Shown: positions 1-44,410 of the stretch, in pieces
Layout: each line of letters opens with the position of its first letter
Position numbering within the stretch: the stretch's first letter is position 1
Source of the DNA: Burkholderiaceae bacterium
GTDB lineage: Bacteria; Pseudomonadota; Gammaproteobacteria; Burkholderiales; Burkholderiaceae_D
Length of the DNA: 44,410 bases
Direction of reading: 5' to 3'
Assembly: GCA_022701635.1 (NCBI GenBank)
Contig: JAKOOD010000116.1
Coordinates: 1-44,410, forward strand
The notes under the pieces: generated by a model
Told to the model about the DNA's origin: nothing
What the model saw: only the letters and a program-made list of their open reading frames with translations
The model's database searches: none
Position numbers and translations under genes: made by a program

Positions 1-332
1 CTGGCGACTTTTCGTTGCAAGCTGCCGACACGGATACAAACTATCATATTCAAACCTAGTTGCAATTACATTTGCCATATAGAATGTTTTTATTGGAGTT
101 TTTCCACTGTTATCTAGAAATAGTCGACGGACTAACATTTCGCTTGCCGGGCAGTGATTTCACTTTACAACATTGATGTTTGATCTCGGCGTGTGCCCCG
201 ATGAACGCTGTTGGTATTGCTGGTCGAGCTGCGAATTCCGGAGAGATAACGCTCGTTTCCAGGCATTGATTTATTACTCATGCTCGAATTCCCCTGCATC
301 AACGCATCACGAGTGCGGTTGGAGATGATGCG
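1..332. other. AT-richer leader upstream of the GAF-GGDEF-EAL gene
   Basis: No convincing gene is visible on either strand. The stretch is clearly more AT-rich than the rest of the window, as expected for an upstream regulatory region. I could not find a -35/-10 pair with acceptable spacing. The only site I can support is the Shine-Dalgarno GGAG at 321-324, eight bases before the ATG at 333. Confidence 0.5.
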
Positions 333-2267
333 ATGGGCCAGCTACCCAACGATGCCAACATGCGTACGAAAAAATTGGCCCTGCCCGGCAGTAGCATGGA
401 TTCTTTGAATATGCCGGACACCGGCGCATTCATCGACGAACAACTTCGCCTGGCTGCCCTCCAGGCTACAGGACTGCTCGATACCTCGCCCGAAGACATG
501 TTCGACCACCTGACGCGGGCTGTCTGCGACGCGTTGCGCGTACCGATCGCCCTGGTCTCGCTGGTGGATGCGGAGCGCCAGTGGTTCAAATCACGCTGCG
601 GGCTCGACGCCCAAGAAACGCCGCGTTCAGTATCCTTCTGCGCGCACGCGATCCGGCGGCATGACATGTTTGTCGTACAAGATACGCTAGCCGACGCGCG
701 CTTCTCGAACAATCCTCTGGTCACTGGGGAACCGCATATCCGGTTTTATGCTGGCGTACCGCTCTATGGGTCGGACCGCCAGCCAATCGGCACCTTGTGC
801 GTGATCGATCGCGTTCCTCGCACCCTGTCGGAAGCCGAGTCCCGCATTTTGCAGAGCTTGGCACGGGCAACACAGGAGATGATCCGCCTGCGCCAGGTGG
901 CGCTCGCCGCCACGGGCCTGCTCCGCCCCAGCAGCAAGGGAGACGCGAAAGCATTCCAGAGTGAACTGTCACTGCTGCTGACGCGCGATCCGCTGACCGG
1001 CTTGCCCAACCGCGCCGAACTCGAGGAGCGGATCCGCGCTTCGATTCCAATGTGGCGTCAGCAGGAAGCGCTCGCCACGATCGCGGTGGTCAATGTCGAC
1101 AATTTCGATGGCATCAACGCGGCGCTGACCTACGGCGGCGGCGACCAGATCCTGGTGGAACTGAGCCGCCTCCTGCGTGGTGCCATCGGCGCGGAAGACC
1201 TGATCTCGCGTATCGGCGGTGATACCTTCGTCGCCTTGCTATGCGAACACCATGGCGTCGATGACCTGGCAGTGCGCCTGGACCGCCTGAGCCAGGCGGC
1301 GCAATTCGGTATGCAGATCGACGAACGACAAGTTCACGTCACCTGCGGTATTGGCTTCTCGCGCTTCCCTGCCGACGGCGACAATGCCGACGCGCTGATC
1401 AATGCCGCCTGCGTGGCGGTGCGCGAAGCCAAGCAAACAGGCAGAGGGGCGCTGCAGCCGTATCGCGTGGGCTCGGGGACGACGCATAGCGACTACCTGC
1501 TTGAACGCGACCTGGGACGAGCGATCGAGAACAGCGAGCTCGAAATGTACTATCAGCCCAAGGTGGACCTTGTCACGCAGCGCATCACGGGTGTGGAAGC
1601 GCTGGTCCGCTGGCATCATCCCTCGCGCGGCATGGTCGGGCCGGCGGAATTCATCCCGCTGGCCGAGCACACAGGCCTGATCGTGCCGCTGAGCGCGTGG
1701 ACCATCGATCGTGCTTGCGCCGAGTTGGCGCGCTGGCGCACGCTGGGTGTCGACGACGTTGGCATGGCCGTCAACTTGTCGAGCCGGCTGTTCTCGTCTG
1801 CCGGTCTGGTGCCAATGATCGCCGACGTCTTGCGGCGTTATCGACTACCTGGTTGCATGCTGGACCTGGAGGTGACGGAAAGCAGCTCGATGGCTGATCC
1901 GGTCCTGGCTGCACACTTGATGCGGCAGCTGAAGTCACTGGGTGCCACGATTAGCGTCGACGATTTCGGTACTGGCTATTCAAGCCTGAGTTATCTCAAG
2001 GATTTTCCGGTCGATGCGATCAAGATCGATCGTTCATTCGTCATCGACATGCTGACGAGCGAAGGAACGCTAGCGATCATGCAGGGAATGATCGCCACCG
2101 CCCGCCGGCTCGGACTGACAATTGTGGCCGAAGGCGTGGAAACCACGGCCCAGCGCGACCTGCTGTTGCGTGAACGATGCGACGTGGCGCAAGGATACCT
2201 TTATAGCCGACCTGTGCCGGGTGAGGCCTGCCTGGCACTGTTGCGTGCTGAACGAAAAGCCGAATGA
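333..2267 (+). CDS. GAF-GGDEF-EAL cyclic-di-GMP signalling protein, probable phosphodiesterase
   Basis: This 644-aa soluble protein has a GAF sensor domain (about residues 45-195, with the FCAHAI motif typical of this GAF group), a GGDEF domain (about 215-370) and an EAL domain (about 390-640). The cyclase signature reads GGDTF near residue 295, so the catalytic Glu is missing, and no RxxD inhibitory site precedes it. Cyclase activity is therefore unlikely. The EAL half keeps EALVRW, VNLS, EVTES, DDFGTGYSS, IKID and AEGVET, the set expected of an active c-di-GMP phosphodiesterase. No signal peptide or membrane helix is visible. The start at 333 is preceded by GGAG at a good distance. It is convergent with the module A genes and is not an obvious T6SS part, although c-di-GMP control of secretion would be plausible. 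Confidence 0.9.
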   Translation: MGQLPNDANMRTKKLALPGSSMDSLNMPDTGAFIDEQLRLAALQATGLLDTSPEDMFDHLTRAVCDALRVPIALVSLVDAERQWFKSRCGLDAQETPRSVSFCAHAIRRHDMFVVQDTLADARFSNNPLVTGEPHIRFYAGVPLYGSDRQPIGTLCVIDRVPRTLSEAESRILQSLARATQEMIRLRQVALAATGLLRPSSKGDAKAFQSELSLLLTRDPLTGLPNRAELEERIRASIPMWRQQEALATIAVVNVDNFDGINAALTYGGGDQILVELSRLLRGAIGAEDLISRIGGDTFVALLCEHHGVDDLAVRLDRLSQAAQFGMQIDERQVHVTCGIGFSRFPADGDNADALINAACVAVREAKQTGRGALQPYRVGSGTTHSDYLLERDLGRAIENSELEMYYQPKVDLVTQRITGVEALVRWHHPSRGMVGPAEFIPLAEHTGLIVPLSAWTIDRACAELARWRTLGVDDVGMAVNLSSRLFSSAGLVPMIADVLRRYRLPGCMLDLEVTESSSMADPVLAAHLMRQLKSLGATISVDDFGTGYSSLSYLKDFPVDAIKIDRSFVIDMLTSEGTLAIMQGMIATARRLGLTIVAEGVETTAQRDLLLRERCDVAQGYLYSRPVPGEACLALLRAERKAE

Positions 2268-2316
2268 TCAGCGTGCCTGCGGCAGCATGTCCCCCGGGCC
2301 TGCCTATGGCCGGACC

Positions 2317-2844
2317 TCATTCGGTTGACGACTCGCAGCTGACTTTTTCCTTTCTCTTCGTATCCACCATGACCTTGTAACAGGTCGGCGTTTTTTCGTA
2401 ATAGCCTGTCTGCTTGTCCAATCGATATGCATGCTCGAAGAAATAGGAACCTTGTTCGTTATTCACGGTCGCCATCGTGGAAGTCACTTTCTCGGGTAAA
2501 TTGCCCTTGGCCGTCAGTTTGAAATCGTTGAATTCCGAGAACGGCAAGAACAGAATGGTGCATCCCACTTTCCTGGGCGTGATACGGACCAGTTGCCGGG
2601 TCGGATTTCTTTCCGTGGTCGGGTCCCATGTCCACACATACCTGTTTTTTTGGACATCCGTATTTTTTTCCATCTTGACAACCACGGGATAATCCTCGGT
2701 CGGCTTGGGCACGGTGTATTTGCTGACGCATTGCCCCACAGGTGATCCATCCCAGGCGGACGGCGCCTGCTGCGCGAACGCGGCGCTACTGAACAGGTAC
2801 ACGGCAAGCGAAGCCATGCGAAGACTACGGTCTCTGGTACTCAT
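2317..2844 (-). CDS. Exported small protein, probable immunity to the 764-aa effector
   Basis: This 175-aa protein starts with a signal peptide (hydrophobic stretch ending in SSAAFA, cleavage before QQAPS) and has four Cys in the mature part, which could form disulphides in the periplasm. I do not recognise a family. It is the last gene of cargo module A. Its first 20 bases overlap the 3' end of the GH19-like effector gene at 2825, so the two are probably translationally coupled. A small exported protein overlapping a cell-wall effector gene is the usual arrangement of a T6SS immunity protein, so I infer that it blocks the effector's glycan- or peptide-cutting domain in the periplasm. The role rests on position and export only. 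Confidence 0.75.
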   Translation of the reverse strand: MSTRDRSLRMASLAVYLFSSAAFAQQAPSAWDGSPVGQCVSKYTVPKPTEDYPVVVKMEKNTDVQKNRYVWTWDPTTERNPTRQLVRITPRKVGCTILFLPFSEFNDFKLTAKGNLPEKVTSTMATVNNEQGSYFFEHAYRLDKQTGYYEKTPTCYKVMVDTKRKEKVSCESSTE

Positions 2845-5119
2845 AATTGATTGTTCCCGTTGAACTAAAAGGCACTTCCGTCGGTGGAAATGTGGAACAC
2901 AGCAAAGGGCTCATGTTCGGGTGCGCCGGCGTCCCCAGGTTCACGCTCGGCGTCAGGGGAGGATAGCGGAACTGCACATTACCAGAGAGCAGAGGCTCGT
3001 CGAAAAAGTAATTTTTAAGGAATAATGCAAACTGGTGGCGGTTGGCGTAGCCGTTACCCCCGCCATTCACCAGCCAGCATGCGAACCCGATTTGGACCAG
3101 GCTGAATGGCAGATCGGCTACCCGGTTCATGTTGGAAACACCGCGGAAGCGTTTGGTCACCCAGAAAAATCCGCTCGACTCACCGGCATGCTCCAGATCG
3201 CTGGAAACGATGCCTGGGTCATAGCGCGGCGACCAGCGCATGACCTGGCCGCCGCTGTCCTTCGCATGCGTCGATGTCGGCGTGATCCTGGCATCCGCAT
3301 AGGCACCTGTATGATTCGCGAGGGCCTTGTATTTTCCGTAGTTCTCGTAATTCGATCCCCACGTCAACTGCATGTAGCCCCTGCCGTACAAAGGTCCGTA
3401 TGGCTTGTTGTTGCCGGTGCCGCCCTCGTTCATCAACGCCAGCATGCCGGTCTCGATATATATCTGGGCCAGCGCATGGACGTGGCGCTGCCGCGACGCG
3501 CCGTAATATTTTCTGAAGTAATGATTCAGTGCCAACCGGTGCGTGGTGGCGCGTTCGAGCGCGGTTTGCCATGGGGTGTTCCCACTCAGGCAGCGACGAG
3601 GAATGCATTGCGCGAGTTCGCGCGCACTGAGCCATCCGCATCGCCTGAAATGACGGATGAATTCCCTGGGCTGCCAATGCCAGTGCGTGCCGTCCATGCC
3701 TGTCGCGCCGGGCCAGAAGGCCAATGCACCGATATGTGCTTTCAGTTTGTCGAAGTCGGCATCGGTCAGGGGCCGGGGGTTCTCCGGTGTACTGGTTTTC
3801 AGCCACGACCAGCGTGCATCGACGCTGGCCCCGTCCCATTCGGTGGGAAATTTCACGATCACTCTTGCAAGCCTGGCCGCCATACCGGCGTCATTCGTCC
3901 GCGCCGCGATTTCCGCCGGCGTGACGCTGCCATCATGGTCGGCGTCAAGCCAGTCACGCAGCAAGCTGGAATCGCAGCGGCTGTCGTGGCCGGTGCTGTC
4001 GTCGATGATCCGCCATTGTTTCCAGTGCGGGAGATCGGCGTCGCTGAAGCGGTGGACCGGCGCGGCATTCAAATTGACCCACCCTTGCCCACCGGGATAA
4101 CGGATGTGCCGCCAGTGCGGGACGTCCGCCGGCACAAGCCGGTCCGTACCGAGCACGCGCCCAAAGCGCCGCAGCGCGAAGACACCGCTGGGCGCGGGGC
4201 GCTGCGCGGCGGGGTAAGCATTGGCGATCTCGCTGGCATCTTTGAACAGCGTGTACTCCGCGTCGGGCTCCTGCAACGCGGCGCCCACGGCTGCGCCGTC
4301 GGCGTCGTAGGTGGTGACAAGCGCAGCGCCACGGGCACCGGCCGCGCCTGTACCCTCCGCATGACGGATGCCGACGACCAGCACGGCGGTGCTGGTATGC
4401 ACCGCTTGCAGGGGTTCGCGTGGCGGCAAGGGAGCATTGTGCGGGGCGTGGGGTGGCCGCGGCGGCTGCCGCATCGCGGTCGCGGAATCCGGCAGCGGCT
4501 TGTCGGCGAAGACCAGGGTGCCTGCCGGGAGATGGAAATAGTTTTCTCCAAAAACCGCGTCCGCGCGCCCATTCGCCGTGGTGGGCAGGTCGCCGCTGGC
4601 GCGGCCGGCCAGCCGGGCCAGGTTGGCTTCGTCGCAAATGATCTCGAAATGGATACGTCCCCGTTCGCCGTTGATGTAGCCGGCGCGACCGATCATCTCC
4701 TTGCGGTAGACAGGACCTTGCGCCCGGATCGTGGCGGGAATCTCATGCAGGTGCATGGTGATGCTGTAGAAGGTCACCGAGGCATGGGCACCACTACCGA
4801 TCTCGGTTTCATGCCGAATGACCACCACGCCATCGCTGGTTGCATTGTTGTACATCAAGGGATGCTCGGGAGGCAGCGACGGCAAGCCCGCCGTCGGCTG
4901 GCGTACGAACACGACCGTTCCATCGGCGATCGCGCGCACCGGTTCGAAGCCGCCCTCCAGCACAGGTGCGCTCAAGTGCAAGCCTCCATGCCAACCCAGA
5001 TTGAAGCTGACCGGAAAGGCCCCTTGCCCAGGCGTGCCGCCCGCCATGGCGATGTCGATCCAGTCGTCATCGCTCTGGTTGTCAATGCGCGCTGGCAAAA
5101 AAGGTGGACTGATCAGCAT
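2825..5119 (-). CDS. T6SS cell-wall effector: degenerate M23-like, EF-hand and GH19-like domains
   Basis: This 764-aa protein has no signal peptide, as expected for cargo carried by VgrG. Residues about 35-190 resemble an M23 (LytM) fold (WHGGLHLSAP, VRAIADGTV, GRIHFEI), but the HxGxD site reads HGGLH and the HLH site reads RIH, so two key positions differ. Around residue 395 an EF-hand loop DADHDGSVTPAE could bind calcium. The C-terminal part (about 510-720) resembles GH19 chitinase/lysozyme: a Glu in YIETGM (about 556), YGRGYMQLTWGSNY (about 580), SGFFWVTK and LVNGGGNGYANR (about 685). It would cut glycan strands in the target periplasm. It starts 40 bases after VgrG-A stops and overlaps the downstream candidate immunity gene by 20 bases. 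Domain names are by motif and not by search. Confidence 0.85.
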   Translation of the reverse strand: MLISPPFLPARIDNQSDDDWIDIAMAGGTPGQGAFPVSFNLGWHGGLHLSAPVLEGGFEPVRAIADGTVVFVRQPTAGLPSLPPEHPLMYNNATSDGVVVIRHETEIGSGAHASVTFYSITMHLHEIPATIRAQGPVYRKEMIGRAGYINGERGRIHFEIICDEANLARLAGRASGDLPTTANGRADAVFGENYFHLPAGTLVFADKPLPDSATAMRQPPRPPHAPHNAPLPPREPLQAVHTSTAVLVVGIRHAEGTGAAGARGAALVTTYDADGAAVGAALQEPDAEYTLFKDASEIANAYPAAQRPAPSGVFALRRFGRVLGTDRLVPADVPHWRHIRYPGGQGWVNLNAAPVHRFSDADLPHWKQWRIIDDSTGHDSRCDSSLLRDWLDADHDGSVTPAEIAARTNDAGMAARLARVIVKFPTEWDGASVDARWSWLKTSTPENPRPLTDADFDKLKAHIGALAFWPGATGMDGTHWHWQPREFIRHFRRCGWLSARELAQCIPRRCLSGNTPWQTALERATTHRLALNHYFRKYYGASRQRHVHALAQIYIETGMLALMNEGGTGNNKPYGPLYGRGYMQLTWGSNYENYGKYKALANHTGAYADARITPTSTHAKDSGGQVMRWSPRYDPGIVSSDLEHAGESSGFFWVTKRFRGVSNMNRVADLPFSLVQIGFACWLVNGGGNGYANRHQFALFLKNYFFDEPLLSGNVQFRYPPLTPSVNLGTPAHPNMSPLLCSTFPPTEVPFSSTGTINYEYQRP

Positions 5120-5159
5120 GGTTCAAACATCAAAGGTTGCGCCCCGCTCCATGAAGGAC

Positions 5160-8000
5160 CTAGGTCGAGAACGGATACTTGCTGGTGAGCTCGAGCTCTC
5201 CCTGGGGAAGCAGCGGGAGGGCGTACGTACCGTGCACCGGGCCTTCGAAACTCTTCTTCGCCGCGTGAATGGTGATCTTGCCAGGGCACTGCACCGTGAT
5301 GTTGCCCCCCTCGATCGTGATATTGGCGCCATCCGCCGTCGACAGGCTGATGCGCTTTGCCGCGGCCCAGTCCACGTGCGCATTGGCGCTGGCAATGTCG
5401 ACATTGTCGCGCGCGCGCACGTTCAGCCCGCCGGCCTGCGCCTGTACGTCGACGGCGCCCTTGGCGGCGATGCACTGCAGCCCAAGTCCGCCCGTACCCG
5501 GTTTGACCACGCCGCCGAGCATGCCGATCGCCTGTCCGCTGTGCACGCGCAGGCGTCCTCCGGTGACGAACTGCGTGTCTTCCCCGCTCATCAGCGACAC
5601 TGTCTCGCCGTTGGACAACTGCACCGCCTGCGCCGCCGTGACGCCCAGGCCGGCCTTGGCCGAGATCGCCGCGACCGGGGCGGACAGGTGCGGCAGCTTG
5701 TCCTCGCCCGGCGCGGTGTCCTTGGCCGCGGCGCTGGCACGGGCCGCGTCGATGCCGCCTGCGCTGACCATGCCCGACACGGTGGCCAGCATCGCGCGCA
5801 GCGGCGCCGCCTTGTCGTCCAGCACGCTCGCATTGGCCTTGCACGTGCCCAGATGGGCGCTCAAGGCCACGGTCCCGTGTTCGACGGCGGCCTTGCTGAA
5901 GGTCTCCCCCAGCTGGACCGCCTGCTTGAGCAGTGCGATGCCGGCGGAATTGTCGCCGGCCGGCGCGCGCGCGGCCGCGTCGTGCGCGATCGGATAACTG
6001 CTGACCAGCAGGCCGGCGTGCGCGCGCAACGCACCATGGGCGTCGGTGCGCAGCTCGGCGCCGATGCCGCGCAGGCTGCCGCGGAAGTTGTCGGCGGCGT
6101 GCACCAGGTGACCCAGGTTCAGCTCGGTAGCGGCCAGCGTGGTGCGCAGTTGCACCCGTCCCTGGGCATCGGTGTCGTCGAACAGCAACTGGTTGTAGCC
6201 GGCGCCGCCGAATTCCTTGCTGCGCACCCCCCACTGCGCGGCGCCGTTGCGATGGCCCGCGCCTTCGCTGGAGGCCCCGTGCCAGACCGGCGCGTTGCCG
6301 CCCGCCAGGTTGCCCTGGCTGGACACCGCATGGTCGTGGGCGGCGCCGAACCCGGCACGATCGTCGCCGGCGGCAACCGCGCCACCGGGCGTCGGCGCCA
6401 CGCCGCCCTCGCCCTGCCCGTTGTACACGGCGCCGATGACCAGTGGGCGGTCGATGTCGTTTTCGATGAACTGGACGATCACTTCCTGCCCGATGCGTGG
6501 CAGGAACTGGCTGCCGATGCCGCCCCCGGCCAGGCGCTGGGCCACGCGCACCCAGCAGGTGGCGTCGCCGCTGTCCTGCCAGTGGAAGCGGATCCGCACC
6601 CGGCCCAGGCGGTCGCAGTACATCTCGTCCGCGCCGGACGGCGTGTCGGCGCCGTCCGGACCGACCACGATCGCGCTCTGGGCGCCCATCGCGGTCGGGC
6701 GCGGATGGGCACGGGCATCGCCGTCCCGCACCTGCGGGCGCCAAACGACGTCGGCCGGCACTGCCTCGAAGCAGTTGGCGTAGCCGCTCGCCGCCGCCTG
6801 GGCGACGGCGAGCCGGAAATCCGGCAGGGCGTCGTCACGCACCGCGTCCTCCAGCAGTTCGGGAATCGGGCCGAACAGTTCGGCCAGCGCTTCCGACGCC
6901 TTGGCGGGCAGGTTGTTGACGCCGGCGCTGTCGACCCGCAACACGGTGTAGCGCGCCGCCTCGCGCAGGCGCTCCAGCGGCGCGCCGCTGATGGCCAGAT
7001 GGCTGCCTGCGCGCAAGGTGCGCACGGTCGAGCGGCCGCGCCACAGCCGGATGCGCGCTTCGCGCGATTCCATCTGCAACCTGGCGTAGCGTTCGGCATG
7101 ACCACCGTCGGCGTAATGGTACTGCCCCGGGGCGTCATAGGCTTCGAGCGGCGGCAGGCTGGGCGACCCCGCCACCAGCGAGGGCACGTTGGCCGCCACC
7201 GCTTTCTTCGCCTTGTAGTCGTAGCTGAGCAGCGTGGTGGCCGATGGCCCGAGGCGGCGCACGACCGCGAGCGCCTGCACGGTGTCGCTCTGCTCGCGTG
7301 CGCGTGCGCCGTGAAAGCGCACTCCGGCCACGCCGCCGCTGGCATCGTCCGGCATCGCGCTGGCGGCGGTGCTATCGGCGAAGATCACCATTTCCGGTCC
7401 ATCCGCGGCCTGCTCGAAGCGCCAGGCCAGGCCCTCTTCGGCCAGCAGGCGCTCGACGAAGGCAAGGTCCGATTCGCGGTACTGGCAACAGTAGCTGCGC
7501 GGCGGCGCGCCGCGCATGAAGGCGCCGGCGTCTTCGCTCCAGCGCCAGCGCGCCACCGGCGCATGGAGGTCGAACACCTCGTCGACGATATCGGTCACCG
7601 TGCGGTCTTGCCACACGCGGCTGTTGCGCATGTGGGCCAAGCGCCAGATCCAGTGGCTGATGCGGATCCGGTAGCGGGCGAAGCCGCCCTCGCTGCCCAG
7701 CATCGCCGCCTCGCTGATTTCGCCGCCGAACGCCGCCCGGGTGCCGTCGGCCAGGCTGATCTCCAGCGTGGCGGCCCTGCCCGGCAACGCCGTGACGTCG
7801 ATGCCGGCGTCGGTGGACAGCAGGATCACGTCGCGCGCACCCACGCCATGCACCAGGTCGCGCGCGGCAAAGGCCTCGACCAGCAAGCCGCCCGCGCCGA
7901 AGCCGGCGTCCCCCTCTTCCAGCGTCAAGGCATACAGGCGGGTTGCGCTGTCGAACTGCGCGAGTGCGGCCATGGCCCGGTTCAACAATGCACGGCGCAT
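5160..8000 (-). CDS. vgrG: VgrG spike protein A (TssI)
   Basis: This 946-aa VgrG forms the trimeric spike at the tip of the Hcp tube and carries the effector encoded next to it. The N-terminal gp27-like part begins with the usual LYALTLEEGD and includes YCQYRESDLAFVERLLAEEG. The gp5-like OB-fold signature IGQEVIVQF followed by NDIDRPLVIGAVYN lies around residues 500-530. A DUF2345-type beta region follows (about 700-900), and the protein ends soon after it without a long extra domain. The frame is open to 8084, but I choose the ATG at 8000. It begins two bases after the upstream stop, while the longer start would overlap that gene by over 80 bases and add a sequence unlike any VgrG. Confidence 0.95.
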   Translation of the reverse strand: MRRALLNRAMAALAQFDSATRLYALTLEEGDAGFGAGGLLVEAFAARDLVHGVGARDVILLSTDAGIDVTALPGRAATLEISLADGTRAAFGGEISEAAMLGSEGGFARYRIRISHWIWRLAHMRNSRVWQDRTVTDIVDEVFDLHAPVARWRWSEDAGAFMRGAPPRSYCCQYRESDLAFVERLLAEEGLAWRFEQAADGPEMVIFADSTAASAMPDDASGGVAGVRFHGARAREQSDTVQALAVVRRLGPSATTLLSYDYKAKKAVAANVPSLVAGSPSLPPLEAYDAPGQYHYADGGHAERYARLQMESREARIRLWRGRSTVRTLRAGSHLAISGAPLERLREAARYTVLRVDSAGVNNLPAKASEALAELFGPIPELLEDAVRDDALPDFRLAVAQAAASGYANCFEAVPADVVWRPQVRDGDARAHPRPTAMGAQSAIVVGPDGADTPSGADEMYCDRLGRVRIRFHWQDSGDATCWVRVAQRLAGGGIGSQFLPRIGQEVIVQFIENDIDRPLVIGAVYNGQGEGGVAPTPGGAVAAGDDRAGFGAAHDHAVSSQGNLAGGNAPVWHGASSEGAGHRNGAAQWGVRSKEFGGAGYNQLLFDDTDAQGRVQLRTTLAATELNLGHLVHAADNFRGSLRGIGAELRTDAHGALRAHAGLLVSSYPIAHDAAARAPAGDNSAGIALLKQAVQLGETFSKAAVEHGTVALSAHLGTCKANASVLDDKAAPLRAMLATVSGMVSAGGIDAARASAAAKDTAPGEDKLPHLSAPVAAISAKAGLGVTAAQAVQLSNGETVSLMSGEDTQFVTGGRLRVHSGQAIGMLGGVVKPGTGGLGLQCIAAKGAVDVQAQAGGLNVRARDNVDIASANAHVDWAAAKRISLSTADGANITIEGGNITVQCPGKITIHAAKKSFEGPVHGTYALPLLPQGELELTSKYPFST

Positions 8001-8002
8001 GG

Positions 8003-8908
8003 TCAACCCGCCGCTTTGCCGACCCGGCCGGACTTGCACGCCGCCGTGTCCTTGGCTTCGCCACGGCACGCACGCGCCCGGCAACGCTGGGATTCGGCGG
8101 CGCCGGCATGCGTGGCGCAGCGCTTGAGCGCCTCCTCCACCGGTGCGGCGGCAGCAGGCTTGGTATGGGCAAGCAGCGCCGCCAACAGGGCGACGTCGTT
8201 GTCGGCGGCAGAAGCATCGGCCGGCGCCTGCTTGTGCATGGGCTTGGGCCTGGCTTGCGCGCCCGGCTTGTGGGCGCGGGCGGGCTTGTCGGGCGCGGGC
8301 TTTTTCTTGGCGGCTTTCTTGTGCGACGCCGCGTCGGGAACGGGCTTGTCGAGGAGGCTGGCGAGATCCTGCTTGTCGGTCTTCGCCGGCGGCGTACGCG
8401 ACGGGGCAGCGGAAGCGGAAGCGGACGAACCGAACGCGTTCGACAGTTCATCCTGGACCGCCGCCGTACCGCTCTGCGCCGCTGGTGCGGCAAGCGGCGC
8501 GGCAAGCGGCGCGCCGCCCGTGCTGGAGGCAGATGCGGCCGCAACTGCGGATGCCGCCATGGGAACGGCAACGAGGCCCACGGCACGGGCCGGCGGCTGC
8601 GCCTGCACCACCGCCGGCGACGCATGGTCCGGCGCGGCGGCGTCGCCCAGCGCCAGCCACCCCAGCACGCCGGCGGCAGCGACGGCCAGGGCCGACAGCG
8701 CAAGACGAACGCCACGGCGCCGAGCCGGCACCGACGCTACCGACGCACTGTGCGGCCGCGCGGGCGCGGCATGGCCGTCGAGCCGGCTAAGGACGCGCTC
8801 GTTGTCCGGCCCCGTACTTTGGTCCGACGAAAGAAGGCTGGGCCGGCCTGCGCTGGGGCGGCGTTCGGTACTTTCGTGCAAAACAGCCTCCTCTGTTGCG
8901 TTGAGCAT
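8003..8908 (-). CDS. Single-span membrane protein with Ala/Pro-rich region and Cys-rich tail
   Basis: This 301-aa protein is not recognised. It has a cytoplasmic head of about 70 residues, one transmembrane helix (about 71-88, LALSALAVAAAGVLGWLAL), a long Ala/Pro-rich low-complexity region with a Lys/His-rich segment (about 200-245), and a compact tail with four Cys (CATHAG, RCRARACRG, CKSGR). If the N-terminus is inside, the tail is periplasmic. It is the first gene of cargo module A and stops two bases before VgrG-A starts, so the two are co-transcribed. It might be a VgrG-loading factor or an assembly aid, but nothing in the sequence proves that. The promoter must lie in the 8909-9070 gap shared with the M15 peptidase gene. 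Confidence 0.8.
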   Translation of the reverse strand: MLNATEEAVLHESTERRPSAGRPSLLSSDQSTGPDNERVLSRLDGHAAPARPHSASVASVPARRRGVRLALSALAVAAAGVLGWLALGDAAAPDHASPAVVQAQPPARAVGLVAVPMAASAVAAASASSTGGAPLAAPLAAPAAQSGTAAVQDELSNAFGSSASASAAPSRTPPAKTDKQDLASLLDKPVPDAASHKKAAKKKPAPDKPARAHKPGAQARPKPMHKQAPADASAADNDVALLAALLAHTKPAAAAPVEEALKRCATHAGAAESQRCRARACRGEAKDTAACKSGRVGKAAG

Positions 8909-9070
8909 TACTCTACGCGAATTGTCAAAGTCGTGCCAAAAAACAATTAACCAATTGTGCCAATGTATGCGTGATTCATATTCTCAATCGTGTGTTGTGT
9001 TATCGAGAAAGAAAGTTATACTTCCTGGCAACTGCTTCTCAACAACGTACTTCCCAACAACAATTTCTTG
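8909..9070. promoter_or_regulatory. Divergent promoter region between module A and the TagX-like operon
   Basis: This AT-rich gap of 162 bases separates two outward-facing transcription units, so it must carry promoters for both. It contains the direct repeat GTGCCAA at 8933-8939 and 8957-8963. Between them lies the perfect inverted repeat CAATT-N4-AATTG at 8944-8957. That arrangement could be an operator. No sigma-54 GG/GC spacing and no clear -35/-10 pair were found. Confidence 0.45.
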
Positions 9071-9928
9071 ATGAAGGAATCGCGCGTGCTGTTCGTTGCT
9101 GTGGCGTTGTATTTTGCGCTGGCGTGCATGGTCAGCTGGATCGTGCTGTTCCCGGCGGGACGCGCGTTCGTGGTACAGGCCTTGCTCGGTGCCGGCAGCC
9201 GCGTGCAGCGGCACTGGCGCTCGCTGGCGCAGCGGCGCGGCACGGTCATGGCAACCAGCGGCCACTCCGGCCACGCGGGCCTGCGCGGTGCGGCCGGCTT
9301 CCTGCGCCGCCATTCCGCGATTTCCCTCATCGGCGCGGTCTTGCTGGCGGCGCCGGCCACGTTCGCCCTCTTGAGCGGCGCGCATACCCGCCTCGGAGGC
9401 TTCGAGGACGGTGGCCGCGAGGTCAACGGCCAGGTGGCGATGCTGCTCGAAGGCGAGCAGCTGGTGCCGCCGCCGCCGTTGCCGCCGGTAGCGTTCACGA
9501 CGGCGGAAGTCACCGAGGCGCGTCCGCTGATCGCGTCGGCCAGCCGCGAGTGGGCCATGTTGAACAGCGATTTTCAACAGCGGTTGCTGCTGGTGTTTCG
9601 GATCATGAAGGAACGGTACGGCTACGACATGACCCTGCTGGAAGGCTACCGTAGCCCGGAACGCCAGCAGACGCTGGCCGCGATGGGATCGAACGTGACG
9701 AATGCCAGCGCCTTCCAGAGCTGGCACCAGTATGGCCTGGCGGCGGACAGCGCCTTTGTGCGCAACGGCCGCATCTTGATCTCGGAAAAGGATCCATGGG
9801 CGATGCGCGGCTACCAGTTATATGGCGAAGTGGCGGAATCGGTCGGCCTCACATGGGGCGGCCGTTGGAAGATGATGGATTTCGGACACACCGAACTGCG
9901 CCTGCCGGGCGTCATGCGGCGGCGCTAG
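9071..9928 (+). CDS. Membrane-anchored M15 (VanY-type) peptidase, TagX-like
   Basis: This 285-aa protein has two hydrophobic helices (about residues 5-27 and 79-98) joined by a strongly Arg-rich loop. By the positive-inside rule the loop is cytoplasmic and the C-terminal domain periplasmic. That domain carries M15 metallopeptidase motifs: GYRSPERQ (about 190), SWHQYGLAADSAF (about 217, a zinc His and Asp) and DFGHTEL (about 270, a zinc His). In Acinetobacter, TagX is an M15-like L,D-endopeptidase encoded in the T6SS locus that helps the apparatus pass the cell wall. I infer the same role here, as no immunity partner is adjacent and structural genes follow. The start is uncertain: an in-frame ATG lies at 8990, but 9071 gives a normal membrane N-terminus. 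Neither has a strong Shine-Dalgarno. Confidence 0.85.
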   Translation: MKESRVLFVAVALYFALACMVSWIVLFPAGRAFVVQALLGAGSRVQRHWRSLAQRRGTVMATSGHSGHAGLRGAAGFLRRHSAISLIGAVLLAAPATFALLSGAHTRLGGFEDGGREVNGQVAMLLEGEQLVPPPPLPPVAFTTAEVTEARPLIASASREWAMLNSDFQQRLLLVFRIMKERYGYDMTLLEGYRSPERQQTLAAMGSNVTNASAFQSWHQYGLAADSAFVRNGRILISEKDPWAMRGYQLYGEVAESVGLTWGGRWKMMDFGHTELRLPGVMRRR

Positions 9929-9945
9929 CGATTGGAGAGAACACC

Positions 9946-10209
9946 ATGGCAGGACCCTTCATCAGACTCGGCGACAGGACTTCGCACGGCGGCACCGTCG
10001 TCGAGGCGTCGGCGATGAGCGACATCGACGGCATCGGCATCGCCCGCATTGGCGACAAGGTCACCTGCCCCGTGCACGGCGACCAGACCATCGTGGGCGG
10101 CGACATGACGCTGGTGGTGGACGGCAAGCCGGTCGCGCGCCACGGCGACGAGATCGGCTGCGGGGCCAGGCTGATCGCCGGCCAGCAAGCCAGCGTGGAC
10201 CAGGTCTGA
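9946..10209 (+). CDS. PAAR-domain spike tip protein
   Basis: This 87-aa protein is a bare PAAR domain, the cone that sharpens the VgrG trimer. It shows the expected opening GDRTSHGGTVVEAS, then TCPVHGDQTIVGG and ARHGDEIGCGARLI, with Cys and His residues placed for the metal site near the tip. It has no toxin extension, so it is a structural tip rather than an effector. The ATG at 9946 has GGAGAG at 9934-9939. The frame is open further upstream, but that part overlaps the M15 gene and does not resemble PAAR. The next gene starts one base after its stop. Confidence 0.95.
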   Translation: MAGPFIRLGDRTSHGGTVVEASAMSDIDGIGIARIGDKVTCPVHGDQTIVGGDMTLVVDGKPVARHGDEIGCGARLIAGQQASVDQV

Positions 10210-10210
10210 C

Positions 10211-11563
10211 ATGCGCGGCTGGCTGCAGGGCGTTATGCTCTCCACCTCGCTGTTCGGCGGCAGCTGGATCGGTGCCGTCTCGTACTGGCGCGCCACCAAT
10301 CGCATGCCCTCGGCGCTCGACCTGCTGGTCTGGCTGGCGCTGTTGCCGCTGGCGCTGCTGCTGGCGGTGTGGGCAGGACGCCGCGTCATGAACGCGCGTG
10401 CCCGGGACGACACGAACGCCGCACCAGCGCCCGGCCAGGCCGTCGCCAGCGTGCCCGCGGCGGCGCCCGCCGTGCCTGCCCTTGCCATCCTGGCAGCGGC
10501 GATCCGCACCCCCCACGGCGCCACGCCGGACGAACTCGCCCAAGCCATCGGCGCGGGACGCGCCCGCGCCGACCTCGATCCGGCGCTGGTCGACCAGGAT
10601 GGCTTTCCGGTCTTCAGCGCGCGCGTCGACAGCGCCGACGGCGACGCCATGGCGGCGGAACTCGAGGGCTGGCGCGCGCAGGCGGGCCTCGACGATCCGC
10701 GCTTCACACCCGAGCAATGGCGTGCGCTGGCCCTGGGGACGCAGGTATGCACCGAACTGCTGGCACAGGCGAGCGCCGGCGCACGACAGGTGGCGCAGGG
10801 TGCGCTGCGCGGACTGCGCATCCATGCCGTCCTGGGCACCGACTGGGACGCGGCACAGCGCGCCCAGGCAAGTGCGTGGATGGCCGCGCTGGCCATCCGC
10901 GACGGGTGGCCCGCCGCGACCGTCAGTGCCTCCAGTCCACCGATGGCGGCGCCCGGCATGCTGGCGCGCTTGGCCAGCCAGGCTGACCAGGACGGCGAGC
11001 CGGTGTTCGCGATCGTGCTGGCCTTCGGCTCGCAGGTCGGCGAAGCGAGCGTGGAGCGGCTGGCGGCGCGCGGGGCGCTGTTCGGCGCCGCCACCCCCCA
11101 GGGCCTGATCCCGGGCGAGGCGGCCGCCGGCCTGCTGGTGGCGGCCCCTGACGGAGCGGCGCCGACGCTGCAGCTGGCGGTCGCGGTCGAGGGCGCCGAC
11201 GAAGGTGGTGCCGCCCGCAATGCCGGCGCCGCGCGGCTGCGCCGGCTCGCCGACGCCCTCGTCCCCGGCGCGGACGGCATGGACGCCGTCACCGCGCTGT
11301 TCGCCGACACCGGGCACCGCAGCGCGCGCCAGCTCGAGCTGATGAAATTCGCCGCCGACGCCCTGCCCCAACTGGACGCCGGCCAGGACGTCAAGGCCGT
11401 CGGCGGCGCCTGCGGGCAGTGCGGCGACGGCGCGTTCCTGGCCGCCCTCGCGCTGGCCCGCCAGCATGCGCTCGACGGTGCCGGCGCCGCGCTCTGCATC
11501 GCCAACGAAGACCCACCACAACACACTGCCGCCCTGGTCCGCCCGGCCGCGGCGCTTTCCTGA
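10211..11563 (+). CDS. Membrane-anchored protein with thiolase/ketosynthase-like motifs
   Basis: This 450-aa protein has two N-terminal hydrophobic helices (about residues 5-27 and 36-56), an Ala/Pro-rich linker, and a soluble domain (about 90-450). Parts of that domain recall beta-ketoacyl-synthase-like folds: GLIPGEAAAGLLVA resembles the KS GEGAGALVL strand. CGQCGDGAFLAALALA resembles the KS HTxGAAG helix. The ending ALCIANEDPPQHTAALVRP resembles the final KS strands. I see no catalytic Cys-His-His set, so enzymatic activity is doubtful. It lies between PAAR and TssM in a tight operon (1-base gap upstream, 17 bases to tssM), so it is probably a T6SS accessory or assembly protein. The fold is my inference from motifs and needs a profile or structure comparison. 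Confidence 0.75.
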   Translation: MRGWLQGVMLSTSLFGGSWIGAVSYWRATNRMPSALDLLVWLALLPLALLLAVWAGRRVMNARARDDTNAAPAPGQAVASVPAAAPAVPALAILAAAIRTPHGATPDELAQAIGAGRARADLDPALVDQDGFPVFSARVDSADGDAMAAELEGWRAQAGLDDPRFTPEQWRALALGTQVCTELLAQASAGARQVAQGALRGLRIHAVLGTDWDAAQRAQASAWMAALAIRDGWPAATVSASSPPMAAPGMLARLASQADQDGEPVFAIVLAFGSQVGEASVERLAARGALFGAATPQGLIPGEAAAGLLVAAPDGAAPTLQLAVAVEGADEGGAARNAGAARLRRLADALVPGADGMDAVTALFADTGHRSARQLELMKFAADALPQLDAGQDVKAVGGACGQCGDGAFLAALALARQHALDGAGAALCIANEDPPQHTAALVRPAAALS

Positions 11564-11580
11564 ACGAGACCGACGCGACG

Positions 11581-14500
11581 ATGCAAACACTTCGGCAACA
11601 CCTCACTTCCCGTACCGCCATGACCTTGATGGGCCTGTGCGCCCTGGGCGCGCTGCTGTGGATCGCCCACGCCCTGCTCGGCCTGCCGGCCGCCTGGGCC
11701 TGGAGCCTGTTCATCCTTGCCGCGGCCGGTATCGCGGCCGGCTGGCTGTGGCGGCGCTACCGGCGCCGGCAGGCGGGCGCCCGCTTGGGCGACATGCTCG
11801 AACAGCAGGCGGCCACGGATGCGCCCAAGGCCAATCCCGCGCAGCTGCAGGAACAGGAAGTCATCCGCGCCCGCATGCTGGACGCCATCTCCACCATCAA
11901 GGGATCCAAGCTGGGCCAGCTCTCGGGCGACGCCGCGCTCTACGAACTGCCCTGGTACATGGTCATCGGGAATCCTTCTGCGGGTAAAAGCACGGCGATC
12001 GCCAGCTCCGGCCTGCAGTTCCCCTTCGCCGACAGCAAGATCGTGCAAGGCGTCGGCGGGACCCGCAACTGCGACTGGTTCTTTACCACCGACGGTATCC
12101 TGATCGACACCGCCGGGCGCTACTCGGTGCAGGAGGAAGACCGCGCCGAATGGTTCGGCTTCCTGTCGCTGCTGAAGAAATACCGCAAGAAGGCCCCGAT
12201 CAACGGCGTCGTCATCGCCGTCAGCGTGGCCGAGCTGACCGGCAACCGTCCCGAGTTCGCGATCAACCTGGCCAAGAACCTGCGCCAGCGGGTGCAGGAG
12301 CTGACCGAGAAGCTCGAAGTACAGGCCCCTGTATACGTGGTATTCACCAAGGCCGACCTCATCACCGGCTTCAACGAATTCTTCCAGGACGCCGAACTCG
12401 GCGAGCGCGACCGCATCTGGGGCGCCACGCTGCCATACGACCAGAACGCCGGTGGCCAGCAGGTGCTGGACCAGTTCGACGCGCGCTTCGATGAATTGTA
12501 CGAAGGCTTGAAGGACACCAGCGCCGCGAACATGGCCCTGCAGTGGCGCGAGGGCATGCCGCCCGGCGTGTTCACCTTCCCGCTGGAGTTTTCTCACATC
12601 AAGGCGCCACTGCGCACCTTCATCGCCACCCTGTTCGAGGAAAACCCGTTCCAGTTCAAGCCGGTATTCCGCGGCTTTTACTTCACCAGCGCGCTGCAGG
12701 AAGGCGAACCGGTGTCCGCGTCGTCGCAGCGCGTCGCGCAGCGTTTCGACATCAAGCTGCAGCAGCCGGCCGACCATGGCGCCGCCTACCAGCAGCAGGG
12801 CTATTTCCTGCTCAACCTGTTCCGCAACGTGATCTTCGCCGACAAGGACCTGGTGGCGCAATACGCCAGCCCCGCCAAGACCCGCATGCGCTACGCCGCG
12901 TTCATCGCCTGCGTGGCGGTGGCCGGCCTGGCGCTGGGCGGCTGGACCTGGTCCACCATGAACAACCGCCAACTGGTCGCCAACGTCGAGGCCGACCTGG
13001 CCCAGGCCGCACGCGTGCAGGCCAAGCGCGTGGATCTGCAGTCGCGTTTCGAGGCGCTGCAGATCCTGCAGGACCGCATCGAGCAGCTCGAACGCTACCG
13101 CGAGCACCGTCCGCTGTCCCTCAGCCTGGGCTTGTACCAGGGCGACTACCTGGAGCGCAAGCTGCGCGAGGAATACTTCAGCGGCGTGCGCGAAGTGATG
13201 CTGAAGCCGGTCGGCGAGTCGCTCGAAAGTTTCCTGAACGAGGTCAACCGCAACCCCGCCGCGCTGCAGCCGTCGGCGCGCACCGCTGGCGGCCCCGACG
13301 CGGCCGCCAAGCAAGCTGCCGATCCTGGCGCGGCCCCGGCATCGCAACAGTTCAAGGATTCCAGCCCCACCAGCAGCGAGGATGCCTACAACGCGCTGAA
13401 GACCTACCTGATGCTGGCCGACCCGGCGCGCGCCGAGGGCGCGCACTTGAACGACCAGCTGACCCGCTTCTGGCGCAACTGGCTGGACGCCAACCGCGGC
13501 GCCATGCCGCGCGAGGAAATGATCCGCAGCGCCGAGCGCATCATCACCTTCTACCTGTCGCAGATCCAGGACGTGTCCTGGCCGCGCCTGGAGCCGAAGC
13601 TGGCATTGGTCGACCAGACCCGCGACAACCTGCGCCGCGTGGTGCGCGGCATGCCGGCGCGCGAGCGCGTGTACGCCGATGTCAAGGCGCGCGCCGCCAC
13701 CCGCTTCCCGACCGTGACGGTGGCGCGCATCGTCGGCGAGCAGGACAAGGAGCTGGTACTGGGCAGCTACGCCATCCCCGGCACCTTCACCCGCGAAGCC
13801 TGGGAAGGCTTCGTGCAGGATGCCTTCCGCGACGCCGCCAACCGCGAGCTGCAAAGCGCCGACTGGGTGCTCAAGACCGCATCCAAGGACGACCTGACGC
13901 TGGAGGGCAGCCCGGAGCAGATCCAGAAGGCGCTGGTCGAGTTGTACAAGAACGACTACGCCAGGGAATGGCAGCGCTTCCTGCAGGGCGTGACGATCCG
14001 CGACCTGGCCACGTTCGAGGCCGCCGCCGGCGCCATGAACCGGCTGGGCGATCCGCAGAGCTCGCCGATCGGCAAGCTGGTCAACACCGTCTACCAGCAG
14101 ACGTCCTGGGACAATCCGACGCTGGTGGACGCCGGACTGAAGCAGGCGCAGCGCGGCGCCATGGCCTGGTTCCGCGAAACCATCCTGCGCCAGAAGCCCT
14201 CGCAGCTGAACATCAACATCCCCGCCGGCACGCCCCAGAACGCGGCCCTGCCCCTGGGGCCGGTGGGCCGCGAATTCGCCGGCGTGGCGCGCATGGTGGT
14301 CGCCAAGGACAACAACGCCTCGCTGATGCGCGGCTACATGGACCAGATGTCCAAGCTGCGGAGCCGCTTCAACACCATCAAGAACCAGGGTGACCCGGGG
14401 CCCGGCGCCAAGCAGCTGATGCAGCAGACGCTGGACGGCAGCGGTTCCGAGCTGGCCGACGCGCTCAAGTACGTCGACGAGCAGATGCTGACCGGGATGA

Positions 14501-15387
14501 GCGATACCCAGAAAGGCGCCGTGCGGCCGCTGCTGGTGCGTCCGCTGATGCAGGCATTCGCCGTCATCGTCAAGCCGGCGGAAGCCGAGATCAACAAGGT
14601 CTGGGCGGCCCAGGTGGTAGCGCCGTTCCGCCAGAACCTGGCGCCGAAGTACCCGTTCGCGGTGGAGTCGCGCCTGGAGGCGAGCAACCAGGACATCGGC
14701 GAGATCTTCGGTCCGGCCGGCGCCATTGCGAAGTTCTTCGACACCACCATCGGCCCGCTGGTCGTGCGCCGCGGCGACGTGCTGGCAGCCAAGACCTGGG
14801 CCGACATGGGCATCGGGCTGGCGCCCGGGGTGGTGGCCAGCTTCCCCGGCTGGATCGCGCCGCTGTCCGCGGGCGGCGTCGCCAACGTGGCGGCGACCAG
14901 CGGCGGCGAGGAGCAGACCATGTTCGACCTGCAAGCCTTGAACGCGGTCGGCGCCACCGAATTCACCATCGAGATCGACGGCCAGGCCCTGCGCTGGCGC
15001 GGCCAGCCGCAGCCCTGGGTCCACATGGCCTGGCCGGGCAACGCCGGCACGCCGGGCGCGCGCATCACCGCCATCACGCCGCAGGGCCGCGCCGTCACCC
15101 TGTTGAACGAACCGGGCCGCACCGGGCTGAAAAGCATGGTCGAGGCGTCCAGCCGCAAGAAGAAGGACGGCGGCGTGTTCGAGCTGACCTGGTCGAACGA
15201 GGGCGTGAGCGTCAGCGCCAACCTGAAGGTGATCGGCACCCGCAAGCCGGCAGCGGCACCGGTGACCGCCGGCGCGTCCGGCGCCCAGGGCTTCAAGCGC
15301 CTGCGCCTGCCGGACACCGTGGTGACCGCCGCACCGACCCTGGCCGCCGTCCCCGCCGCGCCTGCGGGCACCGGAGGCGCCCGGTGA
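11581..15387 (+). CDS. tssM: TssM (IcmF), inner-membrane core of the T6SS membrane complex
   Basis: This 1268-aa protein has two N-terminal transmembrane helices (about residues 12-55), a cytoplasmic NTPase-like domain with Walker A GNPSAGKST (about 130) and DTAGRY, and a third helix at about 438-458 (FIACVAVAGLALGGWTW). A long periplasmic part follows, ending in beta-rich IcmF C-terminal sequence. The length and layout match the family. TssM joins TssL and an outer-membrane partner into the envelope channel through which the Hcp tube is fired. The frame is open further upstream, but the ATG at 11581 begins directly with the expected short N-terminus before helix one. Its stop overlaps the GTG of tagF. 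An intact Walker A suggests the NTP-binding version. Confidence 0.96.
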   Translation: MQTLRQHLTSRTAMTLMGLCALGALLWIAHALLGLPAAWAWSLFILAAAGIAAGWLWRRYRRRQAGARLGDMLEQQAATDAPKANPAQLQEQEVIRARMLDAISTIKGSKLGQLSGDAALYELPWYMVIGNPSAGKSTAIASSGLQFPFADSKIVQGVGGTRNCDWFFTTDGILIDTAGRYSVQEEDRAEWFGFLSLLKKYRKKAPINGVVIAVSVAELTGNRPEFAINLAKNLRQRVQELTEKLEVQAPVYVVFTKADLITGFNEFFQDAELGERDRIWGATLPYDQNAGGQQVLDQFDARFDELYEGLKDTSAANMALQWREGMPPGVFTFPLEFSHIKAPLRTFIATLFEENPFQFKPVFRGFYFTSALQEGEPVSASSQRVAQRFDIKLQQPADHGAAYQQQGYFLLNLFRNVIFADKDLVAQYASPAKTRMRYAAFIACVAVAGLALGGWTWSTMNNRQLVANVEADLAQAARVQAKRVDLQSRFEALQILQDRIEQLERYREHRPLSLSLGLYQGDYLERKLREEYFSGVREVMLKPVGESLESFLNEVNRNPAALQPSARTAGGPDAAAKQAADPGAAPASQQFKDSSPTSSEDAYNALKTYLMLADPARAEGAHLNDQLTRFWRNWLDANRGAMPREEMIRSAERIITFYLSQIQDVSWPRLEPKLALVDQTRDNLRRVVRGMPARERVYADVKARAATRFPTVTVARIVGEQDKELVLGSYAIPGTFTREAWEGFVQDAFRDAANRELQSADWVLKTASKDDLTLEGSPEQIQKALVELYKNDYAREWQRFLQGVTIRDLATFEAAAGAMNRLGDPQSSPIGKLVNTVYQQTSWDNPTLVDAGLKQAQRGAMAWFRETILRQKPSQLNINIPAGTPQNAALPLGPVGREFAGVARMVVAKDNNASLMRGYMDQMSKLRSRFNTIKNQGDPGPGAKQLMQQTLDGSGSELADALKYVDEQMLTGMSDTQKGAVRPLLVRPLMQAFAVIVKPAEAEINKVWAAQVVAPFRQNLAPKYPFAVESRLEASNQDIGEIFGPAGAIAKFFDTTIGPLVVRRGDVLAAKTWADMGIGLAPGVVASFPGWIAPLSAGGVANVAATSGGEEQTMFDLQALNAVGATEFTIEIDGQALRWRGQPQPWVHMAWPGNAGTPGARITAITPQGRAVTLLNEPGRTGLKSMVEASSRKKKDGGVFELTWSNEGVSVSANLKVIGTRKPAAAPVTAGASGAQGFKRLRLPDTVVTAAPTLAAVPAAPAGTGGAR

Positions 15388-16379
15388 GCCGCGCCGCCAC
15401 CGGCGCCACCGCGGCCAGCGTCGGCTACTTCGGCAAGGTGCCCAGCCGGGGCGACTTCATCAAGGGCAGCGACAACCCGGCCCTGGTGAAGATCCTGGAC
15501 GACTGGCTGGCGCGCGCCATGGACCTGCTGAGCGCGGACGCGCGCTGGAAGCTGAGCTACGACACGATGGCGCCGCTCCACTTCGCCATCATCGGCCCGC
15601 GCCGCCGCCATGCGATCGCCGGGCACATCGTGCGCAGCAGCGACCAGTCGAGCCGGCGCTTTCCGTTCCTGATGATGAGCACCGTGGAAATCGGCGAGCC
15701 GGCAGCCTTCGTCCCGGATGCGCCGCTGATCTTGAACCGGCTGTGGAACCGGCTGGCGGCGCTCACCGCCGGCGTGGTGGCCGCCGCCGACGCCACGGCG
15801 CCGCTGCAGGCGGCCACCAGCCAGTCGATCGAACTCGACCTGCGCACCGCGGCCTACGACGCGGCCTTCGCCGATTTCCTCGAGATGCAGACCGTGGGCG
15901 GCTTGCAGGGATTGCTGGCGCAGGCCGGCTTTACGGGCAGCGTGCGGCGCCTGCTGCTGGCGCTGGGCATGCTGCTGCAGCCGGTACTGGCCAGCAGTTC
16001 CAGCCGGCTCGAGAAAAGCCTGGTGCTGCCGCTGCCGCGCGACCCGATGTACGGCAGCCTGGCGGCGGCCTACTGGATGCACCTGATCACGCCCTTCCTG
16101 GCGCGCGCCGACTTCGAGCTGGCGCTGTTCCAGACCCGCATCGGCGAGCGGCCGGCGCTGGTGCTGGGGTTTTCGGGCGCCTCGGCGCAGACGCTGCAAG
16201 CCATCATCGACCCCCACGCCGGCCTGGAACGCCACATCACCTTCGACGAACTCGATTGGGTCGAAGACCAGGTCAACGACGACTACGCCGTGCGCAAGCT
16301 GTCGACCTACCTGGCGCAGGACGAGCTGTCGCTCAAGTCCGCCCTCGATTCGCTTTGCACCGCCTTTATCGGAACCTGA
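15384..16379 (+). CDS. tagF: TagF-domain T6SS accessory protein
   Basis: This 331-aa protein has the TagF (BMA_A0400-family) signature near the N-terminus: VGYFGKVPSRGDFIKG, then ILDDWL and FAIIGPRRRHAIAGHIV with SSRRFPF. It starts at GTG 15384, which overlaps the TGA of tssM in GTGA; GGAGG at 15373-15377 supports this start. In Pseudomonas aeruginosa, TagF is a post-translational repressor that works around the Fha scaffold. No Fha, PpkA kinase or PppA phosphatase gene is seen in this window, so it may act alone or through another partner. It is tightly linked to the OmpA-like gene, which begins two bases after its stop. Confidence 0.93.
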   Translation: MSRAATGATAASVGYFGKVPSRGDFIKGSDNPALVKILDDWLARAMDLLSADARWKLSYDTMAPLHFAIIGPRRRHAIAGHIVRSSDQSSRRFPFLMMSTVEIGEPAAFVPDAPLILNRLWNRLAALTAGVVAAADATAPLQAATSQSIELDLRTAAYDAAFADFLEMQTVGGLQGLLAQAGFTGSVRRLLLALGMLLQPVLASSSSRLEKSLVLPLPRDPMYGSLAAAYWMHLITPFLARADFELALFQTRIGERPALVLGFSGASAQTLQAIIDPHAGLERHITFDELDWVEDQVNDDYAVRKLSTYLAQDELSLKSALDSLCTAFIGT

Positions 16380-16381
16380 CC

Positions 16382-17158
16382 ATGGCACGCTCTTTCCAAC
16401 CATTCCTGCTGGCGCTGGCACTCGGCGCCGCCAACGCGGTACCGGCCCAGGCCCAGGCGCCGCAACCCGGCCAGGTGCTGGCCGCCGGCACCGTCCCCGA
16501 CGAGGCGACCAAGGCCGCCGTGCTGGCGCGCCTGCGCGACGTCTACGGCCAGGAGCGCGTGGTCGACCAGATCGCAGTCGGCCAGGTGGCCGTGCCGGCC
16601 AACTGGAACGGCTACGTGCAGAAGGTGCTCGCGTCCGACCTCAAGCAGATCAGCCGCGGCCAGCTGAAGATCGACGGTACCACCGTGAGCCTGCGCGGCG
16701 AGGTCGCCAGCGAAGGCGTGCGCCAGAAGATCGCCGGCGACGTGGCGGCCGGGCTGAACCCCACCTACACCGTCAACAACGGCTTGCGCGTGTCCAGCAG
16801 CGAACAGGGCATCCTGGACAGCGCGCTGGCCAACCGCACCGTCGAATTCGAAAGCGGCAAGGCCGCCCTGACCCCGGCCGGACGCACGATCCTGGATGAG
16901 ATGATCGCCGCCATGCAAAAGGTCAAGGGACGCAAGGTCGAGGTCATCGGCCACACCGACAACGTCGGCCTGCGCGCCACCAACCAGGGCCTGAGCCAGG
17001 CCCGCGCCGAGGCGGTCAAGGCCTACATGGCCAGCCACGGCATCAACGGCGACTTGTTGAGCGCCTCGGGCCAGGGTTCGGATCGTCCGGTGGCCGGCAA
17101 CGACACCCCCGAGGGGCGTGCGCGCAACCGGCGCATCGAGTTCCGCATCGCCCAGTAA
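16382..17158 (+). CDS. Exported BON-OmpA peptidoglycan-binding protein
   Basis: This 258-aa protein has a Sec signal peptide (ending in VPAQA), a BON-like segment (about residues 80-135: LKIDGTTVSLRGEV and VNNGLRV) and an OmpA C-terminal peptidoglycan-binding domain (about 150-258). The OmpA domain shows VEFESGKAALTPAG, VIGHTDNVG and the conserved tail ARNRRIEFRI. It is periplasmic and non-covalently wall-bound. TssL here lacks its own OmpA extension, so this protein may anchor the secretion complex to the wall, as OmpA-like Tag proteins do in other T6SS loci. The ATG at 16382 comes two bases after the tagF stop. The frame is open far upstream inside tagF, but only this start gives a signal peptide. 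Confidence 0.9.
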   Translation: MARSFQPFLLALALGAANAVPAQAQAPQPGQVLAAGTVPDEATKAAVLARLRDVYGQERVVDQIAVGQVAVPANWNGYVQKVLASDLKQISRGQLKIDGTTVSLRGEVASEGVRQKIAGDVAAGLNPTYTVNNGLRVSSSEQGILDSALANRTVEFESGKAALTPAGRTILDEMIAAMQKVKGRKVEVIGHTDNVGLRATNQGLSQARAEAVKAYMASHGINGDLLSASGQGSDRPVAGNDTPEGRARNRRIEFRIAQ

Positions 17159-17174
17159 AAATACAAGGACCCGC

Positions 17175-18191
17175 ATGTTCACAGCAGAGAGTTTACTCCA
17201 GCCGATCAGCGCCGACCGCCCCGCCGGCGCCGACCTGAGCTTTTCTTCCGACATGGACGCCATCGTCCACGCCCGCAAGTTCGACGATCCCTCGCTCGAC
17301 CAAGGCGAGTGGCTGACCGACCTGAAGGAAGCCGACTGGGACTTCGTCGTCAAGCGCTGCGCCGCCCTGCTCGCCGGCACCAGCAAGGACCTGCGCCTGG
17401 CCGTGTGGCTGACCGAGGCCGCCGCCAAGCGGCATGCCCTGGCCGGCCTGGCCGAAGGCTTGCGCGTGGTCGGCGGCCTAGTGGCACGCTTCTGGGACGA
17501 CGGGCTGTACCCGGAAGCCGAGGATGGCGACCAGGAGCAGCGCATCGGCAACCTGGCCTGGATCCTGGCGCGCATTCCCGGCCTGCTCAAGGACATCCCG
17601 GTCACCGACGGCAACGGCGCCTGGACCCTGCTCGACTTCGAGACCGCGCGCAAGGCCAACCTGGACGAGGGCCGCCGCCTGGCGGAGATGGAAGCGGCGC
17701 GCCGCAACAACCCGGCCGCCTTCCGCAGCGCCTTCGCGCGCGACGCGCAAGCCTGCCTGGATGCGCTGCTCGACCTCGAACATGCCGCCGACGCGCGCCT
17801 GGGCGCCGACGCCCCCGCCTTCGTGGCGGCGCGCGACGCCGTGCAGGACCTGCTGCGCATGATGCCGGCACCGGGCGAACCGCCGCCGCTCGCCGTCGAC
17901 GAGGGACAGGCCGCGCCGTCCGCGACCCCGTTCGCTGCCGATCCGTACGCCGCCCCGGCCCACGCCGGGCCGCCCGGCGCGATCGTCAACCGCCAGCAAG
18001 CCATCGCCCAGCTGCGCGTGATCGCCGACTTTTTCCGCCGCACCGAGCCGCACAGCCCGGTTTCCTACTTCGCCGACAAGGCGGCCAGCGCGGGCGAGCA
18101 GGACTTGCACACCTGGCTGCGTTCGGTGGTCAAGGATTCGGCGTCGCTGGCGCACATCGAGGAATTGCTGGGGGTGCCGCCGCAGGCGTGA
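17175..18191 (+). CDS. tssA: TssA sheath-assembly protein (short type)
   Basis: This 338-aa protein has the ImpA_N domain at the start: LLQPISADRPAGADL, then DWDFVVKRCAALLAGTSKDL and the WLTEAAAKRHALAGLAEGL and FWDDGLYPEAEDGD stretches. A shorter C-terminal helical region (about 275-338) holds QLRVIADFFRRTEPHSPVSY and a terminal LLGVPP. TssA caps the growing tube and sheath and docks at the baseplate. The length matches the short TssA class rather than the long forms of over 450 residues. The ATG at 17175 has AAGGA just upstream at 17165-17169. It is the last gene of the plus-strand block that begins with the TagX-like gene, and it faces a minus-strand exported-protein gene. Confidence 0.93.
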   Translation: MFTAESLLQPISADRPAGADLSFSSDMDAIVHARKFDDPSLDQGEWLTDLKEADWDFVVKRCAALLAGTSKDLRLAVWLTEAAAKRHALAGLAEGLRVVGGLVARFWDDGLYPEAEDGDQEQRIGNLAWILARIPGLLKDIPVTDGNGAWTLLDFETARKANLDEGRRLAEMEAARRNNPAAFRSAFARDAQACLDALLDLEHAADARLGADAPAFVAARDAVQDLLRMMPAPGEPPPLAVDEGQAAPSATPFAADPYAAPAHAGPPGAIVNRQQAIAQLRVIADFFRRTEPHSPVSYFADKAASAGEQDLHTWLRSVVKDSASLAHIEELLGVPPQA

Positions 18192-18206
18192 CGCGTCGTT
18201 CAATAC

Positions 18207-18235
18207 GGCACGCCGCCCTTCGGAAGCGGCGCGCC
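18207..18235. terminator. GC-rich hairpin after tssA, possible transcription stop
   Basis: The inverted repeat GGCACGCCGC and GCGGCGCGCC can pair over ten bases with one mismatch around a nine-base loop (CCTTCGGAA). It lies 15 bases after the tssA stop, between two convergent genes, where a two-way terminator would be expected. No T-tract follows on either strand, so classical Rho-independent stopping is not certain. Confidence 0.4.
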
Positions 18236-18297
18236 GGCGCCGGCGATGAGCAATGCGGCAAGGCGGTATTGGACAGGGCAAAGAGGAGAATACCGGT

Positions 18298-19287
18298 TCA
18301 TTCATGGTTTCTCGGCGATCGCGCCGGGAATGATGGTGCGGACGGAGAGCCGGCCGGACAATCGGCAACGCAGAACGGTTTTTCCCGGTTCTTCGCAAGT
18401 TGGGCGTCGCTGATCGGATTCGTATCGACCTTCATATGCACGTCGTTCGGCACCCGGTACATGAACGGCACGACGGGATCCGCATGACGCGCGAACGCGA
18501 CTTCCCCCAGCCCGTACCGGCGTGTCCTGTCCTTCGGCGCGGAGCGGGCCGGCGCTTCCTCGTGGAGCGCCTTGATGCCGGCCCAGCCGGGCGCCGCGTT
18601 GGCCGCGCTCATGCAACTGTCCGGATCCGGTCCGGGGCACATCGCCTTCAGCGCCGTATCGTAGAAGTTCAGGAACAACCAGGTCGCGCCATTGCGCTTG
18701 GCAGGATCCTCGGGCGCCAGATACACCGCCTTGCCGACGACGAAGACGCGGTCTCCGGTCGGCTTGCCGGTGCGCGGCGACAAGGCGCGGCCCGCGCTGT
18801 CGAATCCGACGAGGAAGAAGATATTGTCGAAAGCGGCGGGCGCGACCAGGTAGGGATTGACCCGCGCGGCTTTACGCATGGTATCGCCCTCTTCGCCGCC
18901 GTTGCCATCGGATGCGAGATGCAGCCACCACCGGAACGGCCATGCGGCCGGGGCCGCGACCTCGCCGGCAGACAGGAAGTCGGCGCGCTTGACCCACCCT
19001 CTCTCTCCATCGACGTTGCAGCGCACCCAGCCGTCCGATGCCTTTGCGACGCAGGCGCGCCAATCGCCCTCGAGGCCGGCCACTGTCTTGTCGCGCAGCG
19101 TCAAGCGCGGCGCCGTGTCGTTCTTGTTATTGTAGAGCGCAAGCTTGCCGCCCACGGGAAAGATCGGCCGCACCAGGTCGTTCCCGAAATTGGTATAGGC
19201 GACGCCGTCGACCGATCCGGCCTGGGCAGCGCTCACCACGAATAGCGCGGGCAATATCGCCCGCCAAAGCCATTCGACGCGCATCAC
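18298..19287 (-). CDS. Exported SH3-like protein, orphan immunity candidate
   Basis: This 329-aa protein has a signal peptide (ending in VSAAQA). Residues about 50-105 look like a bacterial SH3 domain (WVRCNVDGERGWVKRADFLS). The rest has WLFLNFYDTALKAM and four further Cys in pairs (CPGPDPDSC and CVADC), suited to disulphides in the periplasm. I do not recognise a precise family. It is the last gene of module B, 165 bases after another exported protein, and has no effector gene of its own. Its position in a run of signal-peptide proteins behind a vgrG suggests an extra immunity protein, but that is inference. Two ATGs in tandem open the frame, and either could be used. Confidence 0.75.
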   Translation of the reverse strand: MMRVEWLWRAILPALFVVSAAQAGSVDGVAYTNFGNDLVRPIFPVGGKLALYNNKNDTAPRLTLRDKTVAGLEGDWRACVAKASDGWVRCNVDGERGWVKRADFLSAGEVAAPAAWPFRWWLHLASDGNGGEEGDTMRKAARVNPYLVAPAAFDNIFFLVGFDSAGRALSPRTGKPTGDRVFVVGKAVYLAPEDPAKRNGATWLFLNFYDTALKAMCPGPDPDSCMSAANAAPGWAGIKALHEEAPARSAPKDRTRRYGLGEVAFARHADPVVPFMYRVPNDVHMKVDTNPISDAQLAKNREKPFCVADCPAGSPSAPSFPARSPRNHE

Positions 19288-19452
19288 CCATGCTCATACA
19301 AAAGAGCGGCGGTTTCTTTATGCACTGCTGCGGCTAGCGGCGTGCATTCAAACGGGACGGCGACCATTTCAGGTAAGCTCATGGCGATCATTTATTTTGG
19401 AGGTGGGTTGCATGTATGACCCTGCAGTGGCGGCAGATACGAATTCAACCGG

Positions 19453-20379
19453 CTACTGCAACGCTTTGGCCAAAGCTGCTTTGGCGATTTTCATGTCGCT
19501 CGTCGCGGGAGTCCGGTTGATGGTCTCCGCCAAGGCCTTCTCAGCGACGACGACGTCATCGGAAGACACCGACACAACGCCGATCACCTGCTTTTTGGTT
19601 TGATCGCGGAACATCGCAAGGTAGTATAACTTTCGATTTTTTTCATATCGGCTTGACGCCAACACTTCCGTGCATCTCGCGCCTGGGTCGAACACGGTGT
19701 GGGCGGTCGCGGCCGGCGCAGCGCCAGATTCGGCGATGAACTGGCATTGTTGTGCGTCTCTATTCTGCAGGATCGCGAAGAACGATGCCGGATCGGAGAT
19801 GAAATCGCGGTCCGATATACGCCACCCAGGGTAAGCCTTGGTGAGGTAAGCGAGCCGCGCCAGTCGAACGCCCTGGGTGCCCGCGGCGGGATTCTGCCGG
19901 GTGCCCTCGATTGGCGCCGATGGCACCGCTTCGGTCAGCGCCTCGTCAGTGATGATATCGCGCAAACCATCGCGCACCAAGTAGCGATAACCCCGGTCAA
20001 TATCCTCGCGTGTTTCGCGCGATAGATACTCGATGGCAATGTAGTCCTTGTTGTTCATCTCGAACGGTGTCATAGACACGATATCCATGCAATGTGGATA
20101 ATTGACACCCCGATCCGAGCCCACCAATTCGATGAAGCCAGGACCCCTGCCGCCAGCGGGAGCGGTCACGATACCGCAGCTCGGTACGGAATTGCCCTTG
20201 TCGTAATACATCGTGGGTACGTTATCGGGGATGGACAACTTTGCAGTGGGTTTTGCTTCATATGGCTTCCAGCCCTGCTGGCGCAGGTAGCGTCCGGTAT
20301 CGACGGCCTCGGTCGCGAAGAGGGATTTAGTACAGACCGAAATTGCCAACGCAACAACGAGGTAGGTGGTTTTGCTCAT
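19453..20379 (-). CDS. Exported protein, immunity candidate beside a broken effector
   Basis: This 308-aa protein has a signal peptide (VVALAISVCTKSLFA) and a mature part I cannot assign to a family, with four Cys in the mature sequence. Its ATG overlaps the stop of an effector-like fragment (20376-20672) in an ATGA junction, as the 186-aa partner gene does with its effector gene at 21412-21415. I infer that it was the immunity protein of that effector and has outlived it. Base composition is lower in GC than the secretion genes, in line with recent arrival. A role as an active defence against siblings or neighbours is possible. Confidence 0.75.
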   Translation of the reverse strand: MSKTTYLVVALAISVCTKSLFATEAVDTGRYLRQQGWKPYEAKPTAKLSIPDNVPTMYYDKGNSVPSCGIVTAPAGGRGPGFIELVGSDRGVNYPHCMDIVSMTPFEMNNKDYIAIEYLSRETREDIDRGYRYLVRDGLRDIITDEALTEAVPSAPIEGTRQNPAAGTQGVRLARLAYLTKAYPGWRISDRDFISDPASFFAILQNRDAQQCQFIAESGAAPAATAHTVFDPGARCTEVLASSRYEKNRKLYYLAMFRDQTKKQVIGVVSVSSDDVVVAEKALAETINRTPATSDMKIAKAALAKALQ

Positions 20380-20672
20380 TTTGATCTTTCTTTTGTATGT
20401 TCGATAATAGCCTTTGTAATTTTGAAACCAAAACGTGTCTTTTTGATTGGATCAGTATTGTTCAGGTCGAGAAAGCGTGCATAGCCAGCCTTACAAGCTG
20501 AAGCATTCTTAGCAAGCCCCTGACGATTGGAATCGAGATCACTCCATAGGCCCCAGGCAAACGCCACATCGCGTGTGCTGTGGGCCGTAAAACCGCCGTT
20601 GATAGCTGTCGAAATGAAAATCAGGTCGTTCTTGTCGGCGTACTTGCTGAGCTTGTAGGACGTGCCGAAGTT
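20376..20672 (-). pseudogene. C-terminal remnant of a GH19-like cell-wall effector
   Basis: Reading back from the stop at 20376, about 98 sense codons are open before an in-frame TGA at 20673-20675. The translation looks like the end of a real protein: YKLSKYADKNDLIFIST, then AINGGFTAHSTR and a soluble tail ending HTKERSK. The INGG motif followed by an Arg matches the end of GH19-like lysozymes, for example VNGGGNGYANR in the 764-aa effector of this window. No ATG opens the fragment; a GTG at 20567 could give only 63 residues. Its stop overlaps the ATG of the 308-aa gene by four bases. I read it as an effector whose front has been deleted. The GH19 assignment rests on one short motif. Confidence 0.6.
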
Positions 20673-20773
20673 TCAGAACGATCTTTCCGGTATTTCAGAT
20701 GAGCCGCCTGCGTGGGATGGCAAGCGCCAAGCGCCACCACAGCAAGGGAAATCGTCAACGTATTCTCGGTCAT
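20621..20773 (-). pseudogene. 5' remnant of a lipoprotein gene fused out of frame to the effector tail
   Basis: A 50-codon frame opens at ATG 20773 with MTENTLTISLAVVALGAC, a credible lipoprotein signal (lipobox LGAC). It then reads HPTQAAHLKYRKDRS before turning into low-quality sequence that runs out of frame through the GH19-like remnant and stops at 20621. This looks like the start of a small exported protein gene, probably an immunity gene, joined by deletion near 20680-20700 to the tail of an effector. It lies 81 bases after the stop of the 186-aa gene. It could instead be a chance signal-like stretch. Confidence 0.4.
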
Positions 20774-20854
20774 CGTTTGTATTCTCGGCTGCTTGCATCA
20801 ATTGCAATACCCCCAGGTCGCGCAAGAAATCGCGCGAATTAACGGCATACAAGG

Positions 20855-21415
20855 TCACGGGCCTTGCTCGAGCGCGACTGAGAAGCCCACGGTCTGTTCG
20901 TCTTCGCGCGATAGGCTGATCACCGGCGTCCCCAGCCTGCTGAGCTTCTTGTCGCCGGCATACACGTAGCGCACGAAGTCCTTGCCGCTCTTGGTGGGCT
21001 TGCCGAGCCTGGACTGCATCTGCGCCTTGAGCGGCGCGTAACGATCCGCCGCCAGGAACAACTGGATCGCCATCACGTAGTTGGTAGGGGTCGCGGCGCC
21101 CTCGCGCGTGGTGATCTTCATATTGCGGATGCCGGTCCCGGCATCGCAGCGGTAGGCCGCGTCCACGCCATATTCGTCCTTCTGCTGATCGGTGCGCTGG
21201 CAATAGGACGTCACCAATTGGTGGAACCCGGCGCTGCTGATGCGGAAAGCCTTGTAGTCGATCAGGGACGCCATGATTCTGTTCAAAGGCGCTTCGGCGG
21301 GCGCCACCAATCTTTGCCCCTGCGTCGTCTCGGCCTGGGCACCGCCGACGCAGCCGAGGCCGATCAATGCGGCGAATGCCGCCCGTAAGCAGGTTTGCTC
21401 TACCAATTTTTTCAT
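20855..21415 (-). CDS. Exported partner protein of the 645-aa effector, immunity candidate
   Basis: This 186-aa protein has a signal peptide (ending in GGAQA, before ETTQG) and a mature part of about 157 residues with two Cys, possibly one disulphide (SYCQRTD and YRCDAG). I do not recognise a family. Its ATG overlaps the stop of the 645-aa effector gene by four bases (ATGA, 21412-21415), which points to translational coupling and a fixed partnership. The effector has two wall-active domains and the Ivy-like protein upstream may guard one of them, so this protein may guard the other. That division of labour is inference. Confidence 0.8.
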   Translation of the reverse strand: MKKLVEQTCLRAAFAALIGLGCVGGAQAETTQGQRLVAPAEAPLNRIMASLIDYKAFRISSAGFHQLVTSYCQRTDQQKDEYGVDAAYRCDAGTGIRNMKITTREGAATPTNYVMAIQLFLAADRYAPLKAQMQSRLGKPTKSGKDFVRYVYAGDKKLSRLGTPVISLSREDEQTVGFSVALEQGP

Positions 21416-23349
21416 TCCATTACCGCCTTATCGATGCTTGCTGTTGGGTCCATCAGGTCGGAGCGTCGCTGGAAAGGCGGCCGCCCCCTGAGCGTCAGAT
21501 ACTCGACCTTCGGACTCTTCGTACTGCTGTACATTTCCAGATGTAACATGGAAAACGACAAGCCCTGCAGCTTGCCCACATGTCCGAGAACCTTGCCACG
21601 TTTGATTTCCTCGTTGGCCTTCACCTCGATATCGGCCGCCTTGACCTCGCCGTAGCGCGCGATGAAGCTGCCGTGGTCGACTTCGATTACCCAAGTGCCC
21701 AGGTAAAAGGCGTACACCTGCACGACCTTGCCATCCGCCATTGCGCGTACCGGCGTGCCGACCGGCGCATACAGGTCGATGCCCGCGTGCTTGCGGCCAT
21801 TGGAGCGGTTTGCGCCGAAATTCCGGCCGCCGCTTTTGTATGATACGGACGGCCGATGCTCAAGTGGAAACAACAGGCCGGAAATTACTTTCCCGTCCAC
21901 GTCCTTGGCCGGCGCGGGCGGCTCGGCTGCCTTCTTGATCGCGACGGCTTTTGGATGGCCATTCTGGCTACGCGTCGTCTCCACGTCGACGGCCGGTGCG
22001 TCCGCCAGCTTGGCGGTAGGCGCCGGAGCGGGCGTCGCGGCTGGTTTCGGCTGAGGGGTGGAATCAGATGTCGGCGTCGGCGCCGGTGCCGACGTGACAG
22101 TAGCGGGCACTGGCGGCGCGCCGTCCGTCCCTGTCGGCGCCAGCGCGGCAGCCGCAGGCGCGGCGCTGACCGCGCTATCGGCAACAGGCGCTACGGCATT
22201 GGGCGCCGCATGCGCTACCGCGTCACCCGGCGGCGCGGACGACGCCGCTTCGCTTCCTTCATCTTCCGACTTAATATAAGGCAGACTCTCCCACAATGCG
22301 GAGTTGATGTCGAGCTGGTCGATCTGATCCTCTTCCACATCGATCGTTGCGACCTCGGGGACGACGGAAGCAGGTGCGACCGGCGCTGCATTGGGCGGCG
22401 CCGGGCTCGCCCCTGCAGGCTTCGGCATGGGCAAGGGTGCCGGCTTCGATACGGATAGCTGCGCCGCGTGCGCGCTGCCGCTGTCCGCTCTGGGGCCTGC
22501 CGGCTGCGTCGCGGGCCGCTTGGCGGCGGGCGGCGGGGGCCCGGGAAGGCCTTTATGCGGCTGCGTCGTTGCACACACCTTGGATTTGGGACTGAGGCAG
22601 GCCACGGTCTGTACCGAATCCTGGATCACGCCGTTGCGCAGCTGCTTCCACCCGCCGGCGAGGCGGGCCACCCAGATCTCGTATTGGTCGCCGATACTGA
22701 AGCCGCGGATCGTACTGATCAGACCTTGACTGTCCGTGGCCGCCGTCTCGTGCAGCACACCGTTGCGCTTGACCTGCACCTTGAGACCGGCGATCGGCGT
22801 TTTGGTGTCCTTTTCCGCGAACACCAGATTCATGTGCCCGCAGCAGCCGAGATCGTATCCACCCAGCAGTTCAACATAATGCGAGACCTTAGTACCGAGG
22901 CCATCCTGCGGATCCTGTTCACCGTCTGACCTGAGAAACTGGATCACGCCTGGATGCGCAACACTGCCGAAGCCCTTCAAGTGAGCACCGGCGATAATGC
23001 CAGATTCGGTAATCGCAACGCCGTTCATCGTCTTGCCGATGAACTGGTCGAGCTTGAACTGCTTCATGCGCTTGCACAGCAACGCGACCCATTCGTGCGC
23101 GGCTGTGTCCTGAGCACCTTCGCTGTCGCGGAATTGCTGCAGCGATTCGATGCCGTGCTTGCCCTTCCATTCGCCTTTCCAATCGTTCTTGCCGGTGCCG
23201 TCCGCCTCGTAATAACCCAGGTCGATCAATGCGCTTTCGCCGAACTGATACTTGCCGACATAGCCGGCATAGTTGATCACACTGCTGTTGGAACCGGCCT
23301 CGCGCTTGAACAAGGCTTTTAGGAAGGCGTCGGTATCTCCTTTGCTCAT
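21412..23349 (-). CDS. T6SS effector: lysozyme-like N-terminus plus M23-like C-terminus
   Basis: This 645-aa protein has no signal peptide. Residues 1-165 look like a lysozyme/transglycosylase-type domain: a Glu in FKREAGS (about 17), YVGKYQFGESALIDLGYY, and IIAGAHLKGFGSV, which recalls the AAHLGGAGG motif of such enzymes. A beta domain follows (about 168-262, IAGLKVQVKRNGVLHE), then a long Pro/Ala-rich linker (about 265-490). The C-terminal M23 domain (about 500-625) has HAGIDLYAPVGTPV (about 523) but reads MLHLE where HLHFE is usual (about 601), so the catalytic His is Met. The N-terminal domain may be the working part. GGAAGG-like Shine-Dalgarno sequence precedes the ATG, which lies 15 bases after the Ivy-like gene; the 186-aa partner overlaps its stop. 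Confidence 0.85.
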   Translation of the reverse strand: MSKGDTDAFLKALFKREAGSNSSVINYAGYVGKYQFGESALIDLGYYEADGTGKNDWKGEWKGKHGIESLQQFRDSEGAQDTAAHEWVALLCKRMKQFKLDQFIGKTMNGVAITESGIIAGAHLKGFGSVAHPGVIQFLRSDGEQDPQDGLGTKVSHYVELLGGYDLGCCGHMNLVFAEKDTKTPIAGLKVQVKRNGVLHETAATDSQGLISTIRGFSIGDQYEIWVARLAGGWKQLRNGVIQDSVQTVACLSPKSKVCATTQPHKGLPGPPPPAAKRPATQPAGPRADSGSAHAAQLSVSKPAPLPMPKPAGASPAPPNAAPVAPASVVPEVATIDVEEDQIDQLDINSALWESLPYIKSEDEGSEAASSAPPGDAVAHAAPNAVAPVADSAVSAAPAAAALAPTGTDGAPPVPATVTSAPAPTPTSDSTPQPKPAATPAPAPTAKLADAPAVDVETTRSQNGHPKAVAIKKAAEPPAPAKDVDGKVISGLLFPLEHRPSVSYKSGGRNFGANRSNGRKHAGIDLYAPVGTPVRAMADGKVVQVYAFYLGTWVIEVDHGSFIARYGEVKAADIEVKANEEIKRGKVLGHVGKLQGLSFSMLHLEMYSSTKSPKVEYLTLRGRPPFQRRSDLMDPTASIDKAVME

Positions 23350-23364
23350 GTCAGCCCGCCTTCC

Positions 23365-23892
23365 CTATTGCGGCTGGCCGAGCAGGCGCTGCTCGGCCGT
23401 GGAGGGTGCGCCCAGGAACTCCGACTGCGCGTCCAGATTCAGCTTGCCGATCATCCTGCGCGCCGCCGGATCATAAAGTAGCCGCAGCGATATCTCGTCG
23501 CAACGGTGAGCCTGGCAGGCGTCATAGACGATCCATTGGTTGCCGGTAGCGTGATCGACGCGCAGCGTGGGATCCGGTGCGGGTCCGCTGAGTAGGCGTT
23601 TCTTCAGCGGCACCCTGATCTTGTCCGCCTTTGCCAGGCTGGACGAGGCAAGCAACGCATCGAATTGCCTGGCGAAGGCGCCCTGGTAGTAATTCTTGCC
23701 GTCGACGACATTGTTGTCCTTGCTGAGCAGATTGAAGAGCTGCGTGCGGTAGGGTTCGAGCTGCGCCGCGCTGGCGGCGGGCTGACCGGCACGCGGCGCG
23801 TCGGCGATAGCTGTCACGCAGGCGACACCTAGCGCGCTCACGATCAGCAGCGAGGCAAAGCGGTTCTTCCTAATCATATTGAGTATCCTCAT
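23365..23892 (-). CDS. Ivy-family lysozyme inhibitor-like exported protein, probable immunity
   Basis: This 175-aa protein has a signal peptide (cleaved near VTAIADA) and a mature domain resembling Ivy, the periplasmic inhibitor of C-type lysozyme and of lytic transglycosylases. It has a WIVYDACQAHRC stretch (Cys-Gln-Ala-His-Arg-Cys at about 125-130) where Ivy has the CKPHDC inhibitory loop, followed by LRLLYDPAARRMIGKL as in Ivy. It sits between VgrG-B and a lysozyme-like effector, so I infer that it protects the producer from that effector. It overlaps the end of vgrG by 23 bases. The ATG at 23877 is an alternative, with GAGGA eight bases upstream and Arg-Lys directly before the signal helix. 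The family call is by motif. Confidence 0.8.
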   Translation of the reverse strand: MRILNMIRKNRFASLLIVSALGVACVTAIADAPRAGQPAASAAQLEPYRTQLFNLLSKDNNVVDGKNYYQGAFARQFDALLASSSLAKADKIRVPLKKRLLSGPAPDPTLRVDHATGNQWIVYDACQAHRCDEISLRLLYDPAARRMIGKLNLDAQSEFLGAPSTAEQRLLGQPQ

Positions 23893-26845
23893 AAATTTCC
23901 CATTCTCCGTCCCCGACCAAGAGCGTCACGGCCTCGGGCGCGTCGCTGAACACACGGCTGGTGCGACCAAACTGGTCGAGCTGGCCTTCGAAAACATTGC
24001 CATCCTCGCGCTGCAGCGTGTAGGGCGTCCCGGCCGCCGCCTGGGGCGACTCGAACAGGGCGGCGGTGTCGAAGCGCGTGCTATAAGCAACCTGTTCCCC
24101 GAGTGAGCTGGCTGCCGGCAAATGCGGCAGCACCGGCATGCTTGCCGAGGGCGCGGTCAGCTCCTTCATGCTTGCTTTGAATGCCATGGTGCCGGGACCA
24201 TGGATCTCGATGTCGCCGCCCGAGATCCTGATGTATGCACGCTGCGCAGTCAGCAGCACATGCGCCTTCGCCGCCACCTTGACGTCCGCTGTCGCACTCG
24301 CCATGGTGACCAGTTTATCGGCCGTCACGCGCGTCGGCCCGCCCTGGCTCTGGCTGCTCACCTTGCCGCTGGCCGCATGCAGGCGGATACCGGTTTCCTG
24401 GTTCGGCTTGTCGGCGGCGCTGGCCTTCCCGTAAGTAAACAGGCTGATGCCCGCTTGCACGGCATGGTAGGCGCTGCCCTGTGCACAGACCCCTATATCC
24501 TGGCCTGCGGCAATGCTGGTGGTGGTGCCGGCGGCGATGGCAATGCTGGCGGGGGTGAGCGCGGCGATGCCCGCGGGCGTCGACAGTTGCAGGTGTGGAT
24601 CGGAAAAAGCGAGCGCGTCGCCTGCGCCACCGGCTTCGCCACCGCCGCTGGCGCTGGCGCTGGCGGTCGCTTCCAGGACCGCGGCGGAACGGGCCAGCGC
24701 GACCAGCGGCGTCAATTCCACTGGCTTGGCATCGCCCGCCAACTTGGCGTCGTGCTGCTGCGCGCTGCCAGCCAGCGCCACTTGCAGTGCGTGGCTGCTT
24801 TCGACCTGCTGCCGCGCGCGCGTAGCATCGAGCATCGACGCGTCGCCGGCGGCGATATCGGCCGTCACCAGCATCCCCGCCCCCGCCCGCAGCGCCACCG
24901 CATGCGCCGACTTCAATTCCGCACCGAAGCCGCTCGGCGCCAGGCGCTGGTTGTCGGTCTGGTGGCGCAGGTGGCCCAGGTTCAATTCGTCCTGACCCTC
25001 ATGCGGCTTGGCGTGGCGCTGCAGCGCCACGCGCGGCTGCTGCGGCGTGTCGTCGAACACCAGCTGGCTGTAGGCGCCCGTGCCCTGCTGGCTGTCGGCC
25101 AGCGCCTGGCTCTTCAGGCCGGACAGCACCGCCGCATGCGCGTGCGCCCCGCCCTGGCCCGGAAACCAGGCCGGCGCATTGCCGGTGGCCGCCCCGCCCC
25201 CGCGCGCGACCCGGTTGGCCTGGGCATCGGCCTGGCCGGCGCCGTTGTAGACCGCGCCGATCAGCACCGGCCGGTCGATGTTCCCGTCCAGGAAATCGAC
25301 CAGCACTTCCTGGCCCACCCGCGGCAGCGCGTGGCTACCCCAGTTGGCGCCCGCTACCGGCGCCAGCGGCGTGGCCACGCGCACCCAGGTGCCGGCCGTG
25401 TCGTCGCCCGGCGCGCCGGCATGGCCGTCCGGCGCCGGATGCGCCAGGCGGCTGTGGCTGGCGTCGCCGCGCTGCCAGTGGAATTGCACCTTGACGCGGT
25501 GGTCGCGGTCGGTGTGCACGACGGCGCCCGCGGGGCCGACCACGATCGCCGTCTGCTGGCCCTGCACCAGCGGGCGCGGATGCAGCAGCCGGCCATGGCC
25601 GTCGACGCTGCTGGCGCGGTACGGCACCCGGCTCGGGATCGCCTCGAAGCGGTTGCGGTACAGCGGCCGTTCGCCTGGGGCCCGCCCCACCGCGTGCAGG
25701 CTGGATGCCAGTTCTTCCTCGTTCGCTGCGCGCAGCGCGTCCGGGCCCAGCAGGCGCCCCAGCGCGTCGCCGGTGTCGGCATCCAGGTTGTTGTGCGCCA
25801 GGTGGCGCACGCGCACCAGCGTGAAGGCCGCATCCGCGCCGCCGTCGAAGCGGTCGTGGTCGCGCAGCGTGAAGGTGGTGCCCGGCGCGAAGCTGCGCAC
25901 GGTGCCGGCGCCGACGTGCACTTCGCGGCCGATGCGCAGCGCTTCCAGGTGGCGGTCGGCGATGCGCTGGCCGTATTCGGGCGACGGATAGGCGTACACG
26001 CCGGGCAGGTCGCGGCTGGCCAGCGGGACCGCGTCGGCGGCGCCGCTGGCGGCGGGGCGCAGCGTACGGGTGCGGTAGTCCCAGCTCGCCAGGTCCACGG
26101 CATTCGTCTGCAGCTTCGATTCGATGCGCCAGCGGTCGACGCTGTCCTCGCGCATCACGGCGCCCGGCTGCGTGAAGCGCACCTCGGCCCTGGCGTTCGG
26201 GACGAAGGCGCCGTTGTGGTCGGCGACAACCAGCGTATGCGCGCCGCTGTCATGCTCGAAGAAGTAGAACAGGCCCTCCTCGCTCATCAGGCGCTCGGCG
26301 AAGGCGAAATCGCTTTCCTGGTACTGCGTGGTGACGCTGCGCATGGCGTAGCTGTCCGGCGCCAGCAGCTCGAAGCGCCATGCCGGCGCCAGTGCGCCTC
26401 TGCCGGCCCAGGACTGGAACACGGCGTCCAGGATGTCGGGCACGCTCATGTCCTGGAACACGCGGCTGTCGCGGCCCATGGACAGGAAGCGCGTCCACGG
26501 CTCGATCAGCAGGCGGTAGCGCGCGAAGCCGCCGTTCGCGCCGCCAGCCTCCACTGACGTGACGTGACCGTGGAACAGGCGCGGCCGGTCGGCGCCGTCG
26601 GTCAGCAGTTCGAGCAGCACGGGCTGGCCGATGAGGCGCTTGAGCGGCAGGGCGGCGTCCAGCGACAGCGCGCCCACTTCCAGGCGAAAGCCCTCGCTCA
26701 AGCCCTCGCTGCCGCGCAGGCTCTCGGCCAGCAGCGCATCCTCGCCGAGGGGCGTGCTCAGCTTGAGGACGCGGCGGTGCTGGACAAAGCGGCCGGCCAG
26801 GCCGTCCAGGACGGCGGCGGCCAGCGATGCGATCGACGACATCAT
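23870..26845 (-). CDS. vgrG: VgrG spike protein B with C-terminal extension (TssI)
   Basis: This 991-aa VgrG has the gp27-like N-terminal region (TQYQESDFAFAERLMSEEG), the gp5-like signature VGQEVLVDFLDGNIDRP and LIGAVYN at about 510-535, a DUF2345-type beta region (about 740-900) and a C-terminal extension of about 70 residues. The extension (PYTLQREDGNVFEGQLD, then FGRTSRVFSD) resembles a transthyretin-like adaptor that could dock cargo. It heads module B and is probably read from its own promoter or from the core operon, since tssH ends 67 bases upstream. GGAGG at 26849-26853 lies three bases from the ATG at 26845 and six from an in-frame ATG at 26842, so the latter may be the true start. 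Confidence 0.95.
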   Translation of the reverse strand: MMSSIASLAAAVLDGLAGRFVQHRRVLKLSTPLGEDALLAESLRGSEGLSEGFRLEVGALSLDAALPLKRLIGQPVLLELLTDGADRPRLFHGHVTSVEAGGANGGFARYRLLIEPWTRFLSMGRDSRVFQDMSVPDILDAVFQSWAGRGALAPAWRFELLAPDSYAMRSVTTQYQESDFAFAERLMSEEGLFYFFEHDSGAHTLVVADHNGAFVPNARAEVRFTQPGAVMREDSVDRWRIESKLQTNAVDLASWDYRTRTLRPAASGAADAVPLASRDLPGVYAYPSPEYGQRIADRHLEALRIGREVHVGAGTVRSFAPGTTFTLRDHDRFDGGADAAFTLVRVRHLAHNNLDADTGDALGRLLGPDALRAANEEELASSLHAVGRAPGERPLYRNRFEAIPSRVPYRASSVDGHGRLLHPRPLVQGQQTAIVVGPAGAVVHTDRDHRVKVQFHWQRGDASHSRLAHPAPDGHAGAPGDDTAGTWVRVATPLAPVAGANWGSHALPRVGQEVLVDFLDGNIDRPVLIGAVYNGAGQADAQANRVARGGGAATGNAPAWFPGQGGAHAHAAVLSGLKSQALADSQQGTGAYSQLVFDDTPQQPRVALQRHAKPHEGQDELNLGHLRHQTDNQRLAPSGFGAELKSAHAVALRAGAGMLVTADIAAGDASMLDATRARQQVESSHALQVALAGSAQQHDAKLAGDAKPVELTPLVALARSAAVLEATASASASGGGEAGGAGDALAFSDPHLQLSTPAGIAALTPASIAIAAGTTTSIAAGQDIGVCAQGSAYHAVQAGISLFTYGKASAADKPNQETGIRLHAASGKVSSQSQGGPTRVTADKLVTMASATADVKVAAKAHVLLTAQRAYIRISGGDIEIHGPGTMAFKASMKELTAPSASMPVLPHLPAASSLGEQVAYSTRFDTAALFESPQAAAGTPYTLQREDGNVFEGQLDQFGRTSRVFSDAPEAVTLLVGDGEWEIYEDTQYD

Positions 26846-26912
26846 GCGCCTCCTTGCAGCAGTAATACGCGATGCGCCATTGTAACCACGTATCTCTTGG
26901 CCACCGCCGTCC

Positions 26913-29561
26913 TCATGCGATGCTGTAGCCGAACTTGCCCGCTTCGTCCGCCGTCACCTCGATGCGCTCGATCGCCCCGCCCTCGGCCATGCGCGCCAGC
27001 ACCGATTCCGCCACCTCCGGCAACAGCGTGCCATTCAGGATGTTGTCGACGTTGCGCGCGCCCGAATCAACCTCGGTGCAACGCGCCAGCACCGCCTCCA
27101 CCAGCGCCTCGTCGTACCCGAACGCGGCCTTGTGGTTGGCGGCGATGCGCTCGCCGATGCGGTGCAGCTTGAGTTCGATGATGTCGGCCAGCACGTCGTC
27201 CGACAGCGGGTAGTAAGGCACCACTTTCAGGCGGCCCAGGAAGGCCGGCTTGAACTGCTTGACCAGGTAGGGGCGCACGATGTCCTCCAGCGCGTCCGGC
27301 GCCGGCAGTTCCTCGGGCGGCTTGTTCAGGCAAGCCTGCATCAGCGCGCTCGACGCCACGTTCGACGTCAGGATGATGATGGTGTTGCGGAAGTCGATCT
27401 CGCGTCCTTCGGCGTCGTCCATCATGCCCTTGTCGAACACCTGGAAGAACAGCTCCATCACATCCGGATGGGCCTTTTCCACTTCGTCCAGCAGCACCAC
27501 GCTGTACGGGTTGCGGCGCACCGCCTCGGTCAGCACGCCGCCCTCGCCGTAGCCGACGTAGCCCGGCGGCGAGCCCTTCAGGCCGGAGACGCTGTGCGCT
27601 TCCTGGTATTCGCTCATGTTGATCGTGACCAGCTTGCGCTCGCCGCCATACAGCACGTCGGCCAGCGCCAGCGCGGTCTCGGTCTTGCCGACCCCCGACG
27701 GCCCCACGAACAGGAATACCCCCTTCGGCTTGTTCGGGTCGTCCAGGTTGGCGCGCGCCGTGCGCACGCGCTGCGCCACCGCGCCGATCGCGTGCGGCTG
27801 GCCGACCACCCGCTCTTCCAGCAGCGCCTGCAGGTTCAGTACCGTGTTGATCTCGTCCTTGACCATCTTCCCGAGCGGGATGCCGGTCCAGCCGGCGACG
27901 ATCTCCGCCACCACGTGGCCGTCCACCTGCACCGGCACCATCGGCGTCTCGCCCTGCAGCGCGCGCAGTTCGGCATCCAGCGCCTGCAGATCGGCGGCGG
28001 CGCCCTCGTTGTCCTCGCCGGCCTCGATGGCGCGGCGCGCTTCCACGATGCGCGCGCCCAGCGCCTTCTCGCTTTCCCAACGCGCGGCCAAGCCGCTGCG
28101 GCGCTCGGCCAGTGCCGCGGCCTCGCTGTCCAGCTCCTCCAGGCGCAGCGCGTGGCCGCCGCCGCTGGCGCGCTCGCGCCGCAGCGCCGCGGATTCGGCC
28201 TCGATGCGCTCCAGGCGCCGCACCGTGTCCTCGATCAGCGCCGGGGTCGCGTTGCGGCCCAGCGCCACCTTGGCGCAGGCGGTATCGAGCACGCTGACCG
28301 CCTTGTCCGGCAACTGGCGGCCGCTGATGTAGCGGTGCGACAGGCGCACCGCTTCAGTGATGGCTTCGTCGTAGATACGCACGCCGAAGTGCCGTTCCAT
28401 CAGCGGCGTCATCCCGCGCAGCATGGCGCAGGCCAGTTCCTCGCTCGGCTCCTCGACCTTGATCACCTGGAAGCGGCGCGCCAGCGCGGCGTCCTTCTCG
28501 AAATACTTCTTGTATTCGCCCCAGGTGGTGGCGGCGATGGTGCGCAGCTCGCCGCGCGCCAGCGCCGGCTTGAGCAGGTTGGCGGCGTCGTTCTGGCCGG
28601 CCTGGCCACCGGCACCGATCATGGTGTGGGCCTCGTCGATGAACAGGATGATCGGATGCGGGCTCTTCTTGACCTCGTCGATCACGTTCTTCAGGCGGCT
28701 CTCGAACTCGCCCTTGACGCTGGCGCCGGCCTGCAGCAGGCCCATGTCCAGGGTATGGATCTCGACGCCTTTCAGCACGTCCGGCACATCGTCGGCGGCG
28801 ATGCGCAGCGCCAGGCCTTCGACCACGGCGGTCTTGCCGACGCCGGCCTCGCCGGTCAGGATCGGGTTGTTCTGGCGCCGCCGCATCAGGATGTCGATCG
28901 CCTGGCGGATCTCGGCATCGCGCCCGATCACCGGATCGACCTTGCCGTCGCGCGCGCGACCGGTCAGGTTGGTGGTGAACTGGTCCAGCGCCGGGGTCCT
29001 GGACACCGCGGCCTTCGCCAGCTCGCCGACCGGATCGCTGCCCCCCTCCTGCCCGGCATCGGGTTGCGCCGCCACCGCTTCCTGCGATCCGGCCGCCACT
29101 TTGTCGAGGTTGTGCTTGATCTGGTCGACGTCGAAGCGGCTGAACAGCTTCGAGCCGCGGTAAGCCAGCTGCGCCAGCCCGGGGTCGCCCAGCAGCGCCT
29201 GCAGCAGGTGGCCGCTGCGGATCGCCGCCGGATGGCCCGCCGGGATGTCGAGCGAGGCGATCAGCCAGGCATGCTCGAACAGCTTGGGCAGGCGCTCGGA
29301 GAACACCGGCGTGCGCGTGTTGCCGGTCTTCAGGCGCGCCACCTCGGCCTGCAGGTCCGCCTCCAGCATGCCGGCCTGGATACCGCTGTGGCGCGCGATG
29401 ACGGCGAAATCGCTCTTCGGTTGCTCGAGCAGGGCCAGGAACAGGTGTTCGAGATCGACCTCGTACTGGCCGGCCGCCACGCACAGCCCGGCGGCGCGGG
29501 TGGCGGCGTTGCGGCAGGTGTCGTTCAGCTTGCCGATCAGGGTCTTCAGGTTCAGGCTCAT
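26913..29561 (-). CDS. tssH: TssH (ClpV) AAA+ ATPase that recycles the sheath
   Basis: This 882-aa ClpB/ClpV-type ATPase has an N-terminal Clp repeat domain (about residues 1-145), a first AAA+ domain with Walker A GEAGVGKTAVV (about 239), a central coiled-coil segment, and a second AAA+ domain with Walker A GPSGVGKTETA (about 622) and VVLLDEVEKAH. It binds contracted TssBC sheath and dismantles it for reuse. The frame is open to 29609, but the ATG at 29561 gives the standard SLNLKTLIGKLN beginning and has AAGGGA upstream. It is the last core gene of the minus-strand operon, 37 bases after tssG. The next gene downstream is vgrG-B. Confidence 0.96.
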   Translation of the reverse strand: MSLNLKTLIGKLNDTCRNAATRAAGLCVAAGQYEVDLEHLFLALLEQPKSDFAVIARHSGIQAGMLEADLQAEVARLKTGNTRTPVFSERLPKLFEHAWLIASLDIPAGHPAAIRSGHLLQALLGDPGLAQLAYRGSKLFSRFDVDQIKHNLDKVAAGSQEAVAAQPDAGQEGGSDPVGELAKAAVSRTPALDQFTTNLTGRARDGKVDPVIGRDAEIRQAIDILMRRRQNNPILTGEAGVGKTAVVEGLALRIAADDVPDVLKGVEIHTLDMGLLQAGASVKGEFESRLKNVIDEVKKSPHPIILFIDEAHTMIGAGGQAGQNDAANLLKPALARGELRTIAATTWGEYKKYFEKDAALARRFQVIKVEEPSEELACAMLRGMTPLMERHFGVRIYDEAITEAVRLSHRYISGRQLPDKAVSVLDTACAKVALGRNATPALIEDTVRRLERIEAESAALRRERASGGGHALRLEELDSEAAALAERRSGLAARWESEKALGARIVEARRAIEAGEDNEGAAADLQALDAELRALQGETPMVPVQVDGHVVAEIVAGWTGIPLGKMVKDEINTVLNLQALLEERVVGQPHAIGAVAQRVRTARANLDDPNKPKGVFLFVGPSGVGKTETALALADVLYGGERKLVTINMSEYQEAHSVSGLKGSPPGYVGYGEGGVLTEAVRRNPYSVVLLDEVEKAHPDVMELFFQVFDKGMMDDAEGREIDFRNTIIILTSNVASSALMQACLNKPPEELPAPDALEDIVRPYLVKQFKPAFLGRLKVVPYYPLSDDVLADIIELKLHRIGERIAANHKAAFGYDEALVEAVLARCTEVDSGARNVDNILNGTLLPEVAESVLARMAEGGAIERIEVTADEAGKFGYSIA

Positions 29562-29598
29562 GCGGGCTTCCCTTGCTAGGTCGTTGGTGGTTGGTTGG

Positions 29599-30690
29599 TC
29601 AAAGGGCATGCACGTCGTAGCGCACGTCGTCGCGGTTTGGCGAGGCGGTGCCGGGGGCCGCGCTCACCATGAAACTGTCCCAGCCGAGGCGTCCGGCGCC
29701 GTCCGCCGCGTCGAGCGCCGTGCCGCGCACGTCCTCGCCGTGCAGCACCAGCTGGATTTCGTACTCGAGCGTCACCCCGGTCATCATCGACAGCATGCTG
29801 GCCAGCGCGCGCGCCGCCTTCCCGCCCGGCAGGAAGGCATCGAAGCGCTGGCGCCGCAACGGACCGATCACGATGCGCATGCGCAGGTCGCGCTGCCAGA
29901 CGCGGGTGCCCGCCATCGCGCTGGCGCCGAGCAGCGCGGTGTCCATGCCGAGACGGCTCTGCTGCCCCTCGGGCACGTCGTACCAGCGGCCGACGAATTG
30001 CTCGGACCTGACCTGCTCGCCGAAGTATTCGGACAGCACGCGCGCGATCTGCACCGCGGACGCCGGCTTGTGGCGGATGCTGGTGCCGAAGTAGCCGATC
30101 GATTCGTCCAGCAGTTCGCCGTGCCCCTCGTCGACGAAGCGGCGGCGCAGGGCGCGCGGCGCCAGGCCGGCCAGCGACAACAGCAACGGCAGGAAGCCGT
30201 CGCGCCCGTCGACCTCGTACTTGAGTTCAAGGCGGTATTTGCGCCAGGCTTCGTAGAACAGCGCCAGCGAGCGGTTCGAGAAGGTATCGAGGAAGGCGCG
30301 CGGACCGTCGTCCTTGTCATGCAGCAGGCCGCCGGCGATGCGCTCGGTATAGTGCGCCGGCAGCGCGCCGGCGCCGCCGAGCAGGCCCATGAAGGCCGGC
30401 GTGATGCGCACGTACTGCAACGGTACGCCGGCCGCGCCTTCCAGGCGCGCCCTGCCCGGCGCGGCCTCGGGCGGATCGGCCTGCATGGCTTCCAGCTCGC
30501 TGGCCGGAAAACTCAGGCGCGTCGAGTTCTGGAAGCGCAGGTGGCGCGCCACCGCGCCGGCGCCGCTGCGGCCATGGCGCTTGAACCACAGTTCGAGCAG
30601 GCGCACCGCCTGGAAATACTGGAAGCGGTACGGTTGCGCGAACAGGCGCTCGATTACAGCAGGCTCGAATCGCCGCTTCGTGGCTTGCAT
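29599..30690 (-). CDS. tssG: TssG baseplate protein
   Basis: This 363-aa protein begins RRFEPAVIERLFAQPYRFQYFQAVRLLELW, the standard TssG opening. It continues with LRFQNSTRLSFPASEL, FMGLLG and LPAHYTERI, the features that define the family, and RMRIVIGPL near the C-terminus. TssG joins TssF in the baseplate wedge around VgrG and TssE. The frame stays open far upstream through tssF, but that part is not TssG. The ATG at 30690 is chosen because homology begins at once. It overlaps the 3' end of tssF by 37 bases, which suggests coupled translation of these two partners. Confidence 0.95.
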   Translation of the reverse strand: MQATKRRFEPAVIERLFAQPYRFQYFQAVRLLELWFKRHGRSGAGAVARHLRFQNSTRLSFPASELEAMQADPPEAAPGRARLEGAAGVPLQYVRITPAFMGLLGGAGALPAHYTERIAGGLLHDKDDGPRAFLDTFSNRSLALFYEAWRKYRLELKYEVDGRDGFLPLLLSLAGLAPRALRRRFVDEGHGELLDESIGYFGTSIRHKPASAVQIARVLSEYFGEQVRSEQFVGRWYDVPEGQQSRLGMDTALLGASAMAGTRVWQRDLRMRIVIGPLRRQRFDAFLPGGKAARALASMLSMMTGVTLEYEIQLVLHGEDVRGTALDAADGAGRLGWDSFMVSAAPGTASPNRDDVRYDVHAL

Positions 30691-32498
30691 TTCAGTAGCT
30701 CTTGTCCGGTTTTGCTGGACACGACCACCAGCTGGGTGAAGCTGTTGGCGTGCACGTACAGGCCGAGGAAGCGCTCGATCACGTGGGCAAAGGCATGGAT
30801 GCCGCTGCCGACGAAGGCTTCCTCGTCGATGGTGAGGCGCACCTCCATGCCGCGCGCCAGGCAGGCGAAGGGATTGCCGGCCAACCAGGCGTTGACGGCC
30901 TTGTAGGCGACCGCCTCGATGCCGCCAATCTGGCGCTGCGACGCGGGCGAACGCGGCAGGTCGTACATGGCCAGCATCTCGCGCAAGGCTTCGACCCCGC
31001 CCCCGCTCAACGAGAGGTGGTTCAGCGACAGGTGCGAGATCAAACGCCAGTGGGCGCCGCCGCCGCGCTCGAAGCGCTGCGACGGCGTCGGTTTGCGCAG
31101 GAACACCACGGCGCCGGCGCGCGCGCCACCTTCCATGAAAAGGTCGCCGCCGAGCTGGCCCCAGGGCAGCAGCGCCGGCAGGTCGCGGTTGGTGCAGGTC
31201 AGTTCCAGGCTCAAGGTATCGGTCTCGATCGCCGCCGGATCGAAATCGATGTCGACGATCGAGATCTCGGTCTCGTAGCCGGGGCTTTGGCGCGCCACCA
31301 TCTGGTCGCGCCGCATGACCCAGTAATGGCCGTTGCGTTCCGGGGTCTGGCCGTGGCGCAGCGAGTAGAACGGGCGGAACGCCACGATCGATTCGCCCTG
31401 CGGGGTCTGGCGCACCAGGTTCACGGCGTCGATCGACATCACCTCGAAGGCGTACGCGCGGCGCGCATCGGCCACCACCGGATAGCTGGCGCTGGCATGC
31501 GTCAGGCGGATCGGCTCGCCGCGCCGCTTGAACAGGTTGACCACCGGGGTACAGCCGAGGCGCAGGTTGGCGGCCGACAACGTGCCCAGCATGCGTGCCA
31601 GATTCGAATCGGCGCGCACGCCGGCCAGCGCCAGGTGCAGGGTCACCGAGCGGCAACCGGCCGGCAGGCGCGCCAGCAGGGCATCGGTATCGATGTCGAG
31701 GAAGTTGAACTTCTCGGGAAAGCTGAAGTACTCGGTCAGCAGCCGGTAGGCCGCGTGCGAACGCGCCGGAAAGTCGATCAGGGCATCGTCCTCGTCGAAC
31801 CCGGCCGGATGCAGCGGCACCGCATCCAGGGCGATCCAGCGGCCGCTGTCGCCGTCTTCCGCCCAGGCCGACACGCTGCGCATGAACAAGGCATCGCGCA
31901 GCGCGGCGCAGAACGACGGTTCGCCGTCGATGAACACGCGCAGCCGGCCTAGTCCCAGCTGGCGCAGGGCGGCCTGGGGCGTGCTGCCTGCCAGCGTGAT
32001 GGCGATGCCGGCGCCGGCGCCTGGCGGCAGGCGTACCGCGGCCGGCGCTTCGAGGATCGCGGCGAAGGCGGCCGCGGGCAGCAGCACCGGCGCCACCGTG
32101 ACCGGGTAGGCGCTGCGGAAGATGCAGTCGGCGCCGCGCACCTTGCGGCTGGCCAGGCGGGTCCCGCGTTCGATGCGGATGGCGCCGGTCAACTGGCTGG
32201 CCGCGGCCGCGTAGTCCATCTGCACGATCGAGCACGAGGGAAATGGCTGCAGGTAGTGCGGATACAGCACCTCGAATAGCGCTTCGGTGAATTCGGGGTA
32301 GTCGTCGTCGAGGCGCTTGGCGACGCGCGCGTTGAGCAGCGCGAAGGCCTGGATCATGCGCTCGATGTGCGGGTCCTCGCACATTTCGCCGCCCATCAGC
32401 AGGCGCCCGGCGATCTTTGGATAACGTTCCGAGAATTCGCGCGAATAACGGCGCAGGAATCCAAGTTCGCTCTCGTAGTACGGCAACAACTCTTCCAT
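30654..32498 (-). CDS. tssF: TssF baseplate protein
   Basis: This 614-aa protein opens with EELLPYYESELGFLRRYSRE and continues FSERYPKIAGRL and DPHIERMIQAFALLNARV, the hallmark TssF (VasA/ImpG) N-terminus. Length is normal for the family. It forms the baseplate wedge together with TssG and TssE and helps start sheath growth. Its ATG directly follows the TAG stop of tssE with no spacer, and its end overlaps tssG by 37 bases. The three baseplate genes thus form one continuous translation block. Confidence 0.96.
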   Translation of the reverse strand: MEELLPYYESELGFLRRYSREFSERYPKIAGRLLMGGEMCEDPHIERMIQAFALLNARVAKRLDDDYPEFTEALFEVLYPHYLQPFPSCSIVQMDYAAAASQLTGAIRIERGTRLASRKVRGADCIFRSAYPVTVAPVLLPAAAFAAILEAPAAVRLPPGAGAGIAITLAGSTPQAALRQLGLGRLRVFIDGEPSFCAALRDALFMRSVSAWAEDGDSGRWIALDAVPLHPAGFDEDDALIDFPARSHAAYRLLTEYFSFPEKFNFLDIDTDALLARLPAGCRSVTLHLALAGVRADSNLARMLGTLSAANLRLGCTPVVNLFKRRGEPIRLTHASASYPVVADARRAYAFEVMSIDAVNLVRQTPQGESIVAFRPFYSLRHGQTPERNGHYWVMRRDQMVARQSPGYETEISIVDIDFDPAAIETDTLSLELTCTNRDLPALLPWGQLGGDLFMEGGARAGAVVFLRKPTPSQRFERGGGAHWRLISHLSLNHLSLSGGGVEALREMLAMYDLPRSPASQRQIGGIEAVAYKAVNAWLAGNPFACLARGMEVRLTIDEEAFVGSGIHAFAHVIERFLGLYVHANSFTQLVVVSSKTGQELLKCKPRSGDSSLL

Positions 32499-32984
32499 CT
32501 AGGCTCCTGCTGCGCGCCGTCCCCGGCTGATCGTGTAATGCTGGCTGGCTGGCTGCAGTACGGCGTCGAAATTGACCGGCTCCTGGGCGGCGTGCACCAC
32601 CAGCAGCGCGGTGATCGAGAAATTCAGGCAGTTCACGGCGTCGTCGCGCAGTTCGAGCGAGGCGCGCACGTTGCGCAGCCGCGGCTCGTGGCGCGCGATG
32701 GCCTGCTCCAGGCAGGCGCAGATATGGGCGCGGTCGTCGAAGCTCGACAAAGAACGGCCGGCGAAATCCTGCAACCCGTAGGTGACCAGTGAACGACGGC
32801 ATTCCGGGAAGCGCTTGGGCGACAACTCCGGAATGGCGATGCGGGTGTTCAGCAGGGCCTCGAGATCGCGCGCGACCGAGTCCTTGAGCTCCTCGACCGA
32901 CACGCGCAGCGGCGCGGCGCTGCCGCCGCCATGCCCGGCGCCGTCCATCAGGCGGTCCATCAATCCCGGAACGTAGCCGTGCAT
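32499..32984 (-). CDS. tssE: TssE gp25-like baseplate protein
   Basis: This 161-aa protein is homologous in style to phage T4 gp25: SVARDLEALLNTRIAIPE, then SLVTYGLQDFAGRSLSS and LRNVRASLELRD are the expected conserved segments. It links the baseplate to the first sheath ring. GGAG lies nine bases before the ATG at 32984. The N-terminal 25 residues (Met/Gly-rich) are less conserved. Hcp lies 25 bases upstream and tssF follows immediately. Confidence 0.94.
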   Translation of the reverse strand: MHGYVPGLMDRLMDGAGHGGGSAAPLRVSVEELKDSVARDLEALLNTRIAIPELSPKRFPECRRSLVTYGLQDFAGRSLSSFDDRAHICACLEQAIARHEPRLRNVRASLELRDDAVNCLNFSITALLVVHAAQEPVNFDAVLQPASQHYTISRGRRAAGA

Positions 32985-33009
32985 GCGAATGACTCCTTAC
33001 CCTGCCCGG

Positions 33010-33501
33010 TCAGGCGGTCTTGTTGGACGCCAGATCCCAGCCGCCCGACGTGTTGCCGCCGGCGCCGCCGCCCACCTTCTGCTGGGTGTACTTCCACTTC
33101 ACTTTGGAGTACTTCAGCTTGACGTCCTCGGTCAGGATGTCGCCCGGCGACACCGACGGCGCCACGCTGCTGATCAGGACGTTCTCGAGCTCGATCTCGA
33201 AGTACTTCACGCGATCGCCCTGGCCGTCGGCGCGCAGGAATTCCAGCTTCGCCTTCGGCAGGGTCTTGCCCGACGAGCAGTTCTGCAGCAGCAACGGGGT
33301 GGCCAGGTCGGCCAGCTTGGAGATCGCGATATCGCGATGCTCGGTGCGTTCGGCGGTGTGGCCGCCGCCGGTCGATGCGGTCGCCGATTTCGGCTGCAGC
33401 ACTTCCCAGTTCACGGATTTGACTTCGATCCAGTCCTTGTGGGTGGTGTCGGCCGACTCGCCCTTGATACCGTCGATTTGGAGATAGACGTCGATTGCCA
33501 T
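33010..33501 (-). CDS. hcp: Hcp tube protein (TssD)
   Basis: This 163-aa Hcp has the usual opening (AIDVYLQIDGIKGES), HKDWIEVKSVNWEV and a closing KYSKVKWKYTQQK. Hexamers stack into the inner tube that is expelled with VgrG, and small cargo can sit inside the ring. AAAGGA lies just before the ATG. It is placed between tssC and tssE, as in many Burkholderiales loci. The gap to tssC is 27 bases and shows no clear separate promoter. The C-terminus carries a short Gly-rich tail. Confidence 0.96.
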   Translation of the reverse strand: MAIDVYLQIDGIKGESADTTHKDWIEVKSVNWEVLQPKSATASTGGGHTAERTEHRDIAISKLADLATPLLLQNCSSGKTLPKAKLEFLRADGQGDRVKYFEIELENVLISSVAPSVSPGDILTEDVKLKYSKVKWKYTQQKVGGGAGGNTSGGWDLASNKTA

Positions 33502-33528
33502 GGTAGTCCTTTCGTGATTGTTGAACGG

Positions 33529-35025
33529 TTACGATTTGGTCGTTGCAGGAAGCTCCGCGACCAATCGGAGCGAAACGGACAGCTCGTCGAGCTGGAAATG
33601 CGGACGCAGGAACGACACGGCGCGGTACACGCCCGGGCGGCCGGGCACTTCCGAAACCTGCACCGAGGCTTCGCGCAACGGGAATTGCGCCTTTTGTTCC
33701 TGGCTGGCGTTATCGTCCAGCAGCACGTACTGGGCCAGCCAGCGGTTCAGGAAATCCTGCACGTTGGAGGCCGCCGCGAAGCTGCCGATCTTGTCGCGCA
33801 TCATCGCCTTCATGTAGTGGGCGATGCGCGAGACCGCGAAGATGTACTGCAGCTGGGACGACAGCACGGCGTTGGCGTTGGCCGCGTCCGAGTTGTATTT
33901 CTTGGCTTTCTGGGTCGACTGGGCGCCGAAGAACGCGGCGTAGTCGGTATTCTTGCAGTGGACCAGCGAGATGAAGCCCAGGTCCGAGAGTTCCTTCTCG
34001 CGACGGTCGGTGATGGCGATCTCGGTCGGGCACTTCAGCGCCACCTCGCCCTCGTCGGTCTTGAACGTGTGGGTGGGCAGGTCCTCGACCAGGCCGCCGC
34101 CCTCGACGCCGCGGATCGCGGCGCACCAGCCGAAGTCCTCGAAGGCGCTGGTCAGCTTGGTGGCGAACGAATAGGCAGCGTTGCACCACAGGTATTTATG
34201 GTGATCGGTGCCGTCCACGTCCTCGACGAAATTGAAGCCCTCGGTGGTGGCGCCGTCCAGCGGGTTGTACGGCAGGCGTCCCAGGAAACGCGGCAGTGTC
34301 AAGCCGACGTAGCGCGCGTCTTCCGATTCGCGGAACGATTTCCACTTCGCGTACTCGACGGTGTCGAACACCTTGGCCAGGTCGCGCGGGCGGCCCAGGT
34401 CGGCATAGGTTTCGAGGCCGAACAACTCCGGCGAGGCGGCCGAGATGAAGGGCGCGTGGGCGGCGGCGGCCACGTGCGACATCTGCTCGATGAAGTACAT
34501 GTCTTCCGGCTGGCGCGTGATCTCGTAGTCGCCCACCAGGGCGCCGAAGGGCGCGCCGCCGAAGGTGCCGAACTCCTCTTCATAGACCTTCTTGAACATG
34601 GTGCTCTGGTCGAATTCCAGCGCGCTCTGGAAATCCTTTACCAGCTCGCGCTTGGTCGCGCTCAGCATCTTGATCTTCAGGTTGGCACTGGTGGCGCTGT
34701 TCTTGACCAGGTAATGCAGGCCGGTCCAGCTCGATTCGAGCTTCTGGAACTCGGGCGCGTGCATGATCCCGGACAGCTGCTCGGAGATCAGGCGGTCCAG
34801 TTCGGCCACGCGCGCGTCGATGGTGGCGGCCAGGTTGTTGGACACCACCACGGTGCCGTCCAGCACCTGGCTCACGAGTTCGGAAATCAGGTCCTTGGCG
34901 CGCGCGTGCTCGGTGCTCGACTTGGCCACCTTGCTCTGTTCGACGATCTGGTCGAGGAGCGCGGATTCGGAAATAGCCTCGGGGGCGGCACCGGCGCCGG
35001 CGCCGGGGGAGAGAGCGACGGACAT
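33529..35025 (-). CDS. tssC: TssC large sheath protein
   Basis: This 498-aa protein is the large subunit of the contractile sheath. It has ESSWTGLHYLVKN, LSATKRELVKDFQSALEFDQ, and the family's EEEFGTFGGAPFGALVGDY. The C-terminal RIAHYMKAMMRDKIGSF and YVLLDDNAS are also typical. The frame can be extended two codons to a TTG, but the ATG at 35025 lies two bases after the TssB stop, as expected. TssB and TssC assemble together around the Hcp tube, and contraction drives the needle. Confidence 0.96.
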   Translation of the reverse strand: MSVALSPGAGAGAAPEAISESALLDQIVEQSKVAKSSTEHARAKDLISELVSQVLDGTVVVSNNLAATIDARVAELDRLISEQLSGIMHAPEFQKLESSWTGLHYLVKNSATSANLKIKMLSATKRELVKDFQSALEFDQSTMFKKVYEEEFGTFGGAPFGALVGDYEITRQPEDMYFIEQMSHVAAAAHAPFISAASPELFGLETYADLGRPRDLAKVFDTVEYAKWKSFRESEDARYVGLTLPRFLGRLPYNPLDGATTEGFNFVEDVDGTDHHKYLWCNAAYSFATKLTSAFEDFGWCAAIRGVEGGGLVEDLPTHTFKTDEGEVALKCPTEIAITDRREKELSDLGFISLVHCKNTDYAAFFGAQSTQKAKKYNSDAANANAVLSSQLQYIFAVSRIAHYMKAMMRDKIGSFAAASNVQDFLNRWLAQYVLLDDNASQEQKAQFPLREASVQVSEVPGRPGVYRAVSFLRPHFQLDELSVSLRLVAELPATTKS

Positions 35026-35027
35026 GG

Positions 35028-35540
35028 TCAATCTTCCTTCTTGACGTTGGCTTGCTGGCCCAGCTCGGCCATCTTTTCGGTATTGCTCAAGACATCGTTC
35101 AGCAAGTCTTCGAGCTTGTCGTTGCCGGCCATCTTGTTGCGCAGGTCGGCCAGCTTGGTGCGCGCTTCCAGCAGCTTCCTGAGCGGCTCCACCTGCTCGA
35201 CCACGGCTTCCGGGCGGAAGTCGTCGAGCGAGCGGAAGGTGAGGTCGACGCCGATCCGGGTGTCGTCCCCGGCCAGCGTGTTGTCGACGGTGAACGCGGC
35301 GCGCGGCTCGATCCCTTTCATGACCTCGTCGAAGTTGTCGCGGTCGACGTTGACGAAGCGCCGGTCCTTCAGGCGCTTCTGCTCCACCTCGGACTTGCCG
35401 GCGAAGTCGCCGACCACGCCCATCACGAAGGGCACTTCCTTGGATTCGATGGCGTCGCCGATTTCGACGTCGTAGGTCATCTGCACGCGCGGCGGGCGGA
35501 TTTTCTGCAGGCGCTTCTGGGCACTCTCAGACTTGGACAT
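35028..35540 (-). CDS. tssB: TssB small sheath protein
   Basis: This 170-aa small sheath subunit has KRLQKIRPPRVQMTYDVE near the start, VPFVMGVVGDFAG, and KDRRFVNVDRDNFDEVM, the defining TssB segments. The helical C-terminal region is where TssH gains access after contraction in related proteins. The frame is open upstream for another 150 codons, but the ATG at 35540 has GAGGAAACC before it and starts at the known N-terminus. It is 35 bases after the TPR lipoprotein gene and two bases before tssC. Confidence 0.96.
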   Translation of the reverse strand: MSKSESAQKRLQKIRPPRVQMTYDVEIGDAIESKEVPFVMGVVGDFAGKSEVEQKRLKDRRFVNVDRDNFDEVMKGIEPRAAFTVDNTLAGDDTRIGVDLTFRSLDDFRPEAVVEQVEPLRKLLEARTKLADLRNKMAGNDKLEDLLNDVLSNTEKMAELGQQANVKKED

Positions 35541-35575
35541 GGTTTCCTCTTGGGGTGGGGGATCGTGGCGCCGGC

Positions 35576-36166
35576 TCAGTTCAAGCCGTCGAAGGGGTTG
35601 GCGCTGGCGCCGCCCGCCGCGGGCTTGGCCGGTTTCCTGGCGCTGCGCACGGGTGACGGCGCGCTGGCGCGCTCGCGCGCGGCCGGCGTCTGGGCGTTCG
35701 GCACCAGCACCGTTTCGCCCAGGTTTTCGCGCAACAGCTTGGCAAGGCCCTGGGATTCGGTCAGCGTGCTGCCGGTCAGGTTGTTCTGGCGGCTGAGGTC
35801 GCCAAGCGCGCGGGTCGACAGGCGCAGGCCGCTGATGGCGATGATGCTGTTGGCCAGCTTGTCGTTGGGGTCGCGCACCAGTACCTCGAGAGCGGCCTGG
35901 ATCGCGTCGCCGTAGCGTCCTGCCTCGTAGCGGGTCTGGGCGATATGCGACCAAGGCGTCTTGTCCGCCGGGTAGGCCACTGCGCCCTGCTGCCACAAAG
36001 CGACGGCGCGTTCCTTGTTCCCGCTGGCTTCGGCCTGGCTGGCCTGGGACAACAATTCGTCCAGTTTCTGCACTTTCTGCGGCGCGGTCGGGGGCGTACT
36101 GCAGGCAACCAGCGACGCGGCGGCGGAGGCGGCGGCGATACGGGCCAATAGTCTGCTGATGGTCAT
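35576..36166 (-). CDS. TPR lipoprotein heading the core T6SS operon
   Basis: This 196-aa protein has a lipoprotein signal with lipobox LVAC (Cys near residue 22). The residue after the Cys is Ser, which favours outer-membrane sorting in enterobacterial rules. Residues about 35-125 form TPR-like helical repeats (ERAVALWQQGAVAYPADKTP, then RYGDAIQAALEVLVRDPND). The C-terminal 50 residues are Pro/Ala/Ser-rich and probably disordered. It is the first gene of the operon that continues into tssB. No TssJ-like beta lipoprotein is seen anywhere in the window, so this protein is a candidate for an outer-membrane partner of TssM, but it is not TssJ by sequence. AAAGGATAGG gives a good Shine-Dalgarno. 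Confidence 0.85.
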   Translation of the reverse strand: MTISRLLARIAAASAAASLVACSTPPTAPQKVQKLDELLSQASQAEASGNKERAVALWQQGAVAYPADKTPWSHIAQTRYEAGRYGDAIQAALEVLVRDPNDKLANSIIAISGLRLSTRALGDLSRQNNLTGSTLTESQGLAKLLRENLGETVLVPNAQTPAARERASAPSPVRSARKPAKPAAGGASANPFDGLN

Positions 36167-36395
36167 ACCTATCCTTTAAAAGTAACCAAGGTTATCAGTT
36201 TTGTTCATGATCTCGGCTCTATCTCAACGATATCAGAGTTTCAATTTTGGGAATTTTCAATTGAATCTCACACATTCTCACTTTGTGCTACCGGCGCACG
36301 ATTGAATGCCAGGATTCCCCGTGAAATCGGGAAATGTTACTATCTACCCAATATTTGGTGCCTAACGTATGCCGTAACGAAGGGAAATCGAGCGC
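36167..36395. promoter_or_regulatory. Divergent promoter region of the two core T6SS operons
   Basis: This AT-rich gap of 229 bases separates the tssB operon (leftward) from the tssK operon (rightward). It holds a perfect palindrome TTCAATTGAA at 36256-36265 and an imperfect inverted repeat TTCCCCG-N6-CGGGAA at 36315-36333. Either could bind a regulator. A weak -10-like TACTAT lies at 36338-36343, without a convincing -35. No sigma-54 site was found. Confidence 0.5.
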
Positions 36396-37736
36396 ATGGC
36401 GAGCAAAGTCTTATGGGGGGAGGGATTGCTCCTGCGTCCCCAGCACTTCCAGCAGCAGGACCATTACCATGAGCGCCAGCTGTATGACAGCGTTGCTCTG
36501 ATGCATCCTTATGCATGGGGCGTAAAACTACTTAAAGTCGACATCGATGCATTGGCGAGCAACGTGTTGCGGGTCATGGCGTTGGCGCTGCGCTTCCAGG
36601 ACGGTGAACTGGTCGATGCGCCCGCGCACGACGCCCTGCCCGACAGCATCGACTTGTCGACGCTGCTGCAAAACCAGCAGAACGTGACTTTTTATGCCGC
36701 CCTGCCCAGCTTCAAGCCATTCGGCGGCAACTTCGTGCAGCCTGGCCAACCGCAGGAGAGTGCGCGCTACCTGCAGGACAACCGCGAAACGCCCGATCTG
36801 TATACCCAGGCCGCCCACGCCCAGCTGTCCTTCCTGAACAAGACGGTGCGCCTGGTCCCGGAACACGAGCCGCGCGATTCCTACACCAGTTTTCCGCTGG
36901 TGCGCCTGCGCCGCGTGGCGACCGGCGGCTTCGAGCTCGACCCCGAATTCGTGCCGCCCAGCCTGTCTGTGCAGAGCGCCCCGGTAGTGGCGCACCAGCT
37001 GCGCCGCCTGCTGGACGCGCTGCAGGCCAAGGTCAGCGCGCTGTACGGCCACCACCGCGAGCCGAGCCGCAACGTGATCGAATACCGCTCCGGCGACATG
37101 TCCTCGTTCTGGCTATTGCACACGGCCAGCGCCGCGTATGCATCGCTGTCGCATTATTTCCATCACCCGGCGCTGCACCCGGAGCGCCTGTTCGAGCAGT
37201 TGCTCGGCCTGGCCGGCTCCTTGATGACGTTCTCGAAAACCTGGCTGCTGGCCGACTTGCCGTCCTACCAGCATGCCGACCCGGGACCCGGCTTCGCCAA
37301 GCTGTACGCGATCATCCGCGAACTGATCGACACCGTGATCTCGTCGAAGTACTTCGCCATCGCGCTGGATGAAATCAAGCCGTCCTACTTCCTCGGCAAG
37401 CTCGACTCGGGCAAGATCGACGACAAGACCGCCTTCTACCTGGCGGTGACGAGCGCCACGCCGGCGGTCGAGTTGGTGGGCGCGGTGCCGCTGCGCCTGA
37501 AGATGGGCGCGCCCGACGATGTCGACAAATTCGTGCTGTCGGCGATGCCCGGCGTGCGCCTGCAGCATGCGCCGCAGGTGCCAGCGGCGGTGCCGGTCCG
37601 GCCGGACACCGTGTACTTCCTGATCGACGCCAAGGGACAGATGTACGAACGCATGCTGCAGGCCCAATCGGTCTCGGTCTACGTCCCCGCCAGCATGAAC
37701 GACTTGCGGCTTGAACTGGTCGCCGTGACAGCATGA
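36396..37736 (+). CDS. tssK: TssK baseplate-to-membrane adaptor
   Basis: This 446-aa protein opens with VLWGEGLLLRPQHFQQQDHY, the standard TssK start. It continues with YAWGVKLLKVD, and PSYQHADPGPGFAKLYAIIRELID lies in the middle region. TssK trimers connect the TssFG wedges to TssL and TssM in the membrane, and resemble phage receptor-binding proteins. GAAGGGA lies before the ATG, and its last bases overlap the tssL start in ATGA. It opens the plus-strand operon that continues into VgrG-C and its effector. Confidence 0.96.
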   Translation: MASKVLWGEGLLLRPQHFQQQDHYHERQLYDSVALMHPYAWGVKLLKVDIDALASNVLRVMALALRFQDGELVDAPAHDALPDSIDLSTLLQNQQNVTFYAALPSFKPFGGNFVQPGQPQESARYLQDNRETPDLYTQAAHAQLSFLNKTVRLVPEHEPRDSYTSFPLVRLRRVATGGFELDPEFVPPSLSVQSAPVVAHQLRRLLDALQAKVSALYGHHREPSRNVIEYRSGDMSSFWLLHTASAAYASLSHYFHHPALHPERLFEQLLGLAGSLMTFSKTWLLADLPSYQHADPGPGFAKLYAIIRELIDTVISSKYFAIALDEIKPSYFLGKLDSGKIDDKTAFYLAVTSATPAVELVGAVPLRLKMGAPDDVDKFVLSAMPGVRLQHAPQVPAAVPVRPDTVYFLIDAKGQMYERMLQAQSVSVYVPASMNDLRLELVAVTA

Positions 37737-38515
37737 ATCGCCCAACCATGACTACGATGACAGCTCCTTCCCTGATGGGCGCCGCGCCGGCGCCGTCCAC
37801 CGAGACCAGCAGCCCCACCACGCTGATGGACCTGATGTACGACGGCTTCTACGCCCTGTTCATGCTCAAGAACGGCAACGCGCCCGGGAACGACGGCGAA
37901 TTCGCCGCCCGCATGACGCAATTCCTCGACGAGTTCGGACGCGCGGCCAAGAAGCGCGGCGCGGCGAGCGAGGACGTGGACGCCTCGAAGTATGCGTTCT
38001 GCGCGGCGGTGGACGAGATCATCCTGCGCAGCCGCTTCACCATCGCCGAGCGCTGGGCCACCCACCCGCTCCAGATGTCGCTGTTCGGCGACCAGCTGGC
38101 CGGCGAGAACTTCTTCAATCGCCTCGAGGCGCTGCGCACCCGCGGCAGCGCCCACGTGCAGGCGCTCGAGGTCTTCCATATGTGCCTGCTGCTCGGCTTC
38201 CAGGGCCGCTTCGCACTGGAAGGCACCGAAAAGCTCGGCTATTTCACGTCGCGCCTGGGCGAGGAGATCGCGCGCATGAAGGGCAAGCGCGGCGGCTTCG
38301 CCCCGCATGCCGAACGCCCCGACCAGGTCGCGCACAGGCTGCGCAACGACCTGCCGTTGTGGGTGCTGGGCACGGTGTTCGCGCTGATCTGCGCGCTCGG
38401 CTACATCGGCTTGCGCACCACACTCGCCCGCAATACCGGCACGCGCATGGCGGCCTACAACGACGTGATCAAGATGGCGCCACGCCAGGCCAACCTGACC
38501 ATCACGCTGCCCTGA
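37733..38515 (+). CDS. tssL: TssL (DotU-type) inner-membrane protein
   Basis: This 260-aa protein has a cytoplasmic helical domain (about residues 30-205: LMDLMYDGFYALFMLKNGN, YAFCAAVDEIIL, and LQMSLFGDQLAGENFFNRL) and a single C-terminal transmembrane helix (about 212-232, WVLGTVFALICALGYIGL). It forms the membrane complex with TssM and recruits the baseplate through TssK. It has no OmpA-type peptidoglycan-binding extension, so wall anchoring must come from elsewhere, possibly the BON-OmpA protein. The start overlaps the tssK stop by four bases; an in-frame ATG at 37748 is an alternative. The VgrG-C start overlaps its stop by one base. Confidence 0.95.
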   Translation: MNRPTMTTMTAPSLMGAAPAPSTETSSPTTLMDLMYDGFYALFMLKNGNAPGNDGEFAARMTQFLDEFGRAAKKRGAASEDVDASKYAFCAAVDEIILRSRFTIAERWATHPLQMSLFGDQLAGENFFNRLEALRTRGSAHVQALEVFHMCLLLGFQGRFALEGTEKLGYFTSRLGEEIARMKGKRGGFAPHAERPDQVAHRLRNDLPLWVLGTVFALICALGYIGLRTTLARNTGTRMAAYNDVIKMAPRQANLTITLP

Positions 38516-41421
38516 TGGACACGGTCGACCGCCTCGCCGCCGCCGGCCGGGCGCTGGGCCGTTTCGGCACCGGGCTGTCCCAGCACGCGCGCCTCGTCAC
38601 GCTGGCCAGCAGCCAGGACGGCGCCCTCACTGAGGCGATGATGGCCGAGCACCTGTACGGCCGCGAGGCGGTCAACGCGCTGTACGCCTTCGAGGTCCAC
38701 ACCCTGAGCACCTCGACCGACCTGGAGCTGGACCCGTTCATCGGCGAAGAGCTCACGGTCACGCTGCTGCAGCCGGACGGCACGCGGCGTGCCTGGCACG
38801 GCCTGTGCACCGGCGCCGAGTGGCGCGGCGCGGACGGCGGGACAGCGCGCTACCGCCTGTGGCTGGAACCCGCGCTGGCCCTGCTGCGCCTGCGCCGCGA
38901 CAGTTACGTGTTCCAGGACAAGAACGTCCAGGACATCCTGGCCGAGCTCTTCGCCGACTACCCGCAACTACGCTTCGAGTTCGACGTGTCGCAGGAACTC
39001 GCGGTACGCCCCATCTGCACCCAGTACCGCGAGAGCGACTACGATTTCTTCGTGCGCGTGATGGCGTCCGAAGGGCTGTCCTGGCGCTTCGAGCACGAGC
39101 AAGCCGACAGCGCCGGCGACGGCCAGGCGCGCCACAAGCTGGTGATCTTCGACAGCCGGGCCGAGGCTCCCGACCTGCCCGGCGACCCGGTGCTGCGCTT
39201 CCACGGCGTGCGCGCCACCGACACCGACGATGCCGTCGATGCCTTCGGCGCGCGGCGCCGGGTGATGCCGAACGCCGTCACCATCAGCAGCTGGGATCCG
39301 GCGCAGCTGCTGGCGCCGAACGCGGAACTGGCCTCCGTCCTGGACGCCGGCGACCTGCCGCCGGTTGCCGTGTACGACGGCAGCGGCGAGCGCATCGCCA
39401 GCGCCGAGGCCGACGACCACGCCCAGCTGATGCTGCGCGCCCTGGAGCTGGACAACAAGACGTTCGAAGGCCAGGGCGCGGTGCGCCGCCTGGCGCCCGG
39501 CTACCGCTTCGAACTGGACCGGCACGAGCGCTACCCGGCCGGCGAGAACGCATTCAAGACGCTATGGGTCGAGCACGAGGCGCGCAACAACGTCGACCCC
39601 GGCATTCCTTCCGCCGAACGCGACGACTGGATCGAGCCGGGCACCTACCGCAACCGCTTCGGCTGCGTGCGCGAGGCGGTCGCCATCGTACCGCGCGCCA
39701 CCGCCCTGCCCCATCCGCACACCGCGCTCGGGCCGCAGACGGCGCTGGTGGTGGGCGTGCGCGGCGCCACCGCCACCACCGTGCGCGATCATCAGGTGCG
39801 CGTGCAGTTCGCCTGGCAGCGCGGCGCGGCCAGCAACCCGGGTGGCCTGGCCCACGACGTCGACCCGGACGGCGCCGCGCCGGGCGACGAGCGCGCCGGC
39901 ACCTGGGTGCGGGTGGCCGAAGCCCTGGCCGGTCCCAACTGGGGCTCGCAGTTCACGCCGCGCATCGGCACCGAAGTGCTGGTCGACTTCATCGAGAACG
40001 ACATCGACCGGCCGCTGGTGGTGGCCCAGCTCTACACCGGCGCCGACGTGCCGCCGTTCTCCGCCGGCGTCGATTCCGGCGCCAATCATGCGGGCACCAT
40101 TTCCGGCATCCACACGCGCGGCTTCGACGGCGGCGGCTACAACCAGTGGCAACTGGACGACACCCGGCAGCAGCTGCGCATGCGCCTGGCCACGAGCGGC
40201 GCCGGTACCCAGCTGAACCTGGGTTACCTGATCCAGCAATCCCCGGGCGGCGCCACCCGCGGCGCCTACCGCGGCAGCGGCTTCGAGCTGCGCACCGATG
40301 CCTGGGCCGTGGTGCGCGGCGCCGAAGGCGTGCTGCTGACCACGCACGCACGCGGCGCCAACGGCGCCGGCGTGGCCTCGACCCAGATGGATGCGGCGGA
40401 AAGCGTGGCGGCGCTGAAAGCGGCGCAGGCGCTCGACGCCACCCTGCTCGATGCCGCCGCCGCCCAGCAGGCGCTGGCGAGCCAGGCGGCGCGCGCGGCG
40501 CAGCAAGCGCTCATCGCGGACATCGATCCGCACGACAAGGGCAAGCACCAGGACGCGCTGAACGGCCAGCAAGCGCGCAAGGCCAGGGCCGGCACGCGCG
40601 ACCTGGATGCCGGCGCGCCGGTCGAGCGCTTTGCCGCGCCGTACGTGCTGATGGATGGCGCGGCCAGCATCAACTGGGCCACCCCCGCGTCCACCGTCCT
40701 GTTCGCGGGACGGCAGCTGCTCTGGACCACGCAAGCGGACACCCACATGAGCGCAGGGCACACCGTGTCCTCGGTCGCGGCCGAGGCGGCGAACCTGTAT
40801 GCGCACGAAGGCGGCATCCAGGCGGTCGCCGCCAACGGACAGGTGTCGCTGGAAGCGCATACCGACCGGCTCGAGATCCTGGCGGACCGCGACGTCGTGG
40901 TGGTGTCGGTGAACGACGCCATCGAGATCAAGGCGAAGCAGAAGATCGTGCTGCAGGCAGGGCAGGCGTCGATCACGCTGGAGGGACAGGACATCACGTT
41001 CGCCTGTCCGGGCAGGTTCTCCGTGAAGGGCAGCCGGCATGTCTTCGAGGCCGGCGCGTCGAAGGCGGCCCTGCTCCCCGGCCTGCCGACCAAGCTGACC
41101 ACCGTGCCGCCGACCATGGAGGAAAAGCCGGGCCCGCACGCGATCACGGTCATGGCCTTCAGCGCCGAGGGCGTGGCCCTCGCGGAAGCGAAGAGCAGGC
41201 TGTTCGATCCCGTCTCGAACACGCCGTTTGCCGAGGGCACGATCGGCGGCGATGGCGCCAGCGCGGAGGTACAGGCGGACCGCAACCGACCATATCACGC
41301 TCTGGTGGGCTATGACGGATGGAGCGCGCATTTCGAAGAGGTGCGCGACCGGGATGACGATGAGGACGTCGGCTTCGATGCGGGCGACCTGGACGAAGAC
41401 CGTAACATCGAACACTTGTGA
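38515..41421 (+). CDS. vgrG: VgrG spike protein C with acidic C-terminal extension (TssI)
   Basis: This 968-aa VgrG has CTQYRESDYDFFVRVMASEG in the gp27-like part, IGTEVLVDFIENDIDRP at about 485-505, and a DUF2345-type beta region (about 720-850). After this lies an extension of about 105 residues: a beta domain (AITVMAFSAEGVALAEAKS) and a strongly acidic tail (DRDDDEDVGFDAGDLDEDR). The extension differs from that of VgrG-B and is probably specific for the LysM effector encoded seven bases downstream. The ATG at 38515 overlaps the tssL stop in TGATG; the frame is open upstream inside tssL but not VgrG-like. The cargo gene set is thus in one operon with tssK and tssL. Confidence 0.95.
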   Translation: MDTVDRLAAAGRALGRFGTGLSQHARLVTLASSQDGALTEAMMAEHLYGREAVNALYAFEVHTLSTSTDLELDPFIGEELTVTLLQPDGTRRAWHGLCTGAEWRGADGGTARYRLWLEPALALLRLRRDSYVFQDKNVQDILAELFADYPQLRFEFDVSQELAVRPICTQYRESDYDFFVRVMASEGLSWRFEHEQADSAGDGQARHKLVIFDSRAEAPDLPGDPVLRFHGVRATDTDDAVDAFGARRRVMPNAVTISSWDPAQLLAPNAELASVLDAGDLPPVAVYDGSGERIASAEADDHAQLMLRALELDNKTFEGQGAVRRLAPGYRFELDRHERYPAGENAFKTLWVEHEARNNVDPGIPSAERDDWIEPGTYRNRFGCVREAVAIVPRATALPHPHTALGPQTALVVGVRGATATTVRDHQVRVQFAWQRGAASNPGGLAHDVDPDGAAPGDERAGTWVRVAEALAGPNWGSQFTPRIGTEVLVDFIENDIDRPLVVAQLYTGADVPPFSAGVDSGANHAGTISGIHTRGFDGGGYNQWQLDDTRQQLRMRLATSGAGTQLNLGYLIQQSPGGATRGAYRGSGFELRTDAWAVVRGAEGVLLTTHARGANGAGVASTQMDAAESVAALKAAQALDATLLDAAAAQQALASQAARAAQQALIADIDPHDKGKHQDALNGQQARKARAGTRDLDAGAPVERFAAPYVLMDGAASINWATPASTVLFAGRQLLWTTQADTHMSAGHTVSSVAAEAANLYAHEGGIQAVAANGQVSLEAHTDRLEILADRDVVVVSVNDAIEIKAKQKIVLQAGQASITLEGQDITFACPGRFSVKGSRHVFEAGASKAALLPGLPTKLTTVPPTMEEKPGPHAITVMAFSAEGVALAEAKSRLFDPVSNTPFAEGTIGGDGASAEVQADRNRPYHALVGYDGWSAHFEEVRDRDDDEDVGFDAGDLDEDRNIEHL

Positions 41422-41428
41422 GAACCCG

Positions 41429-43396
41429 ATGCGCAACTACGAAGTCAAGAAACACGACACCTTGTGGAAGATCGGCCGGGCGCACGGTTTCACCGTACAG
41501 CAGATTGCGGACGTCAACAACCTGAAGGGCAAGCAGATCCATCGAATCCGGGAAGGCCAGAATCTCCTGCTGCCCGACGCGGAGGCCGGGACGCCGGACA
41601 CCAGGCTGTCGATCCAGTTCCGCGGTCTGGACCATGCGCGCTTCACGCCATCGAAGGTCAAGGTGCAGCACGACGACAAGGTCGTGGAGCGCGAGATGGA
41701 CGCGGACGGCGTGCTCGCTCTCGGCATCTTCGACCACGCGCGCGGCTTGAAGGTGTGGATCGAAGACCTGTCCAAGAAGTTCGTCGAGGTGCTCGACCGT
41801 CCCATCCTGCCATTGGGCGAATGGAAGCTGTCGATCGATTCGCGCCAGGTCGCCGCGAAGGGGAACCTCGCTCCCAAAAAGGGAGCCGCGGCCAGTAGTG
41901 CGCCCGCCGTGAAGGAAGCAACCACCCACAACGCCCGGCTGGCCGGCGGCGAAACGGCGCGCGTCCAGACCCGTGTCGAAGGCGGCAAGCCGGTCCACGC
42001 GGTGGCGTCGATCTACACCTCCGAGAACCTGCGCCTGTCTCCCGGCAACGAACAGTATCGCAAGCATATCCTGGCGGCTGCCGCCAAATACGCGCTCACG
42101 CCGCAGTCGCTGGCGGCCATGCTCGATGCCGAAGCGGCCCAGGACAAGCAGGGCACCTGGCAGGAAAAGTCGAACGCCGCCAAGCCATCCCGGGCGCAGG
42201 GGCTGGCGCAATTCTTCGAGGCCGCCTGGATGGGCGTGTTCGAGTACAGCAAGTCGCTGCTGCATGAGCGCTGCCAGGGAGAATCGAAGACGGCGCTGCT
42301 GGCCCGGCGTCTGGAGGCGGAATACGCGATCGACAGCGCGGCCGCCTACGCGGTACTGAACCTGCGCGCGTTTTCGAAAAAGACCGGTCTGGATGCGCAA
42401 GCCCTGCCGGCGGAAGACAAGGCCAAGATGGCCTATCTGCTGCACCATGAAGGTGTGGGCGGCACCTCGCGGATCCTGGGCCTGAGCGGCAAGTTCAGCG
42501 ACGACGACGCCACCGACCTGCTGGCCCAGCAGCTCGGCAGTGCCGACAAGGCGCAGAAGATGATCGAGCGTTACGAGGGCGATCCGGTCAAGGCGTACAA
42601 GGGGTGGCTGTTCGGCTACATCGACGCCAAGATCAACGTCAACAATTTTGTCGTCAAGGACAAGAGCGACTTGACGGTGCAGCCGCGCGACATCGCGCTC
42701 ATCGTGCGTTCGATGTCCAGGACGCCCGATCCGGGCAAGCCGGCGCCGCGCCCCAAGGCGGCTACCGCAAGCGCGCCGAAGGCGCCTGCATCTCCTCCCG
42801 CCGCGCAGCCTGCGGTCGCCTCGCCAACACCGGCGTCGGCAGCCGGCACGGCGACCGGCGCGGGCGGCAACTGGCGCGATCCGCTGGACACATGCACCTT
42901 GCGCAGCGCGGGGCTCGCAAGCAAGAACGGCGCGAAGTTCGGCATGACGCGCGCCCGCGGCACGCGCGCCCACCAGGGCATCGACCTGATCGCCGTTCCT
43001 GGCACGACCATCCATGCGGTCGCCGACGGCGTCGTCTACACCGCGCCGTCCAAGAACCCATCCTACCCCTACGGCAATACCCTCGTGCTCGAGGTCGACG
43101 TGGCCGACCTGCCGCCGGCGCAGGCAGCGCTGGCGCGGCGTCTCAATCCCGGTGAAAGGACGATCGGCTTTTTCTACGCGCACCTGACCGAATTCTCCGT
43201 ACCCTCGGGCAAGCCCGTGGATGCAGGGACGGCGCTCGGCACGACCGGAGAGAGCGGGAACGCGCATGGCATGCGGACCGTGGCCACCGGTGCGCACTTG
43301 CACTTCGAGGTCAGGAAACGGGCCAGGCTGCGCTCCACTGGCCTGAGCAACCGTCTCGATCCACTCCCCTTCATCCTCAACTGCACCAACCGCTGA
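41429..43396 (+). CDS. T6SS effector: LysM, transglycosylase-like and intact M23 domains
   Basis: This 655-aa protein has no signal peptide. An N-terminal LysM (residues 1-50, YEVKKHDTLWKIGRAHGFTV) would bind peptidoglycan. A beta domain follows (about 55-140). Residues about 200-415 resemble a soluble lytic transglycosylase: AAMLDAEAAQ with a candidate Glu, then SRAQGLAQFFEAAWMG in the place of the usual ARGLMQ motif. After a Pro/Ala-rich linker comes an M23 domain (about 495-640) with HQGIDLIAVPGT (about 515) and AHLHFEV (about 623), all zinc and catalytic residues present. It could therefore cut both glycan and peptide bonds. It follows VgrG-C by seven bases and precedes a lipoprotein immunity candidate by two. 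The frame is open before 41429 inside vgrG only. Confidence 0.88.
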   Translation: MRNYEVKKHDTLWKIGRAHGFTVQQIADVNNLKGKQIHRIREGQNLLLPDAEAGTPDTRLSIQFRGLDHARFTPSKVKVQHDDKVVEREMDADGVLALGIFDHARGLKVWIEDLSKKFVEVLDRPILPLGEWKLSIDSRQVAAKGNLAPKKGAAASSAPAVKEATTHNARLAGGETARVQTRVEGGKPVHAVASIYTSENLRLSPGNEQYRKHILAAAAKYALTPQSLAAMLDAEAAQDKQGTWQEKSNAAKPSRAQGLAQFFEAAWMGVFEYSKSLLHERCQGESKTALLARRLEAEYAIDSAAAYAVLNLRAFSKKTGLDAQALPAEDKAKMAYLLHHEGVGGTSRILGLSGKFSDDDATDLLAQQLGSADKAQKMIERYEGDPVKAYKGWLFGYIDAKINVNNFVVKDKSDLTVQPRDIALIVRSMSRTPDPGKPAPRPKAATASAPKAPASPPAAQPAVASPTPASAAGTATGAGGNWRDPLDTCTLRSAGLASKNGAKFGMTRARGTRAHQGIDLIAVPGTTIHAVADGVVYTAPSKNPSYPYGNTLVLEVDVADLPPAQAALARRLNPGERTIGFFYAHLTEFSVPSGKPVDAGTALGTTGESGNAHGMRTVATGAHLHFEVRKRARLRSTGLSNRLDPLPFILNCTNR

Positions 43397-43398
43397 CC

Positions 43399-44223
43399 AT
43401 GCAACGACCTATCATCGCGCTCGCCCTGTTCCTCAACATCGCCGCCTGCGACGCCGGCGGCGCGGGCACCACATTGCCCACCCAGCCACAGCAGGCCTCC
43501 CAGCCGCGTTGCACGAGTTCGCCCTGCGGCAATACGGCAAGCGGCAAGGACCCGCTGGAGGAGCGCATCGAGGCCGGCACCGCCATCGTGGACGCGGCAC
43601 GCGCCGGCGACGACGACCGCAAGCGCTGGTCGAACCCGATCTATTCGACCTCCGACAAGCCGGACAGGCTGGCGCTGGACGTTATCCGCAGCGCCGGCCT
43701 TCGCCTGCGCCTGATCCCCGCGCAAGGACGGCTGGTCATCTCGACGCCGACCTCGACGCACGTATTCGCGATCGCCGGCGCGCAAGGATCCGGCGACGTC
43801 TGTCCGGCATACAACCTGTATGTCAGGGACGCCTCCAGCGAGCACATTCTGCTCGAACGGATGTGCCGCACGTTCGAGTACAAGCCGGACCGGTATGCGC
43901 GCAGCGTCACCTACTACCTGTACGACCAGCCAACCGGCACCATGGTTGACATCTGGACCGCCAGCGCCAGCGGCAAGGACGATCCCATGCCCGAAGCCGA
44001 TCCTCGTCCGGTGGTGAAGCGCATCACGGGGGGCTACCAGTTTGACTGGGCAGGCACCCAGGCCGGCAACGCGGGAAAGCGGCGGCATGAGATGCACAAT
44101 CGCTACCTGCGCAAGTTCTCCGGCGCCCAGAAATCGCTGTTGTGCAAGAACGTATCGACCGGGCCCGGGCGTGGCGACGATTCGACATGCGAGGGTGGCT
44201 ATCTGGAGCGAATCGGCGGCTGA
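43399..44223 (+). CDS. Lipoprotein, probable immunity to the LysM/M23 effector
   Basis: This 274-aa lipoprotein has a lipobox IAAC (Cys near residue 17) followed by Asp, the residue that keeps lipoproteins in the inner membrane in enterobacteria. The mature part has several Cys (PRCTSSPCGN, VCPAYN, RMCRTF, LLCKN and TCEGG), which could make disulphides. I do not recognise a family. The ATG lies two bases after the effector stop, so the pair is co-translated. I infer that it neutralises the effector in the periplasm. A second role in sensing is possible but unsupported. This is the last gene in the window that I can support. Confidence 0.8.
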   Translation: MQRPIIALALFLNIAACDAGGAGTTLPTQPQQASQPRCTSSPCGNTASGKDPLEERIEAGTAIVDAARAGDDDRKRWSNPIYSTSDKPDRLALDVIRSAGLRLRLIPAQGRLVISTPTSTHVFAIAGAQGSGDVCPAYNLYVRDASSEHILLERMCRTFEYKPDRYARSVTYYLYDQPTGTMVDIWTASASGKDDPMPEADPRPVVKRITGGYQFDWAGTQAGNAGKRRHEMHNRYLRKFSGAQKSLLCKNVSTGPGRGDDSTCEGGYLERIGG

Positions 44224-44410
44224 CCTCCATGACGGTTAGCCACGCGGCCGAACAGCCAAGGGCAGTGTCCGACGGACCCATTGACGACGCGCGTCATCTT
44301 CCTTGCCAGGATGCTACCGGCGATCGCCGTTCAGGCACCAGAGCGGGTATTGGTTGCCCACATGACCTGCATGCGGACTTATGAACCATGGCGCTACCGG
44401 GACTACAGTA
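44224..44410. other. Right end of the window, no gene supported
   Basis: A 51-codon frame opens at ATG 44229 and ends at 44384, but its composition is not protein-like and no Shine-Dalgarno is seen. An ATG at 44388 is open to the window edge and could begin another gene; seven codons are not enough to judge. Confidence 0.4.

Follow-up and report, generated by a model that had tools for sequence, protein, structure and literature searches.

How the baseplate and the PAAR tip of a T6SS find the membrane complex is, to our knowledge, not settled. The question bears on a locus of a Burkholderiaceae bacterium of the genus Massilia, in which a gene for a 450-aa protein (P0001; 10211–11563, plus strand) lies in a T6SS cluster between the gene for PAAR and tssM. 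A sequence-only reading of this DNA had described the product as a thiolase/ketosynthase-like protein with two N-terminal helices. We analyzed the gene within the whole stretch of 44,410 nucleotides (the window; contig JAKOOD010000116.1 of assembly GCA_022701635.1) and together with its relatives in other genomes.

The gene and its T6SS cluster

The window cluster contains tssA, B, C, E, F, G, H, K, L and M, hcp, three vgrG genes and tagF, as well as a tagN of the OmpA type and a TagX-like M15 peptidase; all core T6SS genes are present except tssJ. The features referred to below are as follows.

8003–8908, minus strand: tagY-like membrane protein, upstream of tagX on the opposite strand (position, one membrane segment; no Pfam match)
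9071–9928, plus strand: tagX-type M15 peptidoglycan peptidase (PF13539; start set by homologues; neighbour in other loci)
9946–10209, plus strand: PAAR spike-tip gene (PF05488)
10211–11563, plus strand: tagZ/tsmK, predicted membrane-anchored pseudo-ketosynthase, 450 aa (homologues, profiles)
10226–10369, plus strand: predicted N-terminal membrane hairpin, second helix (aa 35–53) clear, first weak (hydropathy, sequence, alignment)
10472–11554, plus strand: ketosynthase/thiolase-like domain, aa 88–448 (hhalign)
11099–11137, plus strand: QGLIPGEAAAGLL motif, aligned with the KS GEGA segment (alignment)
11306–11308, plus strand: Asp366, at the position of KS catalytic His303; 25 of 27 family members have Asp here (alignment)
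11581–15387, plus strand: tssM (TIGR03348; likely start)
15384–16379, plus strand: tagF (PF09867)
16307–17158, plus strand: tagN-like OmpA/BON protein, start uncertain (PF00691)
17118–18191, plus strand: tssA (PF06812)
26913–29609, minus strand: tssH (ClpV)
29599–30654, minus strand: tssG, approximate start (PF06996)
30654–32498, minus strand: tssF (PF05947)
32499–32984, minus strand: tssE (PF04965)
33010–33501, minus strand: hcp (PF05638)
33529–35031, minus strand: tssC (PF05943)
35028–35549, minus strand: tssB (PF05591)
35576–36166, minus strand: tagM-like TPR lipoprotein, lipobox LVAC (TPR matches; homologues beside tssB in other clusters)
36167–36395, no strand: site where related clusters have tssJ; none found in the window
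36396–37736, plus strand: tssK (PF05936)
37733–38515, plus strand: tssL (PF09850)

The three VgrG genes lie in regions 2825–8084, 21412–26845 and 38512–43396 and have a possible M23-type peptidase as neighbour in every case; the first of these peptidases scores below the Pfam cut-off, and the third carries LysM. The regions resemble three effector modules with peptidoglycan hydrolases. A GGDEF-EAL protein of the cyclic-di-GMP phosphodiesterase type is encoded at the cluster edge (333–2267).

The claimed location of the gene between PAAR and tssM was confirmed: the PAAR gene (ATG 9946 to 10209; PF05488 E 2e-23) ends one base before the tagZ/tsmK ATG, and the likely tssM start (TIGR03348 697 bits) lies 17 bases 3′ of the tagZ/tsmK stop. 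Of 36 further genomes of the genus that were searched, 26 contain homologues of P0001 with 37–62% identity (27/37 with its own genome, G000); the same search gave homologues in one of 24 genomes beyond the genus. Comparison with L001, a close homologue in Massilia agri, revealed 102, 106 and 182 differences at codon positions 1, 2 and 3, respectively (445 codons), and an excess of third-position changes was also seen against L004 and L007. These same-genus homologues and the third-position variation indicate a real gene rather than a chance frame.

The two N-terminal helices were only partly upheld. The second exceeded the hydropathy threshold in all 27 aligned family members, whereas the first did so in 17 of them and not in P0001, where it nevertheless aligned with clear first helices of relatives; in this alignment the G012 row lacks the first helix and the thiolase-like rows G081 and G050 lack their first residues (automatic start choice). 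Positively charged residues (GRRVMNARAR) directly follow the predicted hairpin of P0001.

Membership and spread of the TagZ/TsmK family

The layout of P0001, two predicted N-terminal membrane helices followed by a large soluble domain, is that of TagZ/TsmK/AsaB proteins, and its gene stands in the setting of theirs, in a T6SS cluster next to tssM and paar. TsmK of Acinetobacter baumannii is AsaB (PMC10564176), whose homologues were named TagZ in 2019 (PMC6612558). The latter paper reports TagZ from Ralstonia, Rubrivivax, Xanthomonas, Achromobacter and some Burkholderia, located next to T6SS-1 clusters or away from them, with PAAR immediately upstream. A profile of 19 Massilia-genus homologues (A1) found A. 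baumannii TsmK (NZ_CP064203.1, between tssG and tssM) with E 9.7e-15 among the frames of three loci, and hhalign matched this single protein to the Massilia set at 93.7% (E 1.9e-7); its identity to P0001 is 18%. Because of this match and the equivalence of TsmK, AsaB and TagZ, the window protein belongs to a known family, the spread and PAAR pairing of which are not new; judged by sequence comparison, the window gene is the Massilia TagZ/TsmK, a member of an already described family.

TagZ/AsaB as described in 2019 and P0001 have N-terminal membrane helices and a PAAR gene immediately upstream in common, whereas the ketosynthase (KS) nature, noted here for the P0001 family, is absent from the main text of PMC6612558, which has no hits for ketoacyl or thiolase. 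In 2023, TsmK was called Acinetobacter-specific and a “pseudo-ketoacyl synthase” in a report whose main text contains neither the word PAAR nor thiolase (PMC10564176). According to that report, tsmK deletion in A. baumannii abolished Hcp secretion and killing, and TsmK co-purifies with TssM, TssL, TagX and TssK, steadies TssM foci, raises TssM and TssL levels and has a domain that is cytoplasmic by prediction. A. baumannii TsmK and P0001 are sequence homologues, both encoded before tssM, and both appear to combine a TM hairpin with a KS-type domain lacking catalysis; however, PAAR is adjacent to tsmK in the window and not in A. baumannii.

A wider profile (A4) matched 27 of 399 genomes across the order. 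Sixteen of them, from seven families, carry clear TsmK (E ≤ 1e-14), including G000 and G056, which are themselves in the A4 model; the other 11 gave weaker or partial matches, that of G050 (L069) being thiolase-like. In a class-wide draw, 13 of 369 genomes matched, of which the own genome, G225, G231 and G337 were clear, and the other nine matches were thiolase-like or KS proteins by sequence. A tblastn search of plasmids with three TsmK proteins gave no match, and no further relatives were found in the viral contigs scanned. Three A. baumannii records of 3.7–4.1 Mb with a TssM match, NZ_CP104448.1 (L127), NZ_CP064203.1 (L116) and NZ_CP077849.1, look like chromosomes despite being filed as plasmids in PLSDB.

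Analysis of 45 distinct loci, namely those returned by the searches or fetched rather than every match, revealed PAAR directly upstream of tsmK (≤229 bases, same strand) in 35 and tssM or tssK within the fetched flank in 37. The ten loci without an adjacent PAAR comprised five with tssK upstream and five next to tssM, with A. baumannii among the latter. Conservation beside tssM, a point raised in the sequence-only reading, held in part: tssM was directly downstream in 24 of the 45 loci and not in the others, and in several same-genus genomes tsmK lies outside a tssM locus and is instead part of a module with tssG, F, E, K and, often, PAAR. The own genome contains a second TsmK (G000 contig C309:394–1752; L022, L052), 41% identical to P0001, beside PAAR, tssK, tssE, tssF and tssG on an 8.3-kb contig without tssM. 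In addition, the TssJ-bearing Massilia clusters of this T6SS subtype at G007 C7:25–41 kb, G012 C1:5.94–5.96 Mb, G002 C2:22–40 kb and G009 C23:20–38 kb were seen without tssF/tssG, with tssG in other loci of these genomes; baseplate genes seem to be split there into modules, some with PAAR and tsmK.

Ketosynthase-type domain and apparent kinship with TvpD

Both motifs quoted in the sequence-only reading, QGLIPGEAAAGLL (aa 297–309) and CGQCGDGAFLAALALA (aa 401–416), are present in P0001. The KS resemblance on which it rested is weak for P0001 alone (NCBIfam PRK06147, E 0.013; 14.7 bits, below the curated cut-off of 342 bits) and clear for the family, 18 of the 19 members of A1 matching PRK06147 at E ≤ 1 (best 1.2e-9); this was the only NCBIfam ketosynthase model reached at E ≤ 1, by 18/19 and 14/17 members. 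With the P0001 sequence alone, Pfam returned just a sub-threshold DUF and the PDB search no useful match; the family profile gave weak KS matches in the PDB (best E 0.02). Comparison by hhalign of 27 family members with 13 T6SS thiolase-like proteins yielded 99.1% (E 1.5e-18) over 336 columns of the soluble domain, and with six canonical KS 89.9% (E 1.7e-6) over 142 columns of the C-terminal part, compared with at most 1.6% for controls from 11 other T6SS families. FabF and FabB alone gave 0.4% and two PKS domains alone 81.9%; therefore, the link to canonical KS is weaker than that to the T6SS thiolase-like family. Direct descent from FabF/FabB was rejected, since these match the family less well than TvpD does.

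The observation that P0001 has no clear catalytic triad extends to the family, as the Cys-His-His triad of an active beta-ketoacyl synthase was not found in any of the 27 rows. The column of the catalytic Cys, around which the rows align only approximately, holds no Cys and is gapped in two rows; in row L007 a Cys stands six residues before it. The His303 column holds Asp in 25 rows and the His340 column never holds His, whereas a near-invariant PGE segment is kept. Activity as an enzyme was rejected on this loss of the triad. Relative to FabF, FabB and PKS KS domains, with which its C-terminal part can be aligned, the family has thus lost Cys-His-His and gained a predicted membrane hairpin.

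Published models of A. baumannii TsmK are reported to match a PKS ketosynthase domain in DALI with two of three catalytic residues missing and one, a His, retained (PMC10564176); in our alignment the A. baumannii row has no His in either His column, in a part where it is poorly aligned. Our AlphaFold2 models from two sequences reached pLDDT 39.1 and 38.9, and the putative thiolase fold of P0001 draws its support by homology from the published models. The suggested structural reuse of the fold finds support in the sequence profiles (99.1% and 89.9% against controls of at most 1.6%), and the soluble domain of P0001 is probably a KS-type domain reused structurally without its catalytic residues. 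The supposed surprise of a fatty-acid-enzyme fold in a secretion locus did not hold up, given the 2023 description of TsmK and the recurrence of thiolase-like proteins in another T6SS module (PMC11883445, PMC13373197).

In that module, a thiolase-like gene is described as conserved in DUF2169 synteny type A and as uncharacterised (PMC11883445), and TvpD (PA0098), described by the domain model PRK06147, has been modelled with AlphaFold as a co-chaperone at the PAAR domain (PMC13373197, which also cites Liu et al. 2020 for PRK06147 as a possible adaptor). Six named TvpD-like proteins matched PRK06147 at 4e-128 to 4e-55, three of them over the cut-off, and the TsmK family matched these six at 97.6% (E 3.7e-12) in hhalign. 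The 13-row TvpD-like set is biased, in that seven rows had come from the TsmK-profile search, and L063, L064, L065 and L071 were placed in it by sequence alone; the six named rows, found with two of those seven, still gave 97.3–97.6%. A. baumannii TsmK alone reached 0.6% with the named TvpD set, 3.2% with the wider set and 0.4% with KS; the TsmK–TvpD link therefore needs the other family members.

The TvpD-like set shares the altered residues: Cys is absent in 13/13, Asp replaces His303 in 11/13 and His340 is absent in 13/13. In the tree, canonical KS formed one group (100/100), ten TsmK rows grouped with one TvpD-like row from G262 (97/96), and 11 TvpD-like rows formed another group (96/96), with G198 apart; the exact places of the A. 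baumannii, G056 and G262 rows are unsure because of long branches. The shared Asp and the tree place TsmK beside the T6SS thiolase-like family rather than the fatty-acid enzymes, and TagZ/TsmK appears to be a sister family of TvpD (PRK06147). The G262 protein (L065 9383–10573, 397 aa, in a T6SS cluster) has one hydrophobic segment near its start and may be an intermediate, though its branch is long.

The two families have in common the lack of the catalytic Cys, mostly Asp for His303 and a gene beside a PAAR-type gene. They differ in the predicted N-terminal hairpin, present in the TsmK family and in 0/13 TvpD-like proteins; two rows (G262 and Paracoccus) show one hydrophobic segment within their first 90 residues. 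They also differ in gene position: instead of lying beside tssM, the TvpD gene has DUF2169 on one side and a PIPY/PAAR-like gene on the other, and by annotation five of the six named loci have the gene between DUF2169 and a PAAR-like gene, the sixth having “hypothetical” neighbours. The window gene is not so placed, its neighbours being tagX, PAAR and tssM. In the literature searched, which lay mostly outside the subscription journals, we found no published link of TsmK/TagZ to TvpD, PRK06147 or thiolase-like proteins, and TsmK, thiolase and ketoacyl do not occur in the main text of PMC13373197. What is added here is the apparent kinship of TagZ/TsmK with TvpD and evidence against TsmK as a TssJ substitute.

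Possible role at the membrane complex

The reading we consider probable, though far from secure, is that TagZ/TsmK is a membrane-tethered, catalytically dead KS-type adaptor that docks the baseplate and PAAR tip under TssM. The N-terminal hairpin would tether the KS-type domain to the cytoplasmic face of the inner membrane, where TsmK may hold the TssM–TssL membrane complex, bring the baseplate into register under the TssM channel via TssK and receive the PAAR-tipped VgrG spike there. TsmK would share its origin with TvpD, the cytosolic predicted PAAR co-chaperone. This proposal draws on the family membership, the loss of catalytic residues, the sequence kinship with TvpD and the linkage to PAAR, tssM and tssK found here; by analogy, we infer that Massilia TsmK may act like its A. 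baumannii counterpart. The PAAR–tsmK gene pair, the co-chaperone model of TvpD and the binding partners of TsmK suggest tip handling at the membrane. Contact of TsmK with PAAR we infer from gene order and the AlphaFold model of TvpD in PMC13373197; against it, PAAR is not beside tsmK in A. baumannii, nor in nine other of the 45 loci.

An alternative proposed for A. baumannii is that TsmK replaces the missing TssJ and stabilises TssM in tssJ-less clusters (PMC10564176), in line with the raised TssM and TssL levels reported there. The window cluster likewise lacks tssJ where Paraburkholderia clusters have it, between the tagM-type TPR lipoprotein and tssK, and in the own genome (88% complete) the only PF12790 match is on another contig with other T6SS genes. 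For the TssM-linked clusters of the genus that were examined (window, G004, G005, G012, G014 and G669), TssJ, where the genome has one, is encoded on another contig or >1 Mb away; the genomes of G005 and G014 lack it altogether; the tssJ site itself was read in the window, G005 and G012 only, and TssM was scored for 14 candidates per genome, its absence there not being used. Outside the genus, however, TssJ was present in 16/16 tested TsmK-bearing genomes, within 30 kb of tsmK in seven (G225, G231, G511, G578, G618, G714 and G763) and on another contig or >250 kb away in the remaining nine. The same-genus genomes G002, G015, G016 and G018 have TssJ and no TsmK, which means that not every T6SS of the genus depends on TsmK. 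The TsmK domain is predicted to be cytoplasmic, whereas TssJ is an outer-membrane lipoprotein. As the two proteins frequently occur together, TsmK is no mere substitute for TssJ, and replacement is unlikely as its general function.

The GS-linker of A. baumannii TssM, said to accompany such a replacement, was rejected as a trait common to the family: it is absent from the sister clusters G004, G005, G012 and G014, and the window TssM was no better than shuffled sequence (37% of shuffles), in a comparison that excluded rows G002 and G009 C4 for wrong reading frames. Acinetobacter is reported to lack tssJ, tagM and tagY (PMC6612558), whereas the window cluster lacks tssJ but has tagM- and tagY-like genes. 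TssJ absence and the TssM GS-linker are taken as Acinetobacter traits, not traits of the TagZ/TsmK family.

Another possible role is that of a dead enzyme which reports lipid state to the T6SS through retained binding of an acyl chain, CoA or acyl carrier protein. Retention of the KS scaffold with its PGE segment and conservation of Asp366 in 25/27 members would suit such a sensor; yet the triad Cys and His are missing from the aligned columns of all 27, and none of the window proteins compared with Pfam is an acyl enzyme or a carrier protein, which makes this role distinctly improbable. Export as an effector carried by PAAR, in the manner of effectors with membrane helices, would explain PAAR as the next gene upstream and the two tsmK copies in VgrG/PAAR islands (L005, L006). 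We regard it as very improbable, because tssM or tssK lies within the sequence fetched around 37/45 copies, the next window gene is tssM rather than an immunity-type gene, and the Acinetobacter homologue is reported as an essential, co-purifying machine part (PMC10564176).

The reports on TagZ (2019), TsmK (2023) and TvpD (2026) appear, within the literature searched, to have stood unjoined until now. Read together, they recast the “fatty-acid enzyme co-opted in Acinetobacter” as one branch of a larger T6SS family and predict a TsmK–PAAR contact; the present findings also weaken the idea that TsmK exists to replace TssJ. It is possible, though we would not yet call it probable, that one family of dead KS proteins handles the PAAR tip, with TvpD as its cytosolic branch and TagZ/TsmK as the membrane-tethered branch that docks PAAR–VgrG–baseplate on TssM. 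If this is true, spike tip and membrane complex would be joined through TsmK as their missing link, and TsmK would not be a stand-in for TssJ.
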